Shown: positions 1 to 64,000 of the stretch, piece by piece
How the letters are laid out: every line of letters begins with the position of its first letter
Numbering within the stretch: the first letter of the stretch is position 1
Made by a program: the position numbers and the translations under genes
Notes under the pieces: model-generated
Databases searched by the model: none
What the model was told of the DNA's origin: nothing
The model's input: only the letters and a program-made list of their open reading frames with translations
NCBI RefSeq assembly: GCF_001618865.1
Contig: NZ_CP015136.1
Location: 3,507,001 to 3,571,000 of the forward strand
Direction of reading: 5' to 3'
Source: Luteitalea pratensis
Lineage (GTDB): Bacteria > Acidobacteriota > Vicinamibacteria > Vicinamibacterales > Vicinamibacteraceae
DNA: 64,000 nucleotides

Positions 1-29
1 TTGGAGGCAGGGGCACGGCCTGCCATAAT
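1..29 (+). promoter_or_regulatory. Putative sigma70-type promoter of the M16 peptidase operon
   Basis: TTGGAG at 1-6 and CATAAT at 24-29 are separated by exactly 17 bases. The expected start of transcription falls almost on the ATG at 37, and no Shine-Dalgarno sequence is visible, so the message may be leaderless. This is inference from spacing only, and sequence left of the window is not visible. Confidence 0.35.
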
Positions 30-36
30 CACTGCA

Positions 37-1413
37 ATGACACGCATGCTCGCCCGGCCTGTTGCGGCCGCCGCGCTGGCCGTCGGCATCGTGGCGGGAG
101 CCTTCGAGGCACCTACCGCTGCCACATCCGTCAGGCCAACGGCGTTCAAGTTCGACGACTACACGCTGCCCAACGGGCTGCGGGTCATCCTGCTCGAGGA
201 TCACTCGACGCCGATCGTCCACGTGACGCTCTGGTACCACGTGGGATCGAAGGACGAGAAGACCGGTCGCACCGGTTTCGCGCACCTGTTCGAGCACATG
301 ATGTTCAAGGGCAGCAAGAATGTGCAGCCCGAGGCGCACACCTCGTACATCGCGTCGGTCGGTGGGCAGAGCAACGCCTACACCACCGAGGACACGACGG
401 TCTTCTGGCAAACCGTTCCGGAGCAGTACCTGCCACTCACCCTGTGGCTCGAGGCGGATCGGATGGCGTCGCTCCGCATCGAGGACGCGACGTTCAAGAC
501 CGAGCGGCAAGTGGTCAAGGAGGAACGCCGGCAGCGGGTGGAGAACCAGCCGTACGGTCGCCTCTCCGAGATCATCTACGACAGCGCGTTCACGACGCAC
601 CCTTACAAGCACCCTATCATCGGCAGCATGGCCGACCTCGAGGCCGCGAGCATCGAGGACGTGCGAGAGTTCCACCGCAACTATTACCGGCCGGACAACG
701 CGACGCTGGTGATCGCGGGCGACTTCGACCCGGCCGTCGCCAGGGGCCTCGTCGACCGCGAGTTCAGCAAGGTTCCCAAGCCGGCCGGCGTCGTGCCGCG
801 CAACATCCCGCAGGAGCCGGCGCGGACCAGGGAGTTACGCGTCACGATCGAGGAGGACTGGCCGCTGCCGGCGGTGGTCGTCGCCTACCCGATCACCTAC
901 GACGGCAACCCCGACTCCTACCCGCTGCACATCGCCGCGAAGGTGCTCTCCGATGGCACCAGTTCGCGCATCTACCAGCGGCTGGTCTACAAGGAGCGAC
1001 TGGCACTCTCGGCATTCGGGCAGGCGAACCTGATCGAGAACCCGAACCTGTTCTACACCGTGGCCATCGTCGCACCGGGGCACACGCCCGAGCAGGTGAC
1101 CAAGGCGCTGATCGAGGAAATGGACAGGCTCGTGACCGAGCCGATCACCGCGCGCGAGCTCGAACGCAGCAAGAATCAGTTCGCGCGTGATTACGTGCTC
1201 GGACGTCAAACCGTACAGAACAAGGCCACCATCCTCGCGCACGCCGTCGTCCTCCACAAGGGCGATATCGGCACCGCGGACGGGGAGTTCGACATCTTCC
1301 AGAACATGACGGCCGCCGAGGTGCAGCGCGTGGCGAAGACCTATTTCACGCCGCAGAGCCGGATGGTGCTCACGGTGATGCCACGCGGGCAGCGCCCCGC
1401 CGGGGGGCAGTAG
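37..1413 (+). CDS. M16 (pitrilysin-like) zinc metallopeptidase, catalytic subunit
   Basis: Secreted zinc peptidase of the insulinase/processing-peptidase type. The ATG at 37 gives a signal peptide (MTRMLARP, then an Ala-rich core to about residue 30). The inverted zinc motif HLFEH lies at residues 83-87, with the third ligand expected in the EE pair at 162-163. The M16 fold follows with NGLRVIL at the start and the C-terminal M16_C domain from about residue 200. About 458 residues is normal for a one-module bacterial M16. The frame stays open to base 1, so a longer N-terminus cannot be excluded. The next gene starts on the last base of this stop codon and is a second M16 protein without the zinc motif, so the two probably form a heterodimer of catalytic and non-catalytic halves. 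Confidence 0.93.
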   Translation: MTRMLARPVAAAALAVGIVAGAFEAPTAATSVRPTAFKFDDYTLPNGLRVILLEDHSTPIVHVTLWYHVGSKDEKTGRTGFAHLFEHMMFKGSKNVQPEAHTSYIASVGGQSNAYTTEDTTVFWQTVPEQYLPLTLWLEADRMASLRIEDATFKTERQVVKEERRQRVENQPYGRLSEIIYDSAFTTHPYKHPIIGSMADLEAASIEDVREFHRNYYRPDNATLVIAGDFDPAVARGLVDREFSKVPKPAGVVPRNIPQEPARTRELRVTIEEDWPLPAVVVAYPITYDGNPDSYPLHIAAKVLSDGTSSRIYQRLVYKERLALSAFGQANLIENPNLFYTVAIVAPGHTPEQVTKALIEEMDRLVTEPITARELERSKNQFARDYVLGRQTVQNKATILAHAVVLHKGDIGTADGEFDIFQNMTAAEVQRVAKTYFTPQSRMVLTVMPRGQRPAGGQ

Positions 1414-2897
1414 TGATCGTGCGATCGATGCAGACCCTGTGGCTGGCCGCGGTGGCGATCCTGGTCGCGGTGACCTCGCCGCTGTGCGCGCAGGAGCGGC
1501 CGCCACGGCCCCTCGAGGCGCACGACGTCAAGATTCCGCCCTACGAAATCCGGACCCTCCCCAACGGGCTGCGCGTGGTCGTGGTCTCGCAGCACGAGCA
1601 GCCGGCGGTGAGCCTGCGCATGCTCGTCAAGGCCGGGTCGGCGCAGGATCCAGCCGGCAAGCCCGGTGTGGCGGCGATGGTCGGCGGTCTCCTGGATCAG
1701 GGCACTGCCAGGCAGTCGTCCGAGCAGATCTCCGACATCATCGACTACGTGGGCGGGGCGCTCGGATCCGGGGCCGGCACCGACCTTTCGTACGCGAACA
1801 TCCTCGTCCTGAAGGACCGCTTCGACTTCGCGCTGGACCTCATGGCCGACGTGGTGCGCACACCATCGTTCCCGCAGGAGGAACTCGACCGCGTGCGCAC
1901 GCAGGCGCTCTCGGCGATGTCGGTCAACATGCAGGATCCCGAGTTCGTCGCCGATGCCGTGATCGATCGCCTGGTGTACGGGTTCCATCCGTACGGATTG
2001 CCGGGCAACGGCACGCCGGAATCGCTCACGAGCGTCACGCGCAATGACCTCGTGCAGTTCCACAAGGCGTGGTTCTCGCCCAACAACGCCCTGCTGGCAG
2101 TGGTCGGCGACGTCAACGTCGAAGAGGCGTTCGCCGGCGTGACACGTGCCTTTGGCGATTGGCAGCCACACGATCCTCCGGCGATGCCACCCGCCGAAGT
2201 GCCCGAGCCGACGCGACGGGTCGTGCTCGTCGACCGGCCGAACTCGATCCAGACGGAGATCCGCGCCGGGCACGTCGCGATCCAGCGGAATCACCCCGAT
2301 TACATGGCGCTGAACCTGGCGACGAAGATCCTCGGCGGCGAGGGTGCCAATCGCCTGCAGAACGTCTTGCGCTCGGAGAAGGGCCTGACCTACGGCGCGT
2401 CGGCCGACATGGACGCCTACAAGCTCACCGGCTCGATCATCGCCGAGACCGATACGCAGACGTCCACGACCGGCGAAGCGCTGCGGCTCACCGTCGACGA
2501 ATTCTGGCGGCTGGTCCGTGAGCCTGTCGGCGACCGCGAGTTGATGGGGGCGCAGGCGTACCTGGCCGGCAGCTTCCCGCTCAGCATCGAGACTGCCGAC
2601 GACATCGCGCTGCAGGTGCTGAACCTCCTGTTCTTCGACCTCGACGTGAAGGAGCTCGCGACCTATCGCGACCGCATCAACGCGGTGACCAGCGCCGACA
2701 TCCAGCGCGTGGCGAAGCAGTTCGTGAAGCCGGGCCGGCTGTCGATCGTGCTGGTCGGCGACGCCCGGCAGGTGCTGCCGCAGCTCAAGGCGGTGGGTGT
2801 GGACAACGTCGAAGTGCTGCCGCTGGCGGATCTCGACCTGACCAGCCCGTCCCTGCGCCGCAAGGTCGCCGTGCCGTCCCAGGCTCCCGGGCGCTGA
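1413..2897 (+). CDS. M16 family protein, zinc motif lost (probable non-catalytic partner)
   Basis: Exported M16-fold protein of 494 residues with an N-terminal signal peptide ending near LCAQ. It has the family's NGLRVVVVSQHEQPAVS opening and the FHKAWFSPNNALLAVVGD segment. Where the catalytic subunit carries HLFEH this protein reads AAMVGGLLDQGT, so the zinc ligands are absent. Paired M16 proteins with one inactive member are known for the mitochondrial processing peptidase type and for bacterial two-subunit M16 enzymes. The GTG start overlaps the upstream stop by one base, which implies translational coupling. An internal ATG at 1428 is an alternative start. Inference: it shapes the substrate chamber of the partner. 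Confidence 0.88.
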   Translation: MIVRSMQTLWLAAVAILVAVTSPLCAQERPPRPLEAHDVKIPPYEIRTLPNGLRVVVVSQHEQPAVSLRMLVKAGSAQDPAGKPGVAAMVGGLLDQGTARQSSEQISDIIDYVGGALGSGAGTDLSYANILVLKDRFDFALDLMADVVRTPSFPQEELDRVRTQALSAMSVNMQDPEFVADAVIDRLVYGFHPYGLPGNGTPESLTSVTRNDLVQFHKAWFSPNNALLAVVGDVNVEEAFAGVTRAFGDWQPHDPPAMPPAEVPEPTRRVVLVDRPNSIQTEIRAGHVAIQRNHPDYMALNLATKILGGEGANRLQNVLRSEKGLTYGASADMDAYKLTGSIIAETDTQTSTTGEALRLTVDEFWRLVREPVGDRELMGAQAYLAGSFPLSIETADDIALQVLNLLFFDLDVKELATYRDRINAVTSADIQRVAKQFVKPGRLSIVLVGDARQVLPQLKAVGVDNVEVLPLADLDLTSPSLRRKVAVPSQAPGR

Positions 2898-2904
2898 CCC
2901 GCGG

Positions 2905-4062
2905 ATGGCGGGCGTGATGATCTCGTGCGGGGAGCCGTCAGGTGACCTGTACGCAGGTGCGCTGGCGACGGCTCTCCGCCGCCAGCAGCCGGACGTCGAC
3001 GTCTTCGGTTTCGGCGGCCCCCGCCTCGCCGGCGCGGGCGGGCGGCTCCTCGGCTCGTACGAGGGCCTGGCCGTGACCGGCCTCTTCGAGGTGTTGCGCA
3101 CGCTGCCGCGCACCTGGCGCATGTACCGGCACCTGGTTGCGGAAGCGGAGCGCCAGCGCCCGGACGTCTTCGTCGCCATCGACTTCGCCGACTTCAATTT
3201 CCGGCTCGGGCAGGCGCTCCACGCACGCGGCATTCCCGTCGTGTATTACATCGGGCCGCAACTCTGGGCCTGGCGGCCAGGACGCATGCAGGTCATCAAG
3301 CGCTTCGCGGATCGCGTGCTGGTGATCTTTCCCTTCGAGCAGTCCCTGTACGAGCGGGCAGGCGTTCCGGCCGAGTTCGTCGGCCATCCCCTCATCGACA
3401 TGATCGACCGGCACGCGCCGCGCGCCACCATCCTGACCCGTCACGGCCTGTCGCAGGCGGCACCGACGGTGGCACTCCTGCCCGGCAGCCGCCACAACGA
3501 AGTCGCGAGCACGCTCCCGACGATGCTCGAGGCGTGTGTACGCATGCGTTCCGAGGAACCCGACCTGCAGTTCCTCATCGCACGTGCGCCGGGGTTGCAC
3601 GCTCACCACTTCGAGGCAGTGCTGCGCAGTCACCTGCCGATCGGCGTGCACGAAGGCGACACCGACGCCGTGCTCGCCGCCAGCGATCTCGTGATCACCG
3701 CCTCGGGCACCGCCACGGTGCAGACGGCGCTGCACGGCAAGCCGATGGTGATCGTCTACCGGCTGTCGCCACTCACGTACCGATTGGGCCGGCCGTTCGT
3801 CAAGGTCGATACGTTCGGCATGGTCAATCTCATCGCCGGCCGGCGCATCGTGCCGGAATTGATCCAGGCCGATTTCACGGCACAGCGCGTCAGCGAGGAA
3901 GCGCTGCGATTCCTGCGCGACCACGCGTACGCCGACCGCGTCCGTGCCGAGTTGGCCCGGGTCGTGCAGGCACTTGGGGGACCAGGCGCCTCTGACCGTG
4001 CCGCGACGGCCGTGCTCGCACTCGCCGCCGCGCACGCCTCCACACCGAACGCCCGGGACTAG
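2905..4062 (+). CDS. lpxB: Lipid-A-disaccharide synthase
   Basis: Joins UDP-2,3-diacylglucosamine and lipid X to give lipid A disaccharide at the inner face of the cytoplasmic membrane. This is a GT19 enzyme and a marker of an LPS-bearing Gram-negative. The 385 residues match the family length. Family motifs are clear: the SCGEPSGDLYAG opening, GFGGPRLAGAGG, the VAIDFADFNFRL stretch, YYIGPQLWAWRPGR, FVGHPLIDMI and LLPGSRHNEV, then the acceptor/UDP region around ITASGTATVQTAL. The ATG at 2905 lies 7 bases after the M16 stop, so it is likely in the same operon. The other lpx genes are not in this window. Confidence 0.97.
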   Translation: MAGVMISCGEPSGDLYAGALATALRRQQPDVDVFGFGGPRLAGAGGRLLGSYEGLAVTGLFEVLRTLPRTWRMYRHLVAEAERQRPDVFVAIDFADFNFRLGQALHARGIPVVYYIGPQLWAWRPGRMQVIKRFADRVLVIFPFEQSLYERAGVPAEFVGHPLIDMIDRHAPRATILTRHGLSQAAPTVALLPGSRHNEVASTLPTMLEACVRMRSEEPDLQFLIARAPGLHAHHFEAVLRSHLPIGVHEGDTDAVLAASDLVITASGTATVQTALHGKPMVIVYRLSPLTYRLGRPFVKVDTFGMVNLIAGRRIVPELIQADFTAQRVSEEALRFLRDHAYADRVRAELARVVQALGGPGASDRAATAVLALAAAHASTPNARD

Positions 4063-4078
4063 GAAATTCGTGCCTCTG

Positions 4079-4624
4079 ATGTGTTTCACCCGTCACCGTT
4101 TCGTTTCGATTGCCGTCCTGCTGCTGATGCTGTGCGCGAGCCGTCGTCCTGTGTCGGCCTCGGTCGTCGTGCCGCTCTCCCTCGCGCAGTTGACCGAGGC
4201 GGCAGACCTCGTTGCCGACGTCACCGTCATCGACATCAGGACGATGCCAGGTCCGGACGGCGTCGAGCGTGTCGTGCAATTGCAGGTCATGTCGACCTGG
4301 AAGGGCGGCGCGGAGCGCACCGTGTTCGTGCGCCTCGCGGGCGGACGACTGGGGCCGACTGAAACCCGCGTGGCCGGCGTGCCGGTGGTGCATGACGGCG
4401 ATCGGCTGGTGATGTTCCTCGTGACCCACCCGCGTGGCGGCTACAGCGTGCTCGGGTTGCACCAGGGTGCCCTCGCCGCCGTGACGGGCGCCGATGGCAC
4501 CGCGCGCGTGCTGGCGCCGGCGCGTATGCAAGGTGCGCGCGGCGACGTCACGCGGGCCCCGCGGCGGATCGCGGAACTCGAAGGCGATGTCCGATCGATC
4601 GCGGGCACGGAAGGCGCACGATGA
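4079..4624 (+). CDS. Secreted protein of unknown function, coupled to the metalloprotease
   Basis: About 181 residues. MCFTRHRFVSIAVLLLMLC looks like a signal peptide with cleavage near RPVSASVV. The mature part is a small beta-rich domain with the pattern ADLVADVTVIDI, QVMSTWKGG and GDRLVMFLV, resembling short secreted proteins that precede matrixin-type proteases in environmental genomes; I cannot name a family. A GTG at 4070 in the same frame is an alternative start. The stop overlaps the ATG of the metalloprotease by four bases (ATGA), so the two are translationally coupled. Inference: an exported partner or inhibitor of that protease. Confidence 0.7.
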   Translation: MCFTRHRFVSIAVLLLMLCASRRPVSASVVVPLSLAQLTEAADLVADVTVIDIRTMPGPDGVERVVQLQVMSTWKGGAERTVFVRLAGGRLGPTETRVAGVPVVHDGDRLVMFLVTHPRGGYSVLGLHQGALAAVTGADGTARVLAPARMQGARGDVTRAPRRIAELEGDVRSIAGTEGAR

Positions 4625-5622
4625 TTCGTCGTGCGCGCATCGTTCCCATCGTCGCGCTGCTCGCGCTGCTGTCGGCCGTACCGACGTCGGCCTACCTGAA
4701 GTTCGGGTACACGATCGCGGGGCAGTCGGTCGTACTCAAGTGGCCCGACGGCCGCCCGGTGCCCTATTTCGTCGGCACGCGCGGCGGCGGCGGTGTGTCG
4801 GCGGGCGAGTTCCGAGACGCAATCGTTCGCGCTTTCGGAACCTGGGAAGCGGTGCCGACATCGGCGGTGCGTTTCACCAACGCCGGCGTGACCGATCGAC
4901 CGCCATCCGACAACGACGGCGTCACGTTGCTCGCATTCGCCGAGCGCCCGGAACTCGATCGCACGCTTGGGGCTACCAGCTACACCATCGACGTCGCCAG
5001 CGGCACGCTGCTCGAGGCCGACGTCTTCTTCAACGCCGCGTTCCCGTGGTCGGTTGCGTCGGCGGGACAGGCGGGCCGCTTCGACCTCGAGACGATTGCC
5101 ACGCACGAAATCGGCCACCTGCTCGGCCTCGGCCATTCCGCTCTCGGTGAGACCGAAGTGGTGGGCAGTGGCCGTCGCGTGTTGTCGTCCGGGGCGGTGA
5201 TGTTCCCGATCGCGTTCTCGCCGGGCAACATCGACGGTCGTCGCCTGCAGCCCGACGACATCGCGGGTGCGTCCGACATCTACCCTGACGGCTCGTTCCG
5301 CGAGTCCACCGGCAGTGTGTCCGGCCGGGTCACCAAGAACGGCCTTGGCGTGTTCGGCGCGCACGTGGTGGCGATGCACCTGCGCAGCGGCGCGCTCGTC
5401 GGCACCTTCACGCTCGACGACTCGGGCGCGTTCGTCCTTGCCGGCCTGGAGCCGGGCCCCGTGGTCCTGCGCGTCGAGCCGCTCGACGATGGCGACGTCT
5501 CGACTTTCATCGAGAGCAATCAGGTCGACCTGAACTTCCGCGTCGCCTTCTCGGCCCGGGCGGTCTTCGTGCCGCGTGGCGGGAACATTCCCGACGTGGA
5601 TGTCCAGGTGGTGGCCAAGTGA
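4621..5622 (+). CDS. Secreted matrixin-like (M10/M12-type) zinc metalloprotease with C-terminal beta-sandwich
   Basis: Signal peptide MIRRARIVPIVALLALL, then a metzincin domain. The zinc motif HEIGHLLGLGHS starts at residue 162 and gives the HExxHxxGxxH triad of His ligands plus Glu. A Met-turn candidate lies at VMFPI about 20 residues on. After the catalytic domain (about 30-220) comes a carboxypeptidase-regulatory/CnaB-like beta-sandwich (SVSGRVTKNGLGVFGAHVV to the end). The whole is 333 residues. It overlaps genes on both sides by four bases, forming a three-gene coupled unit. The substrate is unknown. The assignment to metzincins rests on the intact motif. Confidence 0.9.
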   Translation: MIRRARIVPIVALLALLSAVPTSAYLKFGYTIAGQSVVLKWPDGRPVPYFVGTRGGGGVSAGEFRDAIVRAFGTWEAVPTSAVRFTNAGVTDRPPSDNDGVTLLAFAERPELDRTLGATSYTIDVASGTLLEADVFFNAAFPWSVASAGQAGRFDLETIATHEIGHLLGLGHSALGETEVVGSGRRVLSSGAVMFPIAFSPGNIDGRRLQPDDIAGASDIYPDGSFRESTGSVSGRVTKNGLGVFGAHVVAMHLRSGALVGTFTLDDSGAFVLAGLEPGPVVLRVEPLDDGDVSTFIESNQVDLNFRVAFSARAVFVPRGGNIPDVDVQVVAK

Positions 5623-6395
5623 CATGGCAGGCGAGCCGGCTACGGTGCTGTATCGGGTGCGCCTTCGTAGCCCTCGCGTGCGTGACACCTGCGTGGGCCC
5701 AGGACCCGCAGGCACCGGTGAGCGAGCCAGGCGCTGCATCGTCTCCGTCCGACAACGCGATCTCGGAGGTGCGTCCCGGCTGGCTCGAGGTGAGCGTGCT
5801 CGGTGGCCTGTTCGGCGGCGGCGACCTTGGCGACGGCAAGGCCGAGATGCTCACCAACCAGATACCCACCAGTGGCATGACGGCGCTGTTCACGACCAGC
5901 GCACGTATCGAAGCCGCACCGCTGATTGAAGCGCGCGTCGGTGTGAGGCTCGGGCGCAACGTGTGGGGCGAAGGCGGGGGGAGCTACGCGCGGCCGGACT
6001 TCACGGTGGACATCGCCTCGGACATCGAAGGGGCGCCAGACGTCACGGCAATCTCGAAGCTCACGCAGGTGACCGTGGACGGCTCGCTGCAATACCGCTG
6101 GACACGGAGCGGCCGGCGGCTGGCGCCGTTCGTGATGGCGGGTGCCGGCTACCTCCGACAGCTCGACGACACGCGGGCAACCGCGGAGACAGGGTGGCTC
6201 GCGCAGGGCGGCGGCGGCGTCCTGATGCGTCTGTCGACTGGATCCGGCTTCATGCGGCGCCTCGCCATTCGTGGCGACGTGCGAGCCATCTGGCTGCGCG
6301 ACGGTATCGTGCTGAACGCGCAGCGCGGTGCCACGTTCATGGCGTCAGCCGGAATGACGCTACACCTCGGCGGCGGCATCTACCCGGTGCCCTAG
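5619..6395 (+). CDS. Outer-membrane beta-barrel-like protein of unknown function
   Basis: 258 residues starting at the GTG that overlaps the upstream TGA. The signal peptide ends near TPAWAQ. The mature sequence alternates short amphipathic strands (IEARVGVRLGRNVWGEGGG, VDGSLQYRWTRSG, LAIRGDVRAIWL) with glycine-rich turns, the pattern of a small 8-strand barrel of the OmpA/OprF-like outer membrane beta-barrel class. The last coding strand ends in MTLHLGGGIYPVP rather than a terminal Phe. It is the last gene of the 4079-6395 coupled unit. Inference only as to barrel; no ligand can be suggested. Confidence 0.65.
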   Translation: MTWQASRLRCCIGCAFVALACVTPAWAQDPQAPVSEPGAASSPSDNAISEVRPGWLEVSVLGGLFGGGDLGDGKAEMLTNQIPTSGMTALFTTSARIEAAPLIEARVGVRLGRNVWGEGGGSYARPDFTVDIASDIEGAPDVTAISKLTQVTVDGSLQYRWTRSGRRLAPFVMAGAGYLRQLDDTRATAETGWLAQGGGGVLMRLSTGSGFMRRLAIRGDVRAIWLRDGIVLNAQRGATFMASAGMTLHLGGGIYPVP

Positions 6396-6591
6396 GCCGA
6401 CGACGGACCGGGTGCCGGGTGCCGGGTACCGGGTGCCGGTACCGCAGGACGCCCGGTTCGTAGCCGTCGACCTTGGTCGACGGTCAGTGTGATGGCGAGA
6501 CAGTGCACGAACGGCGCAAACGCAGCGTCGAGCAAGCTCGACGCCTGCGCATGGCAGATTCGCTGCGCTCGCCGTTTGTTTTCGTGTGGCC

Positions 6592-6639
6592 GTCGACCTT
6601 CCACCTTCGCCAAGGCTACGGTGGACAAGTCAGGTCGAC
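6592..6639 (+). repeat. 48-bp GTCGAC-bounded structured repeat, copy 1
   Basis: Outer arms GTCGACCT/AGGTCGAC, inner arms TCCACC/GGTGGA, and a core CTTCGCCAAGGCTACGG. Copies of identical length lie at 42447-42494 (same strand) and 47161-47208 (opposite strand), and the core recurs inside hairpin repeats near 35.4, 55.5 and 57.4 kb. Confidence 0.85.
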
Positions 6640-6667
6640 GGGAGGGGCTTTCAGGAGGGTTGACGAA

Positions 6668-6693
6668 CACGGACCGCCGCCCGGCGGTCCGTG
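6668..6693 (-). terminator. Terminator-like hairpin after xylA
   Basis: Perfect 11-bp stem (CACGGACCGCC/GGCGGTCCGTG) with a 4-base loop, 15 bases beyond the xylA stop. Only a weak T run follows on the minus strand, so termination may be factor-assisted. Confidence 0.55.
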
Positions 6694-6707
6694 CACGACG
6701 ACGGAAA

Positions 6708-7865
6708 CTATCTGACGCCGAGGAGGATTTCGGTCGTCAGCTGATCGAGCTGCTCGTAGGCCAGTCCCGGCGCCGCGATGGCCTTGCGATCGAACTCGCG
6801 GTTGGCAAGTGCGCGGGCGCTATCGGCGCTGAACGGCCCGAGGTTGGCACCGTCGCCATGGGCGGCCTTGACGATCGCCTGGATCTCGGCGTCGGCATTC
6901 CAGCGCGCGGCCTTCTCCTTGAGGATCAGGTAGGTGCGCATGCAGCCGCGGGCGAAGGCCTTGACCCCCTCGTAGTCCTCGGTGCGGTACGCATGCGCAT
7001 CGAAATGACGCGGCCCGGCGTAGCCGACGTCCTCGAGGAATTTCACCAGGAAGAAGGCGGCCCGCGGGTTGGCGGCGCCGAAGCGGAAGTCCTGGTCGTA
7101 GCGGCCGGGATTCTGATCGTTCAGGTCGATGTGGAACAGCTTGCCCGCGTCCCACGCCTGGCCGACGGCGTGCGTGAAGTTCAGGCCGGCCATCGTCTCG
7201 TGCGCGACCTCAGGGTTGACGCCCACCATGTCCGGATGGTCGAGCGTGGGGATGAAGCCGAGGTAGCTGCCCGTGGTGGACATGTAGATGTCCCCGCGCG
7301 GCTCGTTGGGCTTGGCCTCCATCGCAAACCGGTACTGGTAGCCCTGGGCGATGTTGTACTCGCACAGGTAGTTCACCGCTTCCCGCAAGCGCTTCACGGC
7401 GTCGTCCGGGCGCCGGCAGGCGTCGGTTTCGGTGCCCTCGCGGCCCCCCCACAGGACGAAGATCGTGGCGCCGAGTTCGGCGCCGAGGTCCATCGCACCC
7501 ATCGTCTTCTGCACGGCGTAGGCCCGCACCTGCGGGTCGTTGGCGGTGAAGGCGCCGTCCTTGAAGATCGGGTCGGTGAACAGGCTGACCGTGGCCATCG
7601 GGCACACCACGCCGTGCTGCTGCATCGCGGCCTTGAACTCGCGGACAATCCGGTCGCGTTCCGCGGCGGTCGCGTCGATGGGGACGAGGTCGTTGTCGTG
7701 CAGGTTGACGCCCCAGGCGCCCACGTCGCCGAGCATCGCGACGGCGTCGTTCGGGGGCAACGGGTCGCGGACGGGCTCGCCGAAGGGATCCCGACCGCGG
7801 TTGCTGATGGTCCAGAGGCCGAACGTGAATTTGTGGGCAGGTTGAGGTTGGTAGGCGTCTGACAC
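6708..7865 (-). CDS. xylA: Xylose isomerase
   Basis: Converts D-xylose to D-xylulose in the cytoplasm using two divalent metals. The 385-residue length and sequence fit the short class I enzymes of actinomycete type. Visible active-site motifs: [17 protein letters not shown], the catalytic-base segment [20 protein letters not shown] (metal Glu and substrate Lys), [11 protein letters not shown] (metal Glu and His), [19 protein letters not shown] (metal Asp cluster) and [11 protein letters not shown]. The start is a GTG preceded by GGAGA. It lies 87 bases downstream of xylB on the same strand, so the two form an operon with a hairpin in the gap. Confidence 0.97.
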
Positions 7866-7891
7866 GCGGCAGGTCTCCGGAAAGAGAGTTA

Positions 7892-7920
7892 GGGGCTGCA
7901 GTGTAGATCACTGGAGCCCC
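7892..7920 (-). promoter_or_regulatory. Intercistronic hairpin between xylB and xylA
   Basis: Twelve-base arms GGGGCTCCAGTG and CACTGCAGCCCC (one mismatch) around a 5-base loop, on the transcribed minus strand 27 bases before the xylA start. It could be a processing or partial-termination site that sets the xylA:xylB ratio. The motif CCAAATTTAAACCGG at 7937-7951, beside it, is a second possible regulatory site. Confidence 0.4.
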
Positions 7921-7951
7921 TTCGTCTCATTACGGGCCAAATTTAAACCGG

Positions 7952-8027
7952 CTCAGGGCTCAGGTCTCAAGCTTGAGGCTTGAGGCTGGAGGCTGGAGGC
8001 TGGAGGCTGGAGGCTTGAGGCTTGAGG
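7952..8027. repeat. Heptamer array overlapping the 3' end of xylB
   Basis: Eight adjacent 7-bp units at 7972-8027 (CTTGAGG x2, CTGGAGG x4, CTTGAGG x2), preceded by CTCAGGG and CTCAGGT at 7952-7965. The array is translated as the last residues of xylulokinase and ends with its stop codon. Confidence 0.9.
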
Positions 8028-9527
8028 CATCAGGAGTGCCTGTACCTGCTTCAGCGCCGGGTACAGGGCGCGGTAAGCGAGGTACTGACGGGCCAGCACG
8101 GCCGCCCCTTCGCCTGGCGTCACTTCGCTGGTGACGCGCACGACGCGGTCGCAGGCCGTGTCGACGTCCGGCCACAAACCGACGCCGACACCGGCAAGGA
8201 GACCGGCGCCGCAGGCTGCACCTTCCTCGGCAGCCACCGTTTGCACCGACTGGCCGTAGACGTCGGCCTGCACCTGCCGCCACAGGGCTGATCGCGCGCC
8301 ACCGCCACCGAGGCGGATTGCCTCCACGGGCACCTGCATCTCCCGGAGGATGGTGAAGCTGTCCTGCAAGCTGAAGGCGACGCCTTCGAGGATGGCCCGG
8401 ATGACGTGCCCGCGTGTGTGCGAGGCCGCCAGGCCGATCAGCGCCGCACGCGCCGAGGCATCGAGGTGCGGCGTCCGTTCGCCCATCAGGTACGGCGCCC
8501 ACAGCACGCCGTCGGCGCCCGGCGGCACCGCCAACGCCTCGTCGGTCAGTCGTTCGTACGGGTCGCGGCCATCGCTGCCGCCCGAGCCGAAGCGATCCCT
8601 GAACCAGCGCAGCGACAACCCCGCCGCCTGGGTGACGCCCATCACGTGCCATCGTCCCGGGACGGCATGGCAGAAGGTGTGGACGCGTCCACTCGGATCC
8701 AGTGCCGGCCGGTCCGTCGCGGCGAACACGACGCCGGAGGTGCCGATCGTGGCGCAGACGGCGCCGGCGCGGACGATGCCCATGCCGACGGCGCCGGCAG
8801 CCTGGTCGCCGCCACCGGCGACGACGGGTGTCCCGGCGAGCAACCCGACAGCGGCCGCGCCTTCGGCGGTCAGTGAGCCGGTCACCTGGGGACCTTCGAA
8901 CGCTTCCGGCAACAGCGAGGCCGGCAAGCTCGTGGCCGCGAGCATCTCGCTGGACCAGGTTCGTCGCGCTACGTCGAAGAGCAGCGTGCCCGATGCGTCG
9001 GCGACGTCGGTGGCCATCCGCCCGGTCAGGCGGAATCGAATGTAGTCCTTGGGCAGGAGCACGTGGCGGACGCGGGCCCAGGCGTCAGGCTCGGTTCGTC
9101 GGACCCACAGCAGCTTCGGCAGCGTGAAGCCCGTCAGCGCCGGGTTACTCGTCAACTCGATCAGGCGCGCCGCGCCGATCCGCTCGGTGAGTTGGTCGCA
9201 CTCTGCCTGCGTACGCTGGTCGCACCAGATCAGGGCAGGCCGGACGACCGCGCCCGCAGTGTCGAGCAGGGTAGCGCCGTGCATCTGCCCACTCAGCCCG
9301 ATGGCGACGATATCGGATGCCTGAAGGCCGGCCTGCTCGAGCGCGCGAGGCACCGCCTGCCGACAGGCGCGCCACCAGTCGTCGGGATCCTGTTCCGCCC
9401 AGCCTGTGTGCGGTGACGCGAATGGCGCGTGGTCAGAGGTCGCAGACGCGATCACGGTGCCCGACTCGTCCAGGATGAGGGCGCGCGTGCCGCCGGTACC
9501 GACGTCGATGCCAAGGAGGTAGGTCAT
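7953..9527 (-). CDS. xylB: Xylulokinase with a repeat-derived C-terminal tail
   Basis: Phosphorylates D-xylulose to xylulose 5-phosphate (FGGY kinase, cytoplasm). N-terminal ATPase signature LLGIDVGTGGTRALIL, substrate region GLSGQMHG and WCDQRT, catalytic Asp in VAGGGDQAAGAVG near residue 235, C-terminal FGGY core GERTPHLDASARA and LGGGGARSALWRQ. The 524 residues exceed the usual 490-500. The excess is a tail with a 7-residue period (ASSLQPP, ASSLQPQ, ASSLRPE) encoded by a 7-bp tandem array, which is not part of the kinase fold. It precedes xylA in the same operon, and a secreted esterase is divergently placed upstream. Confidence 0.95.
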   Translation of the reverse strand: MTYLLGIDVGTGGTRALILDESGTVIASATSDHAPFASPHTGWAEQDPDDWWRACRQAVPRALEQAGLQASDIVAIGLSGQMHGATLLDTAGAVVRPALIWCDQRTQAECDQLTERIGAARLIELTSNPALTGFTLPKLLWVRRTEPDAWARVRHVLLPKDYIRFRLTGRMATDVADASGTLLFDVARRTWSSEMLAATSLPASLLPEAFEGPQVTGSLTAEGAAAVGLLAGTPVVAGGGDQAAGAVGMGIVRAGAVCATIGTSGVVFAATDRPALDPSGRVHTFCHAVPGRWHVMGVTQAAGLSLRWFRDRFGSGGSDGRDPYERLTDEALAVPPGADGVLWAPYLMGERTPHLDASARAALIGLAASHTRGHVIRAILEGVAFSLQDSFTILREMQVPVEAIRLGGGGARSALWRQVQADVYGQSVQTVAAEEGAACGAGLLAGVGVGLWPDVDTACDRVVRVTSEVTPGEGAAVLARQYLAYRALYPALKQVQALLMPQASSLQPPASSLQPQASSLRPEP

Positions 9528-9540
9528 AGGAGATCACGAT

Positions 9541-9589
9541 CGGGTACCGGGTACCGGGTACCGGGTACCGGGTGCCGGGTACCGGAACC
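9541..9589. repeat. Heptamer array, CGGGTAC type
   Basis: Seven contiguous 7-bp units: CGGGTAC x4, CGGGTGC, CGGGTAC, CGGAACC. It sits directly upstream of xylB. A degenerate second array of TGAACGC-like units follows at about 9670-9723. Confidence 0.9.
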
Positions 9590-9612
9590 GGATGCCCGAA
9601 CCGGCTGCATGC

Positions 9613-9618
9613 TATAAC
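9613..9618 (+). promoter_or_regulatory. Putative -10 box of the esterase gene
   Basis: TATAAC lies between the two heptamer arrays and is AT-rich against a very GC-rich background. No convincing -35 is visible. The start codon is 132 bases downstream. Confidence 0.3.
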
Positions 9619-9749
9619 ACGCACCACTCCGAACGCCTGCCGCGCCGAAGCCCAGAGGCGGAGCCGGGCTGAACGTTGAACGCTGAACGCTTGATCCTGA
9701 TACGCAACGTCGAACGCTGAACCTCCGTCCCCGATTCCTCCACGCCGCC

Positions 9750-10652
9750 ATGCACCACCGCTTGCCTGCTGCTGTCCTCATCGCGCTCGCCATGTCCACG
9801 CCTGCCGCCGCGCAACTACCCGCCACGGGCACCGAGTTGCCGCTGTGGTCCGGTCCCGTGCCCCTGGCCAACGGGACCGGCGTCGAAGACACGCCGGCAC
9901 TGACGGTGTACCAGCCGGCACCGGGGACGGCGACCGGAGCCGCGTTCGTCGTGTTGCCGGGCGGTGGCTATCGCGGGCGGGCGGCGCATGAAGGGGAGCC
10001 GGTGGCGAGGTGGCTCGCCTCCGTCGGCGTGACCGCATTCGTGGCGCGGTATCGCGTGTCCCCATATCGGCATCCGGCGCCGCTGTTCGATGCGTTGCGC
10101 GCGATCCGATACGTGCGGGCGCACCGCAAGGACTGGGGCCTGGACGGTCGCGTCGGCATCCTGGGCTTCTCGGCCGGCGGGCATCTCGCCAGCAGCGCGG
10201 CGACACAGTTCACCGAGGGTGATCCGAGCGCCACCGACGTGATCGAGCGGGTGAGCAGTCGGCCCGACCTGGCCATCCTGATCTATCCCGTCATCACGTT
10301 CACCGACGAAGCGGTGGTCCACAAGGGATCCCGCACGAACCTGCTCGGCGCCGACGCGACGCCCGAGCAGATGGCGGCGATGTCGTCCGAGCTCCGCGTG
10401 ACGAGTCGGACGCCGCCAGTGTTCATGGTCCACACGACCGCCGACACCGGGGTGCCCCCGGAGAACAGCCTGCTGTTCGTGCAGGCCCTCCGCAAGGCCG
10501 GTGTCGACCTCGAGTTGCACCTCTACGAAGGGGGGCGCCACGGCTTCGGTCTCGGCGAAAAGGAAGGGCCCATCGGCACCTGGCCGGTGATGGGCAGCCT
10601 GTGGCTCCACAAGCACGGGTTCGCGAAGGAGACGACACTGTCGATCAGGTAG
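9750..10652 (+). CDS. Secreted alpha/beta-hydrolase, acetyl-xylan-esterase/BD-FAE-like
   Basis: Probably removes acetyl or feruloyl groups from xylan outside the cytoplasm. Signal peptide MHHRLPAAVLIALAMSTPAAAQ. An oxyanion-type HG-like turn VVLPGGGYRGRAAHEGE is followed by the nucleophile in GILGFSAGGHLASS, an acid in the MVHTTADTGVPPENS loop and the His in EGGRHGFGLG, which completes the Ser-Asp-His triad. 300 residues is usual for the family. It stands next to xylA/xylB, supporting a xylan role. The last codons read AGG TAG, and this TAG is the conserved edge of a hairpin repeat. The esterase specificity is inferred. Confidence 0.85.
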   Translation: MHHRLPAAVLIALAMSTPAAAQLPATGTELPLWSGPVPLANGTGVEDTPALTVYQPAPGTATGAAFVVLPGGGYRGRAAHEGEPVARWLASVGVTAFVARYRVSPYRHPAPLFDALRAIRYVRAHRKDWGLDGRVGILGFSAGGHLASSAATQFTEGDPSATDVIERVSSRPDLAILIYPVITFTDEAVVHKGSRTNLLGADATPEQMAAMSSELRVTSRTPPVFMVHTTADTGVPPENSLLFVQALRKAGVDLELHLYEGGRHGFGLGEKEGPIGTWPVMGSLWLHKHGFAKETTLSIR

Positions 10653-10846
10653 GGACGCCTCTCCGAGGCGTCCATCTCCGCAACTCCGGACGCCTCTCCG
10701 AGGCGTCCATCTCCGCAGCTCCAGGCGCCTGGGGCCTCCACGGCACCGGTCGAGGTGCGTCCCGAGGTTCTGGACCGCTCGGAGAGCGAGGTTCTAGACC
10801 GCTCGGAGAGCGAGGGTCTGGACCGCTCGGAGAGCGGTCCCTACCA
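10648..10846. repeat. Cluster of TCC-loop hairpin repeats (A1)
   Basis: Two forward units GACGCCTC-TCC-GAGGCGTC at 10654-10672 and 10689-10707, then a reverse-oriented unit ending in CGGTCCCTACC at about 10823-10844. The reverse side is amplified: three 24-bp repeats at 10764-10835 carry only the half-palindrome. The forward copy begins within the stop codon of the esterase gene. Confidence 0.9.
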
Positions 10847-10851
10847 ATCTC

Positions 10852-12483
10852 ATGAGACACACACTTCTCGGCACGCTCGCCATTCTCGTCACTTCGTCGG
10901 CCGCCATCGCGCAGCCCGCCCCCAACACGTTCGACGTCGTGGTCTACGGCGGCACTGCCGGCGGCGTCGTCATGGCCATCGCCGCGGCGCGCGAGGGTGC
11001 CTCGGTGGCGTTGCTCGAGCCGCGCGATCACCTCGGCGGGATGGTCTCGGGCGGCCTGGGCTGGACCGACTTCGGCAAGAAGGAGGTCATCGGCGGGTAC
11101 GCGCTCGAGTTCTACGAGCGCGCCGGCAAGAAATACGGCGTGCCGATCCAGTGGTATCTCGAGCCGCATGTCGCCGAGAACATCTTCCACGAGTGGGTCG
11201 CCGAGGCGGGCGTGCGCGTGTTCTTCCGGCATCGGCTGGTCGAGAAGACGGGGGTCACCAAGGACGGGCTGCGCGTCGTGGCCATCCACATGGAGAACGG
11301 CGCGACCTTCCGTGCCAGGGTCTTTGCCGACGCGACCTACGAAGGGGACCTGATGGCACAGGCCGGCGTGTCCTATACGTTCGGACGCGAGGGAAGCGAC
11401 AGGTATGGCGAGTCGCTGGCCGGCGTCCGCGATCGGACGCCGCTGCACCAGTTCCAGGTGAACATCCCGGCGCGCGACGCGTCCGGCGCATTGCTGCCGG
11501 AGGTGTCAGGCGAGCAGCGGTCGTCGGCAGGCACCGCCGACACCAAGCTGCAGGCCTACAACTTCCGCGTGTGCATGACGCAACGCGAGGACAACCGCGT
11601 GCCGTTCCCGATGCCGAACGGCTACAGCCCTGGTCGATTTGCGGTGCTGGCGAAGATGCTGGCGGCCATGGACGCGATCAAGAAGGCCGCCGCCTCCGAT
11701 CCGGCCGGCGCGGAACGCCGCGGCGACCCGAAGAGCCGGCTGACCCAGCCGTGGACGTTGTGGGATGTGATGAAGCCGGATCCGATTCCGAACGGCAAGA
11801 CCGACACCAACAACAACGGCGCGTTCTCGACCGATTACATCGGCGGTAACTATGCCTACGCGGAGGGTGATTACGCGACCCGCGCACGCATCTGGCAGGC
11901 GCACGTCGATTACGTCCAGGGCTTCCTGTATTTCCTGCAGCACGATCCGCTCGTGCCCGCGGCGCTGCAGGCGGCGATGACGCCGTGGGGCCTCTGCAAG
12001 GACGAGTTCGTCGACACGGAGCACTGGCCCCACCAGCTCTACGTGCGTGAAGCGCGTCGCATGGTCGGGGAGTTCGTCGTCTCACAGAAGGACATCCAGA
12101 CCGAACTCACCAAGCGCGACGCGATCGGCATGGGCTCGTACAACAGCGACTCCCACAACATCCAGCGCATCGTCAACGCCGAGGGATTTGCCGAGAACGA
12201 AGGCGACATGCAGGTATCGGTGACGCCCTACCAGATTCCGTATCGCGTAATGCTGCCGCGCCGTACCGAGGCCACCAACCTGCTGGTGCCGGTGGCATTC
12301 TCGGCCTCGCACGTCGCCTACTCGACGCTGCGCATGGAGCCGCAGTACATGATCATCGGCCACGCCGCCGGGGTGGCCGCGAAGATGGCGATCGATGCCG
12401 ACATCCCGGTCCAGGCCGTGCCGCCAGCGGCGCTGAGAGCCAGGCTGTCGAGCCAGCGCGCTGTCTTCGAGTGGACCAGGTAG
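10852..12483 (+). CDS. Secreted FAD-dependent oxidoreductase (FAD_oxidored family)
   Basis: 543 residues with signal peptide MRHTLLGTLAILVTSSAAIAQ. The FAD-binding Rossmann stretch VVVYGGTAGGVVMAIAAARE is followed by LLEPRDHLGGM, and the distal FAD site is GHAAGVAAKMAI near the C-terminus. The family (PF12831) occurs widely in polysaccharide-degrading loci of Acidobacteriota, Planctomycetota and Bacteroidota, mostly without known substrate. Conserved-looking middle segments are YNFRVCMTQREDNR and SYNSDSHNIQR. It probably acts in the periplasm on a sugar or amine. The gene ends AGG TAG, again with the stop inside a hairpin repeat. Confidence 0.85.
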   Translation: MRHTLLGTLAILVTSSAAIAQPAPNTFDVVVYGGTAGGVVMAIAAAREGASVALLEPRDHLGGMVSGGLGWTDFGKKEVIGGYALEFYERAGKKYGVPIQWYLEPHVAENIFHEWVAEAGVRVFFRHRLVEKTGVTKDGLRVVAIHMENGATFRARVFADATYEGDLMAQAGVSYTFGREGSDRYGESLAGVRDRTPLHQFQVNIPARDASGALLPEVSGEQRSSAGTADTKLQAYNFRVCMTQREDNRVPFPMPNGYSPGRFAVLAKMLAAMDAIKKAAASDPAGAERRGDPKSRLTQPWTLWDVMKPDPIPNGKTDTNNNGAFSTDYIGGNYAYAEGDYATRARIWQAHVDYVQGFLYFLQHDPLVPAALQAAMTPWGLCKDEFVDTEHWPHQLYVREARRMVGEFVVSQKDIQTELTKRDAIGMGSYNSDSHNIQRIVNAEGFAENEGDMQVSVTPYQIPYRVMLPRRTEATNLLVPVAFSASHVAYSTLRMEPQYMIIGHAAGVAAKMAIDADIPVQAVPPAALRARLSSQRAVFEWTR

Positions 12484-12562
12484 GGACCGCTCTCCGAGCG
12501 GTCCAACTCCTCCACCGCACGACCCTGCGTGGCGATGGACGCCTCGGAGAGGCGTCCCTACC
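12478..12562. repeat. Inverted pair of TCC-loop hairpins (A2)
   Basis: Forward unit GACCGCTC-TCC-GAGCGGTC at 12485-12503 and reverse unit GACGCCTC-GGA-GAGGCGTC at 12538-12556, facing each other across 34 bases. The two stems differ but each is perfectly self-complementary. The forward copy overlaps the stop of the upstream gene. Confidence 0.9.
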
Positions 12563-12655
12563 CGCCCGCTCCTCTCTGCCGGGTTGTACGCGCCCGGCGC
12601 GTGTCATATGCTCGCGTCATTTGAGTGCGATCGAGCAGCGGAGCCATCGGTGACG

Positions 12656-13675
12656 ATGCGCGTGGGATTCACCGGCGGCGGCAACATCACCGACACACAC
12701 ATCCGGGCCGTGCAGGGCGTGCCCGGTCTCCAGCCCGTCGGCGTGTGTGGCCCGAATGCGACGAAGGTGGGCGCCCTCGCCGCTCGTGACGGCCTCATCA
12801 GTGCGGCGTCGCTCGAGTCGCTCCTCGGCCAGACCCCCCTCGACATCGTTTGCATCGGCACGCCCTCGGGTGTGCATGCCGACGAGATTGCGCTTGCCGC
12901 CTCGCGCGGCTGCCATGTGCTGTGCGAGAAGCCGCTCGACGTGACGCTCGAGCGCGTGGACACGGCCATCGCCGCCGCCGAACGCGCGGGCGTGTCGCTC
13001 GGTATCTTCTTCCAGGATCGATGCACGCCGGCATTTCAGGAGGCGCGCGAGGCCATCGCGTCAGGGCGACTCGGTCGTGTGCTCCTCGTGGACGCCCGCG
13101 TGAAGTGGTACCGGGCGCCGGAGTACTACAAGACGGCGGCCTGGCGGGGCACGCCGTCGCTCGACGGTGGTGGCGCGCTGATGAACCAGGGGATTCACAC
13201 CGTCGACCTGCTGCTCTACCTGCTCGGTGACGTGACCGAGGTCCAGGCACGTGCCGCGACCGTGCTGCATGCGATCGACGTGGAGGACACGCTGGTCGCG
13301 TCGATGGTCTTTGCATCCGGCGCCGTCGGCACGCTCCAGGCGACAACGGCCGCGTGGCCCGGTTACCCGCGCCGTGTCGAAATCACCGGCAGCGAGGGCA
13401 CCCTGGTGATCGAGCACGACCGGATCGCGAGCTGGGACCTGAAGAGTGGGCACCAGGACGGCACCACGCTGACCAGCGCCACGAAGAGCGCGTCGACGGC
13501 CGTGGTCGCCGACGCGACGCCGCATCGTCGCGTGGTGGAGGATTTCGTCGATGCCCTGCAGCACAAGCGACGGCCCGCCTGCGATGGGCGCGAAGGTCGG
13601 CGCAGCATCGCCCTGGCCGAGGCGCTGTACGAATCTGCCAGGAGCGGGGCCCTGACCACCGTCGCCCACGACTAG
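12656..13675 (+). CDS. Gfo/Idh/MocA family oxidoreductase
   Basis: NAD(P)-dependent sugar or cyclitol oxidoreductase, cytoplasmic (no signal peptide). The Rossmann start MRVGFTGGGNITDTHIRA, the catalytic EKP motif in CHVLCEKPLDVT and the GGGALMNQGIHTVDLLLYLL region with the proton-relay His are intact. 339 residues is typical. The ATG at 12656 was chosen because the dinucleotide-binding strand starts immediately after it; a GTG two codons earlier and an ATG at 12584 are also in frame. It opens a cluster with a gluconate-dehydrogenase-3-like subunit and GMC flavoproteins, so a role in oxidised (3-keto) sugar metabolism is plausible. Confidence 0.9.
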   Translation: MRVGFTGGGNITDTHIRAVQGVPGLQPVGVCGPNATKVGALAARDGLISAASLESLLGQTPLDIVCIGTPSGVHADEIALAASRGCHVLCEKPLDVTLERVDTAIAAAERAGVSLGIFFQDRCTPAFQEAREAIASGRLGRVLLVDARVKWYRAPEYYKTAAWRGTPSLDGGGALMNQGIHTVDLLLYLLGDVTEVQARAATVLHAIDVEDTLVASMVFASGAVGTLQATTAAWPGYPRRVEITGSEGTLVIEHDRIASWDLKSGHQDGTTLTSATKSASTAVVADATPHRRVVEDFVDALQHKRRPACDGREGRRSIALAEALYESARSGALTTVAHD

Positions 13676-13687
13676 CAGGCGAAGGGC

Positions 13688-14338
13688 ATGGAGATCGAGA
13701 TGAACGAGATCAACGAAACCGCGACCGCAGCCGGGATGAGCCGCCGCTCGATGCTCAAGGCGATCGGCACCAGCGCCGGAACCCTGGCGCTCCTGCCATT
13801 GATCTCGGAGGAGGGCGCGCTGGCCTTCGAGGCAATTCAGCGGGCCAAAGCCGCGCCCAAGCTGAAAGCGCTGACGGCGGCGCAGTACGCCACCGTCGAC
13901 GCGTTCACCGAGGCCATCATCCCGACCGACGCGCATTCGCCGGGCGCGAAGGCGGCGCGGGTAGCGGACTACATCGACCTGCTGCTCTCCGAATCCGATG
14001 CCGCCTTGCGCAACACCTGGACGCAAGGGCTCGTCGCGCTCGACGAAGCGGCCGTCGCGAAGTTCAAGGCCCCCTTCGTGAAGCTCGGCGCGGCACAGGT
14101 CAACGAGTTCCTGACCGAGATCAGCGCCAACGAAATGCAGCCGAAGACGCCTGTCGAACTGTTCTTCCGCACCACCAAGGACGCGACGATTCGCGGCTAC
14201 TACACGTCGGAAATCGGCATTCAGCAGGACCTGCAGTACAAGGGCAACCAGTACCTCCCCGAGTTTGTCGGCTGCCTCACCGAGGACGGCAAGGATTGTC
14301 CCCACTGCGGCCAGAAGGCCCAGCCAATGGCCGAGTGA
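13688..14338 (+). CDS. Tat-exported gluconate 2-dehydrogenase subunit 3-like protein
   Basis: Small subunit of a periplasmic FAD sugar dehydrogenase. The twin-arginine motif SRRSMLK at about residue 18 precedes a hydrophobic stretch. The helical domain that follows (LTAAQYATVDAFTEAIIPTD, SPGAKAARVADYIDLLL, FFRTTKDATIRGYYTSEIG) matches subunit-3 proteins, whose Tat signal carries the folded catalytic subunit across the membrane. The C-terminus has a CPHCG pair absent from many relatives. 216 residues. Alternative ATG at 13700. It lies 12 bases after the Gfo/Idh/MocA gene and overlaps the GMC gene by one base, so it is clearly the partner of that flavoprotein. Confidence 0.92.
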   Translation: MEIEMNEINETATAAGMSRRSMLKAIGTSAGTLALLPLISEEGALAFEAIQRAKAAPKLKALTAAQYATVDAFTEAIIPTDAHSPGAKAARVADYIDLLLSESDAALRNTWTQGLVALDEAAVAKFKAPFVKLGAAQVNEFLTEISANEMQPKTPVELFFRTTKDATIRGYYTSEIGIQQDLQYKGNQYLPEFVGCLTEDGKDCPHCGQKAQPMAE

Positions 14339-16107
14339 TGCACGCCCAACCTGTCGCCCCTCTCACTCCCGGGCGCGAGCCCTACGACGCCATCGTCGTC
14401 GGCTCCGGTGCTGCCGGCGGCATGGCCGCGTTCCAGTTGGCGATGTCGGGCATCAAGGTGCTCCTGGTCGAGGCGGGGCGCATGCTCGACCCGCAGAAGG
14501 AGTACAAGACGATGGAGTGGCCGTACAAGGACGTGCGGCGCCAGCGTCTGCCGGTGGACGAGTTCGCGCTCTCGGCGGCCGAGTACCGCACGCTTGACCG
14601 ACCCTACGGGCTCACGCCCGAGATGCAGAAGTACAAGAAGGTGATGTCCTACTCGGGCAATCACTTCACGCGCGAGTGGATGGCCGACGAGAAGCAGAAC
14701 CCGATCACCGGGACGCCGTATGCGTGGGTCCGTGCCCGCGTACTTGGCGGCAAGACCAATCTCTGGGGGCGCGTGTCGTTGCGCTTCTCGGAGCTGGATC
14801 TGAAGGCGAAGAGCCACGACGGGTTCGGCGAGGACTGGCCGATCGGCTATGCCGACATCTCGCCCTACTACGACAAGGTGGACACGCTGCTCGGCATCTC
14901 GGGCACGAAGGAGAACATTCCGCACCTGCCCGACGGCATCTTCCAGCGGCCGCTGAAGCTCAATTGCGGGGAAGTGCAAGTGCAGCGGGCGATCGCGAAG
15001 ATGGGGCGCAGGCTGATTCCGGGTCGCGCCGGCGTGACCACGGACGGCGTGCTGAGCAGCAAGTACCGGTCGCGGTGCATGGGCCGCGGCCGCTGTGGCC
15101 GGGGCTGCGACCTGAACGCGGCGTTCCATTCGCCGGCCGCGCTGATCTTCCCGGCCCGTGACACCGGCAACCTGACGGTGCGGCCCGACTCGGTCGTGTC
15201 CGAGATCCTGATCGACGACAGCACCAACAAGGCCACGGGCGTCCGGGTCATCGACCGAAATACGAAGGAGACGATGGACTTCAAGGGACGCCTCGTGATC
15301 GTGGCGGCGTCCTGCCTCGAGTCGACGCGGTTGCTGCTTAACAGCAAGTCGGCGAGCCGTTCGAACGGAGCGGCGAATTCCTCGGGCGTGGTCGGCCACT
15401 ATTTCTGCGAGCACGTGATGGGTCCGGGTGCGAGCGGCACGCTGCCGTCGCGCGTCGGCACCATGCCGACCAACGACGACGGGCGGCCGCAGAGCACGTA
15501 CATCGTGCGGTTCCGCAACGTCACCGACAAGCATCCCGACTTCATTCGCGGCTACGGATTCCAGGGCGCGAGCGGCGCCGCGGAGTACCCGGCCAATGCC
15601 GCCGAGACCGCCGGATTCGGCGCGTCGTTCAAGAAGAGCGTCCGGGACACCTATCCGGCGCTGGTCAACTACGGCGGCTTCGGCGAGGTGCTCGCCCGCA
15701 AGGAGAACCGTGTCTTCCTCGACCCCGAGGTGAAGGACGCGTGGGGCATCCCGGCGCTGCGCTTCGACTACACGTTCGGCGACAACGAGAAGAAGATGGC
15801 CGCCGACATGGCGGACACGGCCGAGGAGATGCTCCGCGCCGCCGGCGCCACCGACATCACGGTACGGCGCGACATCCTCACCGAAGGCTGGTCGATCCAC
15901 GAGATGGGCACCGCGCGCATGGGCAACGACCCGAAGAGCTCGGTGACCAATTCGTTCGGCCAGACGCACGACATCAAGAACCTGTTCGTCGTCGATGGCA
16001 GTATCTTCGTGTCGGCCAGTTGCCAGAATCCGACGTGGATGATCATGGCGCTCTGCTGGCGCGCCATGGACTACGTGAAGGACGAGATGAAGCGCGGCAA
16101 TCTGTAG
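14338..16107 (+). CDS. GMC-family FAD sugar dehydrogenase, catalytic subunit (glucoside 3-dehydrogenase-like)
   Basis: 589 residues. N-terminal FAD site IVVGSGAAGGMAAFQLA with LLVEAGRMLD; substrate domain with GGKTNLWGRVSLRF; C-terminal GMC active site GWSIHEMGTARMG (catalytic His) and SCQNPTWMIMALCWR (Asn), the usual His/Asn pair. A cysteine cluster at about residues 247-257 (CMGRGRCGRGC) resembles the Fe-S ligand region of FAD glucose/fructose dehydrogenase large subunits. It has no signal of its own and is expected to ride the Tat signal of the adjacent small subunit. Family knowledge: such pairs plus a cytochrome c oxidise sugars, including glycosides at C3. The exact substrate is inferred. 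Confidence 0.9.
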   Translation: MHAQPVAPLTPGREPYDAIVVGSGAAGGMAAFQLAMSGIKVLLVEAGRMLDPQKEYKTMEWPYKDVRRQRLPVDEFALSAAEYRTLDRPYGLTPEMQKYKKVMSYSGNHFTREWMADEKQNPITGTPYAWVRARVLGGKTNLWGRVSLRFSELDLKAKSHDGFGEDWPIGYADISPYYDKVDTLLGISGTKENIPHLPDGIFQRPLKLNCGEVQVQRAIAKMGRRLIPGRAGVTTDGVLSSKYRSRCMGRGRCGRGCDLNAAFHSPAALIFPARDTGNLTVRPDSVVSEILIDDSTNKATGVRVIDRNTKETMDFKGRLVIVAASCLESTRLLLNSKSASRSNGAANSSGVVGHYFCEHVMGPGASGTLPSRVGTMPTNDDGRPQSTYIVRFRNVTDKHPDFIRGYGFQGASGAAEYPANAAETAGFGASFKKSVRDTYPALVNYGGFGEVLARKENRVFLDPEVKDAWGIPALRFDYTFGDNEKKMAADMADTAEEMLRAAGATDITVRRDILTEGWSIHEMGTARMGNDPKSSVTNSFGQTHDIKNLFVVDGSIFVSASCQNPTWMIMALCWRAMDYVKDEMKRGNL

Positions 16108-16224
16108 GGAATGCCGCGATGCTGCGATGCCGCGATGCCAGGAATGGCGCGGCTCGCGGCGAGCTCTAGTCCGCCTTCACAGCATGCGGCATTCGCGGCA
16201 TTCCGGCATTTCGGTATTCCACCC

Positions 16225-18072
16225 ATGCAGCCCTCCCGCCCTCCCGCACGTCCGCAGTCCGACGCTTCGCTGGACATCGATCTGGCGGCCGTGCTCGCCG
16301 AGTCACAGGCGATGTCGAAGAGGGTCACGCCTGGATCCGGCCCCTGGGACGTGATCATCGTCGGCTCCGGTGCGGCAGGCGGCATGGCGGCTTTCCAACT
16401 CGCCACGGCCGGCATCAAGGTCCTGGTCCTCGAGGCCGGCCGGATGCTGGACGGGCAGAAGGAATACCGGACCATGGAGTGGCCGTATCAGTCGCTCCGT
16501 CGCCAGCGTATGCCGCCGGACATGCGCAGCCTGAACGTCGCCGAGTACAACTTCGTCGACCGGCCCTACAGCAATCATCCCGAGTTCGAGAAGTACAAGA
16601 AGCTCACGAGCTACGCCGCCAACACGTTCACGCGCAACTGGGTCGTGAACGAGAAGGAGAATCCGACGACGGGGACCCCGTACGCCTGGGTCCGGGCGCG
16701 CATTCTCGGCGGCAAGACGAATTTCTGGGGGCGCGGGGCGCTGCGCTACGGCCCGTACGAGTTCAAGGCCGCGAGTCACGACGGTTACGACGTCGACTGG
16801 CCGATCGGCTACGACGACGTGAAGGGCTATTACGACAAGGTCGACACGCTGCTCGGCTGCTCGGGCAGCAAGGAAGGACTCGACCAGGTGCCCGACGGCA
16901 TCTTCCAGACGCCGTCGAAGCTGAATTGCACCGAGACGGTCTTTCGCAACGGCATCGCCACGCTCGGACGCAAGCTGATTCCCGGTCGTGCGGGCATCAC
17001 GACCGACGGCGTGTTGAACAACAAGTACCGGCAGCGTTGCATGCGCCGCGGGCGTTGTGGCCGCGGCTGCGACCTCAACGCGTCGTTCCACTCGCCTGCA
17101 GCGCTCATCGCGCCCGCGCGCGACACCGGCAACATGACGCTCCGGCCGTATTCGGTGGTGCGCGAGGTGCTGCTCGACGAGGACACCAACAAGGCCCGGG
17201 GCGTGCGGGTGATCGATGCGCAGACCAGGGAAGTCATGGACTTCACGGCGCGTGTCGTGGTGCTCGGCGCCGGCACGCTCGATACCACGCGCATCCTGCT
17301 GAACTCGAAGTCGTCGCGGTATCCGAACGGGCTCGGCAACACCAACGACGTGCTCGGCCGGTACCTGAGCGAACACATCATGGGCGTGCGCGGCAGCGGC
17401 TTCATCCCGCAGCGTATCGGCAAGACGCCGACCGTGGACGACGCCCGCGGCGTCGGCCCCTACATCCCGCGATTCCGCAACATCGGCACCGACAAGCGCA
17501 CCGACTTCATCCGCGGTTACCACTTCCAGGGCGGCGGCGGCGCCGCGGAGTATCCCAGTCACGCACACGGCGTGAAGGGATTCGGGGCCTCGTTCAAGAG
17601 TTCGGTGCGCACGTACTATCCGGCGCCGATCGCGTTTGGCGGCTTCGGCGAGGTCTTGCCGCGCTGGGAGAACCGTGTCCTGCTCGACACGCAGGTCGTC
17701 GACGCGTGGGGGATCCCGGTGCTCCGGTTCGACTACCGGTTCGGCGACAACGAGAAGAAGATGCTGGCCGACATGGCCGGCTCGATCGAGGAGATGTTCA
17801 GGGCCGCCGGCGCCGAGGACATCGAGATCGGCCGCGAGGCGTTGCCGGAAGGCTGGTCGATCCACGAAATCGGCACGGCGCGGATGGGCACCGATCCGAA
17901 GACCTCCTACGCCGATGCCTGGTGCCGCCCGCACGGCGTCGCCAACGTGTTCCTCGCCGACGCGAGTCCCTACGTGTCGGGAGGGACGCAGAACACCACC
18001 TGGACCATCCTCGCGATGTGCTGGCGGACGATGGACTTCGTGAAGGAACAGATGCGGACAGGAAGCCTGTAG
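16225..18072 (+). CDS. Second GMC-family FAD sugar dehydrogenase (tandem paralogue)
   Basis: 615 residues, collinear with the upstream GMC protein throughout: IIVGSGAAGGMAAFQLA, GGKTNFWGRGALRY, cysteine cluster CMRRGRCGRGC at about 272-282, GWSIHEIGTARMG and GGTQNTTWTILAMCWR. The active-site His and Asn are intact, so both copies look functional. The ATG at 16225 was chosen because the preceding 114 bases in frame are degenerate 8-9-bp repeats (GCCGCGAT, GCATTCCG). An ATG at 16312 is also possible. No second subunit-3 gene accompanies it, so both paralogues may share one small subunit, or this one differs in partner. Confidence 0.88.
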   Translation: MQPSRPPARPQSDASLDIDLAAVLAESQAMSKRVTPGSGPWDVIIVGSGAAGGMAAFQLATAGIKVLVLEAGRMLDGQKEYRTMEWPYQSLRRQRMPPDMRSLNVAEYNFVDRPYSNHPEFEKYKKLTSYAANTFTRNWVVNEKENPTTGTPYAWVRARILGGKTNFWGRGALRYGPYEFKAASHDGYDVDWPIGYDDVKGYYDKVDTLLGCSGSKEGLDQVPDGIFQTPSKLNCTETVFRNGIATLGRKLIPGRAGITTDGVLNNKYRQRCMRRGRCGRGCDLNASFHSPAALIAPARDTGNMTLRPYSVVREVLLDEDTNKARGVRVIDAQTREVMDFTARVVVLGAGTLDTTRILLNSKSSRYPNGLGNTNDVLGRYLSEHIMGVRGSGFIPQRIGKTPTVDDARGVGPYIPRFRNIGTDKRTDFIRGYHFQGGGGAAEYPSHAHGVKGFGASFKSSVRTYYPAPIAFGGFGEVLPRWENRVLLDTQVVDAWGIPVLRFDYRFGDNEKKMLADMAGSIEEMFRAAGAEDIEIGREALPEGWSIHEIGTARMGTDPKTSYADAWCRPHGVANVFLADASPYVSGGTQNTTWTILAMCWRTMDFVKEQMRTGSL

Positions 18073-18074
18073 GC

Positions 18075-18169
18075 AATTTCAAAATTGCAGAATTCCAGAA
18101 TTTCAATAGCATTGTCCGGGGCTTCGACCTGCCGACGTGGCCGGTGAAATTCTGAAATTGTGAAATTCT
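18075..18169. repeat. Inverted pair of AT-rich octamer arrays (C1)
   Basis: Left arm 18075-18106 is four 8-bp units (AATTTCAA, AATTGCAG, AATTCCAG, AATTTCAA). Right arm 18146-18169 is three complementary-type units (GAAATTCT, GAAATTGT, GAAATTCT). A 39-base GC-rich centre separates them. The same architecture recurs near 40.7 and 44.5 kb. Confidence 0.88.
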
Positions 18170-18191
18170 GCACTTTCGTGAGGAGTTCCTT

Positions 18192-19355
18192 GTGAAGCGA
18201 ATCGGGATGGGTCTGGTCGGGGCGGGTTTCATCGGTCCTCATCACCTGGAGGCGGTGCGTCGGCTCGGGTTCGTGGACGTCGTCGCCATCGCCGACTTCA
18301 ACGACGAACTGGCTCGGCAGAAGGCCGAGGCCCTCGGCGTGCCGAAGTGGTACGGCAACTACCAGGCGCTGCTGGACGATCCCGACGTGCACGTGGTGCA
18401 CAACGCGACGCCCAACTACATGCACCACCCGGTGAGCATGGCGGCGATCGCGGCCGGCAAGCACATCGTCTCGGACAAGCCGCTGGCGATGACGTCGGCG
18501 CAGGCCCGGGAACTGCTCGACGCGGCCACGGCGAGGGGTGTCGTGCACGCGGTGACGTTCAACTACCGCGGCAACCCCCTCGTGCAGCAGGCGCGGACGA
18601 TGATCGCCAAGGGCGAGATCGGACCGCCGCGCTTCATCCACGGCCAGTACCTGCAGGACTGGCTGCTGTTCGACACCGACTACAGCTGGCGCCTCGAGCC
18701 CGACAAGGGCGGCGAATCCTCGGCGATGGGCGACATCGGATCGCATTGGTGCGACCTGGCGCAGCACGTGTCGGGGCTGCGCATCACCCACGTGCTCTCG
18801 GATCTCACGACCGTCATTCCGGTGCGCAAGAAGCCATCGGGCGCACGGTTGGCGTTCCAGAAGGCGAGTGCCGAGGACGCCTACGAGTCGGTGGAGATCA
18901 AGGTCGAGGACCTGTGCTCGGTATTGGTCCGCTTCGAGAACGGCGCGAAGGGCACGTTCTCGGTCGGGCAGGTGTGCGCGGGGCACAAGAACGACCTGTG
19001 GCTGGAGGTCAACGGTGGTGAAGCGTCGCTGCGGTGGCACCAGGAAACGCAGAACGAGCTGTGGATCGGCCACCGTGCCAAGGGCAACATGATCCTGCAG
19101 AAGGATCCCTCGCTGATGGATCCGGACGTCGCGGGCCTTGCCAAGCTTCCGGGCGGGCACCAGGAAGCCTGGCCGGATGCCTTCCGCAACGTCCTTCGTG
19201 CCGTCTACGAGCACATCGCGGAGGGACGGCCGATGAGCGAGCGCCCGCCGTATTTCTCGTCGTTCGAAGATGGGTGGCGGGCCAACGCCGTGATCGACGC
19301 CGTGCTGGCCAGCCATCGGAACGGCAACGTGTGGACGGCCGTCGCCACACTGTAA
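18192..19355 (+). CDS. Gfo/Idh/MocA family oxidoreductase
   Basis: 387 residues, cytoplasmic. Rossmann motif MGLVGAGFIGPHHLEAV, the DKP variant of the catalytic motif in HIVSDKPLAMT, and the C-terminal mixed sheet with GDIGSHWCDLAQHVSG carrying the conserved His. The GTG start is supported by AGGAG eight bases upstream at 18181. The isomerase gene follows within 140 bases, and the pair resembles oxidoreductase-isomerase pairs of inositol and keto-sugar pathways. It probably reduces or oxidises a sugar released by the GMC system; substrate unknown. Confidence 0.9.
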   Translation: MKRIGMGLVGAGFIGPHHLEAVRRLGFVDVVAIADFNDELARQKAEALGVPKWYGNYQALLDDPDVHVVHNATPNYMHHPVSMAAIAAGKHIVSDKPLAMTSAQARELLDAATARGVVHAVTFNYRGNPLVQQARTMIAKGEIGPPRFIHGQYLQDWLLFDTDYSWRLEPDKGGESSAMGDIGSHWCDLAQHVSGLRITHVLSDLTTVIPVRKKPSGARLAFQKASAEDAYESVEIKVEDLCSVLVRFENGAKGTFSVGQVCAGHKNDLWLEVNGGEASLRWHQETQNELWIGHRAKGNMILQKDPSLMDPDVAGLAKLPGGHQEAWPDAFRNVLRAVYEHIAEGRPMSERPPYFSSFEDGWRANAVIDAVLASHRNGNVWTAVATL

Positions 19356-19366
19356 CTACGCGAAAA

Positions 19367-19440
19367 CGCTGAACGCTGAATGCTGAACGCCGATTGACGC
19401 TCTTCTGCAGCGTTCTGCGTTCGACCCTCGGCGTTCGTCA
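19367..19440. repeat. Heptamer arrays, AACGCTG and GCGTTCG types
   Basis: AACGCTG, AACGCTG, AATGCTG, AACGCCG run in 7-bp register, followed about 15 bases on by complementary-type units (GCGTTCT, GCGTTCG, GCGTTCG). The two halves could pair. They fill the gap before the isomerase gene. Confidence 0.75.
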
Positions 19441-19495
19441 GCATCATCTACAAGCCAGTGGAGGTTGCTCGCTGGCCATAACGAGGAGCCTTTCC

Positions 19496-20458
19496 ATGAA
19501 GCTAGGCGTGTTCACGGCCCTGTTTGCGGGGCTCACGCTGGACCAGGTGATCGAGAAGGTGACGGCGGCCGGACTCGATGCCGTCGAGATCGGCACCGGG
19601 GCCTACCCGGGTGCGGCGCACATCGACGTCGAGGACCTGCTCTCGAGCAAGGCCAAGGCAAAGGCGTACAAGAGGAAGCTCGCCGACGCGGGCCTGACGA
19701 TTTCGGCGCTGTCCTGCCACGGCAATCCGCTGCATCCCGACAAGGCATTCGCAAAGGACCACGACGAGGTATTCCGCAAGACGGTGCGTGTCGCCGAACT
19801 GCTGGGCGTCGGCGTGGTGAACACCTTCTCCGGATGCCCCGGCGACAGCGAGGGCAGCAAGGTGCCCAACTGGATCACCTGCGCGTGGCCGCCCGACTTC
19901 CTGAAGGCGCTCGACTGGCAGTGGGAGAAGAAGGTCATCCCGTACTGGACGCGGGCCGGCAAGTTCGCCAAGGATCACGGCGTCCGCGTGGCCCTCGAGT
20001 CGCACCCGGGGTTTGCGGTCTACAACGTCGAGACCGCGCTGAAGTTGCGCCGCGCCGTGGGCAAGCAGATTGGCGTCAACTTCGATCCGAGCCACCTGTT
20101 CTGGCAGGGCGTGGACGTGCCGGCGGCGATTCACGCGCTTGGTGACGCGATCTTCCACTTCCACGCCAAGGACGTGGCGCTCGACCGCAACAACGCGCGC
20201 CTCAACGGCGTGATCGATGCCAAGTCCTACACGCGGATGACGGAACGCTCCTGGCTGTTCCGCACCGTGGGCTGGGGGCATGGCGCTGGCGACTGGGCCG
20301 AGATCATGAGCGCCCTCCGCCTCGTCGGATACGACCACGTGGTCAGCATCGAGCACGAGGACGCCCTGGCCTCGGTCGATGAAGGCCTGGCCAATGCCGT
20401 GAAATTCCTCCGGCCGCTGATCCTGAAGGAACAACCCGCCGAAGCTTGGTGGGTCTGA
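19496..20458 (+). CDS. Sugar phosphate isomerase/epimerase family TIM-barrel protein
   Basis: 320 residues, cytoplasmic, AP-endonuclease-2-like TIM barrel. Metal-site motifs in order: SALSCHGNPLHP, ALESHPGF (Glu), GVNFDPSHLFWQG (Asp/His), FHFHAKD and SIEHEDALAS (Glu). The ATG at 19496 follows a good ribosome site (CGAGGAG, 19482-19488). The frame extends further upstream through repeats and is not credible there. Family members isomerise or hydrate oxidised sugars and inositol intermediates. As last gene of the 12.6-20.5 kb cluster it probably processes the product of the oxidoreductases. Confidence 0.9.
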   Translation: MKLGVFTALFAGLTLDQVIEKVTAAGLDAVEIGTGAYPGAAHIDVEDLLSSKAKAKAYKRKLADAGLTISALSCHGNPLHPDKAFAKDHDEVFRKTVRVAELLGVGVVNTFSGCPGDSEGSKVPNWITCAWPPDFLKALDWQWEKKVIPYWTRAGKFAKDHGVRVALESHPGFAVYNVETALKLRRAVGKQIGVNFDPSHLFWQGVDVPAAIHALGDAIFHFHAKDVALDRNNARLNGVIDAKSYTRMTERSWLFRTVGWGHGAGDWAEIMSALRLVGYDHVVSIEHEDALASVDEGLANAVKFLRPLILKEQPAEAWWV

Positions 20459-20493
20459 GACTTCACGGCCACCACCTGCCTCGTGCGATGAGA

Positions 20494-20528
20494 AATGGCC
20501 TCAGGGGAGCATCTCCCCTGGGGCCATT
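20494..20528 (+). terminator. Strong hairpin terminator after the isomerase gene
   Basis: Sixteen-base arms beginning AATGGCCT and ending GGGGCCATT, with a single G-U pair and a 3-base CAT loop. It starts 36 bases after the stop. A short A run precedes it, but no T run follows, so intrinsic strength is uncertain. Confidence 0.6.
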
Positions 20529-20767
20529 CGTCGTTCACGGGTTCCTTCGTAATCTTGGTGTTTGTTTCCGAACTTTCGGATCGCGCAAAATTGGTCATAC
20601 CAATGTAAGGCCTGTAACAAGGTCGCAATGTCCGTCCCTCATGCGCCCGTTGGCGAAGGCACCCAGGCGGGGTGTCCCACCTTTGCGTCACGGAGCAATT
20701 GACACGGTCCAGCACCGGTGATAGCGTCGCTGGCAAAGAAACAGTACGTGTCATCCGGGCTACTGGT
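20529..20767 (+). other. Regulatory gap upstream of the GntR gene
   Basis: No coding feature is supported. It is noticeably less GC-rich than its surroundings and contains a perfect TTGACA at 20699-20704 with a weak GATAGC-type -10 at 20720-20725, plus the first GntR-type operator at 20590-20604. Confidence 0.6.
20590..20604. promoter_or_regulatory. FadR-subfamily operator, site 1
   Basis: ATTGGTCATACCAAT is a perfect 6-3-6 palindrome and matches the TnGTnnnACnA pattern bound by FadR/ExuR/UxuR-type GntR regulators. It lies 164 bases before the GntR start. Confidence 0.75.
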
Positions 20768-20775
20768 ATGACCAG
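20763..20775. promoter_or_regulatory. FadR-subfamily operator, site 2, over the GntR start codon
   Basis: CTGGTATGACCAG is a perfect 5-3-5 palindrome whose central triplet is the ATG of the regulator gene itself. With site 1 it suggests autorepression, possibly by looping. Confidence 0.72.
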
Positions 20776-21535
20776 ACACAAGTCAGAGTCCTCCAAGAAA
20801 CCGTTCGAAGGGGTCGCCGCAGAGCTCGTCGTCGGCCACGTGCGTGAGCTGATCGAGCGCGGTGACCTGCGTCCGGGCGCGCGCCTGCCCGCCGAGCGCG
20901 AACTGGCGCTGCGCGTGGGCGTGAGTCGTCCGAGCGTGCGTGCCGGGCTGCGGGCCCTTGCCGCGATGGGTGTGGTGCAGTCGCGTCACGGCGCCGGCAC
21001 GTTCATCCGCGGCGGCCCGCCCATGCTCGGCAGCGAGCCGCTCAGCTTCCTGGCGGCGCTGCACGGGTTCACACGTGACGAGATGTTCGAGGCCCGGCGG
21101 GTCCTGGAGGTCGGGGTCGCGGGGCTGGCCGCCGAGCGTGCGACTGGCGATCAACTGGCGTCGATCTCCGAGGAGATCACGGGCATGTACGCGTCGATGG
21201 ACGACCCGCAGGCGTTCCTCGTGCACGACATCCGCTTCCACCGCGCCGTTGCCGCCGCGGCGGGCAATCCCATCCTCGCCTCGCTGGTGGAGATGGTCTC
21301 CGAAATTTTCTACGAGCACCGCCGGAAGACGGCGGCCCAAGGCAAGGACCTCAAGGAAGCCGCCGACCTGCATCGCGCGATTTACCACGCGCTGCGGACC
21401 CACGACGGCGAGCGTGCCCGCCGCACGATGGAGGCGCACCTCTCGCTGGCGCGCGATCGCCAGGCCACCGAAGCCGGTTTCAACAGCGATGAGGCACTCG
21501 CCCCCGCCAGCACGCCCGTCGCCGCGGTCAGCTAG
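20768..21535 (+). CDS. FadR-subfamily GntR transcriptional regulator
   Basis: 255 residues. N-terminal winged helix with ERELALRVGVSRPSVR as the recognition region (about residues 35-60) and the SRHGAGTFIRGG wing. C-terminal FCD ligand domain with the metal/ligand residues in HDIRFHRAVAAAAGN and DLHRAIYHALRTHD. The ATG at 20768 lies at the centre of a FadR-type operator. It heads a run of hexuronate/KDG genes, so the effector is likely a uronate, aldonate or KDG. Family members such as UxuR, ExuR and KdgR repress such operons until the sugar acid binds. Confidence 0.92.
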   Translation: MTRHKSESSKKPFEGVAAELVVGHVRELIERGDLRPGARLPAERELALRVGVSRPSVRAGLRALAAMGVVQSRHGAGTFIRGGPPMLGSEPLSFLAALHGFTRDEMFEARRVLEVGVAGLAAERATGDQLASISEEITGMYASMDDPQAFLVHDIRFHRAVAAAAGNPILASLVEMVSEIFYEHRRKTAAQGKDLKEAADLHRAIYHALRTHDGERARRTMEAHLSLARDRQATEAGFNSDEALAPASTPVAAVS

Positions 21536-21750
21536 GCACCACGTGTCGAGGTCCACGCGCCAGCCGACCGGCCACGCGCTCGTCCCACCGCAGGCGTCGC
21601 CGTGGCCGTCGCTCCGACGAGTTCTCCGCGAGATTGACCTCCTTCGCCCTGCCTGATAGAACTTGCACGCCCATCTCACGCTCAGCCGCCGACCGGTCGC
21701 ACCTCTTGCGGCGTCATCCGGCAGAGTCTGAAAGAGCGACGGACTCATTC

Positions 21751-22515
21751 ATGTTCCAGGGATTCGATCTGAGCGGCCGTGTGGCCGTGGTCATCGGCGG
21801 CACGTCGGGCATCGGGCGCGCGATCGCGCGTGGCCTCGCCGAGGCCCGGGCCGACGTCGTCGCCACCGGCCGCAGGCAGGCGTTGGTGGACGAAGCCGGA
21901 ACGGAGATCGAGGGCATGGGGCGTCGCACCGCTCGCCCTGGCGGTCGACGTCGGCGATCGCGCCTCGCTGGTGGCGCTCCGCGATGGCGTCACCGCCCAG
22001 CTCGGTCCGTGCGACATCCTCGTCAACTGCGCGGGACGCACGAAGCGATCGCCGACGCTCGACGTCGACGAGGCGGAGTGGGCAGCCATCCTCGAGACCA
22101 ACCTGACCGGCACGCTGCGTGCGTGCCAGGTCTTTGCGCCGGCGATGATCGAGCGCAAGTGGGGCCGCATCATCAACATCGCGTCCCTGTCGTCGTCCGT
22201 GGCCCTGTACGAGGTGGCGGCCTACGCCGCGAGCAAGGCGGCCGTCGCCTCGCTCACCAAGTCGGTGGCCATCGAGTGGGCGCAAACGGCGTCACGGTCA
22301 ACGCGATTGCACCGGGGGTCTTCCGGACCGACCTGAACACGCAGTTGCTCGATGGCACCGGGCGCGGCAAGGAGTTCCTGACGCGCACGCCCATGAAGCG
22401 CTTCGGCAGCATTCCGGAACTTGCCGGCGCGGGCGTGTTCCTCGCATCGCCGGCCGCCAGCTTCGTGACCGGCGAAGTCCTCGTGGTCGATGGCGGTTTC
22501 TCGCCAGCGGCGTGA
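21751..22515 (+). pseudogene. SDR oxidoreductase gene with two compensating single-base frameshifts
   Basis: Short-chain dehydrogenase of the gluconate/fructuronate oxidoreductase type. The N-terminus MFQGFDLSGRVAVVIGGTSG and the C-terminus (NGVTVNAIAPGVFRTD to LVVDGGFSP) are in one frame. The middle, with LAVDVGDRASL, DILVNCAGRT and the catalytic YEVAAYAASKAAV (Tyr and Lys), is in the +1 frame. The switches map to GGGG at 21918-21921 (one G too many) and GGG at 22278-22280 (one too few). As written, the active site would not be made. Real decay and sequencing error are both possible; adjacent genes are intact. In context it would interconvert a keto-uronate and an aldonate. Confidence 0.85.
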
Positions 22516-22546
22516 ACCAATAGCTGCATCACGCACGGAGACGCCC

Positions 22547-24055
22547 ATGGCCCTTGCCTCTGCCGCACCCCCTCGAGGCACCACTCTGCCTGCGTCGTCG
22601 GACAAACCGACGAGCATCCGCTGGGTCGTCTGTGCGCTGCTGTTCTTCGCCGCGACGATCAACTACATCGACCGCAACGTGCTGGCGGTCCTGAAGGCGC
22701 CGCTCACCACCGAGTTCGGGTGGACCAACACCGACTTCGGCTACATCAACTTCTTCTTCCAGGTCGCCTACATGGTCGGCATGCTGGCGTCCGGCTGGCT
22801 GATCGACACGATCGGCACGCGGCGCGGCCTGGCAATCGCCATCTGTTTGTGGAGCGTCGCGGCGATGCTGCACGCCGAGGCGCCGATCATCGGCAATGCG
22901 GTGCAAGGCGCGTTCGGGGCACTCGGCCTGACCATGGCGGCCTCGGTGGCGGGCTTCGCGTTCTGCCGTGTCCTGCTCGGGCTCGGCGAGGCGGCCATCT
23001 TCCCAGGTTCGGTCCGCAGCATCGCCGAATGGTTTCCGCAGCGCGAGCGTGCGTTTGCCACCGGCCTGTTCAACGCCGGCACCAACATCGGCGCACTCGC
23101 GACCCCGATCATCGTCCCGATCATCACGCTCCGCTACGGCTGGTACTGGGCCTTCTTCGGCACCGGCACGGTGGGTTTCCTCTGGCTCGCCGTCTGGCTG
23201 TGGCAGTACCGCACGCCCCGTACGCATCCTGGCGTCAACCCGGCCGAACTCGCGCTGATCGAGAGCGACCCGCCCGATGGCGCGGTATTCAAGGTCCCCG
23301 GCCTGGCCATGGCTGGCATCGTCGCGGCGGTGTGCTTCGTGAGCGGCTTGGTGGCGGCGACGTTCTTCGGTTCGCGCGTGGTCGCCGTCGCCCTGTTCAG
23401 CACTGGCCTCATCACCGCTATCGTTCTCAACCCGCGCCGGCAGGTGTGGGCCTACGCGGTCGGCAAGTTCATGACCGACCCGGTGTGGTGGCTGTACCTC
23501 ACCTGGCTGCCCGACTTCCTGGTCAAGGCCCACCATGTCGACATCCGCAGTGCCATGCTGCCGCTGGCGACGATCTACCTGGTGGCCGACATCGGCAGCG
23601 TGCTCGGTGGCTACGTCAGTTCGAAGTTGATCCAGCGTGGCTTCAGCGTCAACGTGGCGCGCAAGCTGACGATGCTGTGCTTTGCCGTCAGCGTGACGCC
23701 GATTGTCTTTGCCGCGCAGGTCGACAGCCTGTGGGGCGCCGTGGCGCTCGTCAGCATCGCGGCCTCCGGCCACCAGGCGTGGAGCGCCAACCTCTACACG
23801 CTGGTGAGCGACATGTTCCCGCGGCGCGCCGTCGGTAGCGTCATCGGCTTCGGCGCCATGATGGGTGCCTGTGGCGGCGCGATGATGCAGATCGCAGTCG
23901 GCGTGTGGCTCGACGCGTCCAACAACAACTACGTGCCGATCTTCATCGCGGCCGGCACGCTGTACCTGATCGCGCTCGTGGTCATCCACCTGTTGGTGCC
24001 GAGGATGACACCGGCGAATCTGGAGGTGCCGTTGGCACCGGGAGGAATGGCATGA
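22547..24055 (+). CDS. MFS transporter, hexuronate (ExuT-like) anion:cation symporter
   Basis: 502-residue inner-membrane protein with about 12 hydrophobic segments. The first helix carries INYIDRNVLAVLKAPL, typical of the ACS family that includes ExuT and GudP. The loop WLIDTIGTRRGLAIAI matches the family's conserved cytoplasmic loop 2-3, and GLGEAAIFPGSVRSIAEWFP the helix 4-5 region. The ATG at 22547 has GGAGA upstream. It lies 31 bases after the SDR gene and overlaps the aldolase start by four bases. Context (KDPG aldolase, KDG kinase, mannonate dehydratase) supports glucuronate or galacturonate import. Confidence 0.9.
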   Translation: MALASAAPPRGTTLPASSDKPTSIRWVVCALLFFAATINYIDRNVLAVLKAPLTTEFGWTNTDFGYINFFFQVAYMVGMLASGWLIDTIGTRRGLAIAICLWSVAAMLHAEAPIIGNAVQGAFGALGLTMAASVAGFAFCRVLLGLGEAAIFPGSVRSIAEWFPQRERAFATGLFNAGTNIGALATPIIVPIITLRYGWYWAFFGTGTVGFLWLAVWLWQYRTPRTHPGVNPAELALIESDPPDGAVFKVPGLAMAGIVAAVCFVSGLVAATFFGSRVVAVALFSTGLITAIVLNPRRQVWAYAVGKFMTDPVWWLYLTWLPDFLVKAHHVDIRSAMLPLATIYLVADIGSVLGGYVSSKLIQRGFSVNVARKLTMLCFAVSVTPIVFAAQVDSLWGAVALVSIAASGHQAWSANLYTLVSDMFPRRAVGSVIGFGAMMGACGGAMMQIAVGVWLDASNNNYVPIFIAAGTLYLIALVVIHLLVPRMTPANLEVPLAPGGMA

Positions 24056-24702
24056 GTCGGACCGACGTGGTCCGGGCCATCGAGCAGAGCGGCGTCGTCG
24101 CCGTGATCCGCCTGAAGGATGCCGGCAAGCTGCGCTCGGTGGTGGACGCGCTGATCGAGGGCGGCGTCACGGCGATGGAAGTCACGATGACGGTGCCCGG
24201 TGCGGTGGGGCTGATCGAGCAACTCGCCAAGGACCTGCCGAGCGGGTTCCAGTTGGGCGCCGGTACGGTGCTCGACCCGGAAACGGCACGCCAGGTGATT
24301 CTCGCGGGCGCGACCTACCTCGTGTCCCCGGTGCTGAACCTGCCGACGATCGAACTCGCGCACCGCTACGACGTGGCGGTGATGCCGGGCTGTTTCACGC
24401 CGACCGAGATCCTCACCGCCTGGCAAGCCGGCGCCGACGTCGTCAAGGTGTTCCCGGCGACGACGCTGGGCCCGGGGTACATCAAGGACGTGAAGGCGCC
24501 GCTGCCACAGATCAAGCTGATGCCGACCGGTGGCGTGACGCTTACCAATGCCGGCGAGTGGATCGCGGCTGGGGCGTGCGCGGTGGGCGTCGGCAGCAAC
24601 CTGGTGGATGCCAGGGCGCTCGCGGCCAACGATTTTGCCGCCATCGCCAACAATGCCCGCACGGTGGTGGCAAGCGTCGCGGCCGCGCGCGCAAAGGCGT
24701 GA
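24052..24702 (+). CDS. eda: 2-dehydro-3-deoxy-phosphogluconate aldolase
   Basis: Splits KDPG into pyruvate and glyceraldehyde 3-phosphate, the last step of the Entner-Doudoroff and hexuronate routes. 216 residues, class I aldolase. The Schiff-base lysine is in [14 protein letters not shown], the general acid Glu in [10 protein letters not shown], the phosphate site in [14 protein letters not shown], and IRLKDAGKL replaces the common IR near the N-terminus. The start overlaps the MFS stop (ATGA) and has GGGAGGAA upstream. No sign of decay. Confidence 0.95.
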
Positions 24703-24709
24703 ATGAGGT

Positions 24710-24815
24710 AGGGCCCGTTCTCCGAACGCGGCCCTCAGACGGCCGGGCTCGGAGAGCCGGCCCTACCAGTTGTGAGGGTGTAGTTCATGCAGGCCGCAGG
24801 CCGTAGCCTGCAGCC
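24710..24815. repeat. Hairpin repeat pair plus heptamers between eda and kdgK
   Basis: Two degenerate TCC-loop hairpins in opposite orientation (GGTAGGGCC edge at 24710, GGCCCTACC edge at about 24765), the first with a stem imperfection, then CAGGCCG, CAGGCCG, TAGCCTG, CAGCCCG in 7-bp steps at 24789-24816. Confidence 0.75.
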
Positions 24816-24827
24816 CGAGAGATTGCA

Positions 24828-25853
24828 ATGAAGACTGTTTGCTTCGGCGAAATCATGCTGCGCCTCAGCCCCCCGGGGTTCGAGCGCTTCCTCCAGAGTC
24901 CGCAGTTTGTGGCCACCTTCGGCGGCGGCGAGGCCAACGTCGCGGTCAGCCTCGCCACGTTCGGGTGCGAGAGTCATTACGTGACCCGGTTGCCCGCCAA
25001 TGCGATCGGCGACTCGGCCGTGAAGTCGCTTCGCGCCGAGGGTGTGCGCACCGAGCACATCGTGCGGGGCGGTGATCGCATCGGCGTCTATTACGCCGAG
25101 TCGTCCGCGAGCCAGCGGGCGTCGCAGGTGATCTACGACCGCGCCCGATCGGCTATCGCGGAGATGACGCCCGGGACGGTCGACTGGGCCACGGTGCTGT
25201 CGGGCGCGAAGTGGTTCCATTGCACTGGCATCACCCCGGCGCTGGGCGACAACGGCGCGGCGTGCGCGAAGGAAGCCCTCGAGGCGGCCAAGGCCGCGGG
25301 TGCGACCGTGAGCATGGACCTGAACTTCCGCAAGAAGCTCTGGACCGAGAAGAAAGCGCAATCGGTGATGCGTCCGCTGATGGCGTCCGTGGACGTTGTC
25401 ATCGCCAATGAAGAGGACATCCAGTCCGTGCTCGGCTTCGAGGTGCACGGCACCGACGTCACGACCGGTGCGCTCAATCTTGCGGCGTACAAGGCGACCG
25501 CCGCCGAAGTCGCGCGTACATTCGACTGCGCGCTCATTGCCATCACGCTGCGGGAGAGTCACTCGGCCAGCGACAACGGCTGGAGCGCGGTGATCTACGA
25601 CAAAGCCACCGGTGAGTTCCAACGGAGCCAGCACTACGACGTGCGCCTGGTCGATCGTATCGGCGGCGGCGACAGCTTCGCCGGCGGCCTGATCTACGGC
25701 CTCGTCTCCGGCAAGTCGCCCATCGACGCCCTCCGCTTCGCCGTCGCCGCCAGCGCCCTCAAGCAGACCATCCCCGGCGACTTCAACCGCGTCACCGTCG
25801 ACGAGGTCGAACGGCTCGTGAAGGGCGACGGCAGCGGAAGGGTGCAACGGTGA
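24828..25853 (+). CDS. kdgK: 2-dehydro-3-deoxygluconate kinase
   Basis: PfkB/ribokinase-family kinase that phosphorylates KDG to KDPG, feeding the aldolase upstream. 341 residues. N-terminal FGEIMLRLSPPGFERF with the substrate loop FGGGEANVAVSLA; C-terminal ATP/catalytic signature DRIGGGDSFAGGLIYG, the Asp being the base. Middle segment MDLNFRKKLWTEKKAQ is characteristic of KDG kinases. It has no ribosome site better than a weak AGAG, because repeats occupy the leader. It is followed by a long purine/pyrimidine heptamer hairpin. Confidence 0.93.
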   Translation: MKTVCFGEIMLRLSPPGFERFLQSPQFVATFGGGEANVAVSLATFGCESHYVTRLPANAIGDSAVKSLRAEGVRTEHIVRGGDRIGVYYAESSASQRASQVIYDRARSAIAEMTPGTVDWATVLSGAKWFHCTGITPALGDNGAACAKEALEAAKAAGATVSMDLNFRKKLWTEKKAQSVMRPLMASVDVVIANEEDIQSVLGFEVHGTDVTTGALNLAAYKATAAEVARTFDCALIAITLRESHSASDNGWSAVIYDKATGEFQRSQHYDVRLVDRIGGGDSFAGGLIYGLVSGKSPIDALRFAVAASALKQTIPGDFNRVTVDEVERLVKGDGSGRVQR

Positions 25854-25854
25854 C

Positions 25855-25995
25855 AGGACGGAGGACGGAGGAGGGAGGACGGAGGAGGTAGGACGGAGGT
25901 AGGACGGAGCTCGCGCCATCCTTTTCACCTCGGTCCTCTTCTCCTACCTCGATCCTCCGTCCTCGCTCCTCCGTCCTCGCTCCTCCGTCCTTTTT
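25855..25995. repeat. Purine/pyrimidine heptamer arrays forming one large inverted repeat
   Basis: The left arm is AGGACGG/AGGAGGG/AGGAGGT units, all in 7-bp steps. The right arm is CCTCCGT/CCTCGCT/CCTCGAT units, its complement. They are separated by about 20 bases. The right arm ends in CCGTCC followed by TTTTT (25991-25995), so the fold could act as the kdgK terminator. The mannonate dehydratase ATG is only 10 bases further on. Confidence 0.85.
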
Positions 25996-26004
25996 GGGGT
26001 TTTC

Positions 26005-27213
26005 ATGAAAATCGTCGACGCACGCGTGATCGTGACGTGCCCTGGGCGCAACTTCGTCACGTTGAAGATCGTGACCGAGGACGGGGTGTACGGCCTGGGG
26101 GACGCGACATTGAACGGGCGCGAGTTGGCCGTGGCGAGCTACCTCACCGACCATGTCGTGCCCCTCCTCATCGGGCGCGACGCGCGGGCCATCGAGGACA
26201 CCTGGCAGTACCTGTACAAGGGCGCCTACTGGCGCCGCGGTCCGGTCACGATGAGCGCCATCGCGGCCGTGGACACGGCGCTGTGGGACATCAAGGGCAA
26301 GGCCGCGAACCTGCCGGTCTACCAGTTGCTCGGCGGCGCCTCCCGCGAGAGCGTGCGGGTGTACGCGCATGCCAACGGGCTCGATGTCGATCAGGCCGTC
26401 AAGGCGGTCGCCGTCCAGCTCGACCTTGGGTATACGGCGATCCGTGTGCAGTCGGGCATCCCCGGCTTGAGCAGCACCTACGGCGTGGCCCGTGCCGGCC
26501 GGCCGTACGAACCGGCGGAGAAGGGTGGCGTCACCGAGCATCGCTGGAGCACCGAGCCCTACCTGAATTTCGTGCCCCGTTTGTTCGAGCGGATGCGCAG
26601 CGAGTTCGGCGACGAGGTCGACCTGCTGCACGACGTGCACCATCGGCTGACCCCGATCGAGGCGGCCCGCGCCGGCAAGCTGCTCGAGCCGTACCACCTC
26701 TTCTGGATGGAGGACCCCACGCCCGCCGAGCACCAGGACGCGTTCCGCCTGATTCGCCAGCACACGACGACGCCGATCGCCGTCGGCGAGGTGTTCAACA
26801 GCGTCTTCGACTGCCAGCACCTGATCCAGGCCCAGCTGATCGACTACATCCGGGCCACGGTGGTCCACGCCGGCGGGATCTCGCACCTGCGAAAGATTGC
26901 GGCGCTGGCCGAACTCCACCAGGTGCGCACCGGGAGTCACGGCGCCACCGATCTCAGCCCGATCTGCATGGCCGCCGCGCTGCACTTCGACCTCAGCGTG
27001 CACAACTTCGGGATCCAGGAACACATGCCGCACACGGCCGAGACCGACGCGGTGTTCCCGCACGAGTACGCGTTCGCGTCCGGTGTCATGCATCCCGGTG
27101 ACGCCCCCGGACTCGGCGTCGAGATCGACGAAGCCCTCGCCGCCCGCTACCCCTACGATCCGGCCTACTTGCCCGTGAACCGCAGGATGGACGGGACGAT
27201 GCACGACTGGTAA
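26005..27213 (+). CDS. manD: D-mannonate dehydratase, enolase superfamily (ManD/RspA type)
   Basis: Dehydrates D-mannonate to KDG with Mg2+. 402 residues, the exact ManD length. Sequence landmarks: the opening [60 protein letters not shown] (Mg Asp/Glu), AVGEVFNS (Glu), [12 protein letters not shown] (His) and [10 protein letters not shown], followed by the usual C-terminal [12 protein letters not shown]. It sits directly after KDG kinase, completing mannonate to KDG to KDPG to pyruvate in this window. Some ManD-like proteins act on gluconate with low efficiency, but the operon favours mannonate. Confidence 0.94.
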
Positions 27214-27420
27214 CAATTCAGGCAGGCTTCGCTGACATTCAGAATTCAGAATTGAGCGCAGGCCGACCAGCGCCAGGCTCCGCGCAGGGTTCCGGGACGT
27301 CGCTGAACCGTGAATGCTGATCGCCAGCAAGACCGAGGAAATGTTCCTGGAGAGTGCACCGGAGCTGGCCCCGCGCTGCATTTGTGAATTCTGAATGTCG
27401 GCACAGCGTGCCTGAATTGT
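27213..27420. repeat. 208-bp element with 36-bp terminal inverted repeats, MITE-like
   Basis: Arms 27213-27248 and 27385-27420 match as 12 + 15 identical bases (outer ACAATTCAGGCA, inner GACATTCAGAATTCA) around a 9-base mismatched centre. The right arm holds a small hairpin GGCAC-AGC-GTGCC. The 136-base interior has no gene. No clear target duplication is visible, so a mobile origin is only inferred. TTGTTC/TACACT promoter-like boxes for the next gene begin at its right edge. Confidence 0.65.
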
Positions 27421-27471
27421 TCCTGTCCGGGCCGTCGAGAGTACACTTCCCCCTCAAGGAGACTGTTGCCC

Positions 27472-28329
27472 ATGTCCGACGTCACTCGTCGTGAACTTCT
27501 CGGCGCTGCCGCAGTGACGGCCGCCGCCGCCGCGATGCCGGCGCCTGCCGCCGCCCTGGCCCCATCGACGGGCCGCGTCAAGCAGTCGGTCTGCCGCTGG
27601 TGCTACAACAAGATTCCGCTGCCCGAGTTCTTCAAGGCGTGCGCCGAGATGGGCCTGGGCGCCGTGGACCTCCTCACAGAGGAGGAGTGGATCATCGGCA
27701 AGCGAGACTTCGGACTCGCCTGCTCGACCGGATTCCCGGCGGTGCGCTCGATCCCCGACGGCCTCAACAACACCAAGTTCCACGACGGTATCGTCGCGTC
27801 GCTGACCGAGATGATCCCGAAGGCCGCCAAGGCGGGCATCCCCAATGTCATCACCTTCTTCGGTAACCGTCGCGGTCAGGACATCGAGGAAGCGAAGGTC
27901 AACAGCGTCGCCTGCCTCAACCGCATCAAGCCGGTTGCCGAAGCCGAAGGCGTGACCGTCATCGTCGAACTGCTCAACAGCAAGGTGAACCACAAGGACT
28001 ACATCGGCGACAACACGCCGTATGGCGTGGACATCTGCAAGCGTGTCGGCTCGCCGCGGGTGAAGTTGCTCTACGACATCTACCACATGCAGATCATGGA
28101 GGGCGACATCCTCCGGACGATGGGCGACAACTGGGACTACATCGCCCACCTGCACACCGGTGGCGTGCCCGGACGCAACGAGCTCGACGAGACGCAGGAA
28201 CTGCAGTGGAAGACGATCGCCAAGTGGGTGGCCGACAAGGGCTACCAGGGATACTTCGCGCACGAGTTCGTCCCGAAGCGAGACCCGCTCACGTCACTGC
28301 GTGAGGCCGTGCAGCTCTGCATCGTGTAG
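27472..28329 (+). CDS. Tat-exported hydroxypyruvate-isomerase-like TIM-barrel protein
   Basis: 285 residues. Twin-arginine signal TRRELLGAAAVTAAAAAM, then an AP-endonuclease-2/Hyi-like barrel. Metal-site segments: VIVELLNSK (Glu), LLYDIYHMQIMEGD (Asp/His), IAHLHTGGVPGRNE (His) and YFAHEFVPKRDP (Glu). The ATG at 27472 has AAGGAGA upstream at 27456-27462; a TTG two codons earlier is possible. An exported sugar isomerase is unusual outside groups that process sugars in the periplasm. It fits the Tat-exported oxidoreductases elsewhere in the window. Confidence 0.88.
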   Translation: MSDVTRRELLGAAAVTAAAAAMPAPAAALAPSTGRVKQSVCRWCYNKIPLPEFFKACAEMGLGAVDLLTEEEWIIGKRDFGLACSTGFPAVRSIPDGLNNTKFHDGIVASLTEMIPKAAKAGIPNVITFFGNRRGQDIEEAKVNSVACLNRIKPVAEAEGVTVIVELLNSKVNHKDYIGDNTPYGVDICKRVGSPRVKLLYDIYHMQIMEGDILRTMGDNWDYIAHLHTGGVPGRNELDETQELQWKTIAKWVADKGYQGYFAHEFVPKRDPLTSLREAVQLCIV

Positions 28330-28332
28330 GAA

Positions 28333-28551
28333 GGTAGGGACGCCTCTCCGAGGCGTCCATCTCCGCCCCTCGACCACGCGATCGATAGGAAGGTAGGGAC
28401 CGCTCTCCGAGCGGTCCATCTCCTCGAACTCGCGGCTCGAGGCGCGGACATGGACCGCGAGGCACGGACGTGGACCGCTCTCCGATCGGTGCATCTCCGC
28501 CCTTCGACCACGCGATCGAGGCGATGGACGCCTCGGAGAGGCGTCCCTACC
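28333..28551. repeat. Cluster of TCC-loop hairpin repeats (A3)
   Basis: Forward units at 28339-28357 (GACGCCTC stem) and 28398-28416 (GACCGCTC stem), a degenerate unit near 28470-28495, and a reverse unit at 28527-28545 (GACGCCTC stem). A 16-base flank CGACCACGCGATCGA recurs beside the first and last units, showing a larger duplicated module. The first unit starts five bases after the isomerase stop. Confidence 0.9.
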
Positions 28552-28571
28552 TTGCCCATGGAGTGCCCCCC

Positions 28572-30719
28572 ATGAACATCCGCTCTCTCCGGCTCGCAGC
28601 GACGCTCGCCGTCGCTCATGCCGCACCCTTGATGGCTCAGACACCATTGCCGCCAGTCGCGGCGCAGAAGCCCCACGTCGTGACGTCACCACACGGCGAC
28701 CGGCAGGACCCGTACTACTGGCTACGCGACGACACGCGCACGTCGCCGGAACTGCTGGAGCATCTGAAGGCGGAGAACGCCTACACCGAGGCCGTCCTCG
28801 CGCCCGTGAAGGGGTTGCGGGAGCAACTCTTCGAGGAACTCAAGGGGCGCATCAAGCCTGACGACGAGGCGCCCCCCTGGCGGATGCGCGACTACCTGTA
28901 CTCGACACGGTTTCTCGCGGGCAAGGACTACGCGGTCAACGTCCGGCGCCCCGCAGCCGGCGGCGCCGAGCAGGTCATGGTCGACCAGAACGCGCTTGCG
29001 GCCGGGCACAGCTATTTCTCCCTGGGCCAGTGGGACGTCTCGCTCGACAACGCCCGGCTGGCGTACTCGACCGACACGGTCGGACGCCGCCAGTACGTCA
29101 TCGAGTTCAAGGACATCGCGACCGGCAAGCTCTATCCGGAGAAGCTGACCGGCACGTCGGGCAACGTCGCGTGGGCTGCCGACAACAAGACGGTCTTCTA
29201 CGTCGAGATCGACCCGAAGACGCTGCTCACCAAGCGCGTCAAGCGTCATGTCGTCGGGACCGATCCGGCCACGGACGTCCTCGTGTACGAAGAGCCCGAC
29301 GAGAGCTTCTACATGGGCGTCTCGCGGACGAAGGACGAGGCGTTCCTCTGCATTGGCGTGAGCAGCACGGTGTCGAGCGAGACACGGTGCATCCCTGCCG
29401 CGTCGCCCGCCGACCCCTTCAAGGTGCTCGTCGCTCGTGAGCGCGACTTCGAGTACGACGCCGATCACGTCGCCGGCCGCTGGGTGATTCGCACCAACTG
29501 GCAGGCCAAGAACTTCCGCGTCGTCCAGGCCACGGAGGCGGCGGTCGGGGACCGCGCGCAGTGGCAGGACGTCGTGCCGCATCGCGCCGACGTGTTCGTG
29601 TCCGCCGTCGAGCCGTTCGACAGTTACCTCGTTGTCGGCGAGCGGCGCGACGGGCTGCAGCGGCTGCGGATCCTCGACCAGGCAGGGCAGTCGCGTGACG
29701 TCGCCTCGGAAGAAGCTGCCTACGTCATGGGCATCGGGGTCAATCGCGAGGCCGGCACCACCACGCTTCGCTACTCCTACACGTCGCTGACGACGCCGTC
29801 GACGATCTACGACCTCGACATGGTGACCGGGGCGCGGACGCTCGTGAAGGAGACGCCGGTGCTCGGCGGCTTCGACAAGACGAAGTACGCCACCGAACGC
29901 ATCTGGGTCACCGCGCGCGACGGCGCCAGGGTGCCGGTCTCGATCGTCTATCGCACCGACACGAAACGCGACGGCACGGCGCCGCTGTACCAGTTCGCGT
30001 ACGGGTCCTACGGCATCTCGACCGACCCCAGCTTCAACAGTGCGTGGGTGAGCCTGCTCGACCGCGGCTTCGTGATGGCCATCGCGCACATTCGCGGCGG
30101 CCAGGAAATGGGCCGTGCCTGGTACGAGGACGGCAAGCTGCTCAAGAAGATGAACACGTTTGCCGACTTCGTGGACGTCACGAAGGCGCTCGTCGCGCTG
30201 AAGTACGGCGCCGCCGACAAGGTGTTCGCCATGGGCGGCAGTGCCGGTGGGCTGCTGATGGGCGCGATCGCGAACCTGGCGCCGGAACTGTATCGCGGCC
30301 TGGTCTCGCACGTGCCCTTCGTCGACGTCGTGACGACGATGCTCGACGAGTCGATTCCGCTGACGACCAACGAGTTCGACGAGTGGGGCAATCCCAAGCA
30401 GAAGCCGTACTACGACTACATGCTGGCGTATTCGCCTTACGACCAGCTGCACAAGGCGTCCTATCCGGCGATGCTCGTGACGACGGGGCTGTGGGATTCG
30501 CAGGTGCAGTACTGGGAGCCGGCCAAGTACGTCGCACGGTTGCGGACGCTCGACTCATCGCCATCACCAGTCTTGCTGCGCGTGAACATGGAAGCCGGTC
30601 ACGGCGGCCGATCGGGCCGGTTCACCCGCCTCGAGCAAGTGGCGCTGGAGTACGCCTTCATCCTGCAGCAGCTGGGGAAGACGTCGGCCGCCGCGACTTC
30701 GTCAGCTTCTGCAAGGTAG
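28572..30719 (+). CDS. Secreted S9A prolyl oligopeptidase / oligopeptidase B-like serine peptidase
   Basis: 715 residues. Signal peptide MNIRSLRLAATLAVAHAAP, cut near LMAQ. A seven-bladed beta-propeller (PHGDRQDPYYWLRDDTR to about residue 430) gates a C-terminal alpha/beta hydrolase. The nucleophile Ser is in AMGGSAGGLLMGA at about 557, Asp in TTGLWDSQVQYWEP and His in MEAGHGGRSGRF. Trypsin-like oligopeptidase B activity is likely. The longer frame upstream is repeat-derived (MDRSPIGASP) and was rejected as start. The gene ends AGG TAG with the stop inside a hairpin repeat. Confidence 0.93.
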   Translation: MNIRSLRLAATLAVAHAAPLMAQTPLPPVAAQKPHVVTSPHGDRQDPYYWLRDDTRTSPELLEHLKAENAYTEAVLAPVKGLREQLFEELKGRIKPDDEAPPWRMRDYLYSTRFLAGKDYAVNVRRPAAGGAEQVMVDQNALAAGHSYFSLGQWDVSLDNARLAYSTDTVGRRQYVIEFKDIATGKLYPEKLTGTSGNVAWAADNKTVFYVEIDPKTLLTKRVKRHVVGTDPATDVLVYEEPDESFYMGVSRTKDEAFLCIGVSSTVSSETRCIPAASPADPFKVLVARERDFEYDADHVAGRWVIRTNWQAKNFRVVQATEAAVGDRAQWQDVVPHRADVFVSAVEPFDSYLVVGERRDGLQRLRILDQAGQSRDVASEEAAYVMGIGVNREAGTTTLRYSYTSLTTPSTIYDLDMVTGARTLVKETPVLGGFDKTKYATERIWVTARDGARVPVSIVYRTDTKRDGTAPLYQFAYGSYGISTDPSFNSAWVSLLDRGFVMAIAHIRGGQEMGRAWYEDGKLLKKMNTFADFVDVTKALVALKYGAADKVFAMGGSAGGLLMGAIANLAPELYRGLVSHVPFVDVVTTMLDESIPLTTNEFDEWGNPKQKPYYDYMLAYSPYDQLHKASYPAMLVTTGLWDSQVQYWEPAKYVARLRTLDSSPSPVLLRVNMEAGHGGRSGRFTRLEQVALEYAFILQQLGKTSAAATSSASAR

Positions 30720-30831
30720 GGACGCCTCTCCGAGGCGTCCATCTCTGAGATCGCAGACTCGGGCCCGCGGATGGAGATCGAAACCATGGAGAGCATCGCA
30801 GTCATGGACCGCTCGGAGAGCGGTCCCTACC
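30715..30831. repeat. Inverted pair of TCC-loop hairpins (A4)
   Basis: Forward GACGCCTC-TCC-GAGGCGTC at 30721-30739, reverse GACCGCTC-GGA-GAGCGGTC at 30807-30825. The leading TAGGGAC provides the stop of the peptidase gene. The reverse unit shares the flank GCAGTCATGGACC with the pair at 32.2 kb. Confidence 0.9.
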
Positions 30832-30865
30832 TGACCATGGGTGAACGTTACTCGTCGAGGCTCCC

Positions 30866-32200
30866 GTGAACATTCGCACGATCCTGCCAGCCATCGTCCT
30901 GATGGCGGCTTCTACCGCGCTCGCGCAACCGCCGGAGGGCGACGACATCAACAGGAAATCCACGTATCAGTACACGCCGGCGAAGGAGAACCTCGAGGCG
31001 CGCGAGTGGTTCCAGGATGCCCGCTTCGGCCTGTTCATCCACTGGGGCGTCTACAGCGTGCTCGGCGACGGCGAGTGGGTGATGCAGAACCAGGGCATCC
31101 CCGCGAAGACGTACGAGAAGCTGCCGGGGTTCTTCAACCCGGTCCGCTACGACGCGGCCGAGTGGGTGCGCATCGCCAGGGCGGCCGGAATGCGCTACAT
31201 CACCATCACGAGCAAGCACCACGACGGCTTCGCGATGTACGACTCGAAGGCCTCCGACTACGACATCGTCGACCGCACGCCGTACGGCCGCGACGTGATC
31301 AAGGCGCTCGTCGAGGAGGCGCGCAAGGAAGGGATCAAGGTCTTCTTCTACCACTCGCAGCTCGACTGGCATCACCCCGACTACTATCCCCGCGGCCGTA
31401 CCGGTCGTGCATCGGAGCGGCCCGAGTCCGGCGACTTCGACGCCTACCTGCGGTACATGGACACGCAACTCACCGAGTTGCTGACCAACTACGGTCCGAT
31501 CGGCGGCATCTGGTTCGATGGGCAGTGGGACAAGGCCGACGAGAACTGGCAGCTCGCACGCACGTACCAGTTGATCCACCGCCTGCAACCGGCGGCGCTC
31601 GTCGGCAGCAACCATCACCAGTCGCCGTTCCCTGGTGAGGACTTCCAGATGTTCGAGAAGGACCTGCCGGGCGCCAACACCACGGGGTTCAACACGACCG
31701 CCATCGGCGCACTGCCGCGCGAGACGTGCGAGACGATCAACGGCGCGTGGGGCTTCAACCTTCAGGACCGGCGTCACAAGAGCACGAAGGAGCTCGTGCA
31801 ATACCTGGCGCGTGCGGCCGGCGCCGACGCCAACTTCCTGCTCAACGTCGGACCGATGCCCGACGGGCGCATCCAGCCGGAGCACGTCGAGCGGCTCCAG
31901 CAGGTGGGGCAGTGGCTGCAGGTGAACGGCGCGTCGATCTACGGCACGCGGCAGGGGCCGATCGCGCCGCGATCGTGGGGCGTGACCACGAAGAAGGGGA
32001 GCACCGTTTACGTGCACGTGCTCGACTGGCAGGATGCCGAGATTGCGATCCCGTCGCTTGGCGGCACGCCGCGGCGGGCGACATACCTGAAGGGTGGAGG
32101 TGCGGCCCGCTTCACCGTCCAGCCGGACGGCACGGTGCTGATCGCGCTCGATCCGAAGGCGCGCGACGACTACGACACGGTCATTGCGTTTGAAATGTGA
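30866..32200 (+). CDS. Secreted alpha-L-fucosidase, GH29
   Basis: Removes alpha-linked L-fucose from glycans. 444 residues from a GTG start, with a signal peptide (MNIRTILPAIVLMAASTALA). The GH29 barrel is clear: ARFGLFIHWGVYSVLG, MRYITITSKHHDGFAMYDS, VFFYHSQLDWHHPDY and the nucleophile Asp in GGIWFDGQWD at about 217. The C-terminal beta-sandwich ends in a short GH29-type domain. No fucose catabolic genes are present here, so the product may be used by the generic keto-sugar enzymes or elsewhere. Confidence 0.93.
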   Translation: MNIRTILPAIVLMAASTALAQPPEGDDINRKSTYQYTPAKENLEAREWFQDARFGLFIHWGVYSVLGDGEWVMQNQGIPAKTYEKLPGFFNPVRYDAAEWVRIARAAGMRYITITSKHHDGFAMYDSKASDYDIVDRTPYGRDVIKALVEEARKEGIKVFFYHSQLDWHHPDYYPRGRTGRASERPESGDFDAYLRYMDTQLTELLTNYGPIGGIWFDGQWDKADENWQLARTYQLIHRLQPAALVGSNHHQSPFPGEDFQMFEKDLPGANTTGFNTTAIGALPRETCETINGAWGFNLQDRRHKSTKELVQYLARAAGADANFLLNVGPMPDGRIQPEHVERLQQVGQWLQVNGASIYGTRQGPIAPRSWGVTTKKGSTVYVHVLDWQDAEIAIPSLGGTPRRATYLKGGGAARFTVQPDGTVLIALDPKARDDYDTVIAFEM

Positions 32201-32206
32201 GGAGTG

Positions 32207-32307
32207 AGGTAGGGACGCCTCTCCGAGGCGTCCATCTCTGCCACCGCTGCGCAGCAATCGATGCTTGGGAGCCGCAGTCATGGACCGCTCGGAGAGCGGT
32301 CCCTACC
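32207..32307. repeat. Inverted pair of TCC-loop hairpins (A5)
   Basis: Forward GACGCCTC-TCC-GAGGCGTC at 32214-32232 and reverse GACCGCTC-GGA-GAGCGGTC at 32283-32301. Same stem combination and same CGCAGTCATGG flank as the pair at 30.7 kb. It separates the fucosidase gene from the converging cytochrome gene. Confidence 0.9.
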
Positions 32308-32326
32308 CAACCTGTGGAGGATGGAT

Positions 32327-32731
32327 CTACTTGAGTTTCGGATCGAAGCTGCGGACCTTGCGAGCCAGCGCGGCGATCTCGCCTTCGCTGAACTGCGTCT
32401 TGAACGGCATCATGGCGGTGCCCTGGATGCCGTTCGAGATGGTGTTGACCACGTCCTTGACCGTCGAACCGTGCAGCCACGCGCCGTCGGCGAAGTTCAT
32501 GTTCGGGATCGGCGAGTTGCCTTCGAGGGTGTGGCAGACGGCGCACTTGGTCTTGTAGATCTCCTCGGCCGATGCCACCTCCTCGGCTGTCGGCGCCGGA
32601 CCGCCGGCGGCCTTGGGCGCGGCCTTCTTCTTGGCTGCCTGCGCCATCACCAGCGACCTGCCGGTTCCCGCGATCATCACCAGCGCCACGCACACAGCGC
32701 CAACCGTCCGTGCATTCAACATCGTTGTCAC
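32327..32731 (-). CDS. Small exported monohaem cytochrome c
   Basis: 134 residues. An N-terminal signal (to about residue 31, VMAQAA) is followed by a Lys/Ala/Pro linker and one class I cytochrome c domain. Haem attachment is CAVCH at residues 63-67; the likely axial Met is in GTAMMPFKTQ. It could receive electrons from periplasmic GMC dehydrogenases, which need a cytochrome c and lack one in their own cluster, but it is 14 kb away, so this is only a possibility. Confidence 0.9.
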   Translation of the reverse strand: MTTMLNARTVGAVCVALVMIAGTGRSLVMAQAAKKKAAPKAAGGPAPTAEEVASAEEIYKTKCAVCHTLEGNSPIPNMNFADGAWLHGSTVKDVVNTISNGIQGTAMMPFKTQFSEGEIAALARKVRSFDPKLK

Positions 32732-32746
32732 TGTCCTCGGATATTA

Positions 32747-32862
32747 GCCTAGAGCCTACGGCCTACGGCCTACAGCCTACGGCCTACAGGCTACAGGCTA
32801 CGGGATGCAACTGCCTGCATCGGTTCCGGCACCCGGAACCCGTTACCCGGAACCCGGTTACG
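32747..32862. repeat. Heptamer arrays, GCCTACG and ACCCGGA types
   Basis: Eight perfect 7-bp steps at 32747-32802 (GCCTAGA, GCCTACG x2, GCCTACA, GCCTACG, GCCTACA, GGCTACA, GGCTACG), then four ACCCGGA/ACCCGTT units at about 32829-32860. Confidence 0.9.
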
Positions 32863-32868
32863 TCTTCC

Positions 32869-33978
32869 CTACGGATTCGACGATGTGGACCCGCCGCTGG
32901 TTGACGCCCATGCGGCCGCGTATTTCTGCATGTCGGCGGCCGAGGGATTGCCGTCGATGAACAGGATGCGGTAGCGGAACGTGGCCGGACGGCCTTCGGC
33001 GATGGCGAAGTTCAACGTGTCCTTGTTGTTGCTGAGCGCCGCCTGACCGAGCGGATTGGCCGCAAACAGCCCATAGCCGCGCGCGTGCCAATAGGTCGGA
33101 TAGCCCGGGTTGCCTGGGGCGTCGAGGATGGCGATCGTCACCGGCTTGCCGCCGACCGTCCCACTCAGCTTGGTCCATGCGCCGCGCGTGCCCCACACTT
33201 CCTTGCCGACCTTGCCTTCGCTGGTCAGGTACTGGCCGGTGACGCCGCTCATGTCCATGTCGCCCATCTTGGTGACGCGTCCGGCGGCATCCTTGAACTC
33301 GCCGCCCTTCTCGGCCGGATCCTCGAGGGCGCGGATCACCCGCAAGCCGAGGGCGCCTTCCTTGTTGTCGGGCAGCTTCACCGTCCCGGTGCCCTTCGCA
33401 GCGGCGAGCGTCGTGACCCGGTCGATCATCCGCACGCCGCCGGCCGCCGCCCTGAACGTGAAGGTGGTCGTCTCGTTCAGGCGCGTCTTGCCGTCACCCG
33501 AGATCCAGTCGGCCTTCACTTCGAGCACCGCATGATCGCCCTTGCTCTCGGCCTTGACCACCTCACGGTGCTTGACCGATCCCATCTTCGGCTTCTGATC
33601 CGGCTTGATCGCGTCGGAGTTGTTCCAGAAGTCGAAGCCGTCCACGTCGCCGTAGTTGAACCACAGGCCGACGTGGTGCGGGTGGTCCTGCCGCTCGTTG
33701 GCGAGGGGTGGGAAGCCGCGCGTGACGACGATGCCGCTCGCGGTGGTGATCGGGTACAGGACTGGCTTCTCGAGCGTGTCCGGCCACATGTAGGTCGTGA
33801 ACGCCTTGCCGTCCACGGTGACCTCGACCTTCTTCTCGGCCGGGACACTTTTGATCGCGACCTTGGGAGACTGCGCGTTCATGCTCGCGGTGGTTGCCAT
33901 GATCAGGCTGGCCGAGCAAAGCGAGGCCATCGCGCCGAAGCGCGCAGCGCGAAGGCGGATGTGACTAGCGTCGTGCAC
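32869..33978 (-). CDS. DUF6807 (PmoA-like) secreted protein
   Basis: 369 residues. GTG start at 33978 chosen because it gives a proper signal peptide (HDASHIRLRAARFG, then a hydrophobic core to SMNAQS) and has AAGGGG upstream; GTG 33996 and ATG 33930 are alternatives. The mature part contains the family landmarks FPPLANERQDHPHHVGLWF, DGFDFWNNSDAI, ILDAPGNPGYPTYWHARGYG and LFIDGNPS. The HHVGLWF segment resembles a metal or sugar site. Function is unestablished, but members sit in carbohydrate loci. The start overlaps the end of the Gfo/Idh/MocA gene by 14 bases, so the two are coupled. Confidence 0.87.
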   Translation of the reverse strand: MHDASHIRLRAARFGAMASLCSASLIMATTASMNAQSPKVAIKSVPAEKKVEVTVDGKAFTTYMWPDTLEKPVLYPITTASGIVVTRGFPPLANERQDHPHHVGLWFNYGDVDGFDFWNNSDAIKPDQKPKMGSVKHREVVKAESKGDHAVLEVKADWISGDGKTRLNETTTFTFRAAAGGVRMIDRVTTLAAAKGTGTVKLPDNKEGALGLRVIRALEDPAEKGGEFKDAAGRVTKMGDMDMSGVTGQYLTSEGKVGKEVWGTRGAWTKLSGTVGGKPVTIAILDAPGNPGYPTYWHARGYGLFAANPLGQAALSNNKDTLNFAIAEGRPATFRYRILFIDGNPSAADMQKYAAAWASTSGGSTSSNP

Positions 33979-35311
33979 TGGGAACCCCTTGTCCACCGAT
34001 CACCACGTCCTGGGTGGCGTCGTCGAATGTGACGCGCTGGCCGGTCTGGATGGCGGCGATGGTCATGCACAGCGCCACCGAGTGACTGTAGCCGGCCTCG
34101 ACGCTCGCGTTCGGCGGCTTGCGGCTCCGCACGCACTCCATCCAGTTGCGCACGTTGGCCGACGTCGAGTCGTCAGCGCCCGTGTCGGCGGCCGTCGTCG
34201 TGGCTGAAGCCTCCGCGATCGACATCGATGGCAGGAGGTTGGCCTTCATGCCCATGGCCTTCGCGTGGTTCTCCTTCATCCCGCCGGTGTCGGTCACGGT
34301 GTTCTTGTCCAGATCGAGCATGCCGCCGTTGGAGTAGTAGTACTCCTTCACGTCACCCGCGGCGTTGGTCATGCGCGAGCTGTAGATGACCTGGAAGCCC
34401 TTGGTCGTGTCGTCCAGCGGGCCGTAGTCGTAGACGCCGGTGAAGGTGTCCCAATTGCGACGGCCGTCCTTCCACAGGTAGATGCCGCCGTTGGCGACGA
34501 CACTGCGCGGTCGCGGGTAACCGGTGAACCAGTGCACGGTATCGATCTGGTGGACGAGCCACTGATCGGGAATGCCCGAGGAGTACGGCCAGAACAAGCG
34601 GAATTCCAGGTACTTGCGCGGGTCGAACGCTTCCTTCGGACGATTCAGCTGCCACCGCGTCCAGTCGGTGTCCTCCTGCCGCAGCTTGTCGATCAGGCCT
34701 GGCCGTCGCCAGCGTCCGGGCTGGTTGACGTTCCACGTCATCTCGACGGCGACGATGTCGCCGAACTTGCCCGACTTCAAATACTCGTAGGCTTGCTGGT
34801 AGCTCTTCGTGCTCCGGCGCTGCGTGCCGATCTGCACGATCTTGCCGGTGTCCTTCACCGCCTTGCGGAGGGCGCGAGCGTCCTCCATGGTGTTGGCCAT
34901 GGGCTTCTCGACGTACGCGTCGCGTCCGGCGCGCACCGCTTCGACCCCGTGCTGCGCGTGCTGGAAGTCGGCCGTCGCGACGATGACCGCGTCCACGTCC
35001 TTGCGGGCGTAGAGTTCGTCATTGTTCCGACAGGTGATGGGGGCAGTATTTCCGAGCTTCTGCAATTGCTGGCTGCCGGCCTCGCGGCGCAGGCTCCAGA
35101 TGTCGGAGACGGCGACCAGTTCGAAGTTGAGCCCGGCGGCGTGCTGCTGGAACGCCGGGATCAGGCTGCCGCGGCACCGGTCGGAGAAGCCGACAATGCC
35201 GACGCGGACACGATCGTTGGCGCCAAGGATACGGGCGTAGCTGCGGGCGGGAAGGCTCGCCGCGGCGGCGGTCATGCCGGCTGCGTGCAGGAATTGTCGT
35301 CGGTCTGGCAT
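33965..35311 (-). CDS. Tat-exported Gfo/Idh/MocA family oxidoreductase
   Basis: 448 residues. Twin-arginine-like signal MPDRRQFLHAAGMTAAAASL, then a Rossmann domain RVGIVGFSDRCRGSLIPAF and the EKP motif in AYVEKPMANTMED. The C-terminal domain carries QWLVHQIDTVHWFTG with the conserved His and the NGGMLDLDKNT strand. Periplasmic members bind their nicotinamide cofactor tightly and work as oxidoreductases or transferases on sugars. GGAGG stands nine bases before the ATG. Upstream of the DUF6807 gene and overlapping it, so a two-gene operon. Confidence 0.9.
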   Translation of the reverse strand: MPDRRQFLHAAGMTAAAASLPARSYARILGANDRVRVGIVGFSDRCRGSLIPAFQQHAAGLNFELVAVSDIWSLRREAGSQQLQKLGNTAPITCRNNDELYARKDVDAVIVATADFQHAQHGVEAVRAGRDAYVEKPMANTMEDARALRKAVKDTGKIVQIGTQRRSTKSYQQAYEYLKSGKFGDIVAVEMTWNVNQPGRWRRPGLIDKLRQEDTDWTRWQLNRPKEAFDPRKYLEFRLFWPYSSGIPDQWLVHQIDTVHWFTGYPRPRSVVANGGIYLWKDGRRNWDTFTGVYDYGPLDDTTKGFQVIYSSRMTNAAGDVKEYYYSNGGMLDLDKNTVTDTGGMKENHAKAMGMKANLLPSMSIAEASATTTAADTGADDSTSANVRNWMECVRSRKPPNASVEAGYSHSVALCMTIAAIQTGQRVTFDDATQDVVIGGQGVPSARR

Positions 35312-35395
35312 CGGGGACCTCCATCAGGAGCACAAGAGCACAGGAGCACAGGGAATGCGGGAGTCGGGAGTCGGGGTGAACGATTACTAGGGTCG

Positions 35396-35446
35396 GGCCG
35401 GCTCTCCGACCTGTCCGCCGAAGCCTTGGCGGCGGCGGAGCCGGCC
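35396..35446. repeat. Composite hairpin: TCC-loop stem carrying the 48-bp-family core
   Basis: Arms GGCCGGCTC and GAGCCGGCC, normally separated by three bases, here enclose 33 bases containing CCGCCGAAGCCTTGGCGG, the reverse-oriented core of the GTCGAC-bounded repeat. Confidence 0.75.
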
Positions 35447-35808
35447 ATCTCCGCACGTACCTACGCCGCGCGTCCGCACGTGCCTGCGCCGCAGCCGCCC
35501 AGGATGACTGGTCGAACCACTCCGGCGTTGTTACACATCTCTTTGCGCTGTGAGAAGTACTACATAGACGTGATTGTGCGCAAGCGGGGATGCAAGAGGT
35601 CAACCCACTTGTCCTCGACGGGGTGCCGGAGGGCGCAAGGTGGTTCTTGACCGCACAGAGTGGCTGTGTTAAACCCTTTGAGGTTCTCCTCTCTCCATGC
35701 TCTTGCGTCCACGCCGGTTGACGGCTTCGAGCGCGCTGCTGCGCGCCGCCTGGTGCACCGCCCGAGCGATGCAGCGTCGGCGTAGCCATGCAGGTGAGTG
35801 GCGAGACA

Positions 35809-35824
35809 ACTAGCGATAGCTAGT
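35809..35824. promoter_or_regulatory. Perfect palindrome upstream of TonB receptor gene
   Basis: ACTAGC-GATA-GCTAGT, a 6-4-6 palindrome in an AT-richer segment. Could bind a dimeric regulator of the receptor. No regulator can be named. Confidence 0.35.
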
Positions 35825-35995
35825 ACGGACCAGGTAGGGCAGGTTTTCTTTCTGCGACGCGCGGTGGTTGCCCGACGTGCGAAGCAGTTGTGGCCGTCCC
35901 AGGCACGGCGCCGCTGGGGCGCAGGGACGGCTGTAGGTGCCAGGCGGGCAGGCTGGGACGCATGTCCCGGCATACGACAAGGAAGGAACGGATTT

Positions 35996-38900
35996 ATGGG
36001 GAAGCTCCACGTGAGGAGGAGCCTGCAACGCCTGATGGCGTGTGCAGTGCTGCTGCTCGCCGGTTCGCCGGCGTTCGCGCAGTTCGAACGCAGCCGCGTC
36101 GCCGGCACCATCAACGACCAGCAGGGCGGCGTCATGCCGGGCGTGACCGTCACGGCCACTAACCAGGCGACCAACCAGACCGAAGTCAGCGTCACCGACG
36201 AATCCGGCTTCTACATCTTCCCGAGCCTTGCGCCGGGGCAATACACGATCAGCGCCGAACTGCAAGGGTTCAAGAAGGCGACGCGCACGGCCGTACAGCT
36301 CGACGCGGCCGGTTCCATCACGATGGACCTCACGCTCGAGACCGGTGCCTTGACCGAAGAGGTCACGGTGACGGCCGATGCGGCGTTGCTGCAGACCGAC
36401 GTGGCGATGCGCAAGACCGTTGAATCCAAGGACATCGAGCAGATGGCGCTCGCCGGGCGCAACCCGATTGGCGTGGCGGGCCTCAAGGCGGGCGTCGCCG
36501 GCGGGTCCTTCAACAACTATGGCTTTGACAACCTCGGCAACGGCGGCTTCAACATCAACGGCAGCCGTGACGATGAGAACAACATCACGATCGATGGCGC
36601 CACCGCCATTCGCACCCGCGCCTCGGGCAACATCATCGGCATCCAGAACGTGGACGCCGTGCAGGAAGTGCAGGTGCTGACGGCCAACTACATGCCGGAG
36701 TACGGGCGTGCCTCGGGCGGCCAGATCCGCTTCGTGACCAAGAGCGGCAGCAATCGCTTCAGCGGCAGCGGGACGTATTCCTACCGCGACGAGTCGCTCC
36801 AGGCCAACAGCTGGACGCGCAATCGGAGTACCAACCTCACGGAGAGCAGTGGTCCCGCGCCGTTCGACTTCAAGCAGTACGGATACTCCGGCGGCGGCCC
36901 GGTGCTGAAGAACAAGCTGTTCTTCTTCGGTGGCCAGGAGTGGGTGGACTTCTTCCAGGTCTCGACGCGAACCGATACCGTGCCGACGCTGAAGATGCGC
37001 CAGGGTGACTTCAGCGAGCTGCTCGATCCGAACAACGGCTACCGCGCCGCGATCGCGATCATCGATCCGCAGACCGGCCAGCCGTTCCCGGGCAACATCA
37101 TCCCGGCCAACCGGTTGTCACAAGAGGGGCTGGCGTTCCTGAACACGTACCCGACGCCGACCCCCGATTTCCGGCAGGGGGCGAACAACCTGATCCAGAC
37201 CAGCCCGAACCCGCGCGAACAACGCAAGGACAACATCCGCTTCGACTGGCGGCCGAACGCGAGCAACCAGTTCAACTACCGCTACTCGGGCTACAGCTGG
37301 AAGGCCGTGGACGCGTACCGCGGGTCGTTCCCGTTCGTCCGGACCGACTGGGATCGTCCCAACTACACGAACACCGCGAGTTGGACCAGCACCATCAAGA
37401 GCAACTGGGTGAACGAGCTCACGTACACGTATTCGCGCGACTACGTCTACATCAACGTGTTCGAAGGTGGCGACTACCTGCGAAGCACACGGGGCATCGA
37501 CTATCCGTACGTGTTTCCCGATAACAAGGAGATCAACGACAAGCTGCCGACGATCAGCGTGAGCAACTTTGCGGAGATCGACGGCGGCCCCTACCCGGCG
37601 TTCTCGACCGGTCCGATCCACACCGTCCAGAACGTGAGCACGATCCTGCGTGGCCGTCACACGTTCAAGGCCGGCATCTCCTTCGAGTACTCCGGTCAGA
37701 ACGACTTCGACCAGATCAACGTCAGCGCCGTGCCTGGCAGCACGAACAACCAGAACGGCCGCTTCGAGTTCCTCGATGGCCGCGCCGGTGGCACGGGCGT
37801 CGGCGTCGCGAACATGGCCCTCGGCCTGTTCTCCAACTACGCCGAACTCGGCGAGCGCAACCTCACCGAATGGCGCTCGCTCGCCACGGATGCCTTCGTC
37901 CAGGACTCGTGGCGGCCGAACAGCAAGCTGACGGTCGAAGGCGGATTCCGGTACGTCTACTGGCCGCCCTGGTACTCGAATACCAACAACATCGCGACGT
38001 TTGCCGACAAAGCGTACATCGCGGCCAATGCGCCGACCGTGAACCGTGCCACCGGCACGCTGTCGGGTGGCGTGCGCTACAACGGCCTGATGCTCCCCGG
38101 CGATGGCTTCGAGGGCGCGGGGAACGACTCGGTGATTGCCAACGATCCGGCCGTGCTGGCGCTCTTCACGGGCCAGCCGCGCGGGTTCTCGGAGACGCAC
38201 GCCAACGTGTTCGAACCGCGCGGCGGCATCAGCTATCAGCTGAACGAAAAGACCGTCGTGCGCACCAGCGTCGGCATGTTCCACAACCGCGTGACGCTCA
38301 ACGACTCGACGCTGCTCGGCGGCAACGTGCCGTTCCAGCCGCAGGCGACGATCTCGAATGGCGTCGCGGACAACCCGGCCGGCGTGGGGGTCAACCCGGG
38401 CAACCTGCCGATCGGCGCTACTGCGCAGGACCTCGTGTTCAAACACCCGACTTCCTACATGTGGTCGGCGAGCGTGCAGCGCGAAATCCCGATGGGCTTC
38501 ATCCTCGATGTCAGTTACGTGGGACGTCGAGGCCTGTACCTGCCGCGCGAACGCAACATCAACCAGTTGGCGCCCGGAACCTTGCAGTCCAATCCCGGGG
38601 TGAACATCGCCGCGCTGCGCCCGTATGCGGGCTACGGCGCGATCCGTCTTTCCGAGAATGCAGGCCGATCGATTTACAACTCGCTGCAGATCTCCGCGGA
38701 TCGTCGCTACACGAATGGGTTCAAGTTCGGCTTCGCATACACGCTGGGCAAGTCGGAAGACAATGGCTCCTCCAAGCGCAACGTGCTGTTCAACAGCTAC
38801 GACGACACGACGTACTGGGGGCCGTCCCAGTTCGATCGGCGCCACGTACTGGCGTTCTACTACATCTACGACCTGCCGTTCTTCCGTGAGCAGGACACGC

Positions 38901-39403
38901 TCATCAAGAATCTGCTCGGCGGGTGGCAGGTCTCTGGCGCGACGTTCATGCGCAGCGGCATCCCGTTCTCTGTGTACCAGAGAAACCGCGACACGGCGGG
39001 CGTTGGCGATCAGGGCTTCGGCCAGCCCTGGAACCTCGTCGGCGATCCGGGCGACATGAACTACCAGCTGTACACGGTGCCGGGGACCGAGGCGTTCAAC
39101 ACGGCCGCCTTCGCTGAGCCGGCCGCCGGCACGTTCGGCAACGCCCCGAGGAACGCGTGGTACAACCCCGGCGAGCAGCAGTGGGATATCGCGCTGTTCA
39201 AGAACTTCACGCTTGGCGGCACGCGACGCATCCAGTTGCGCGCAGAGGCCTTCAACTTCATCAACCACCCGAACCTCGGCAACATCGACAACGGGGACCT
39301 TCAAGGTCAGAGGCAGGCCGATCCGCTGAGCGGCAACTTCGGCCGCATCACCAGCAAGAACGGTCAGCGCGACCTCCAGCTGAGCGTCCGCTTCCAGTTT
39401 TAA
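35996..39403 (+). CDS. Oar-like TonB-dependent outer-membrane receptor
   Basis: 1135 residues. Signal peptide (MGKLHVRRSLQRLMACAVLL to AFAQ), a carboxypeptidase-regulatory-like domain (RVAGTINDQQGGVMPGVTVT, residues about 30-110), a plug with NPIGVAGLKAGVAGG and VDAVQEVQVLTANYMPEYG, then a large barrel with SGGGPVLKNKLFFFGGQEW. It ends LSVRFQF, the terminal aromatic of outer-membrane barrels. The ATG at 35996 has GGAAGGA upstream. Such receptors import glycans or peptides and often act with the hydrolases encoded nearby. It is less similar to the two paralogues at 57.6-64 kb than they are to each other. Confidence 0.95.
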   Translation: MGKLHVRRSLQRLMACAVLLLAGSPAFAQFERSRVAGTINDQQGGVMPGVTVTATNQATNQTEVSVTDESGFYIFPSLAPGQYTISAELQGFKKATRTAVQLDAAGSITMDLTLETGALTEEVTVTADAALLQTDVAMRKTVESKDIEQMALAGRNPIGVAGLKAGVAGGSFNNYGFDNLGNGGFNINGSRDDENNITIDGATAIRTRASGNIIGIQNVDAVQEVQVLTANYMPEYGRASGGQIRFVTKSGSNRFSGSGTYSYRDESLQANSWTRNRSTNLTESSGPAPFDFKQYGYSGGGPVLKNKLFFFGGQEWVDFFQVSTRTDTVPTLKMRQGDFSELLDPNNGYRAAIAIIDPQTGQPFPGNIIPANRLSQEGLAFLNTYPTPTPDFRQGANNLIQTSPNPREQRKDNIRFDWRPNASNQFNYRYSGYSWKAVDAYRGSFPFVRTDWDRPNYTNTASWTSTIKSNWVNELTYTYSRDYVYINVFEGGDYLRSTRGIDYPYVFPDNKEINDKLPTISVSNFAEIDGGPYPAFSTGPIHTVQNVSTILRGRHTFKAGISFEYSGQNDFDQINVSAVPGSTNNQNGRFEFLDGRAGGTGVGVANMALGLFSNYAELGERNLTEWRSLATDAFVQDSWRPNSKLTVEGGFRYVYWPPWYSNTNNIATFADKAYIAANAPTVNRATGTLSGGVRYNGLMLPGDGFEGAGNDSVIANDPAVLALFTGQPRGFSETHANVFEPRGGISYQLNEKTVVRTSVGMFHNRVTLNDSTLLGGNVPFQPQATISNGVADNPAGVGVNPGNLPIGATAQDLVFKHPTSYMWSASVQREIPMGFILDVSYVGRRGLYLPRERNINQLAPGTLQSNPGVNIAALRPYAGYGAIRLSENAGRSIYNSLQISADRRYTNGFKFGFAYTLGKSEDNGSSKRNVLFNSYDDTTYWGPSQFDRRHVLAFYYIYDLPFFREQDTLIKNLLGGWQVSGATFMRSGIPFSVYQRNRDTAGVGDQGFGQPWNLVGDPGDMNYQLYTVPGTEAFNTAAFAEPAAGTFGNAPRNAWYNPGEQQWDIALFKNFTLGGTRRIQLRAEAFNFINHPNLGNIDNGDLQGQRQADPLSGNFGRITSKNGQRDLQLSVRFQF

Positions 39404-39409
39404 GCAGAA

Positions 39410-39445
39410 GGGAGTCGAGGCGGACGACCGTCCGCCTCGACTCCC
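39410..39445 (+). terminator. Hairpin immediately after the TonB receptor
   Basis: Perfect 15-bp stem (GGGAGTCGAGGCGGA and its complement) with a 6-base loop, seven bases after the stop. No T run follows. It is the first of two hairpins here. Confidence 0.6.
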
Positions 39446-39450
39446 TCACG

Positions 39451-39479
39451 CAGCCTGCAGGCTGCAGGCTGCAGGCTAC
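39451..39479. repeat. Heptamer array, GGCTGCA type
   Basis: GCCTGCA, GGCTGCA, GGCTGCA, GGCTACC in 7-bp steps, lying between the two terminator hairpins. Confidence 0.8.
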
Positions 39480-39484
39480 CTGAG

Positions 39485-39517
39485 GGGCGGGGCGACGATC
39501 GTCGCCTCGCCCTTTTT
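39485..39517 (+). terminator. Rho-independent terminator of the TonB receptor gene
   Basis: Twelve-base arms (GGGCGGGGCGAC side) around GATC with one G-U pair, followed by TTTTT at 39513-39517. This is the most canonical intrinsic terminator in the window. Between it and the next gene (to 39731) there are only degenerate heptamers (about 39660-39703) and a TACACT-like box near 39545. Confidence 0.8.
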
Positions 39518-39731
39518 CCGTTCTCCCGGTCACCGGTTGGCGATACACTCCGGCACAACCATGGTTCCTCCACGTCATCGCTCTCGGCCGCAGAGCGGGG
39601 TCCTGCCGGACAAGTGGTCCATGGCGGTCGGGGCACCGGCAGTCTCGATATGCGATCAGGCAGCCGGCAGCCCGCAGGCATTAGGCCGTAGGCTGCGAAT
39701 ATCGTTGGAGTCCGGCAGTTACCTCACCGTC

Positions 39732-40688
39732 GTGAGTCTTCTGTCGCTCGGCGCCGCCGTGCTCGCGGCGCAGCCGGCGCCCAAGGCCGTTCCTGCGGCT
39801 GCCTACACAGAGACCATTCCTGGTAGCAAGGTTTCCTTCGACATGGTCGCCGTCCCCGGCGGCACCTTCACGATGGGGAGTCCCGCGAGTGAGGCGGGCC
39901 GCGACGCGGACGAAGGCCCGCAGGTCGAGGTCACGCTGAAGCCGTTCTGGATCGGCAAGACCGAGGTCACCTGGGACGAGTTCGATCAGTTCGCATTCGT
40001 CGGCAACACGGGCGCACGCACTGGCGACGGTGGAGCGGGCGACAGTGACGCCGTCAGCAAGCCATCACGAGCCTATGGCGACGAGGCGAAGGGCTACGGC
40101 AAGGGCAAGATGCCGGCGCTGGCGATGACGCAGCACGCGGCGATGGAGTACTGCCGATGGCTGTCGCAGGTCACCGGCAAGGCCTATCGCCTGCCGACCG
40201 AGGCTGAATGGGAGTACGCCGCCCGTGCTGGCGATACGACGGCGCGTCCTGCCACCCTCGAGGAGCAGGCGTGGCACGCCGGGAACGCGAAGGAGACACC
40301 GCACATCGTCGGCACGAAAAAGCCCAACGCGTTCGGCCTGTACGACATGCTCGGCAACGTCGCGGAGTGGACCTTCGATCTCTACGCCGAGAATCGCTAC
40401 GCGCAATGGGCCCCGAAGGCGACGCAGCCCGTGGCGCTGCCGACCGACAAGCGGTATCCGCACCCGACCCGGGGCGGGTCGTTCATCGAGGCGGCCGACA
40501 AGCTCCGTTTCGCGAACCGGCAGGCATCGCACGAGGACTGGAGCCAGCGCGATCCGCAGGTGCCCCAGAGCATCTACTGGCACACCGACGCCGATCACGT
40601 CGGCTTCCGTGTGGCCCGTGCGCTCGACGAGCAGGCGAACCTCAAGGGGTTCAAGAGCAAGGTGATCAAGGAGAGTGCGGACAGGTAG
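39732..40688 (+). CDS. Secreted formylglycine-generating-enzyme (SUMF1) family protein
   Basis: About 318 residues. SUMF1/FGE-sulfatase fold: VSFDMVAVPGGTFTMGSP opening, KPFWIGKTEVTWDEFDQF, YCRWLSQVTGKAYRLPTEAE, WEYAARAGD, GLYDMLGNVAEWTFD, and the closing TRGGSFIEAADKLRFANR and DHVGFRVARA. True FGEs have two active-site Cys near the C-terminus; none is evident here, so it is probably a non-FGE member (binding or other oxidase role). The start is uncertain: GTG 39732 opens a short hydrophobic signal, and TTG 39705 is another choice. An inverted repeat GCGGA/TCCGC spans the stop codon. Confidence 0.85.
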   Translation: MSLLSLGAAVLAAQPAPKAVPAAAYTETIPGSKVSFDMVAVPGGTFTMGSPASEAGRDADEGPQVEVTLKPFWIGKTEVTWDEFDQFAFVGNTGARTGDGGAGDSDAVSKPSRAYGDEAKGYGKGKMPALAMTQHAAMEYCRWLSQVTGKAYRLPTEAEWEYAARAGDTTARPATLEEQAWHAGNAKETPHIVGTKKPNAFGLYDMLGNVAEWTFDLYAENRYAQWAPKATQPVALPTDKRYPHPTRGGSFIEAADKLRFANRQASHEDWSQRDPQVPQSIYWHTDADHVGFRVARALDEQANLKGFKSKVIKESADR

Positions 40689-40701
40689 TCCGCAAATTGC
40701 A

Positions 40702-40794
40702 GAATTTCATTATTTCAGAATTTCACAGCCACCGGAGCGCTCCGAGGGCTGTCAATGGTAAGGAAATTGTGAAATCTTGAAATTGTGAAATTCC
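40702..40794. repeat. Inverted pair of AT-rich octamer arrays (C2)
   Basis: Left arm 40702-40725: GAATTTCA, TTATTTCA, GAATTTCA. Right arm 40763-40794: GAAATTGT, GAAATCTT, GAAATTGT, GAAATTCC. Centre of 37 GC-rich bases with CCGGAGCGCTCCG. Confidence 0.88.
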
Positions 40795-40811
40795 CAGGGT
40801 GAGGTGAGGGC

Positions 40812-42089
40812 ATGTCCGAACAATCTGGATCGACACGGCGAGACTTCCTCAAGACGACAACGGCGGCTGCCGTGGGCAGCGGCCTCGCGGGGTGGAGCGT
40901 CATCCCGGGGGCTCACGCGCAGGGCAGCGACGAAATCCGCATCGGCCTGATCGGTGCGGGTGGGCGCGGCAGCGGCGCCGTCGCCGACGTGTTCAAGGGG
41001 CATGAGACCGGGGTCCGCCTGGTCGCCGTTGGCGACATGTTCAGCGACCGCACGGAGCAGGCGGTCAAGCGGCTGTCGGAGCAGTACGGCGCGCGTGCGG
41101 CAGTGAAGCCCGAGCACGTGTTCACGGGCTTCGACGCGTACCAGAAGGTGCTCGCCGTGCCGGACGTGAACTACGTGATCCTCGCGACGCCGCCGGGTTT
41201 CCGGCCGACGCATCTCGAGGCCGCGATCGGCGCCGGCAAGAACACCTTCACCGAGAAACCGCTGGCTGTCGATGGCCCCGGCATCCGCAAGGTGATGGCG
41301 CTGGCCAAGGAGGCTGACGCCAAGGGCATCAGCATCGTCGGCGGCACGCAGCGCCGGCACCAGCACGGCTACATCGAGACGATGAAGCGCGTGCACGGCG
41401 GCGCCATCGGCGACGTCGTCGGCATGCGGGCGTACTGGAACCAGGGGTTCCTCTGGAAGCGCGATCGCCAGCCGGCCTGGAGCGACATGGAGTGGCAGCT
41501 GCGCAACTGGCTGTACTTCACGTGGCTTTCGGGCGACCACATCGTCGAGCAGCACATCCACAACATCGACGTGATCAACTGGGTCAAGAAGGGGCCACCG
41601 GTGAAGGCCACCGGCATGGGTGGGCGGCAGGTGCGCACCGACAAGGCCTACGGCCACATCTTCGACCACTTCGCGATCGACTACGAGTACCCGGACGGCT
41701 CGCACTCGTTGAGCATGTGCCGCCAGATCGACAACTGCGCCAACAGCGTCTCGGAGGCCATCGTCGGCACCAAGGGCAGCGCGCAGCTGGACAAGTACGA
41801 GATTACGGGTTCGGCAGCGTGGAAGGGCGAGAAGGATCCGATCAGCCCGTACGTGCAGGAGCACATCGACCTGATCCGCATCATCCGCGCCGGGCAGAAG
41901 ATCAACGAGTTGCAGACGGTCGCCGAGTCGACGCTGACGGCGATCATGGGCCGGATGTCGGCCTACAGCGGCAAGGCGGTGACGTGGGACGAGGCGCTGA
42001 ATTCCGCGGAGGCGATCGTGCCCGCAAGCCTGCAGCTCGGACCGATCCCGACGCCGCCCGTGCCGATGCCCGGTCAGGGCACCATCTGA
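40812..42089 (+). CDS. Tat-exported Gfo/Idh/MocA family oxidoreductase
   Basis: 425 residues. Tat signal STRRDFLKTTTAAAVGSGL, mature start AQGSDEIRIGLIGAGGRGSG, EKP motif in NTFTEKPLAVDGPG, then QRRHQHGYIETMKRVHGG and GDHIVEQHIHNIDVINWV with the catalytic His region. It is followed by a DUF1080 gene and a sugar MFS gene, a combination seen in keto-glycoside loci. It carries GEKDPISPYVQEHIDLI near the C-terminus, typical of the exported subgroup. Substrate unknown; a glycoside oxidoreductase role is inferred. Confidence 0.92.
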   Translation: MSEQSGSTRRDFLKTTTAAAVGSGLAGWSVIPGAHAQGSDEIRIGLIGAGGRGSGAVADVFKGHETGVRLVAVGDMFSDRTEQAVKRLSEQYGARAAVKPEHVFTGFDAYQKVLAVPDVNYVILATPPGFRPTHLEAAIGAGKNTFTEKPLAVDGPGIRKVMALAKEADAKGISIVGGTQRRHQHGYIETMKRVHGGAIGDVVGMRAYWNQGFLWKRDRQPAWSDMEWQLRNWLYFTWLSGDHIVEQHIHNIDVINWVKKGPPVKATGMGGRQVRTDKAYGHIFDHFAIDYEYPDGSHSLSMCRQIDNCANSVSEAIVGTKGSAQLDKYEITGSAAWKGEKDPISPYVQEHIDLIRIIRAGQKINELQTVAESTLTAIMGRMSAYSGKAVTWDEALNSAEAIVPASLQLGPIPTPPVPMPGQGTI

Positions 42090-42102
42090 GAAGGACGAGC
42101 AA

Positions 42103-42354
42103 TTGGAAATTCCCGATTTCAAATTGCCAGGCACTTCTACCTCCCGGGTCGCGACGCGGACCTCGCGTGCGGCCCGGGCCTGCCTCTTTGTCGCCCTCTC
42201 GGCCCTTGCCGTGCCGGCCTGCCAGCACTTCGAGGGCGAGGGCAGCGCCTCGCGCGAGACGGCCCAGGCCCTCGAACGCCGGCCTGCTCCCGCCGCGGTG
42301 ACGGCGGATGCCCGGCCGCCGCGCGTCGAGCTGAAGCTCGACGCCTACAGTTGA
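42103..42354 (+). CDS. Possible small lipoprotein
   Basis: 83 codons. After a charged N-terminus (RVATRTSRAARA) comes LFVALSALAVPACQHFEGEG, an approximate lipobox with Cys at about residue 40. The rest is Ala/Pro/Arg-rich. The ATG lies inside an octamer-like repeat (AATTGGAA, ATTCCCGA, TTTCAAAT), so the true start is doubtful. Codon use is consistent with coding, but no family is recognised. Could be a chance open frame. Confidence 0.35.
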   Translation: MEIPDFKLPGTSTSRVATRTSRAARACLFVALSALAVPACQHFEGEGSASRETAQALERRPAPAAVTADARPPRVELKLDAYS

Positions 42355-42446
42355 TCTCCCGCTGGAGAAAGCCTTCAGTCGGATCACGAGCACCCGGCAG
42401 TGGCGACTCGGGGCGCTCTGCGCCGGCTCCGCCGACGACTGTAGCC

Positions 42447-42494
42447 GTCGACCTTCCACCTCCGCCAAGGCTACGGCGGACAAGTCAGGTCGAC
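42447..42494 (+). repeat. 48-bp GTCGAC-bounded structured repeat, copy 2
   Basis: Same 48-base length and arms as the copy at 6592. The inner stem has changed on both sides (TCCGCC with GGCGGA) while remaining complementary. Confidence 0.85.
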
Positions 42495-42556
42495 GGCATG
42501 CCCGAACCTGCGGAATGCTCGACGCCTGCCGTCGATCTGGCGCTGGAGAATGCCTC

Positions 42557-42562
42557 TATACT
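42557..42562 (+). promoter_or_regulatory. Putative -10 box of the DUF1080 gene
   Basis: TATACT stands 58 bases upstream of the ATG and close to the end of a diverged direct repeat (GCTGGAGAAAGCC at about 42362, GCTGGAGAATGCC at 42542). No good -35 is visible. Confidence 0.35.
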
Positions 42563-42620
42563 GCAGCGCTGACCACGCTGGGGCGCTGTGCACCCCGCCG
42601 ATCTCCCAGGAGTTCTCTCG

Positions 42621-43307
42621 ATGACGCGGATTGCATCTCTGGCGCCTATCGCCATTCTGGGCCTGAACGTCGCGGCGTTCGCGCAACCGGCCGCGGCCAC
42701 GAAGGACGCGGGCTGGACGGCGTTGTTCGACGGCAAGTCGTTGGCCGGCTGGCGCGCCTTCAAGAGCGAGACGCCGCCACCCGGATGGATGGTCAAGGAC
42801 GGTGTCCTCGTGCACAGCGGCACGGGCGGCGACCTGATGACCGTCCGCGAGTTCGGGAGTTTCGAACTCGAACTCGACTACAAGATCGCGATCGGCGGCA
42901 ACAGCGGCATCATGTACCGCGTCGTCACCGAGGGCGATGCGCCCTACTGGAGCGGCCCCGAGTACCAGATCCTCGACAACGAGCGTCACCCCGACGCCAA
43001 GAACGGCCCGGACCGGCTCTCCGGCGCCAACTACGACCTGATCGCGCCGTCTGCCGCCGTGAGCAAGCCCGCAGGCGAGTGGAACACCGCGAAGATCGTC
43101 GTCCAGGGCAACCACGTGGAGCACTGGCTGAACGGCACCAGGGTGGTCGAGTACGAGTTCGGCAGTCCGGCCTGGACGACGCTGGTGGCCGAAAACAAGT
43201 TCAAGGCATGGCCGATCTACGGCAAGGCCGCCAGGGGACACATCGTGCTCCAGGATCACGGCAACGTCGTCGAGTTCCGCAACATCCGGATCAAGGACCT
43301 GAACTGA
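42621..43307 (+). CDS. Secreted DUF1080 protein, 3-keto-glycoside hydrolase/lyase-like
   Basis: 228 residues. Signal peptide MTRIASLAPIAILGLNVAAFAQ, then one PF06439 concanavalin-like domain: GWTALFDGKSLAGWR, GWMVKDGVLVHSG, SFELELDYKIAIGGNSGIMY, GPEYQILDNERHPDA, NTAKIVVQGNHVEHWLNG and the closing GNVVEFRNIRIKDL. Family knowledge: characterised members cleave 3-keto-glycosides made by sugar 3-dehydrogenases or Gfo/Idh/MocA enzymes. AGGAG lies eight bases before the ATG. It overlaps the MFS gene by one base and follows the exported oxidoreductase. Confidence 0.92.
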   Translation: MTRIASLAPIAILGLNVAAFAQPAAATKDAGWTALFDGKSLAGWRAFKSETPPPGWMVKDGVLVHSGTGGDLMTVREFGSFELELDYKIAIGGNSGIMYRVVTEGDAPYWSGPEYQILDNERHPDAKNGPDRLSGANYDLIAPSAAVSKPAGEWNTAKIVVQGNHVEHWLNGTRVVEYEFGSPAWTTLVAENKFKAWPIYGKAARGHIVLQDHGNVVEFRNIRIKDLN

Positions 43308-44518
43308 TGCCGATCGCCGTCCGCCTCAAGCTCTCCCTCCTCATGTTCCTCCAGTACTTCATCTGGGGGACGTGGTACGTGACGATGGGGCCGTACCTGA
43401 ACGAGACGCTCAAGTTCAGTGGCCCGCAGCAGGGGCTGGCCTATGGCGCCACCGCGCTGGCAGCCATCGTCTCGCCGTTCTTCGTGGGCATGGTCGCCGA
43501 CCGGTTCTTCGCCACCGAGAAGATTCTGGCGGTGCTGCACCTGGTGGGAGGGCTGCTGCTGTTCTACGTCTCGACCCTCGACAGCTTTAGCACCTTCTAT
43601 CCGGTGCTGCTGATCTACACCTTGTGCTACATGCCGACGCTGGCCCTGGCCAACTCGCTGTCGTTCCGGCAGATGAAGGATCCCGGCAAGGAGTTCCCCG
43701 GCATCCGGGTGCTCGGCACGATCGGCTGGATTGTCGCGGGTTATGCGATTGCGGTGCTCGGGTTCGGCACCAGTGCTGGCATGTTCCAGGCGGCCGCGGC
43801 CGCCTCGATCGCGCTCGGCCTCTACAGCTTTGCGCTCCCGCACACGCCCCCGACCAGCGTCGGCCACGCCGTCACCATGCGCGACATTCTCGGCCTCGAC
43901 GCACTCGCGCTGATGAAGGAACGCTCGTTCCTGATCTTCGTGCTCGGCTCATTCCTGATCTGCATCCCGCTGCAGTTCTACTACGGGCTCGCGGGCACGT
44001 TCCTCAGCGAGATCGGCGTGGCGAATGTATCGAGCAAGATGACGCTCGGTCAGTGGTCCGAGATCGGCTTCATGCTCCTGATGCCGTTCTTCTTCGTCCG
44101 GCTCGGCGTGAAGTGGATGCTGATCGTCGGCATGATCGCGTGGACGGTGCGCTACACGTTGTTCGCCCTCGGGGATGCAGGCGCGGGGATGTGGATGCTT
44201 TACGTTGGCATCCTGCTGCACGGCATCTGCTACGACTTCTTCTTCGTCACCGGCCAGATCTACGTCGACAAGAAGGCGCCGGCGCATCTGCGCGGTGCGG
44301 CACAGGGCTTCATCGCGTTCGTCACGCTGGGCGTCGGCATGTTCATCGGCTCGCTCGTGTTCGGACCGGTCGTCGACGCCTACAAGCTGGTCGACGCCTC
44401 GGGCGTCGTCAGCCACACCTGGTCCGCCATCTGGGTCTTTCCGGCTGCCGCCGCATTGCTGGTGCTCGTCCTCTTCGCCGCGATGTTCAACGACCGCGTG
44501 GCGACCGAAGCAAAGTAG
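43307..44518 (+). CDS. MFS sugar/nucleoside:H+ symporter (NHS-type)
   Basis: 403-residue inner-membrane protein, about 12 helices. The first helix LMFLQYFIWGTWYVTMGPYL and the segment FVGMVADRFFATEKILAVLH match the nucleoside/sugar symporter family found beside DUF1080 and Gfo/Idh/MocA genes. The ATG overlaps the DUF1080 TGA (TGATG), so expression is coupled. It probably imports the keto-sugar or monosaccharide released by the DUF1080 enzyme. Substrate assignment is inferred. Confidence 0.9.
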   Translation: MPIAVRLKLSLLMFLQYFIWGTWYVTMGPYLNETLKFSGPQQGLAYGATALAAIVSPFFVGMVADRFFATEKILAVLHLVGGLLLFYVSTLDSFSTFYPVLLIYTLCYMPTLALANSLSFRQMKDPGKEFPGIRVLGTIGWIVAGYAIAVLGFGTSAGMFQAAAAASIALGLYSFALPHTPPTSVGHAVTMRDILGLDALALMKERSFLIFVLGSFLICIPLQFYYGLAGTFLSEIGVANVSSKMTLGQWSEIGFMLLMPFFFVRLGVKWMLIVGMIAWTVRYTLFALGDAGAGMWMLYVGILLHGICYDFFFVTGQIYVDKKAPAHLRGAAQGFIAFVTLGVGMFIGSLVFGPVVDAYKLVDASGVVSHTWSAIWVFPAAAALLVLVLFAAMFNDRVATEAK

Positions 44519-44528
44519 GACACGCGCC

Positions 44529-44627
44529 ATTTCACAATTTCAGAAGTTCAGAATTCCACTACCGCCGCCACGCGTAGGACTGTCCCGGTGGTGGTGAAAT
44601 TCTGAAATTCCTGCAATTCTGCAATTC
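44529..44627. repeat. Inverted pair of AT-rich octamer arrays (C3)
   Basis: Left arm 44529-44560: ATTTCACA, ATTTCAGA, AGTTCAGA, ATTCCACT. Right arm 44596-44627: GAAATTCT, GAAATTCC, TGCAATTC, TGCAATTC. The array ends three bases before the ATG of the next gene, so it displaces any Shine-Dalgarno site. Confidence 0.88.
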
Positions 44628-44630
44628 CTG

Positions 44631-45407
44631 ATGTCGTCCCTCCGCACCGTCCACGTCACACGCTACGTGACGCCGCTTCGCGAGGGTGGGTCCCTCCCGG
44701 CGATCATCGAAGCCGATGACGATGGACTCTACGTGCTCAAGTTTCGGGGCGCGGGGCAGGGGCCCCGCGCGCTGATTGCCGAACTGGTGTCAGGCGAACT
44801 GGCGCGGGCGCTCGGCCTGCCGGTGCCGGAAGTGGTGTTTGTCGACCTGGATGCCGATCTGGCGCGGACCGAGCCAGATCCGGAGATCCAGGAACTGATC
44901 CGGGCCAGCGCAGGCCTCAATCTCGCGCTCGACTATCTCCCCGGATCGGTCGCCTTCGACCCGGTCGCGGATCGGGTCGATTCCACGCTGGCGTCCGAAG
45001 TGGTCTGGTTCGACGCGTTCACGGCCAACGTCGATCGCACCGCGCGCAACACCAACCTCCTGATGTGGCATCGCCGTCTGTGGTTGATCGACCATGGCGC
45101 GAGCCTGTATTTCCATCACGGGACACCGGCGGCGGAGTTCGTCCTCCGCGCCGACGATGCCTTCCCCCGCATCAGCGAGCACGTGCTGCTCGGGCGTGCA
45201 TCCGCGATCGGCGAGGCCGACATGCGGCTGACACCACGGCTCTCGGACGAGGTGATCGACGGCGTGACCGGGCACATTCCCGACGCCTGGCTTGGCGAGG
45301 GCGCGGAGGCGCAGCGCACTGCATACGCAGACTACCTGCGCGCGCGTGTTCGCGGCGCGCGATCGTTCATGGAGGAGGCGACCCGTGCGCGACTGTCACG
45401 CGTATGA
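44631..45407 (+). CDS. HipA-like kinase-fold protein (HipA_2 family)
   Basis: 258 residues, cytoplasmic. N-terminal GLYVLKFRGAGQGPRALIAE corresponds to the nucleotide-binding strand with its Lys. WFDAFTANVDRTARNTNLL has the catalytic Asp, and LWLIDHGASLYFHH the metal-binding Asp of a HipA/PI4K-like kinase. Unlike HipA toxins it lacks a HipB neighbour. Instead it is coupled to a DUF3037 gene (23-base overlap), an association common in bacteria. The ATG is immediately preceded by octamer repeats and has no ribosome site. Role unknown. Confidence 0.88.
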   Translation: MSSLRTVHVTRYVTPLREGGSLPAIIEADDDGLYVLKFRGAGQGPRALIAELVSGELARALGLPVPEVVFVDLDADLARTEPDPEIQELIRASAGLNLALDYLPGSVAFDPVADRVDSTLASEVVWFDAFTANVDRTARNTNLLMWHRRLWLIDHGASLYFHHGTPAAEFVLRADDAFPRISEHVLLGRASAIGEADMRLTPRLSDEVIDGVTGHIPDAWLGEGAEAQRTAYADYLRARVRGARSFMEEATRARLSRV

Positions 45408-45786
45408 CTACGCCGTGCTCCGGGTCGTGCCGCACGTCGAGCGCGAGGAGTTCGTCAACGTCGGCGTGATTCTCTCGTGCCCCGAGCGCCGCTTCCTCGG
45501 CACGCGGGTGCACCTGGATGCCACGCGACTGAAGGCGTTCGCGCCGACCCTGGATGAGGATATCGTCCGCAGCCACCTGGCATCGTTCGAGGCGGTGTGC
45601 CGGGGCGGGGCAGACGCGGGCCCCATTGGCGCGCTCCCGGCGCGGCAGCGGTTCCACTGGCTCGTGGCGCCCCGCAGTACCGTGATCCAGACGTCGCCGG
45701 CGCACACCGGCTGGTGCCGCGACCCGGAGGACACGCTCGAGAGATTGTTGCGGCAGTACGTCATCACTGACGCCTCTAACGCCTAG
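45385..45786 (+). CDS. DUF3037 protein, partner of HipA_2
   Basis: 133 residues from a GTG start (MRDCHAYDYAVLRVVPHVER) with GAGGAGG upstream. Conserved DUF3037 segments are EEFVNVGVILSCPERRFLG, DATRLKAFAPTLDE and RFHWLVAPRSTVIQTSP. It overlaps the HipA_2 gene. The stop TAG (45784-45786) is unusual: its TA is the target dinucleotide of the IS630 element and its G is the first base of that element. Before insertion the same site would also have read TAG, so the protein is unchanged. Confidence 0.88.
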   Translation: MRDCHAYDYAVLRVVPHVEREEFVNVGVILSCPERRFLGTRVHLDATRLKAFAPTLDEDIVRSHLASFEAVCRGGADAGPIGALPARQRFHWLVAPRSTVIQTSPAHTGWCRDPEDTLERLLRQYVITDASNA

Positions 45787-46992
45787 TGTAGTGTCCAACA
45801 AATAGATGGACAACGTATACGGGACGGCGTAGGGTCAGAGGCATGCCCGCTGCTGTTCCCCCGATCAGCCTCAGTGCTACCGACCGGGACGAAATCGACC
45901 GGTGGTTGGACGCCCAGAACACCCCGCAGCAAGTCGCGTTGCGCAGTCGCATCGTGCTGGCAGCGGCGGCCGGGCACTCCGACTCCGGCATCGCCGCCGA
46001 CCTCGGGATCAATCGGAAGACCGTGATGTTGTGGCGTGCCCGATTCGCGGCAGGCGGCCTCACGAGTCTCTGGGAGATCGCGCCGGGGCGGGGGCGGAAG
46101 GCGACCTATGACGGCGCCAAGATCAAAGCGATCGTCGACACCACCCTGCAGACGCGGCCGGAGGGGACGACCCACTGGAGTTGCCGCCTGATGGCCGCAC
46201 GTCAGGGCGTCAGTAAGTCCACCGTCAGCACCATCTGGCGCAGCCATCATCTCCAGCCGCATCGGGTCACGCGGTTCAAGTTGTCGCGGGACCCGCACTT
46301 CTTGGCGAAGCTCACCGATGTCGTGGGGCTCTACCTGAATCCGCCGCAGCAGGCCCTGGTGCTGTGTGTCGATGAAAAGAGCCAGATTCAGGCGCTCGAT
46401 CGTACGCAGCCGGGCCTCCCGTTGAAGAAGGGCCGCTGCGGCACGATGACGCATGACTACAAGCGCAATGGCACGACGACCCTGTTTGCCGCCCTGGAGA
46501 TCTTGGAAGGACGGGTCGTCGGCCAGTGTTACGAACGCCACCGACACCAAGAGTTCGTCAAGTTTCTGCGCACGCTGGACCACGAGTTTCCTGGCCCGGT
46601 GCCATTGCACTTGGTGTTAGATAACTACGGCACGCACACCCATCCCACGGTCCGCGCCTGGCTCGCACGGCATCCGCGCTTTCTCCTGCATTTTGTCCCG
46701 ACCAGTTCCAGTTGGCTCAATCTTATTGAACGGTGGTTTGGGGAACTCACCGGGAAACGTGTCCGCCGCGGATCGTTCGCCAACGTGGAAGAATTGCAGC
46801 AAGCCATTCAGGAGTTTCTGGCCGCGTGGAACGCACACCCGAAGCCATTCGTGTGGACGGCGACCGTGCAACGGATCGAAGAGAAGCTCGCACGCTGCCG
46901 CCAAACGCTCGAGCAAATTCAGCCCGGCTCCACGCAGCCGCGCCGCCGACGGCGGTCCAAGGCGTTGTCCAGTTAATTCTCGGACACTACAC
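45786..46992 (+). mobile_element. Complete IS630-family insertion sequence
   Basis: 1207 bp with perfect 11-bp terminal inverted repeats GTGTAGTGTCC, extended by a second matching block GGACAAC after 11 variable bases on each side. Flanked by TA on both sides (45784-45785 and 46993-46994), the target duplication typical of the IS630/Tc1 group. One intact transposase gene. It is inserted in a 7-bp repeat array. Confidence 0.95.
45843..46976 (+). CDS. IS630-family transposase
   Basis: 377 residues. N-terminal helix-turn-helix (AAGHSDSGIAADLGINRKTV), linker with GTTHWSCRLMAARQGVSKST, then the DDE domain: first Asp in LCVDEKSQIQALDR, second Asp in LVLDNYGTHTHP and Glu in SSWLNLIERWFGEL. The Lys/Arg-rich C-terminus is RRRRRSK. 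A single uninterrupted frame within intact ends suggests the element is active or recently was. Confidence 0.96.
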   Translation: MPAAVPPISLSATDRDEIDRWLDAQNTPQQVALRSRIVLAAAAGHSDSGIAADLGINRKTVMLWRARFAAGGLTSLWEIAPGRGRKATYDGAKIKAIVDTTLQTRPEGTTHWSCRLMAARQGVSKSTVSTIWRSHHLQPHRVTRFKLSRDPHFLAKLTDVVGLYLNPPQQALVLCVDEKSQIQALDRTQPGLPLKKGRCGTMTHDYKRNGTTTLFAALEILEGRVVGQCYERHRHQEFVKFLRTLDHEFPGPVPLHLVLDNYGTHTHPTVRAWLARHPRFLLHFVPTSSSWLNLIERWFGELTGKRVRRGSFANVEELQQAIQEFLAAWNAHPKPFVWTATVQRIEEKLARCRQTLEQIQPGSTQPRRRRRSKALSS

Positions 46993-46996
46993 TAGC

Positions 46997-47080
46997 GCCT
47001 ACAGCCGACCGCCTACGGCCGACCGCCTACGGCCTACGGGTTTGCGGCTGCAGGCTGCAGGCCGCAGCCTACTGCGTACC
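46997..47080. repeat. Heptamer array, twelve consecutive units
   Basis: GCCTACA, GCCGACC, GCCTACG, GCCGACC, GCCTACG x2, GGTTTGC, GGCTGCA x2, GGCCGCA, GCCTACT, GCGTACC, all in 7-bp register. With the IS630 element removed the register continues leftwards into the end of the DUF3037 gene (TAACGCC, TAGCGCC). Confidence 0.9.
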
Positions 47081-47160
47081 ACGCACGGTTGTAGGCGCCG
47101 ACCTTCAGGCCGGCGCTGCCACGCGCCTGGTGTCGCCATCTTTCAGGAAGATCACTGACC

Positions 47161-47208
47161 GTCGACCTGACTTGTCCGCCGTAGCCTTGGCGAAGATGGA
47201 GGGTCGAC
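47161..47208 (-). repeat. 48-bp GTCGAC-bounded structured repeat, copy 3
   Basis: Opposite orientation to copies 1 and 2, same length and outer arms; the core reads GCCGTAGCCTTGGCGAAG on the plus strand. Confidence 0.85.
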
Positions 47209-47224
47209 AGCACGCTTGCCGGAA

Positions 47225-47440
47225 GGTCGACGGCAACGTGATAACGCCAAACGCCAGACGTCGAACGCCAACAGCAAGGACCTGAGCCCTGAACCCTGCG
47301 ACCTGAGGCTCTACCGACTTGGGTCCTGAGGCCTGAGACCTGAGACCTGAGCCCTGCGGCCTGAGCGAAGAGCCCTTGAGACCTGTGACCTGAGACCTGA
47401 GACCTGAAGCCGCAGGCTGCAGGCTGCAGGCCGTAGGCCG
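47225..47440. repeat. Heptamer arrays, AACGCCA, CCTGAGA and CTGCAGG types
   Basis: Three unrelated seed words follow one another, each in 7-bp steps: AACGCCA near 47227-47265, CCTGAGA/CCTGAGC from 47280 to about 47405 (with a few phase breaks), and CTGCAGG/CCGTAGG to 47440. There is no gene in 46977-47608. Confidence 0.85.
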
Positions 47441-47608
47441 GACGTGCAACGTTGGCGCGCGACGTGCAGTAGTCCCTCTCGTCAGCGTGCGCGCCGCCAC
47501 GGCGATCACGACGCTGCGGCCTCGCGGCCGCGGCTGGCGTGGTCCCTTCGTGTGGCGTGCGTGCGACCAGAATCGTCAGTGAGCGCTCAGACCTGTAAGG
47601 AGACGTAC

Positions 47609-48166
47609 ATGAACGTGAGGGGATGGTCCGTGATCTGGGCGCCGATGGCCCTGGTCCTCGCCTGTGGGCTTTCCGGCTGCTCGTCGTCGGCGCCCGCGGC
47701 GGAGGTGTCGGCAGCCGCGGCGGTCAACGGACCCGCGGCGCCCAAGGCCCTGGAGGACGCCACGGCGACCGTCTTCGAAGACGAGGAAGCGCACGCCGAT
47801 CGGCCGCCGCACGGCGGCGTCGTGGTGGCGCTCGGACCGCATGCTGCGCATGCCGAGGTGGTGGCCGTGCCCGACAACGGCGAACTGTCGCTCTACGTGC
47901 TGGATGCCGAAGGGCAACCGGGGCAGCGCATCGCCCAGCCGAAGGTGGTCGTGGACGTCGAGACGAGCGGGCGCCTCGTGCGACTGGAGATGGTGGCCGC
48001 CCCGGACGAGGGCCTCGGGGAGCGTGTCGGGGATGCGTCGCATTTCGTCGTCAAATCGGACGAACTGCTGCGCATGGCCGCCGCGAAGGTCACGGTGAAG
48101 TGGCTCGGCGTCAACGGGCAGGTTTACAGCGACGTGGTCGTCGACTGGGCAGCGGCGGCACCCTGA
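47609..48166 (+). CDS. Lipoprotein with His-rich segment, unknown function
   Basis: 185 residues. Signal peptide II with lipobox LSGC (Cys 24). The mature protein has HADRPPHGGVVVALGPHAAH at about residues 65-85, a His-rich motif also found at the N-terminus of some heavy-metal efflux adaptor and periplasmic metal-binding proteins. Beta strands follow (LSLYVLDAEGQPG, KVTVKWLGVNGQVYSDVVV). TAAGGAGA upstream supports the ATG. A metal-sensing or binding role is inferred from the motif alone. No efflux genes are adjacent. Confidence 0.8.
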   Translation: MNVRGWSVIWAPMALVLACGLSGCSSSAPAAEVSAAAAVNGPAAPKALEDATATVFEDEEAHADRPPHGGVVVALGPHAAHAEVVAVPDNGELSLYVLDAEGQPGQRIAQPKVVVDVETSGRLVRLEMVAAPDEGLGERVGDASHFVVKSDELLRMAAAKVTVKWLGVNGQVYSDVVVDWAAAAP

Positions 48167-48198
48167 CACGTCTCCCTTAACGGATTCCAGCGCGATTG

Positions 48199-48285
48199 GG
48201 TAGGGACGGCTGTCCCAGCCGTCCATGTCCTCTGTTGACACCGATTCGCGCAGCAGATGGCCGGCTGGGACAGCCGGCCCTACCG
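48199..48285. repeat. Inverted pair of TCC-loop hairpins with altered stems (A6)
   Basis: Forward GACGGCTG-TCC-CAGCCGTC at 48205-48223. Reverse at 48259-48279 with arms GGCCGGCTG and CAGCCGGCC around GGA. The base pair next to the loop is G-C here instead of C-G, changed on both sides, while the TCC loop is kept. Confidence 0.9.
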
Positions 48286-48370
48286 TCGACGAGGTCAGCT
48301 GTTTGCGCACCGCTGGCGCGGTGTAGCACAATCCGGGCAGATCCGCAGTGGACCGCGGAGAGCCCACGCC

Positions 48371-49519
48371 GTGCCCATCTACCTCGACTATCACGCGACG
48401 ACCCCGGTGGATCCCAGGGTGTTCGCCGCCATGACTCCGTACTTCATGGAGATCTTCGGCAACCCCGCGAGTACCAGTCATCGCGTCGGGTTGCAGGCGC
48501 GGGCCGTCGTCGAGCAGGCCCGCCAGCGGATCGCGACGGCCCTCAATGCGTCGTCTCCGCGCGAGATCGTCTTCACGTCCGGTTCCACCGAATCCAACAA
48601 CCTCGCCATCAAGGGCGTGGTGCGCATGTACGAATCGCGCGGCCGTCACGTCCTGACGGCTGTCACGGAGCACAAGTGCGTCCTCAACGCCTGCAAGGCG
48701 CTGCGTGACGACGGCTACGAGGTCACCTTCCTGCCGGTGGCCAGCGATGGTTCGCTGTCGGTTGCCGATGTCGAAGGCGCCCTCCGTCCAGACACCGTGC
48801 TGGTGTCGCTGATGCACGCCAACAACGAGATCGGCGTGATCCACGACATCGCCGCGATCGGCGCGGTGTGCCGGGCCCGGGGCGTGCTGGTGCACACCGA
48901 TGCCACGCAATCGTTCGGCAAGGTGCCCGTGGACGTGCAGGCTTTGCACGTGGACCTGCTGTCCATGAGTGGTCACAAGATGTACGGCCCGAAGGGCGTC
49001 GGCGCGCTCTACGTGCGCACGCCCTGCACGCTCGCGCCCCAGCTCGATGGCGGCGGCCACGAATTCGGCCTTCGCAGCGGCACCCTGAACGTGCCCGGCA
49101 TCGTTGGTCTTGCCGATGCGGTCGTGCTCGCCGGCGCAGACCTCCAGACCGACCGTCACACGCAGCGCGCGATGCGCGATCGACTCTGGCTGGCGCTGCA
49201 GGACGCCTTTCCGTCGGTGCTGCTGAACGGGCCCGATCCGATCGCAAGTCCTGACCGGCGACTGCCCAACAACCTCAACGTGAGCGTGCCCGGCGCCGCC
49301 GGTGACGCCCTGCTCGCGGCCCTCGGTGACGACATCTGCGTCTCCACGAGCTCGGCATGCACGAGCGCATCCGGTGAGTCCTCGCATGTCCTCAGCGCGA
49401 TCGGCCGCGAGGAAGGCCTCACCAACCTGCGCATCAGCGTCGGGCGCCCGACCACTCTCACCGAGATCGACCAGGTGGTCGCGTGCATCAGCAGGGCCAC
49501 ATTAACGCCTAACGCCTAA
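48371..49519 (+). CDS. Cysteine desulfurase (NifS/IscS family)
   Basis: PLP enzyme that moves sulfur from cysteine to acceptors for Fe-S, thiamine or tRNA thiolation. 382 residues. IYLDYHATTPVDPRV opening, GNPASTSHRVG, FTSGSTESNNLAIKG, HANNEIGVIHDI, HTDATQSFGKVPVD, PLP lysine in MSGHKMYGPKGVGALYV, mobile Cys loop in STSSACTSASGESSHVL, and RISVGRPTT. GTG start chosen because the fold begins there; upstream codons are repeat-derived. No isc or suf partners are adjacent, so it may serve tRNA thiolation. The stop codon lies in a 7-bp array (TAACGCC). Confidence 0.94.
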   Translation: MPIYLDYHATTPVDPRVFAAMTPYFMEIFGNPASTSHRVGLQARAVVEQARQRIATALNASSPREIVFTSGSTESNNLAIKGVVRMYESRGRHVLTAVTEHKCVLNACKALRDDGYEVTFLPVASDGSLSVADVEGALRPDTVLVSLMHANNEIGVIHDIAAIGAVCRARGVLVHTDATQSFGKVPVDVQALHVDLLSMSGHKMYGPKGVGALYVRTPCTLAPQLDGGGHEFGLRSGTLNVPGIVGLADAVVLAGADLQTDRHTQRAMRDRLWLALQDAFPSVLLNGPDPIASPDRRLPNNLNVSVPGAAGDALLAALGDDICVSTSSACTSASGESSHVLSAIGREEGLTNLRISVGRPTTLTEIDQVVACISRATLTPNA

Positions 49520-49710
49520 CGTTTAACGGGAACGCTTGACGCTTGCTAACGTTTGGCGCCTTACGGCTTGCGGCTCATGTCTTGTTGGCCTGAGGCCTGA
49601 GGCCTGAGACCTGAGACCTGAGACCTGAGACCTGAGACGTGAGACGTGAGCCTTGAGCCGTGCGTCCCCCTGGAGCCCGCAGGCTGCAGGCCGGAGGCTG
49701 GTGATACCAA
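49501..49710. repeat. Heptamer arrays, TAACGCC, CCTGAGA and GCAGGCT types
   Basis: TAACGCC, TAACGCC, TAACGTT, TAACGGG from 49504, the first two straddling the end of the cysteine desulfurase gene. Ten units at 49589-49658: CCTGAGG x2, CCTGAGA x5, CGTGAGA, CGTGAGC, CTTGAGC. Then GCAGGCTGCAGG-type words to about 49700. Confidence 0.9.
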
Positions 49711-49770
49711 ATGCCTGATGTTCGAAGGCCCACGGCCGACCGACTAAGGCCGACAAGGAGTCCGTCACTG

Positions 49771-50742
49771 ATGTCCATTTCTCGTCGTGCGTTGTTGGGC
49801 GCCGCTGGCACAGCCGCAGCTGCCGCGGCCCTGCAGGTCGTCCCGTCCTCGTCTGCGTTCGCGCAGCGTACCGGGCCCACTCCGGCATCGCTCGGCAAGG
49901 GGCCGGGCCGCATCAAACTTGGCGTGTCGTCCTACTCGTACTGGCACTTCCGGCCGGAGAACGACCCGTATCCGATCGAGAAGGTCATCGAGCATGCCGC
50001 GTCGGTCGGCGTCGAGGGCGTGGACATCCTGCACCGCCAGATGAAGGGCGAGGACAACGCGTACCTGCAGCGCCTCAAGAAGCACGCGTTCGTCAACGGC
50101 ATCGACCTGATCGCGTTGTCCATTCACCAGGGCTTCGTGTTCCCGGATGCCGCCGAGCGGCAGAAGAACATCGACCACACGGTGCACTGCATGGAACTGG
50201 CCTACGCGATGGGCATCCCGTGCCTGCGCCTGAACACCGGCCGCTGGAACACCACCAAGTCGTTCGACGACCTGATGGCCAACAAGGGCATCGAGCCAGT
50301 GCTGCCCGGTGCGACCGAAGCCCAGGGCTTCGAATGGTGCATCTCGTCGATCGAGAAGTTGTTGCCGACCGCCGAGAAGCTCGGTGTGGTGTTGGCCCTC
50401 GAGAACCACTGGGGCCTGGCACGCACCGCCGACGGGCTGATGCGGATCGTCGACGCCGTCAACTCGCCATGGCTCGGCGTGCTCGCCGACACGGGCAACT
50501 TCCTCGACGATCAGTACGCGCAGTTCGAGAAGATCGCACCAAAGACGGTCTTCGTGCAGGCCAAGACGTACGAGGGCGGCGGCGAGTGGTACTCGCTCGA
50601 CATCGACTACGCCCGCATCGCGAAGATCCTCGCCGCGCAGCAGTATCGCGGCTATGTCTCGCTGGAGTTCGAAGGCAAGGCGCCCGCCCAGGAGGCGGTG
50701 CCGAAGGCCGTCGCACAACTGCGGGCGGCGTTCAAGGGGTAG
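49771..50742 (+). CDS. Tat-exported sugar phosphate isomerase/epimerase-like TIM-barrel protein
   Basis: 323 residues. Twin-arginine signal SISRRALLGAAGTAAAAAAL. Barrel with LGVSSYSYWHFRPEND, VEGVDILHRQM, ALSIHQGFVFPD, VVLALENHWGLARTADG (Glu), WLGVLADTGNF (Asp), VQAKTYEGGGEWY and GYVSLEFEGKAPAQE (Glu). Third isomerase-type barrel in the window and second exported one. AAGGAG upstream at about 49757 supports the ATG. It probably handles an oxidised or keto sugar in the periplasm. Standing alone between repeat arrays. Confidence 0.88.
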   Translation: MSISRRALLGAAGTAAAAAALQVVPSSSAFAQRTGPTPASLGKGPGRIKLGVSSYSYWHFRPENDPYPIEKVIEHAASVGVEGVDILHRQMKGEDNAYLQRLKKHAFVNGIDLIALSIHQGFVFPDAAERQKNIDHTVHCMELAYAMGIPCLRLNTGRWNTTKSFDDLMANKGIEPVLPGATEAQGFEWCISSIEKLLPTAEKLGVVLALENHWGLARTADGLMRIVDAVNSPWLGVLADTGNFLDDQYAQFEKIAPKTVFVQAKTYEGGGEWYSLDIDYARIAKILAAQQYRGYVSLEFEGKAPAQEAVPKAVAQLRAAFKG

Positions 50743-50751
50743 GGGAGGACT

Positions 50752-50873
50752 TACGTCTCAAGGCTCAGGTCTCAAGCAAGACATGCGACCTAAGACCTGA
50801 GACCTGAGACTTGTAGCCTGCGGCCTGCAGCCTACCGCCCGGCCTGCAGGCTGTAGGCTACAGGCTGCAGCCT
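50752..50873. repeat. Heptamer-type low-complexity spacer
   Basis: CTCAAGG/CTCAGGT, ACCTGAG and GCCTGCA/GGCTGTA words in mostly 7-bp steps, filling the gap between converging genes. Confidence 0.75.
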
Positions 50874-50874
50874 G

Positions 50875-51330
50875 TCAGTGTTTCGCAAACACGCTCGTCT
50901 TGCCGCCTTCGGTGAAGGCGAGCGTGTCGTACTTCTGCGGGTTCGCGCCTTCCATGCCCGGCGAGCCGACCGGCATGCCGCGCACGGCGATGCCCTTGAT
51001 GGCGGGTTTCTCCGCGAGCAGCTTCTTGACGTCGGCCGCGGGCACGTGGCCCTCGACGACGTACGGTCCCACCAGTGCCGTGTGGCACGACGTGGCGGTG
51101 GGCGGTACCTTCTGCTGCTGCCGGATGCTCGTCAGGTCGTCACGATGCTGCGTTTCAACCGTGAAGCCGGCCGCCTTGAGGTGCTCCACCCACTTGGTGC
51201 AACAGCCGCAGGTGGGCGTCTTGTACACGACCACGGTCGGAAGTTTGGCTTGCGCCGCGGCGATCACGCCGGCGAGTGTCAGGGTCATCACCAGCGCGCC
51301 ACTGAAACGCGCCACGAAGGTCTGGGTCAC
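50875..51330 (-). CDS. DUF411 family exported metal-binding protein
   Basis: 151 residues. GTG start at 51330 preceded by GAGGAGA, giving a signal peptide to about VIAAAQA. The domain is textbook DUF411: VVVYKTPTCGCCTKWVEHLK with the CGCC pair, TSCHTALVGPYVVEGHVPAA, VKKLLAEKPAIKGIAVRGMP and VGSPGMEG. Members are linked to copper/silver handling. No copper efflux gene is adjacent. A longer frame runs upstream into hairpin repeats and was rejected. Confidence 0.92.
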   Translation of the reverse strand: MTQTFVARFSGALVMTLTLAGVIAAAQAKLPTVVVYKTPTCGCCTKWVEHLKAAGFTVETQHRDDLTSIRQQQKVPPTATSCHTALVGPYVVEGHVPAADVKKLLAEKPAIKGIAVRGMPVGSPGMEGANPQKYDTLAFTEGGKTSVFAKH

Positions 51331-51365
51331 CGAATCTCTCCTCGCCTCACACCTTACCATCGTCA

Positions 51366-51490
51366 TTGGTGGGACGGCTCTCCGAGCCGTCCATCGCCTA
51401 CCCCGCCGAACAGGGGACCATTCGGCGTCGGCCATGGACCGCTCGGAGAAAGCGAGGGTCATGGACCGCTCGGAGAGCGGTCCCTACCTT
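51366..51490. repeat. TCC-loop hairpins (A7)
   Basis: Forward GACGGCTC-TCC-GAGCCGTC at 51373-51391, a truncated reverse unit near 51434-51456, and a full reverse GACCGCTC-GGA-GAGCGGTC at 51464-51482. On the minus strand the last one begins at the M28 peptidase stop. Confidence 0.9.
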
Positions 51491-52890
51491 GGTAACGGTG
51501 TCTCCATCTCGGCGGCCATCCACGTGACGACGGCGATCGCCGCGGCCGCCTTGGCCATCTCCTTGGGGTCGATTCGCTCGACCGTATCCGCGGGCGTGTG
51601 GTGAATCTGGAAATACCTCGCCGCATCACCCGCGAGTGCCATCGTCGGCACCTGGCCGGCCTGCGCGATCGGGCCGATGTCGGCGCCGCCACCGCCCGGC
51701 CCGAGAGGTGGGAAGCCGAGCGGCTGCAGCAGGTCGACAACGTCGGCCATCATCTGGCGCGCGCGCTCGTTGCCGGAAAAACCGAGACGCATCGGTTCGA
51801 ACACGCCGATGTCTGACTCGAGCGCCATGACGTGCTTCGACGCCGAGGCCACGTACCCGTCACGGTACGCCGTGGCGCCGCGCAGGCCGTTCTCCTCGTT
51901 CGTGAACAGCACCACGCGCACGGTCCGGCGCGGGTGCAGCCCGAGCTTCTTCATGAGACGCGCGGCCTCCCACGTGACGATGCACCCGACGCCATCGTCG
52001 GAGGCACCGACTGCGGCATCCCAGGAATCGAAGTGCCCGCCGACCACCACGATCTCGTCGGCCCGCTCCCGCCCGGTGACCTCGCCGATCACGTTGGCGC
52101 TCTCGACGTCTGGAAGCGTCGCCGCCGCCATCCGAAGCGTCACGGTGACCGGCACGCCGCGTGCGGCGAGACGGGCGAGGCGCTGCGAGTCCTCCACAGG
52201 CAGGGCCGCGGCAGGAATCTGCGGCGTACCCTGCAGGTAGCTCACGGCGCCCGTATGGGGCGTCCGCAGGCCGATCGGGCCAACAGAGCGCACGAGCACG
52301 GCGACGGCGCCATGACGGGCGGCGTTGATCGCGCCGTTGGCGCGATACGCGACCGTCTGGCCGTAGCTCGTGAACGGCACGTCGTACAGGACGACGCGCC
52401 CCGGCACATCGGAGGCGCGCTTGTTCAACTCGTCGAAACTGCGAACCACGATCAGCGGGGCAGTGATACCGCCGGCTGGCGTGCCCACACTGCCGCCGAG
52501 CCCCAGCATGACCAGTGGCGACCGGACAGGTGTCTCGATCGCGAGCGATTCCTCGCCGCGCACCCAATGCGGCGCCATCGTCTTCTCGAGCCGGACGTTC
52601 TCGAGTCCGTCACCGCGCATCGTCTCGGCTGCCCACTCGCACGCGAGCTGCAGGTTGCGCGTGCCAGTCAACCGGCCGCCGAAGGTGTCGCACAGCTCGG
52701 CGAGACGGTCCCATGCCGCGGTGGAGCCGACACTGGCGTCGACGAGTCGCTGCACGTCGCGTTGGTAGGGCGTGAGCCACGCGGCGACGGCACTGCCGGC
52801 CGATGTCTGCGCCTGCAGGTCTGAACGGGACACCTGCGCGGCAGCGAGGACGGCGGGCACTGTGGTGAGGAAGCGGCGACGGGTCGGCAT
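51484..52890 (-). CDS. Secreted M28 aminopeptidase with PA domain (PGCP-like)
   Basis: 468 residues. Tat-like signal MPTRRRFLTTVPAVLAAAQV. A PA domain is inserted (about 130-260, with GRVVLYDVPFTSYGQTVAYR). M28 zinc ligands: VVGGHFDSWDAAVGASDDG (His, Asp), FTNEENGLRG (general-base Glu and Glu ligand), ALESDIGVFEP (Asp) and FQIHHTPADTVERI (His). ATG at 52890 chosen because the signal starts there. The final codons are AGG TAG with the TAG inside a hairpin repeat, the fourth such case. Likely a scavenging carboxypeptidase or aminopeptidase. Confidence 0.93.
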   Translation of the reverse strand: MPTRRRFLTTVPAVLAAAQVSRSDLQAQTSAGSAVAAWLTPYQRDVQRLVDASVGSTAAWDRLAELCDTFGGRLTGTRNLQLACEWAAETMRGDGLENVRLEKTMAPHWVRGEESLAIETPVRSPLVMLGLGGSVGTPAGGITAPLIVVRSFDELNKRASDVPGRVVLYDVPFTSYGQTVAYRANGAINAARHGAVAVLVRSVGPIGLRTPHTGAVSYLQGTPQIPAAALPVEDSQRLARLAARGVPVTVTLRMAAATLPDVESANVIGEVTGRERADEIVVVGGHFDSWDAAVGASDDGVGCIVTWEAARLMKKLGLHPRRTVRVVLFTNEENGLRGATAYRDGYVASASKHVMALESDIGVFEPMRLGFSGNERARQMMADVVDLLQPLGFPPLGPGGGGADIGPIAQAGQVPTMALAGDAARYFQIHHTPADTVERIDPKEMAKAAAAIAVVTWMAAEMETPLPR

Positions 52891-53610
<720 letters not shown>

Positions 53611-53682
53611 GATCTGGAAGGCGGGTTTCTATGCCGCCATGCGCGGCCGGTACTTGGATGCGATCACGCGGTTGCTCTGGCC

Positions 53683-53925
53683 ATGCCAAAGACCTAGGTC
53701 GCCCTGACGCTCGACCCTGAACTGCTCGACCGCGTGGACCACCTCGTGGCCCGGCAGCGCTTCCGCAATCGTAGCCAGGCGATTGAGGCAGCGCTCGCGG
53801 TAAAGCTGTCTCGATTGGCCCGCACTCGCGTGGCCGAGGAGTGCGCCAGGCTCGACCCGACGGAGGACCGTCTGCTGGCCGACGAGGGCCTGGGGGCTGC
53901 GAATGAATCATGGCCCGAATACTGA
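53683..53925 (+). pseudogene. MazE/RHH-type antitoxin gene with nonsense codon 5
   Basis: Reading from ATG 53683 gives MPKT, a TAG at 53695-53697, then a perfect ribbon-helix-helix antitoxin: VALTLDPELLDRVDHLVARQ, RFRNRSQAIEAALAVKLSRL, ending LLADEGLGAANESWPEY. Only the fifth codon is broken. An internal GTG at 53734 could still give a truncated protein lacking the DNA-binding strand. The stop region overlaps the toxin remnant in the usual mazEF manner. Confidence 0.8.
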
Positions 53926-55803
53926 GGGGCGAGATCGGCGGCTGATCTCATGCTCGCGGTCCACTACGAGGCCGCTCACGCGCTGCTGTACGCCGTCGGG
54001 CCAGGTCACGGTGGCAGTGATCGGACCGGCACTGGCACCCAGGCCGACGTACAGCCGATCGTCAGAGGACGAGAGGTAGCTGCCGCCGGAATGGACGCGG
54101 CGCACGATCGGCGGCTGGCCTGGAACGTCGATCCGCACCGAGGCACCGACGGCGCGCCTGTTCGTCTTCGGCTGCGTCAATCTCAGTCGCAGCCAGTGAC
54201 CGGCACCGCTGGTGACGTTGTGCAGCAGGCGGACCGGGCCGCCGTTGTTGGTGACGACGACATCGACGCGGCCATCGAGGTCGAGATCGCCGAGTGCCGC
54301 GCCCCGACCGACCCCGAGCAACTCCAGGCCCGGCCCGGCCTCGGCGGTGACGTCCCGCAGACGCACGGTCGCGTTCGGCGATGTAGACGGCCGGCTTGCG
54401 GTGAGGGGGACGGGTGGCGGGTGGTTCTGAGATGGACGGCTCAGAGAGCCGTCCCTACCATCAATGGGCGGCGGGTTCCCGGCACCCGTCACCCGTAACC
54501 CGATTCCCGGTCCTGTGGTGAACAGCTGATTGCGCTGGCGGAAGGGGTTGGGTGTCGCGCGCAGGCTCGGAATCAGGTTGACGGCGCCGTTGGCAACGAA
54601 CAACTCGAGCCAGCCGTCGTTGTCGGCATCGAACCAGTCAGCGCCGAATCCGGTCATCATCGCGGTCGGCGCTGCCAGTCCCACCGCCGCGCGACGGTCC
54701 TCGAAACCCCCTTTGCCATCGTTCTCGTAGAGCACGAACGTTTCGCCGACGATGTTGGTGACGACGAGGTCTTCGTCGCCGTCGCGATCGTAGTCGCCCG
54801 AGGCGATGCCCATGCTGCCTTCCGGACGTCCCGCGGCGTTGTACGCGGTGCCGGCGAGCAGGCCCATGTCCTCAAAGGTGCCGTCGTGCTGGTTCATCCA
54901 CAGCTGGTTCGGCGTCGCGTCGTTGGCCACGTAGATGTCGGGCCAGCCGTCGGCGTCGTAGTCACCGATGGCCACGCCAAGCCCGTTGCCATCTGCGCGC
55001 GTGATGCCGGCCTTCTCGCTCGCGTCCTCGAACGTGCCATCGCCGCGATTGCGCAAGAGACGATCGGGCACGGGACGATAGGCCAGCGGCGCGCAGTAAT
55101 CACGCTGCCCGGCGGGCTCGGCGCACGGCTTGTTGCCGGCTGGCGTGAAGTCCACGTAATTGGCGACATACAGGTCGAGGAAGCCGTCGCGGTCGTAGTC
55201 GAAGAACGCAGCGCTGCTGCTCCAGCGTGGGTCGTTGGCGTTGGCCGCGGCGGTCACGTCCACGAAGCGTCCGTCGGCCTCGTTGCGAAACAGCACGTTG
55301 TCGCCGAACGTGGTGACGTAGAGATCGAGATCGCCGTCGTTGTCGACGTCGCCGACGGCCGTGCCCATGCCCTGTGCAACAAGCCCGACACCAGCCTGCG
55401 TGGTGACATCGGTGAACCGCAGCGTGCCGCCAGGCTTGTCGAGGTCGTTGCGAAACAACCTGGAGGTCGGAGGTTCGGGGGGCGGAGATGGACGGCTCCC
55501 GCCTTCGCCAAGGCTGCGGCGCGCAGGCAGAGAGCCGTCCCTACCTGCCGCCGCCCGGTGCCCGGTGCCCGGCGGGTTCGCGTCAGTTCCCGGAGCACCC
55601 TGCACGAGGAAGACGTCGAGATCGCCGTCGTTGTCGTAGTCGAACACGGCCACGCCCGCGCCCATGATCTCCGGCAGCCAGTAGTCGCCGCGGGCGCCGT
55701 TGTCGTGCACGAAGCGTAGTCCGGTTTTGTCGGCGATGTCCTCGAAACGAGGTCTGCCAGGCTGCTGGGCGTGTAGCATCAGCCCGCTGACCATGAGAAG
55801 CAT
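53908..55803 (-). CDS. Secreted FG-GAP/VCBS repeat protein with ASPIC/UnbV domain, carrying repeat insertions
   Basis: 631 residues. Signal peptide MLLMVSGLMLHAQQ. Calcium-type DxDxDG repeats: FDYDNDGDLDVFLVQG, GDVDNDGDLDLYVT, FDYDRDGFLDLYVANY, GDYDADGWPDIYVAND, GDYDRDGDEDLVVTN, FDADNDGWLELFVANG, GDLDLDGRVDVVVTN; then the ASPIC_UnbV domain (RVHSGGSYLSSSDDRLYVGL, VTWPDGVQQRVSGL). Two segments are not family sequence: GRDGSLPARRSLGEGGSRPS and GNPPPIDGRDGSLSRPSQ, translations of hairpin and heptamer repeats inserted in frame. The last residues after REHEI come from the decayed mazEF locus. Probable extracellular adhesion or binding role. Confidence 0.88.
   Translation of the reverse strand: MLLMVSGLMLHAQQPGRPRFEDIADKTGLRFVHDNGARGDYWLPEIMGAGVAVFDYDNDGDLDVFLVQGAPGTDANPPGTGHRAAAGRDGSLPARRSLGEGGSRPSPPPEPPTSRLFRNDLDKPGGTLRFTDVTTQAGVGLVAQGMGTAVGDVDNDGDLDLYVTTFGDNVLFRNEADGRFVDVTAAANANDPRWSSSAAFFDYDRDGFLDLYVANYVDFTPAGNKPCAEPAGQRDYCAPLAYRPVPDRLLRNRGDGTFEDASEKAGITRADGNGLGVAIGDYDADGWPDIYVANDATPNQLWMNQHDGTFEDMGLLAGTAYNAAGRPEGSMGIASGDYDRDGDEDLVVTNIVGETFVLYENDGKGGFEDRRAAVGLAAPTAMMTGFGADWFDADNDGWLELFVANGAVNLIPSLRATPNPFRQRNQLFTTGPGIGLRVTGAGNPPPIDGRDGSLSRPSQNHPPPVPLTASRPSTSPNATVRLRDVTAEAGPGLELLGVGRGAALGDLDLDGRVDVVVTNNGGPVRLLHNVTSGAGHWLRLRLTQPKTNRRAVGASVRIDVPGQPPIVRRVHSGGSYLSSSDDRLYVGLGASAGPITATVTWPDGVQQRVSGLVVDREHEISRRSRPSVFGP
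53910..53945 (+). pseudogene. MazF/PemK toxin remnant
   Basis: ATG 53910 overlaps the end of the antitoxin frame by 16 bases and reads MARILRGEI, the standard MazF opening (RGEIWW), then GG and stop. The rest of the toxin is missing; the break lies just after the GEI codons, where the convergent FG-GAP gene begins to be homologous to its family. Confidence 0.65.
54435..54515. repeat. Hairpin unit and heptamers inside the FG-GAP coding sequence
   Basis: GACGGCTC-AGA-GAGCCGTC at 54435-54453 (reverse orientation, loop changed), followed at 54477-54513 by CCCGGCA, CCCGTCA, CCCGTAA, CCCGATT, CCCGGTC in 7-bp steps. The reading frame is kept through both. Confidence 0.85.
55491..55585. repeat. Composite hairpin and heptamers inside the FG-GAP coding sequence
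   Basis: Arms GACGGCTC/GAGCCGTC at 55491-55539 enclose the GCCTTCGCCAAGGCT core of the 48-bp family. It is followed by CCTACC and by CCCGGTG, CCCGGTG, CCCGGCG units at about 55557-55577. Translated as the GRDGSLPARRSLGEGG segment. Confidence 0.85.
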
Positions 55804-55820
55804 GGCGATGCAGACGTGAT

Positions 55821-55900
55821 GGCCGGCTCGGAGAGCCGGCCCTACCCTGTGAGTACCCGGCACGTCGTGCGGGCAGGCTGCAGGCTGCAGGCTGTAGGCC
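55821..55900. repeat. TCC-loop hairpin and heptamers between TPR and FG-GAP genes
   Basis: Arms GGCCGGCTC (55821-55829) and GAGCCGGCC (55833-55841) around GGA, then AGGCTGC x2 and AGGCTGT in 7-bp steps at about 55875-55896. Confidence 0.85.
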
Positions 55901-55904
55901 ATGG

Positions 55905-57287
55905 CTATTTGAGTTTCTCCAAATCCCTCTCGATGGCTGCCGCGACGTCGGCGAGGCCGTAGCGCCGCGCCCTGGCCAATGCCTCTTCGCTCAAGCGACG
56001 GCCGGTCGCGATGTCGCCCTTGCGCACGTGCAGGGCAGCGGCGGCGTGCATGTACCGCACGCTCTCCGCATCGTCGGGAAGGGCCAGTAGCGAAAGTTGC
56101 GCGAGTGCGTCGTCGAGACGCCCTTGCGCGACCAGGATGCGGGCGAGGTTGAAGCGCAGGCCGCGCACGCGAGGATTGGCCGCGACCGCCCGACGGTACG
56201 ACCCTTCCGCGACGGCGAGCCGGCCACTGCTTTCCTGGATCAGGCCGAGCGCGTTGAGCGCCTCGGCATCCTGCGGGTTGGCCTCGACGGCAAGACGCAG
56301 GATGGGCTCGGCGCGCGCGGGCTCCTTCACCGCCAGCAAGGCGAGCCCGAAAGCACGGTGCGCCTCGGCCAGTTGCAGGCCGCGTGCGGTCACCGCACGG
56401 TAGTGCTCCTCGGCCTTCGCCATGTTGCCGGTCCGCGCGTACAGCGTGATCAGGTTGACGTGCGCCTGCAGCAGCGCCGGGTCCCGCACCAGCGCGTCCT
56501 CATGAAGGGCGATCGCCTTCGCATCTTCGGCACGCCCGGCGAGACCCAGGCCGCGCTGCAGCAGCGCCCTGGCGTCGTCGCGGACGGCAGCGAGGCGGGA
56601 TGCGTACGGGTCGGCCGGCATCGGCCAGCAGTTGAGACACTGCTGCTGCCTGGCGATGGAGGCGCGGGCGGCTGCCAGGTCGCCGGCCTTGCGATGGACC
56701 TGGGCAAGGGCGTAGTGCGCAGCGCCGAAGGTCGGCACAAGCGCGACGGCGCGCTCGAACTGCGTGCGGGCCGTGGTCATGTCGCCGTCGACGATCGCAA
56801 GCCGGCCGAGTCCGTACCGCGCGGCAGGCTCGGCGTCGGGCATGGTGACGGCGAGGTCATACGCCGCGCGCGCCTCGGCCAGTCGTCCGGCATCGAGCAG
56901 CGCGTCGGCATGACGCAACGCCAGCAGCGGTGACGGCGCCAGCGCAGTGGCCTTGCCGAAATACTCGGCGGCGTCGTCGTGGCGACCCATCCGGGTCGCC
57001 AGCGTGCCCGAGAGGGCCCACCAGTCGACGGCTGTGGGCGCAAGTCGCCGGGCCTCGGCATAGACCGTGACGGCAAGCTCGTATTGCTCCCACGCGTGCA
57101 GCACGAGACCGAGTTGTCCGACTGCCTCCGCGTCGTTCGGACGGCGCGTGGCGGTTTCACTCGCGGCGCCAATCTGGGCGCGGGCGTCACTTGGATAGCT
57201 GTCGACAGGAATGGTTCGCCAGTCGGCCGCCGGCTGCAGCATCAGGGCCGACGCCAGCATCAGGGCGGCGAGGCGCACGAAGAGCAC
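55905..57287 (-). CDS. Secreted tetratricopeptide-repeat protein
   Basis: 460 residues from a GTG, with a hydrophobic signal (LFVRLAALMLASALML). About nine TPR-like helical pairs cover residues 45-450, for example AVGQLGLVLHAWEQYELAVT, ALSGTLATRMGRHDDAAEYF, AARYGLGRLAIVDGDMTTAR and ALNALGLIQESSGRLAVAEG. A CLNC pair occurs mid-protein. The start could also be GTG 57278; the longer frame upstream is repeat-derived. It precedes the FG-GAP/ASPIC gene on the same strand, and TPR and FG-GAP proteins are commonly paired in this group, probably as an exported complex. No enzymatic domain. Confidence 0.88.
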   Translation of the reverse strand: MLFVRLAALMLASALMLQPAADWRTIPVDSYPSDARAQIGAASETATRRPNDAEAVGQLGLVLHAWEQYELAVTVYAEARRLAPTAVDWWALSGTLATRMGRHDDAAEYFGKATALAPSPLLALRHADALLDAGRLAEARAAYDLAVTMPDAEPAARYGLGRLAIVDGDMTTARTQFERAVALVPTFGAAHYALAQVHRKAGDLAAARASIARQQQCLNCWPMPADPYASRLAAVRDDARALLQRGLGLAGRAEDAKAIALHEDALVRDPALLQAHVNLITLYARTGNMAKAEEHYRAVTARGLQLAEAHRAFGLALLAVKEPARAEPILRLAVEANPQDAEALNALGLIQESSGRLAVAEGSYRRAVAANPRVRGLRFNLARILVAQGRLDDALAQLSLLALPDDAESVRYMHAAAALHVRKGDIATGRRLSEEALARARRYGLADVAAAIERDLEKLK

Positions 57288-57312
57288 ACGGGCATTACAG
57301 CACGGTTGGTAG

Positions 57313-57457
57313 GGCCCGCTCTCCGAGCGGGCCGTCTCCGCGGCGACACGATCGATGTACGGCCGATGACGTCCACGGTCGGACATGGACGGCTCTCGCC
57401 TTCGCCAAGGCTCCGGCGCGCAGGCGGAGAGCCGTCTGGACGGCTCGGAGAGCCGTC
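57313..57457. repeat. TCC-loop hairpins, one composite (A8)
   Basis: Forward unit 57313-57333 (arms GGCCCGCTC/GAGCGGGCC, TCC loop), composite unit 57388-57436 (arms GACGGCTCT/AGAGCCGTC around a CGCCTTCGCCAAGGCTCCGG core), and reverse unit 57439-57457 (GACGGCTC-GGA-GAGCCGTC). Confidence 0.88.
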
Positions 57458-57466
57458 CCTACCAAC

Positions 57467-57519
57467 AAAAAGCCCCGGCAGCCTGTGGGCTACCGGGGCG
57501 AAGGTCACCCCACGAGGGG
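57467..57519 (-). terminator. Terminator of the TonB receptor gene, with accessory hairpin
   Basis: On the minus strand GCCCCGG and CCGGGGC arms (extended by AGCC/GGCT) are followed by TTTTT (57467-57471 complement). A second small hairpin CCCC-ACGA-GGGG precedes it at 57508-57519. A palindromic GTAGGGCCGG hairpin repeat (57535-57564) lies between it and the stop. Confidence 0.75.
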
Positions 57520-57573
57520 AGACGTCAGAGTTGGGTAGGGCCGGGCTCGGAGAGCCGGCCCTACCTGGATTCA

Positions 57574-60500
57574 CTAGAACGCGAAGCGCAGGCCGAGCTG
57601 GATACGCCGCGGCGTTCGGGCCAGCGTACGAAGACGCATGAAGTTCAGCGACGTGATGGCGCGATCGGCGGTGGCCGGGCTGGCCCACTGCGTATGGTTC
57701 AGCACGTTGCTCGACTCCGCACGGAACTCCATGCGGTAGCGGCCAACCGGGATCGCCTTGAACAGCGAGAAGTCAAGGTTCCAGTTCGACGGCCCACGGA
57801 ACGAGTTGCGCCCGCTGTTGCCCCAGGCGTTGCCTGGCTGGCTGAACTGGCTCGGGTCGTACCACGGGCCATTGGGCCCTGCCTCGTTGAAGTTGCCTTC
57901 GAGTTCGCCGCTTACATTGCCGGTCTGGAGGCCACCCTGCTGGTTCAGAAGGGCGTTGTCACCGGTGACGGAAAACGGCGTGCCCGACACCCACGACCCG
58001 ATGCCGTTGATCTGCCATGCCTTCAGGAGCATCGCGAGAACGCCCGAGTCCTCCCTGAACCACGGCAGTTCGTACACGAAGCCCATCTGGAGCATGTGCG
58101 GGCGGTCATACCCCGCGCGCGCGTAGTTGCGTCCGATCTGTGACGGCTGGTTCCAGCTCAGGCCCACCCATCCATCGTCATCGGCCTCGTTGAGCGCCTT
58201 CGAGAAGGTGTAGGCGCCCTTGAGGAGGAGGCCATTCCTGAACGGACGGTTCACGGCCATCTGGAGCGAGTGGTAGCGCGCCTTGGTGCGCGCGCCCCAC
58301 AGCAGGATGTCGGCGGTGCCTGCCTGCGCGGAAAACTGCCGATTGGCGTTGCCACCGCTTTCCGCGTAGTTCAGGTTGAGGTCCGCGTAGCCGTTGTTGG
58401 TCGCGGTACCCACGTATCCCGTGCTCAGTGAGATTTCGCCGGGAAGGCGGCGCTCGACGAACACGTTCCACGAGTCGATCGTGCCGCGCTGCACGTTGCC
58501 GACCTCTGGCGTGCGCATGGTGACACCGCGCGGCAGGGGAGTGACGCCGGTCGAGAGGTCGGGGTTCGCCGCCGGAGGAATGCCCAGCCCGATATCGCCG
58601 TACGGGATGGCCGCGACGGGCCCCGTGGCGCCATAGGCGATCGTGGACGGGTAGAACCCGCGAAGCGGCCGCGACCACGGGAGTGGGTTGAACGTACGAC
58701 CGTAACCGGCACGGAACACCGTGTCGTCGTTGATGCGGTAGGCCGCACCGACGCGGGGCGCAAACAGGTTCTTCTGCGACTCGTAGCCCAGGTCGCTGCT
58801 CTTTTCGCTGAAGAGCACGTTGAACGTCGCCAGGTCGAGCTGCTCGAAGCTGCGGTCGTCACGCTGCATGAGCGGGTAGTACTCCCAGCGGAGACCGGCA
58901 TTGAGCGTCAGCTTGTCGCTCACCTGCCAGCGGTCGTTGATGTACAGGCCGTACTGGTCCTCGTTCGTGGTCATCTCCTCGAACTGGACGCTCTTGCCAT
59001 ACTCGCTCATCTGGCCAAGAAGGAACGCACCGTAGTTGTTCCAGATAGTGGCCGAGTACCCCGGAATGCCCGTGATCGCGCCGTTGAAGCTGAACGTGCC
59101 ACGGGGGTTGTTGAATTCGGGCTGCCAGTGGTCGAGACCGAGCTTGACGAGGTCGAAGCCGGAACGAATCTCGTGCCTGCCGGCGACCTTCGTGACGTTG
59201 GTCGAGAACGTGTAGTTGAACTCGCGGCGCTGGACCGGTGTCCACCCGTCGTTGTTGCCGATTACGCCCAGTCCCGTGTTGATCTGCGGCATGCCCGAAT
59301 ACAGGAGCGGGTCAGCCGAGCCGGGGCCGGTCGTGCCGGCGCTGTTGGTGCCGGGGATCTTGAACAGGTCGAGCCCGTAGTTGGTGCCGTAGTCAGGACC
59401 CCGCGACGCGTGCTCCATCACGTTGGACCCGAACGTGGCGTCCCAGATCAACGTCGGGTTGATCGTGTAGGTCTGTCCGATGCTCCACAGATCCACCGTG
59501 GTGTCGCCGCCGCCGGGCTCGTCGAAGGGCAGCTTGAAGAGTGACTGCACCGACGCGTCCATCATCGAGTACTTGGCCCAGATCTGGTTGGCGGAGGTGC
59601 GGTTCCAGTTCACCTTGAAGTCGACGTTGTCTCGCTTCGCCTCTGGGAAGCGTGCGACTTCATAGTTGTTCTGCAGGCCGCTGTTCGTGCCGGCTGCGTT
59701 CGGCGCCGGGTACTGCGACTGGATGGTCTGCGAGATCGAGCTTATCCGGCTGGCCGGAATCACCGCACCGGGGAACTCGGCCCGACCGGCGCCGGTCGAC
59801 TGGTTGCCGGTCGCGGGGTCGTACAGCTTGAAATTGGGGTTGACGGCGAGCACTTCGCTGAAGTCGCCCTGGCGCATCCTCGCCGTCGGCACGGTGAACT
59901 GCTCGACGAAGCTGTTCTTCTCGAGGTTGCGCTCCCAGCCGCCGAAGAAGAACAGGTTGTTCTTCTTGATCGGACCGCCGACGGTGCCGCCAAGGATGTC
60001 GACGCTCGACTCCGGATTTTCCAGGGTAGTCAAATACCCCTGGCGCGCGTTGAAATTGTCCTGGTTACGGAACCAGAACGCCGAACCCCTGAACTGGTTC
60101 GTGCCCGACTTGGTCGCGACCGACACCGCGGCGCCGCCGGTCATGCCCTGCGACGCGTCGAAGCTGTTGGTCGAGATGTTGACCGTCTCGATCGTCTCGA
60201 CTGGCGCGATGTAGCCCGCGTGGTGCGGAAGCCACACGTTGATCGAGGCCGCGCCGTCGATACGCGTCACGTTGTTGTTGTTGTTGGTGCCGTTGACGTT
60301 GGTCGCCAGCGCGCGGGCCGGCGTGTCGACCTGATTGTTCTGCGTCACAGTCGGCGTGGCACCGGGTACCAGGTTCATCAGGCCCTGATAGTTCCGGTAC
60401 TGGTTCAGCGGCAGGTTGACGACATCGGCAGGCTTGAGGTTGACCGAGACGTCAGCCTTGTCGGTCTTGAGCAGGGCGGAATCGGTCGTGACCGTGACCG

Positions 60501-60867
60501 ATTCGGTCAGGGCGCCGACCTCGAGCTTCCCGTCCACGCGGGAGACGTCGTTCTGAGCCACCGGCACGCCGGTCTGGATGTACTCCTTGAAGCCCTGCAG
60601 GGAGGCCTTCACCGTCCAGGTGCCGGGCTGCAGGTTGCGGATGGCGTAGGCGCCCGTCTCGTCGGTCACACCGCTGACCTGGAGGCCGGTACCCTCGTTC
60701 ACCACGGTCACGGTCGCGCCAGGAATGGCCGCGCCAGAATCATCAGTCACCGTACCGGCAATCGTGCCGTACAGCGCTTGTGCCGACGCATTGGCTGGCA
60801 GCAGCGCCACGGCTGCTGCGAGGGCAATGGCCAGGCCTCTTGCTAGAAGAGTTCGAACAAGGATCAC
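57574..60867 (-). CDS. Oar-like TonB-dependent receptor, paralogue 1
   Basis: 1097 residues. GTG start at 60867 with GGAGG five bases upstream. Signal peptide to about ANASAQ, carboxypeptidase-regulatory-like domain (TIAGTVTDDSGAAIPGATVT), plug with LNQYRNYQGLMNLVPGATPT and VETIETVNISTNSFDASQG, barrel with GGPIKKNNLFFFGGWERNLE, and the terminal signature QLGLRFAF. Longer starts upstream run through the operator-like region and were rejected. The neighbour at 61251 is a close paralogue, with near-identical plug and C-terminal barrel strands and divergent loops, suggesting duplication with change of ligand. Confidence 0.95.
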   Translation of the reverse strand: MILVRTLLARGLAIALAAAVALLPANASAQALYGTIAGTVTDDSGAAIPGATVTVVNEGTGLQVSGVTDETGAYAIRNLQPGTWTVKASLQGFKEYIQTGVPVAQNDVSRVDGKLEVGALTESVTVTTDSALLKTDKADVSVNLKPADVVNLPLNQYRNYQGLMNLVPGATPTVTQNNQVDTPARALATNVNGTNNNNNVTRIDGAASINVWLPHHAGYIAPVETIETVNISTNSFDASQGMTGGAAVSVATKSGTNQFRGSAFWFRNQDNFNARQGYLTTLENPESSVDILGGTVGGPIKKNNLFFFGGWERNLEKNSFVEQFTVPTARMRQGDFSEVLAVNPNFKLYDPATGNQSTGAGRAEFPGAVIPASRISSISQTIQSQYPAPNAAGTNSGLQNNYEVARFPEAKRDNVDFKVNWNRTSANQIWAKYSMMDASVQSLFKLPFDEPGGGDTTVDLWSIGQTYTINPTLIWDATFGSNVMEHASRGPDYGTNYGLDLFKIPGTNSAGTTGPGSADPLLYSGMPQINTGLGVIGNNDGWTPVQRREFNYTFSTNVTKVAGRHEIRSGFDLVKLGLDHWQPEFNNPRGTFSFNGAITGIPGYSATIWNNYGAFLLGQMSEYGKSVQFEEMTTNEDQYGLYINDRWQVSDKLTLNAGLRWEYYPLMQRDDRSFEQLDLATFNVLFSEKSSDLGYESQKNLFAPRVGAAYRINDDTVFRAGYGRTFNPLPWSRPLRGFYPSTIAYGATGPVAAIPYGDIGLGIPPAANPDLSTGVTPLPRGVTMRTPEVGNVQRGTIDSWNVFVERRLPGEISLSTGYVGTATNNGYADLNLNYAESGGNANRQFSAQAGTADILLWGARTKARYHSLQMAVNRPFRNGLLLKGAYTFSKALNEADDDGWVGLSWNQPSQIGRNYARAGYDRPHMLQMGFVYELPWFREDSGVLAMLLKAWQINGIGSWVSGTPFSVTGDNALLNQQGGLQTGNVSGELEGNFNEAGPNGPWYDPSQFSQPGNAWGNSGRNSFRGPSNWNLDFSLFKAIPVGRYRMEFRAESSNVLNHTQWASPATADRAITSLNFMRLRTLARTPRRIQLGLRFAF

Positions 60868-61132
60868 TAACACCTCCGGAGGGGGTTTGAACGGACAGCA
60901 CTTGGACACAGGTGCAACCTTTACGCCACTCCGTTGCGGACACCGGACCCTGCCCACGGTTAGTCTGTTAACTCTTTTAACAGTAGAGGGTTGCCTCTGA
61001 TCCCACGACTAGTAGAAAAGCATGAGGTGGGAAGCCGCTACACCTCACCCGCGCAAACTCCAGAGATTTGGACGCGGGTTCTCCGGATTTTTGGAAGAGG
61101 CCTCGGATGGCCATGATTCGCACCGTGGGGGG
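60868..61132 (-). promoter_or_regulatory. Promoter region between the two TonB receptor genes
   Basis: No gene. It includes a perfect 7-5-7 palindrome at 60965-60983 (CTGTTAA/TTAACAG around CTCTT), about 100 bases before the TonB start and in the least GC-rich part of the gap, and the GGAGG ribosome site (complement of 60873-60877). The remainder 61016-61132 shows nothing recognisable. Confidence 0.5.
60965..60983. promoter_or_regulatory. Operator-like palindrome upstream of TonB receptor 1
   Basis: CTGTTAA-CTCTT-TTAACAG, perfect 7-base arms. Likely target of a dimeric regulator, unidentified. A similar palindrome of different sequence precedes the receptor at 36 kb. Confidence 0.45.
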
Positions 61133-61245
61133 ACAAACAAACGCCCCGGCAACCTGCTGGCCACCGGGGCGAAAGGTCACCCCTTGAGGGGAGACTCAGG
61201 ACTCAGAGTTGGGTGAGGGCCGGGCTCGGAGAGCCGGCCCTACCT
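61133..61245 (-). terminator. Terminator of TonB receptor 2, homologous to that of receptor 1
   Basis: Arms CGCCCCGG/CCGGGGCG (61142-61171), T-rich tract TTTGTTTGT on the minus strand (complement of 61133-61141), accessory hairpin CCCC-TTGA-GGGG, then a TCC-loop type repeat with GGCCCTACC edge near 61243. Order and spacing copy the region after receptor 1. Confidence 0.75.
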
Positions 61246-61250
61246 GACTG

Positions 61251-64000
61251 CTAGAAGGCGAAGCGCAGGCCGAGCTGCACGCGCCGCGGCTGGCGGGCGA
61301 GCGTCCGGATGGTCATGAAGTTCGCGTTGGTCATGTCGGTAACCGGGTTCGCCCACTGGGTGTGATTGAACACGTTGGTCGACTCCGCGCGGAACTCCAC
61401 GCGTCGCTTGCCGATCGGGAACGCCTTGAACAGGGACAGGTCCAGGTTCCAGTTGGCGGGTCCGCGGAACGCGTTGCGTCCCGAGTCGCCCCACGCGTTG
61501 CCGGGGTTGTACGTGAACTGGCTCGGGGCGTACCACGGCTCGTCCGGGCCGGCCGTACCGAAGCCACCCGTCAGCGCGCCCGAGACGTTGGCGGTCTGGG
61601 TGCCACCGACCTGCTGGAGCAGGCTGTTGTCGCCGCCCACCGTGAACGGCGCCCCCGACACCCAGGAACCGATGCCGTTGACCTGCCAGGCCTTGAGCAG
61701 CATCGGAACGATACCCGACGCATCGCGGAACCAGGGCCGTTCGTAGACAAAGCGCATCTGGAGCATGTGCGGACGGTCGTAGCCGGCGCGCGCGTAGTCG
61801 CGGTCGATCTGCGACGGCTGGTTCCACGTCAGGCCCACCCAGCCATCGTCGTCGGCCTCGTTGAGCGCCTTCGAGAACGTGTAGGCGCCCTTGAGGAGCA
61901 GGCCGTTCTTGAACGGACGGTTCAGCGCCATCTGCAGCGAGTGGTAGCGGGCCTTCGTGCGGGCGCCCCACAAGAGGATGTCCGCGGTCCCCGCCTGCCC
62001 GAAGAACTGGCGGTTGACGTTGCCGCCGGTCTCCGCGTAGTTCAGGTTCAGGTCGGCGTAGCCGTCATTGGTCGCCGTGCCGACGTAGCCCGTGCTCAGC
62101 GAGATGTCGCCCGGCAGTCGCCGCTCCGCGAACACGTTCCACGGATCGATGGTGCCGCGCTCCGAGTCGTTGGCGTCGGCCCAGCGCATGTCCACGCCAC
62201 TCGGCAGCGGCACGTTGCCGCTGGCGATGTCCGGATTGGGCGCGCCGGGGATGCCGGCCGAGAGCGGGCCGTAGGAAATGAACCCGTTCGGCCCCGCATC
62301 GGAATAGGCGATCGTCAACGGGTAGAAGCCGCGCATCGGGCGCGACCACGGCAGCGGATTGAACGTGCGGCCGTAACCGGCACGGACCACCGTGTCGTCG
62401 TTGATGCGGTAAGCGGCACCGAGGCGCGGCGCGAACAGGCCCTTCGACACCTTGATGCCGAGATCGTCCGCGTTACCGCCGACTCCGCCGAGTGCGACGT
62501 TGAACGTCTGGAGGTTCAACTGCTCAAGACCGCGGTCCTCACGGCTCATGAGCGGGTAGTACTCCCAGCGCAGGCCGGCATTGACGGTCAGCTTGTCGTT
62601 GACCTGCCAGCGATCGTTGACGTAGATGTCCATCTGGTTCTCGCGCGCCGTCATCACTTCGAACTGCACGCTCTTGCCAAAGCCGCTCGTCTGGCCGAGC
62701 AGGAACGCGCCGTAGCTGTTCCAGGCATTGCTCGAGTACCCCGGCACGCCGGTGATGTCGCCGGAGAAGTCGAAGTTGCCGCGCGGGTTGTTGATCTCGG
62801 GCTGCCAGGGATCGAGGCTGAGGTGCACGTAATCGAAGCCGCTACGGATTTCATGCCTGCCCGCGACCTGGGTCACGTTGGTCGAGAACGTGTAGTTCTT
62901 CTCGAGGCGCGTCACCGGCGTCCAGCCGGCGTCGTTGCCGAGCACCGCGAGGCCGGTGTTGATCGCCGGCATGCCGGAGTAGAAGTCCGCATACTGGCCC
63001 TGCGATCCGAGGCCGGTCGTGCCGGCATTGTTGCTGCCCGGGATCCCGAACACGTCGAGGCCGTAGTTGGTGCCGAAGTCGGGACCCTGCGAGGCGTGGT
63101 CCATGACGTTGGAGCCGAACGTCGCGTCCCAGATCAGGGTCGGCGAGATCGTGTAGGTCTGTCCGAGCGACCAGAGCTTCACCGTCGTGTCACCGCCACC
63201 GGCCTCGGTGAACGGCACGTAGAAGAGGTCCTGCACCGAGGCGTCCATCATCGAATACTTGCCCCAGATCTGGTTGGACGAGGTGCGGTTCCAGTTGACC
63301 TTGAAATCGTAGTTGTCGCGCGTGGCTTCGGGAAAGCGGGCGATTTCGTAGTTGTTCTGGGTGCCGTTGTTGGTGCCCGCGACATTGGGAAGCGGGTACT
63401 GGTTCTGGATCGTCTGCGAGATCGAGCTGATGCGGTTGGCGGGAATCAGCGCCCCGCCGAACTCCGCACGACCGGCCCCGGTCGACTGGTTGCCGGTCGC
63501 GGGGTCGTACAGCCGGAATGCCGGGTTGTCCGCGAGCACTTCGCTGAAGTCCCCTGTGCGCATCTTCGTGGTGGGCACCGTGAAGGTCTCGATACGGCTG
63601 TTCTTCTCGAGGTTGCGCTCCCAGCCGCCGAAGAAGGAAGAGGTGGTTCTTCCTGATCGGGCCACCCACCGTGCCGCCGAGGATGTCCACCGACGACGGC
63701 GGGTTGTCGGCCGCCGAAAAATACTGCTGGCGAGCGTTGAACTCGTCCTGGTTTGCGGAAGAAGAAGGCCGAGCCACGGACTTCGTTGGTGCCCGACTTG
63801 GTCGCCACCGACACCGCGGCGCCACCGGTCATGCCCTGCGAGGCATCGAAGGAGTTGGTCGAGATGTTGACCGTCTCGATCGTTTCTACAGGCGCCACGT
63901 AGCCAACGTGATGCGGCAGCCACACGTTGATCGAGGCCGCGCCGTCGATACGCCTCACGTTGTTGTTACGGTTGGTGCCGTTGACGTTGGTCGTCAGCGC
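61251..64000 (-). CDS. Oar-like TonB-dependent receptor, paralogue 2 (5' end outside window; two frameshifts)
   Basis: C-terminal 900 or so residues of a receptor very like the one at 57.6-60.9 kb: RRIDGAASINVWLPHHVGYV, VETIETVNISTNSFDASQG, GGWERNLEKNSRIETFTV, terminal QLGLRFAF. The signal peptide, N-terminal domain and start of the plug lie beyond base 64000. Two single-base insertions break the frame: an extra base in TTT at 63752-63754 (family FFRNQDEFNA) and an extra G at 63636-63637 (family NHLFFFGGWE). Everything 3' of 63636 is one clean frame. The same short-run signature as the SDR gene suggests sequencing error, but decay is not excluded. Confidence 0.88.

Follow-up and report, generated by a model that had tools for sequence, protein, structure and literature searches.

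Within a stretch of 64,000 nucleotides from Luteitalea pratensis (contig NZ_CP015136.1, positions 3,507,001 to 3,571,000; in its full length, the window), genes for a Tat-type Gfo/Idh/MocA oxidoreductase, a secreted DUF1080 protein, and an MFS transporter adjoin on the same strand, and we tentatively assign them to two modules lying side by side, with a probability of roughly 0.42 for this arrangement and the roles proposed for its parts. We separate the modules because the Gfo gene and the DUF1080-MFS pair have different conserved neighbors in relatives. Module 1, which would comprise an FGE-like protein and the Tat-exported Gfo, with a matching Tat barrel elsewhere in the genome (6.42 Mb), looks like an exported cassette present in many phyla, and module 2, the DUF1080-MFS pair, looks like part of a described sugar-cleaving route outside the cytoplasm. 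With these conserved neighbors, a vague "sugar" annotation can be replaced by a well-defined set of genes.

Oxidoreductases and barrels with predicted export

The Gfo gene (40812..42089, + strand) matches the Pfam profiles PF01408 (50 bits; cut-off, 24) and PF22725, and its product begins with MSEQSGSTRRDFLKTTTAAAVGSGLAGWSVIPGAHAQG and scores 25.4 on the NCBIfam model TAT_signal_seq (cut-off, 16.7). The RR of this signal is invariant across 16 aligned sequences, the window copy among them, and also in an alignment of 34 sequences (33 of the 80 loci described below, chosen because the match extends to the N terminus). The protein combines an RR motif with a hydrophobic h-region, and the genome encodes a Tat translocase, with two TatC genes; these are the features of a Tat substrate, and export is predicted on the strength of the sequence.

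Such signals are numerous in this organism: a pattern search finds them on 27 of the 56 Gfo/Idh/MocA and 13 of the 38 AP_endonuc_2 barrel matches genome-wide, and finds none when an interior segment of these proteins is searched instead (33 and 17 with a looser pattern, 14 and 14 with a stricter one). Inside the window, they were found by pattern on a second Gfo (33965..35311, − strand; PF01408, 59.7 bits; TAT_signal) and on a barrel (49711..50742, + strand; PF01261, 115.8 bits); that of another barrel (27466..28329, + strand; PF01261, 85 bits) was recognized by eye only, because the patterns were scanned just before the domain match, which starts late there. Export of all three, as claimed in an earlier note on this DNA, is therefore predicted from their RR signals. 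The label "isomerase" that the note gave to the barrels is unsafe, as PMC10628242 reports eliminase and, preliminarily, hydratase activity for proteins so annotated.

Conserved neighbors of the Gfo gene

To place the Gfo in context, we use 80 loci from many phyla that contain its relatives; because many contigs are short (9 of the 80 loci have less than 1.2 kb of upstream sequence), the neighbor counts are lower bounds. An FGE-like gene lies directly upstream of the Gfo relative in 29/80 loci and a barrel adjoins it in 31/80, with at least one of these neighbors in 55/80 and both in 5/80; if any Gfo gene of the locus is counted, the FGE-like gene is upstream in 43/80 and one or the other neighbor is present in 60/80. 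The FGE-like gene directly precedes a Gfo in 6/10 loci of Acidobacteria, 21/32 of Planctomycetota, 4/8 of Verrucomicrobia, 5/11 of Armatimonadetes, and 2/3 of Bacteroidetes; barrel adjacency occurs in many loci of these phyla, yet in 0/8 of Verrucomicrobia. Among the 56 Gfo matches of L. pratensis itself, only that at 40812-42089 has an FGE-like gene upstream, and 6 adjoin a barrel.

The conserved co-occurrence of Tat-type Gfo genes and Tat-type barrels, which the earlier note had proposed as a check, is borne out: a barrel is present in 16/20 Acidobacteriota Gfo loci, and a loose pattern detects a Tat-like signal on 46 of the 53 barrels that the 80 loci contain. The best-matching barrel, however, lies outside the window. 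All 16 barrels beside Acidobacteriota Gfo genes, and 28 of the 53 in the wider set, have their best own-genome match in the barrel at 6.42 Mb, and the 49.8 kb barrel (best PDB match 4ovx, E 2e-16, then DgpC1 9m3b, E 2e-8) was rejected as the Acidobacteriota partner type for this reason. In the wider set, it is the best match of 9 barrels (25-37% identity where shown), the 19.4 kb barrel of 5, and the 27.5 kb barrel of 3, with 8 matching none. Barrels of the 27.5 kb type occur in Gfo loci L292 (47% identity) and L301 (53%) and, at 56% identity, beside DUF1080-MFS in L210.

In five loci (L242, L246, L250, L281, and L292), the FGE-like gene is followed by the order Gfo-barrel-Gfo-barrel, and most of these gene products have Tat-like signals (not seen for the L281 barrel at 3065; unclear for three L292 proteins and one L242 protein). 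Parabacteroides distasonis, a gut bacterium that may be amenable to genetics, has an annotated copy with the gene order SUMF1/EgtB/PvdO, Gfo, sugar phosphate isomerase, and two LuxR regulators, and with a TonB receptor near its end.

The FGE-like protein of the window (39537..40688, + strand, true start probably near 39.7 kb; PF03781, 148 bits) is a secreted protein of the SUMF1/PvdO type whose nearest solved structure is PvdO (5hha; E 5e-28). A catalytic cysteine pair is the hallmark of formylglycine-generating enzyme, and although the PF03781 domain is common to that superfamily, no column conserved at 80% across 44 sequences of the window subgroup is a Cys, and a DPQxPxSxWW motif is conserved instead; the protein is therefore not classed as a formylglycine-generating enzyme. 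Directly upstream lies an outer-membrane beta-barrel gene with a carboxypeptidase-regulatory domain (35798..39403, start uncertain, + strand; PF25183, 621.9 bits; PF13620, 66.2 bits). L052 and L053 encode a related protein downstream of their barrel, and a role as the uptake pore of the FGE-like/Gfo cassette is possible.

Among the 46 FGE-like open reading frames of the 80 loci, 4 are fused to cytochrome c domains (PSCyt1 in L279 and L287, cbb3-type cytochrome c in L233), as is the Parabacteroides copy, to a NapC/NirT multiheme domain. These fusions would favor a cassette wired to the respiratory chain as an extracytoplasmic nicotinamide redox unit, in which the Gfo would carry NAD(P) out through Tat and oxidize a glycoside supplied by an outer-membrane receptor, with the FGE-like partner as its electron outlet or inlet; against this stands the absence of CxxCH from 42 of the 46, and we regard such wiring as highly improbable.

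The DUF1080-MFS pair

The DUF1080 gene (42621..43307, + strand; PF06439, 188.7 bits, cut-off 26.8), of the 3-keto-disaccharide hydrolase family, begins 531 bases after the Gfo stop. Its best start is the ATG at 42621, which a Sec-type signal (by eye) follows, and solved relatives of the product include 4jqt, 3hbk, 8tda, and 8rr2. The MFS gene (43307..44518, + strand) matches PF03825, Nuc_H_symport (391.6 bits; cut-off, 25.9), and falls below the cut-off of the NCBIfam nucleoside permease TIGR00889 (379.7 bits against 446.1). One base is common to the DUF1080 stop (43305-43307) and the MFS start (43307-43309), so the earlier note was right to call the genes overlapping, and the profiles, the Tat model, and the Sec-type signal agree with its description of three genes standing together.

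Among 20 fetched MFS relatives (3 of which, L221-L223, were picked because DUF1080 was already known nearby), DUF1080 abuts the MFS gene on the same strand in 5, GMC homologs occur in 7, and a LacC homolog occurs in 4; all four kinds of gene are found together in L206, L208, L209, and L222, and four loci (L213, L214, L215, and L224) are without DUF1080, Gfo, barrel, and GMC. These loci contain 13 Gfo genes, none of which has the window Tat-Gfo as its best match. A PF03825 match is also present in the Caulobacter vibrioides control genome.

Counterparts of these neighbors lie elsewhere in the window, all on the + strand: a LacC-like Gluconate_2-dh3 subunit with an RR signal by eye (13688..14338; PF13618, 97.9 bits), a candidate LacA-like GMC oxidoreductase (14341..16107, start uncertain; PF05199, 82 bits; PF00732, 48 bits), and a second GMC oxidoreductase (16111..18072; PF05199, 61 bits), which ends 24.5 kb before DUF1080. 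A signal-less Gfo follows (18192..19355), a candidate cytoplasmic keto-sugar reductase that is 58-64% identical to Gfo genes of MFS loci L205, L209, and L219 and whose nearest NCBIfam family is levoglucosan dehydrogenase (197 bits, below the cut-off of 650). Next to it is an AP_endonuc_2 barrel with no recognized signal (19394..20458), 54-66% identical to barrels in the same three loci, where both types occur together, and in L211, L212, and L217, where the barrel type occurs alone; its best PDB match is 2zds (E 4e-15), and its second is 8ro4, a 2-hydroxy-3-keto-glucal hydratase (E 7e-9). In relatives, DUF1080-MFS is found again in the company of either LacABC-type GMC genes or Gfo and barrel genes that have no signal.

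From the gene identities, export signals, one-base overlap, and conserved neighbors, we infer the reactions, compartments, substrates, and direction of transport as follows. In module 1, the Gfo would keep its NAD(P) tightly bound during Tat export and probably use it to oxidize a periplasmic sugar or glycoside, and the barrel would then eliminate, hydrate, or epimerize the keto product. In module 2, DUF1080 would cleave 3-keto-glycosides in the periplasm, most likely supplied by a LacABC-type GMC dehydrogenase (13.7-18.1 kb), with exported Gfo enzymes as a possible further source; the MFS protein would take up the freed (keto-)sugar, and the cytoplasmic Gfo and barrel (18.2-20.5 kb) would convert it back to a normal hexose. 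If so, a "nucleoside symporter" would be an importer of cleaved keto-sugar.

Alternative explanations

The earlier note had read the three genes as one keto-glycoside unit, and a single pathway, in which the exported Gfo makes the 3-keto-glycoside that DUF1080 cleaves and whose product the MFS imports, would account for their adjoining on one strand. The 3-keto association holds for DUF1080-MFS, but the set of three is found in none of the 20 Acidobacteriota Gfo loci, where neither DUF1080 nor MFS lies near the Gfo. In the wider set, DUF1080 is in the fetched flanks of 5/80 loci, adjoining the Gfo relative in 2 (L255 and L285), and the PF03825 MFS adjoins it in 0/80; its presence in the flanks of 7/80 loci speaks for a link, as this family has only 2 copies in the L. 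pratensis genome. The modules are not always separate: DUF1080-Gfo-barrel occurs on a plasmid of Aquisphaera (L306), and in L242 (Phycisphaerales), FGE-Gfo-barrel-Gfo-barrel-DUF1080 and then Gfo, barrel, and MFS lie within one 10 kb stretch, so that the modules may be functionally linked. Within L. pratensis, DUF1080 lies within 5 kb of a Gfo in 6/26 cases, only mildly above chance (mean, 2.1; maximum, 7; 500 shuffles). Since in relatives DUF1080-MFS also occurs in the absence of this Gfo type and in company with GMC genes, and since the window Gfo is not a BT_2158-family enzyme (NF058561, glycoside 3-dehydrogenase: 35.5 bits, cut-off 750; genome-wide best, 483.7 bits at 1096477, also below cut-off), we consider a single pathway unlikely.

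Somewhat less doubtful, if still improbable, is a self-contained, redox-neutral Gfo like RgNanOx/YjhC or GH109, whose bound NAD would oxidize the substrate, with elimination and hydration in one site before NADH reduces the product; DUF1080 and the barrel would be unnecessary, as would any electron acceptor outside the cytoplasm. YjhC and RgNanOx, with aldose-aldose oxidoreductase, are the top folds for the AlphaFold model (pLDDT, 89), RgNanOx is described as working in this way with tightly bound NAD (PMC7535918), and the family profile matches the GH109 glycosidase 2ixa (E 7e-10). In the 34-sequence alignment, EKP and most of GDHIVEQHxHN are invariant, including D242, E246, and H250, with H248 nearly so, beside the EKP lysine. 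YjhC and RgNanOx are, however, only 17-18% identical to the window Gfo, many other Gfo folds score similarly, a barrel would be superfluous beside so many relatives, and 30/80 loci have at least two Gfo genes. The profile search is led by inositol dehydrogenases (E 1e-21), and the best NCBIfam match is inositol 2-dehydrogenase (65 bits, below the cut-off of 355), which would suit a Gfo that oxidizes a free polyol or aldose beside a polysaccharide-binding or endo-acting DUF1080, with no 3-keto chemistry at all. Members of the DUF1080 family do differ in activity, and PMC9007349 cites an endo-xanthanase/lichenase that has just one DUF1080 domain; the gene neighbors of DUF1080-MFS in relatives and the resemblance of the signal-less barrel to, among others, a keto-glucal hydratase make this reading distinctly unlikely.

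Relation to known systems

One of the systems closest to these genes is Bacteroides thetaiotaomicron BT2156-BT2160, where an extracytoplasmic Gfo (BT2158) accompanies a DUF1080 hydrolase (3-ketotrehalose hydrolase BT2157). That cluster presumably also contains a barrel and a second Gfo. It differs from the window in the family of its Gfo, as scored above, and in that the conserved neighbor of the window Gfo is the FGE-like gene, with DUF1080 standing beside the MFS. The Zymomonas glucose-fructose oxidoreductase (GFOR), a Tat-exported Gfo that retains its NADP, and the Caulobacter aldose-aldose oxidoreductase share the fold of the window Gfo at 13-19% identity (Zymomonas-type GFOR, 13-14%; TM by query length, 0.63-0.65).

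A 3-keto route outside the cytoplasm is already on record in the literature, and the earlier note's "little described" was too strong: BT2158 is described as a periplasmic glycoside 3-dehydrogenase in PMC11300592, and periplasmic cleavage of lactose by LacABC plus DUF1080 is proposed for Caulobacter crescentus in PMC9007349. The mark of a LacABC plus DUF1080 system is a set of GMC, Gluconate_2-dh3, and cytochrome c subunits close to DUF1080; in the window, the GMC genes lie far from DUF1080-MFS, and a Tat-Gfo stands beside that pair. The AtOGE operon (PMC10628242) and levoglucosan LgdA/B1/B2/C (PMC7676230) each combine two oxidoreductases with two "isomerase" proteins, as do the L242-type loci, and perform oxidation, elimination, hydration, and reduction; the L242-type products differ in mostly having Tat-like signals and in the additional FGE-like partner.

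Export signals and gene arrangement

The genome consists of one contig of 7,480,314 bases, of which the window covers bases 3507001-3571000. All three genes that the earlier note had joined into a single keto-glycoside unit, a Tat-exported Gfo/Idh/MocA oxidoreductase (40812-42089), a secreted DUF1080 protein (42621-43307) and an overlapping MFS transporter (PF03825; 43307-44518), are present, and each has the features described there. The Gfo carries an N-terminal twin-arginine signal whose two arginines are invariant in 16 aligned Acidobacteriota sequences, and this signal is likewise invariant across several phyla, in 34 sequences selected because their N terminus is complete; two TatC genes occur in the genome. 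(A strict Tat pattern, in which a lysine after the motif is forbidden, returned 14 of 56 Gfo proteins, an undercount, and was replaced by another pattern.) The best start of the DUF1080 gene, an ATG at 42621, is followed by a Sec-type signal, and the MFS gene starts at 43307, inside the DUF1080 stop codon. A promoter and terminator scan yielded no promoter-like sites and one terminator-like site, not above shuffled sequences. Gfo and DUF1080 are separated by 531 bases, and between the two genes, at 42103-42352, lies a small open reading frame of 82 codons with a TTG start and, by eye, a lipobox-like ALAVPAC motif, which may be a small lipoprotein or a chance frame. Downstream of the MFS gene are genes for a HipA-like kinase (PF20613) and a DDE_3 transposase (PF13358; together 44631-46976).

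Conserved neighbors of the exported Gfo

The neighbors of the Gfo do not bear out the proposal that it forms one conserved unit with DUF1080 and MFS, either in 20 relatives from the phylum or in a wider, overlapping set (L227 and its counterpart L041 lie on contigs of equal length) comprising the best 80 of at least 575 loci found in public genomes with two peptide patterns. In a sample of 297 genomes from the phylum, 46 encode homologs of the Gfo (E at most 1e-60), and from these 46 we took the 20 best-scoring by rank, one per genome, leaving out G209, which lies on a short contig. Neither DUF1080 nor MFS was found near the Gfo in any of the 20 fetched loci; an AP_endonuc_2 barrel (PF01261) is present in 16 and a gene for an FGE-like protein, a secreted SUMF1/PvdO-type PF03781 member, in 6.

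Going by record titles, the best 80 of at least 575 loci derive from Acidobacteria, Aminicenantes, Planctomycetota, Verrucomicrobia, Armatimonadetes, Bacteroidetes, Gemmatimonadetes, KSB1, Hydrogenedentota and Rhodothermales. Among these 80, the focal Gfo has an FGE-like gene directly upstream in 29, an adjacent barrel in 31, one or the other in 55 and both in 5; DUF1080 is adjacent in 2 and MFS in none, and anywhere in the fetched stretches they appear in 5 and 7, respectively. Counting any Gfo gene of a locus raises the number with an FGE-like gene directly upstream from 29 to 43 of these same best 80, since the order in some loci is FGE-Gfo-barrel-Gfo-barrel or FGE-Gfo-Gfo. Within the L. 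pratensis genome, an FGE-like gene precedes 1 of 56 Gfo matches (the window's own), a baseline that covers only the FGE-like subgroup because the neighbor HMM was built from 7 FGE-like proteins, and a barrel adjoins 6 of 56. Neighbors were called with this model, HMMs made from own-genome matches and phmmer, with Pfam used only where cited; a DUF1080 match interrupted by a stop codon (5582443) was excluded, and a partial barrel match (2589736) was left out of the own-genome count of genes near DUF1080.

In the window the FGE-like gene occupies 39537-40688, and the conserved neighbor of the Gfo is therefore on the side opposite DUF1080; upstream of the FGE-like gene, an outer-membrane beta-barrel is encoded at 35798-39403. 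For all 16 barrels beside the Gfo in the Acidobacteriota loci, the best match in the L. pratensis genome is a Tat-type barrel at 6.42 Mb (41-55% identity), with the 27.5-kb window barrel as second match (32-39% over part of the length). Given these matches, we do not favor the 49.8-kb barrel as the Gfo partner, although it is the best, albeit weak, match of 9 of 53 barrels from the best 80 of at least 575 loci. A second Gfo of the window type (41% identical) is encoded at 1247995-1250351, with an FGE-like open reading frame just downstream, not upstream, and the second PF03825 MFS of the genome lies about 16 kb from this locus.

The FGE-like partner

The FGE-like partner has its own DPQxPxSxWW motif and, across columns conserved at 80% in 44 sequences, no conserved cysteines; its AlphaFold model (pLDDT 40) was set aside. 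CxxCH motifs are present in 4 of 46 FGE-like open reading frames from the best 80 of at least 575 loci (L233, L279, L287 and L295, all Verrucomicrobia, those of L287 and L295 being nearly identical). A further fusion, of a NapC/NirT-type multiheme domain (four CxxCH) with an FGE-like domain, is encoded on the Parabacteroides distasonis plasmid NZ_OY725790.1 (L305, 4144-5721). Pfam assigns three different cytochrome types to the four fusions scanned (L305, L279, L287 and L233), a minority feature that hints at electron transfer.

The record annotates the P. distasonis genes, in this order, as SUMF1/EgtB/PvdO, Gfo, sugar phosphate isomerase, two LuxR regulators and a TonB receptor. Identity to the window proteins is 42% for the P. 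distasonis Gfo and 40% for the FGE-like domain, whereas the P. distasonis barrel matches the 6.42-Mb barrel weakly (24%). The Gfo and barrel that follow the heme fusion both appear, by eye, Tat-lipoprotein-like. The FGE-like/Gfo/barrel association is the less familiar part of the region: among the openly licensed papers listed as matches, judged by titles and abstract starts, we found none linking FGE-like or SUMF1 proteins with Gfo/MocA and none on the cassette.

Neighbors of DUF1080 and MFS

Of the 297 genomes, 63 encode a homolog of the MFS (E at most 1e-60) and 49 a homolog of the window DUF1080 (E at most 1e-45). Twenty MFS relatives were drawn from the 63 genomes, 17 from a ranked list with several skipped and three (L221-L223) picked because DUF1080 had already been seen nearby. 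DUF1080 is present in 10 of these 20 loci, and in L206, L208, L209, L210 and L212 it abuts MFS, with both genes on one strand. Barrels occur in 13, Gfo genes in 8, homologs of GMC oxidoreductases in 7 and of LacC in 4; another 4 loci have none of DUF1080, Gfo, barrel or GMC. Each of the 13 Gfo genes in the MFS loci has a best match other than the window's Tat-type Gfo. In L205, L209 and L219, both Gfo (58-64%) and barrel (57-66%) are of the signal-less types encoded at 18.2-20.5 kb in the window, and this barrel type recurs in L211, L212 and L217. The barrel of this pair has as structural relatives 2zds and then PDB 8ro4, named 2-hydroxy-3-keto-glucal hydratase, and the pair adjoins two GMC oxidoreductases and a Gluconate_2-dh3 protein (13.7-18.1 kb).

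This gene set closely resembles a proposed route of lactose use in Caulobacter, where, according to PMC9007349, periplasmic LacABC oxidizes and a secreted DUF1080 protein hydrolyzes, and nearby genes encode a transporter, two epimerases and a reductase. Elsewhere in L. pratensis (2377068-2378411, minus strand), a single 617-codon open frame contains an AP_endonuc_2 barrel and a DUF1080 domain, an apparent fusion.

The exported FGE-like/Gfo/barrel genes and the DUF1080-MFS genes are usually separate. Phycisphaerales locus L242 carries parts of both, and therefore they can stand together: FGE-like, Gfo, barrel, Gfo, barrel and DUF1080 genes follow in a row, and then come an opposite-strand Gfo and barrel, most like the 18- to 20-kb pair (32% and 29%), and MFS. 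Pfam confirmed the families in this locus.

Putative chemistry of the exported cassette

The Gfo was rejected as a member of the NCBIfam glycoside 3-dehydrogenase (BT_2158) family (35.5 bits against a cutoff of 750). Structures nearest to its model (pLDDT 89) are YjhC, RgNanOx, aldose-aldose oxidoreductase, inositol dehydrogenases and GFOR, at 13-21% identity; a profile search placed inositol dehydrogenases on top, and against the PDB it gave no match at 1e-25 and only general Gfo matches at 1e-5. Gut bacteria reportedly have a broad-specificity oxidation, elimination, hydration and reduction pathway for glycans, the subject of a 2024 Nature paper. RgNanOx is, according to an excerpt of PMC7535918, a redox-neutral enzyme with tightly bound NAD, and by analogy such a mode would suit the periplasm. 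A protein annotated as sugar phosphate isomerase can turn out to be an eliminase, and perhaps a hydratase (PMC10628242, in part), and for levoglucosan a four-enzyme sequence of oxidation, elimination, hydration and reduction has been shown (PMC7676230, in part). Similar gene content, Gfo-barrel-Gfo-barrel behind an FGE-like gene, is found in L242, L246, L250, L281 and L292, where most of the gene products bear Tat-like signals. The exported cassette may perform oxidation, elimination, hydration and reduction outside the cytoplasm.

An extracytoplasmic 3-keto route had been considered little described; a periplasmic, Gfo-based version is already in print for Bacteroides (excerpt of PMC11300592), and the general idea is therefore not new. 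According to PMC11501099, BT2157 and BT2158 single mutants grew without defect on raffinose-family sugars.

Intergenic inverted-array elements

Intergenic elements of one family, each about 100 bases long and made up of an array of an 8-base unit (GAAATTCT/GAAATTGT) on one strand, a spacer and the same array inverted, are placed just before the 18-kb Gfo (18075-18175), just before the Tat-type Gfo (40695-40792) and just after MFS (44528-44626). In the window the pattern matches 17 times where 0.14 matches are expected; genome-wide it gives 184 overlapping matches, and none when it is read backwards. As RNA, one of the three elements folds with a z score of -1.8 (8 of 200 shuffles as good), and the other two fold better than all 200 shuffles (z scores of -4.95 and -3.85).
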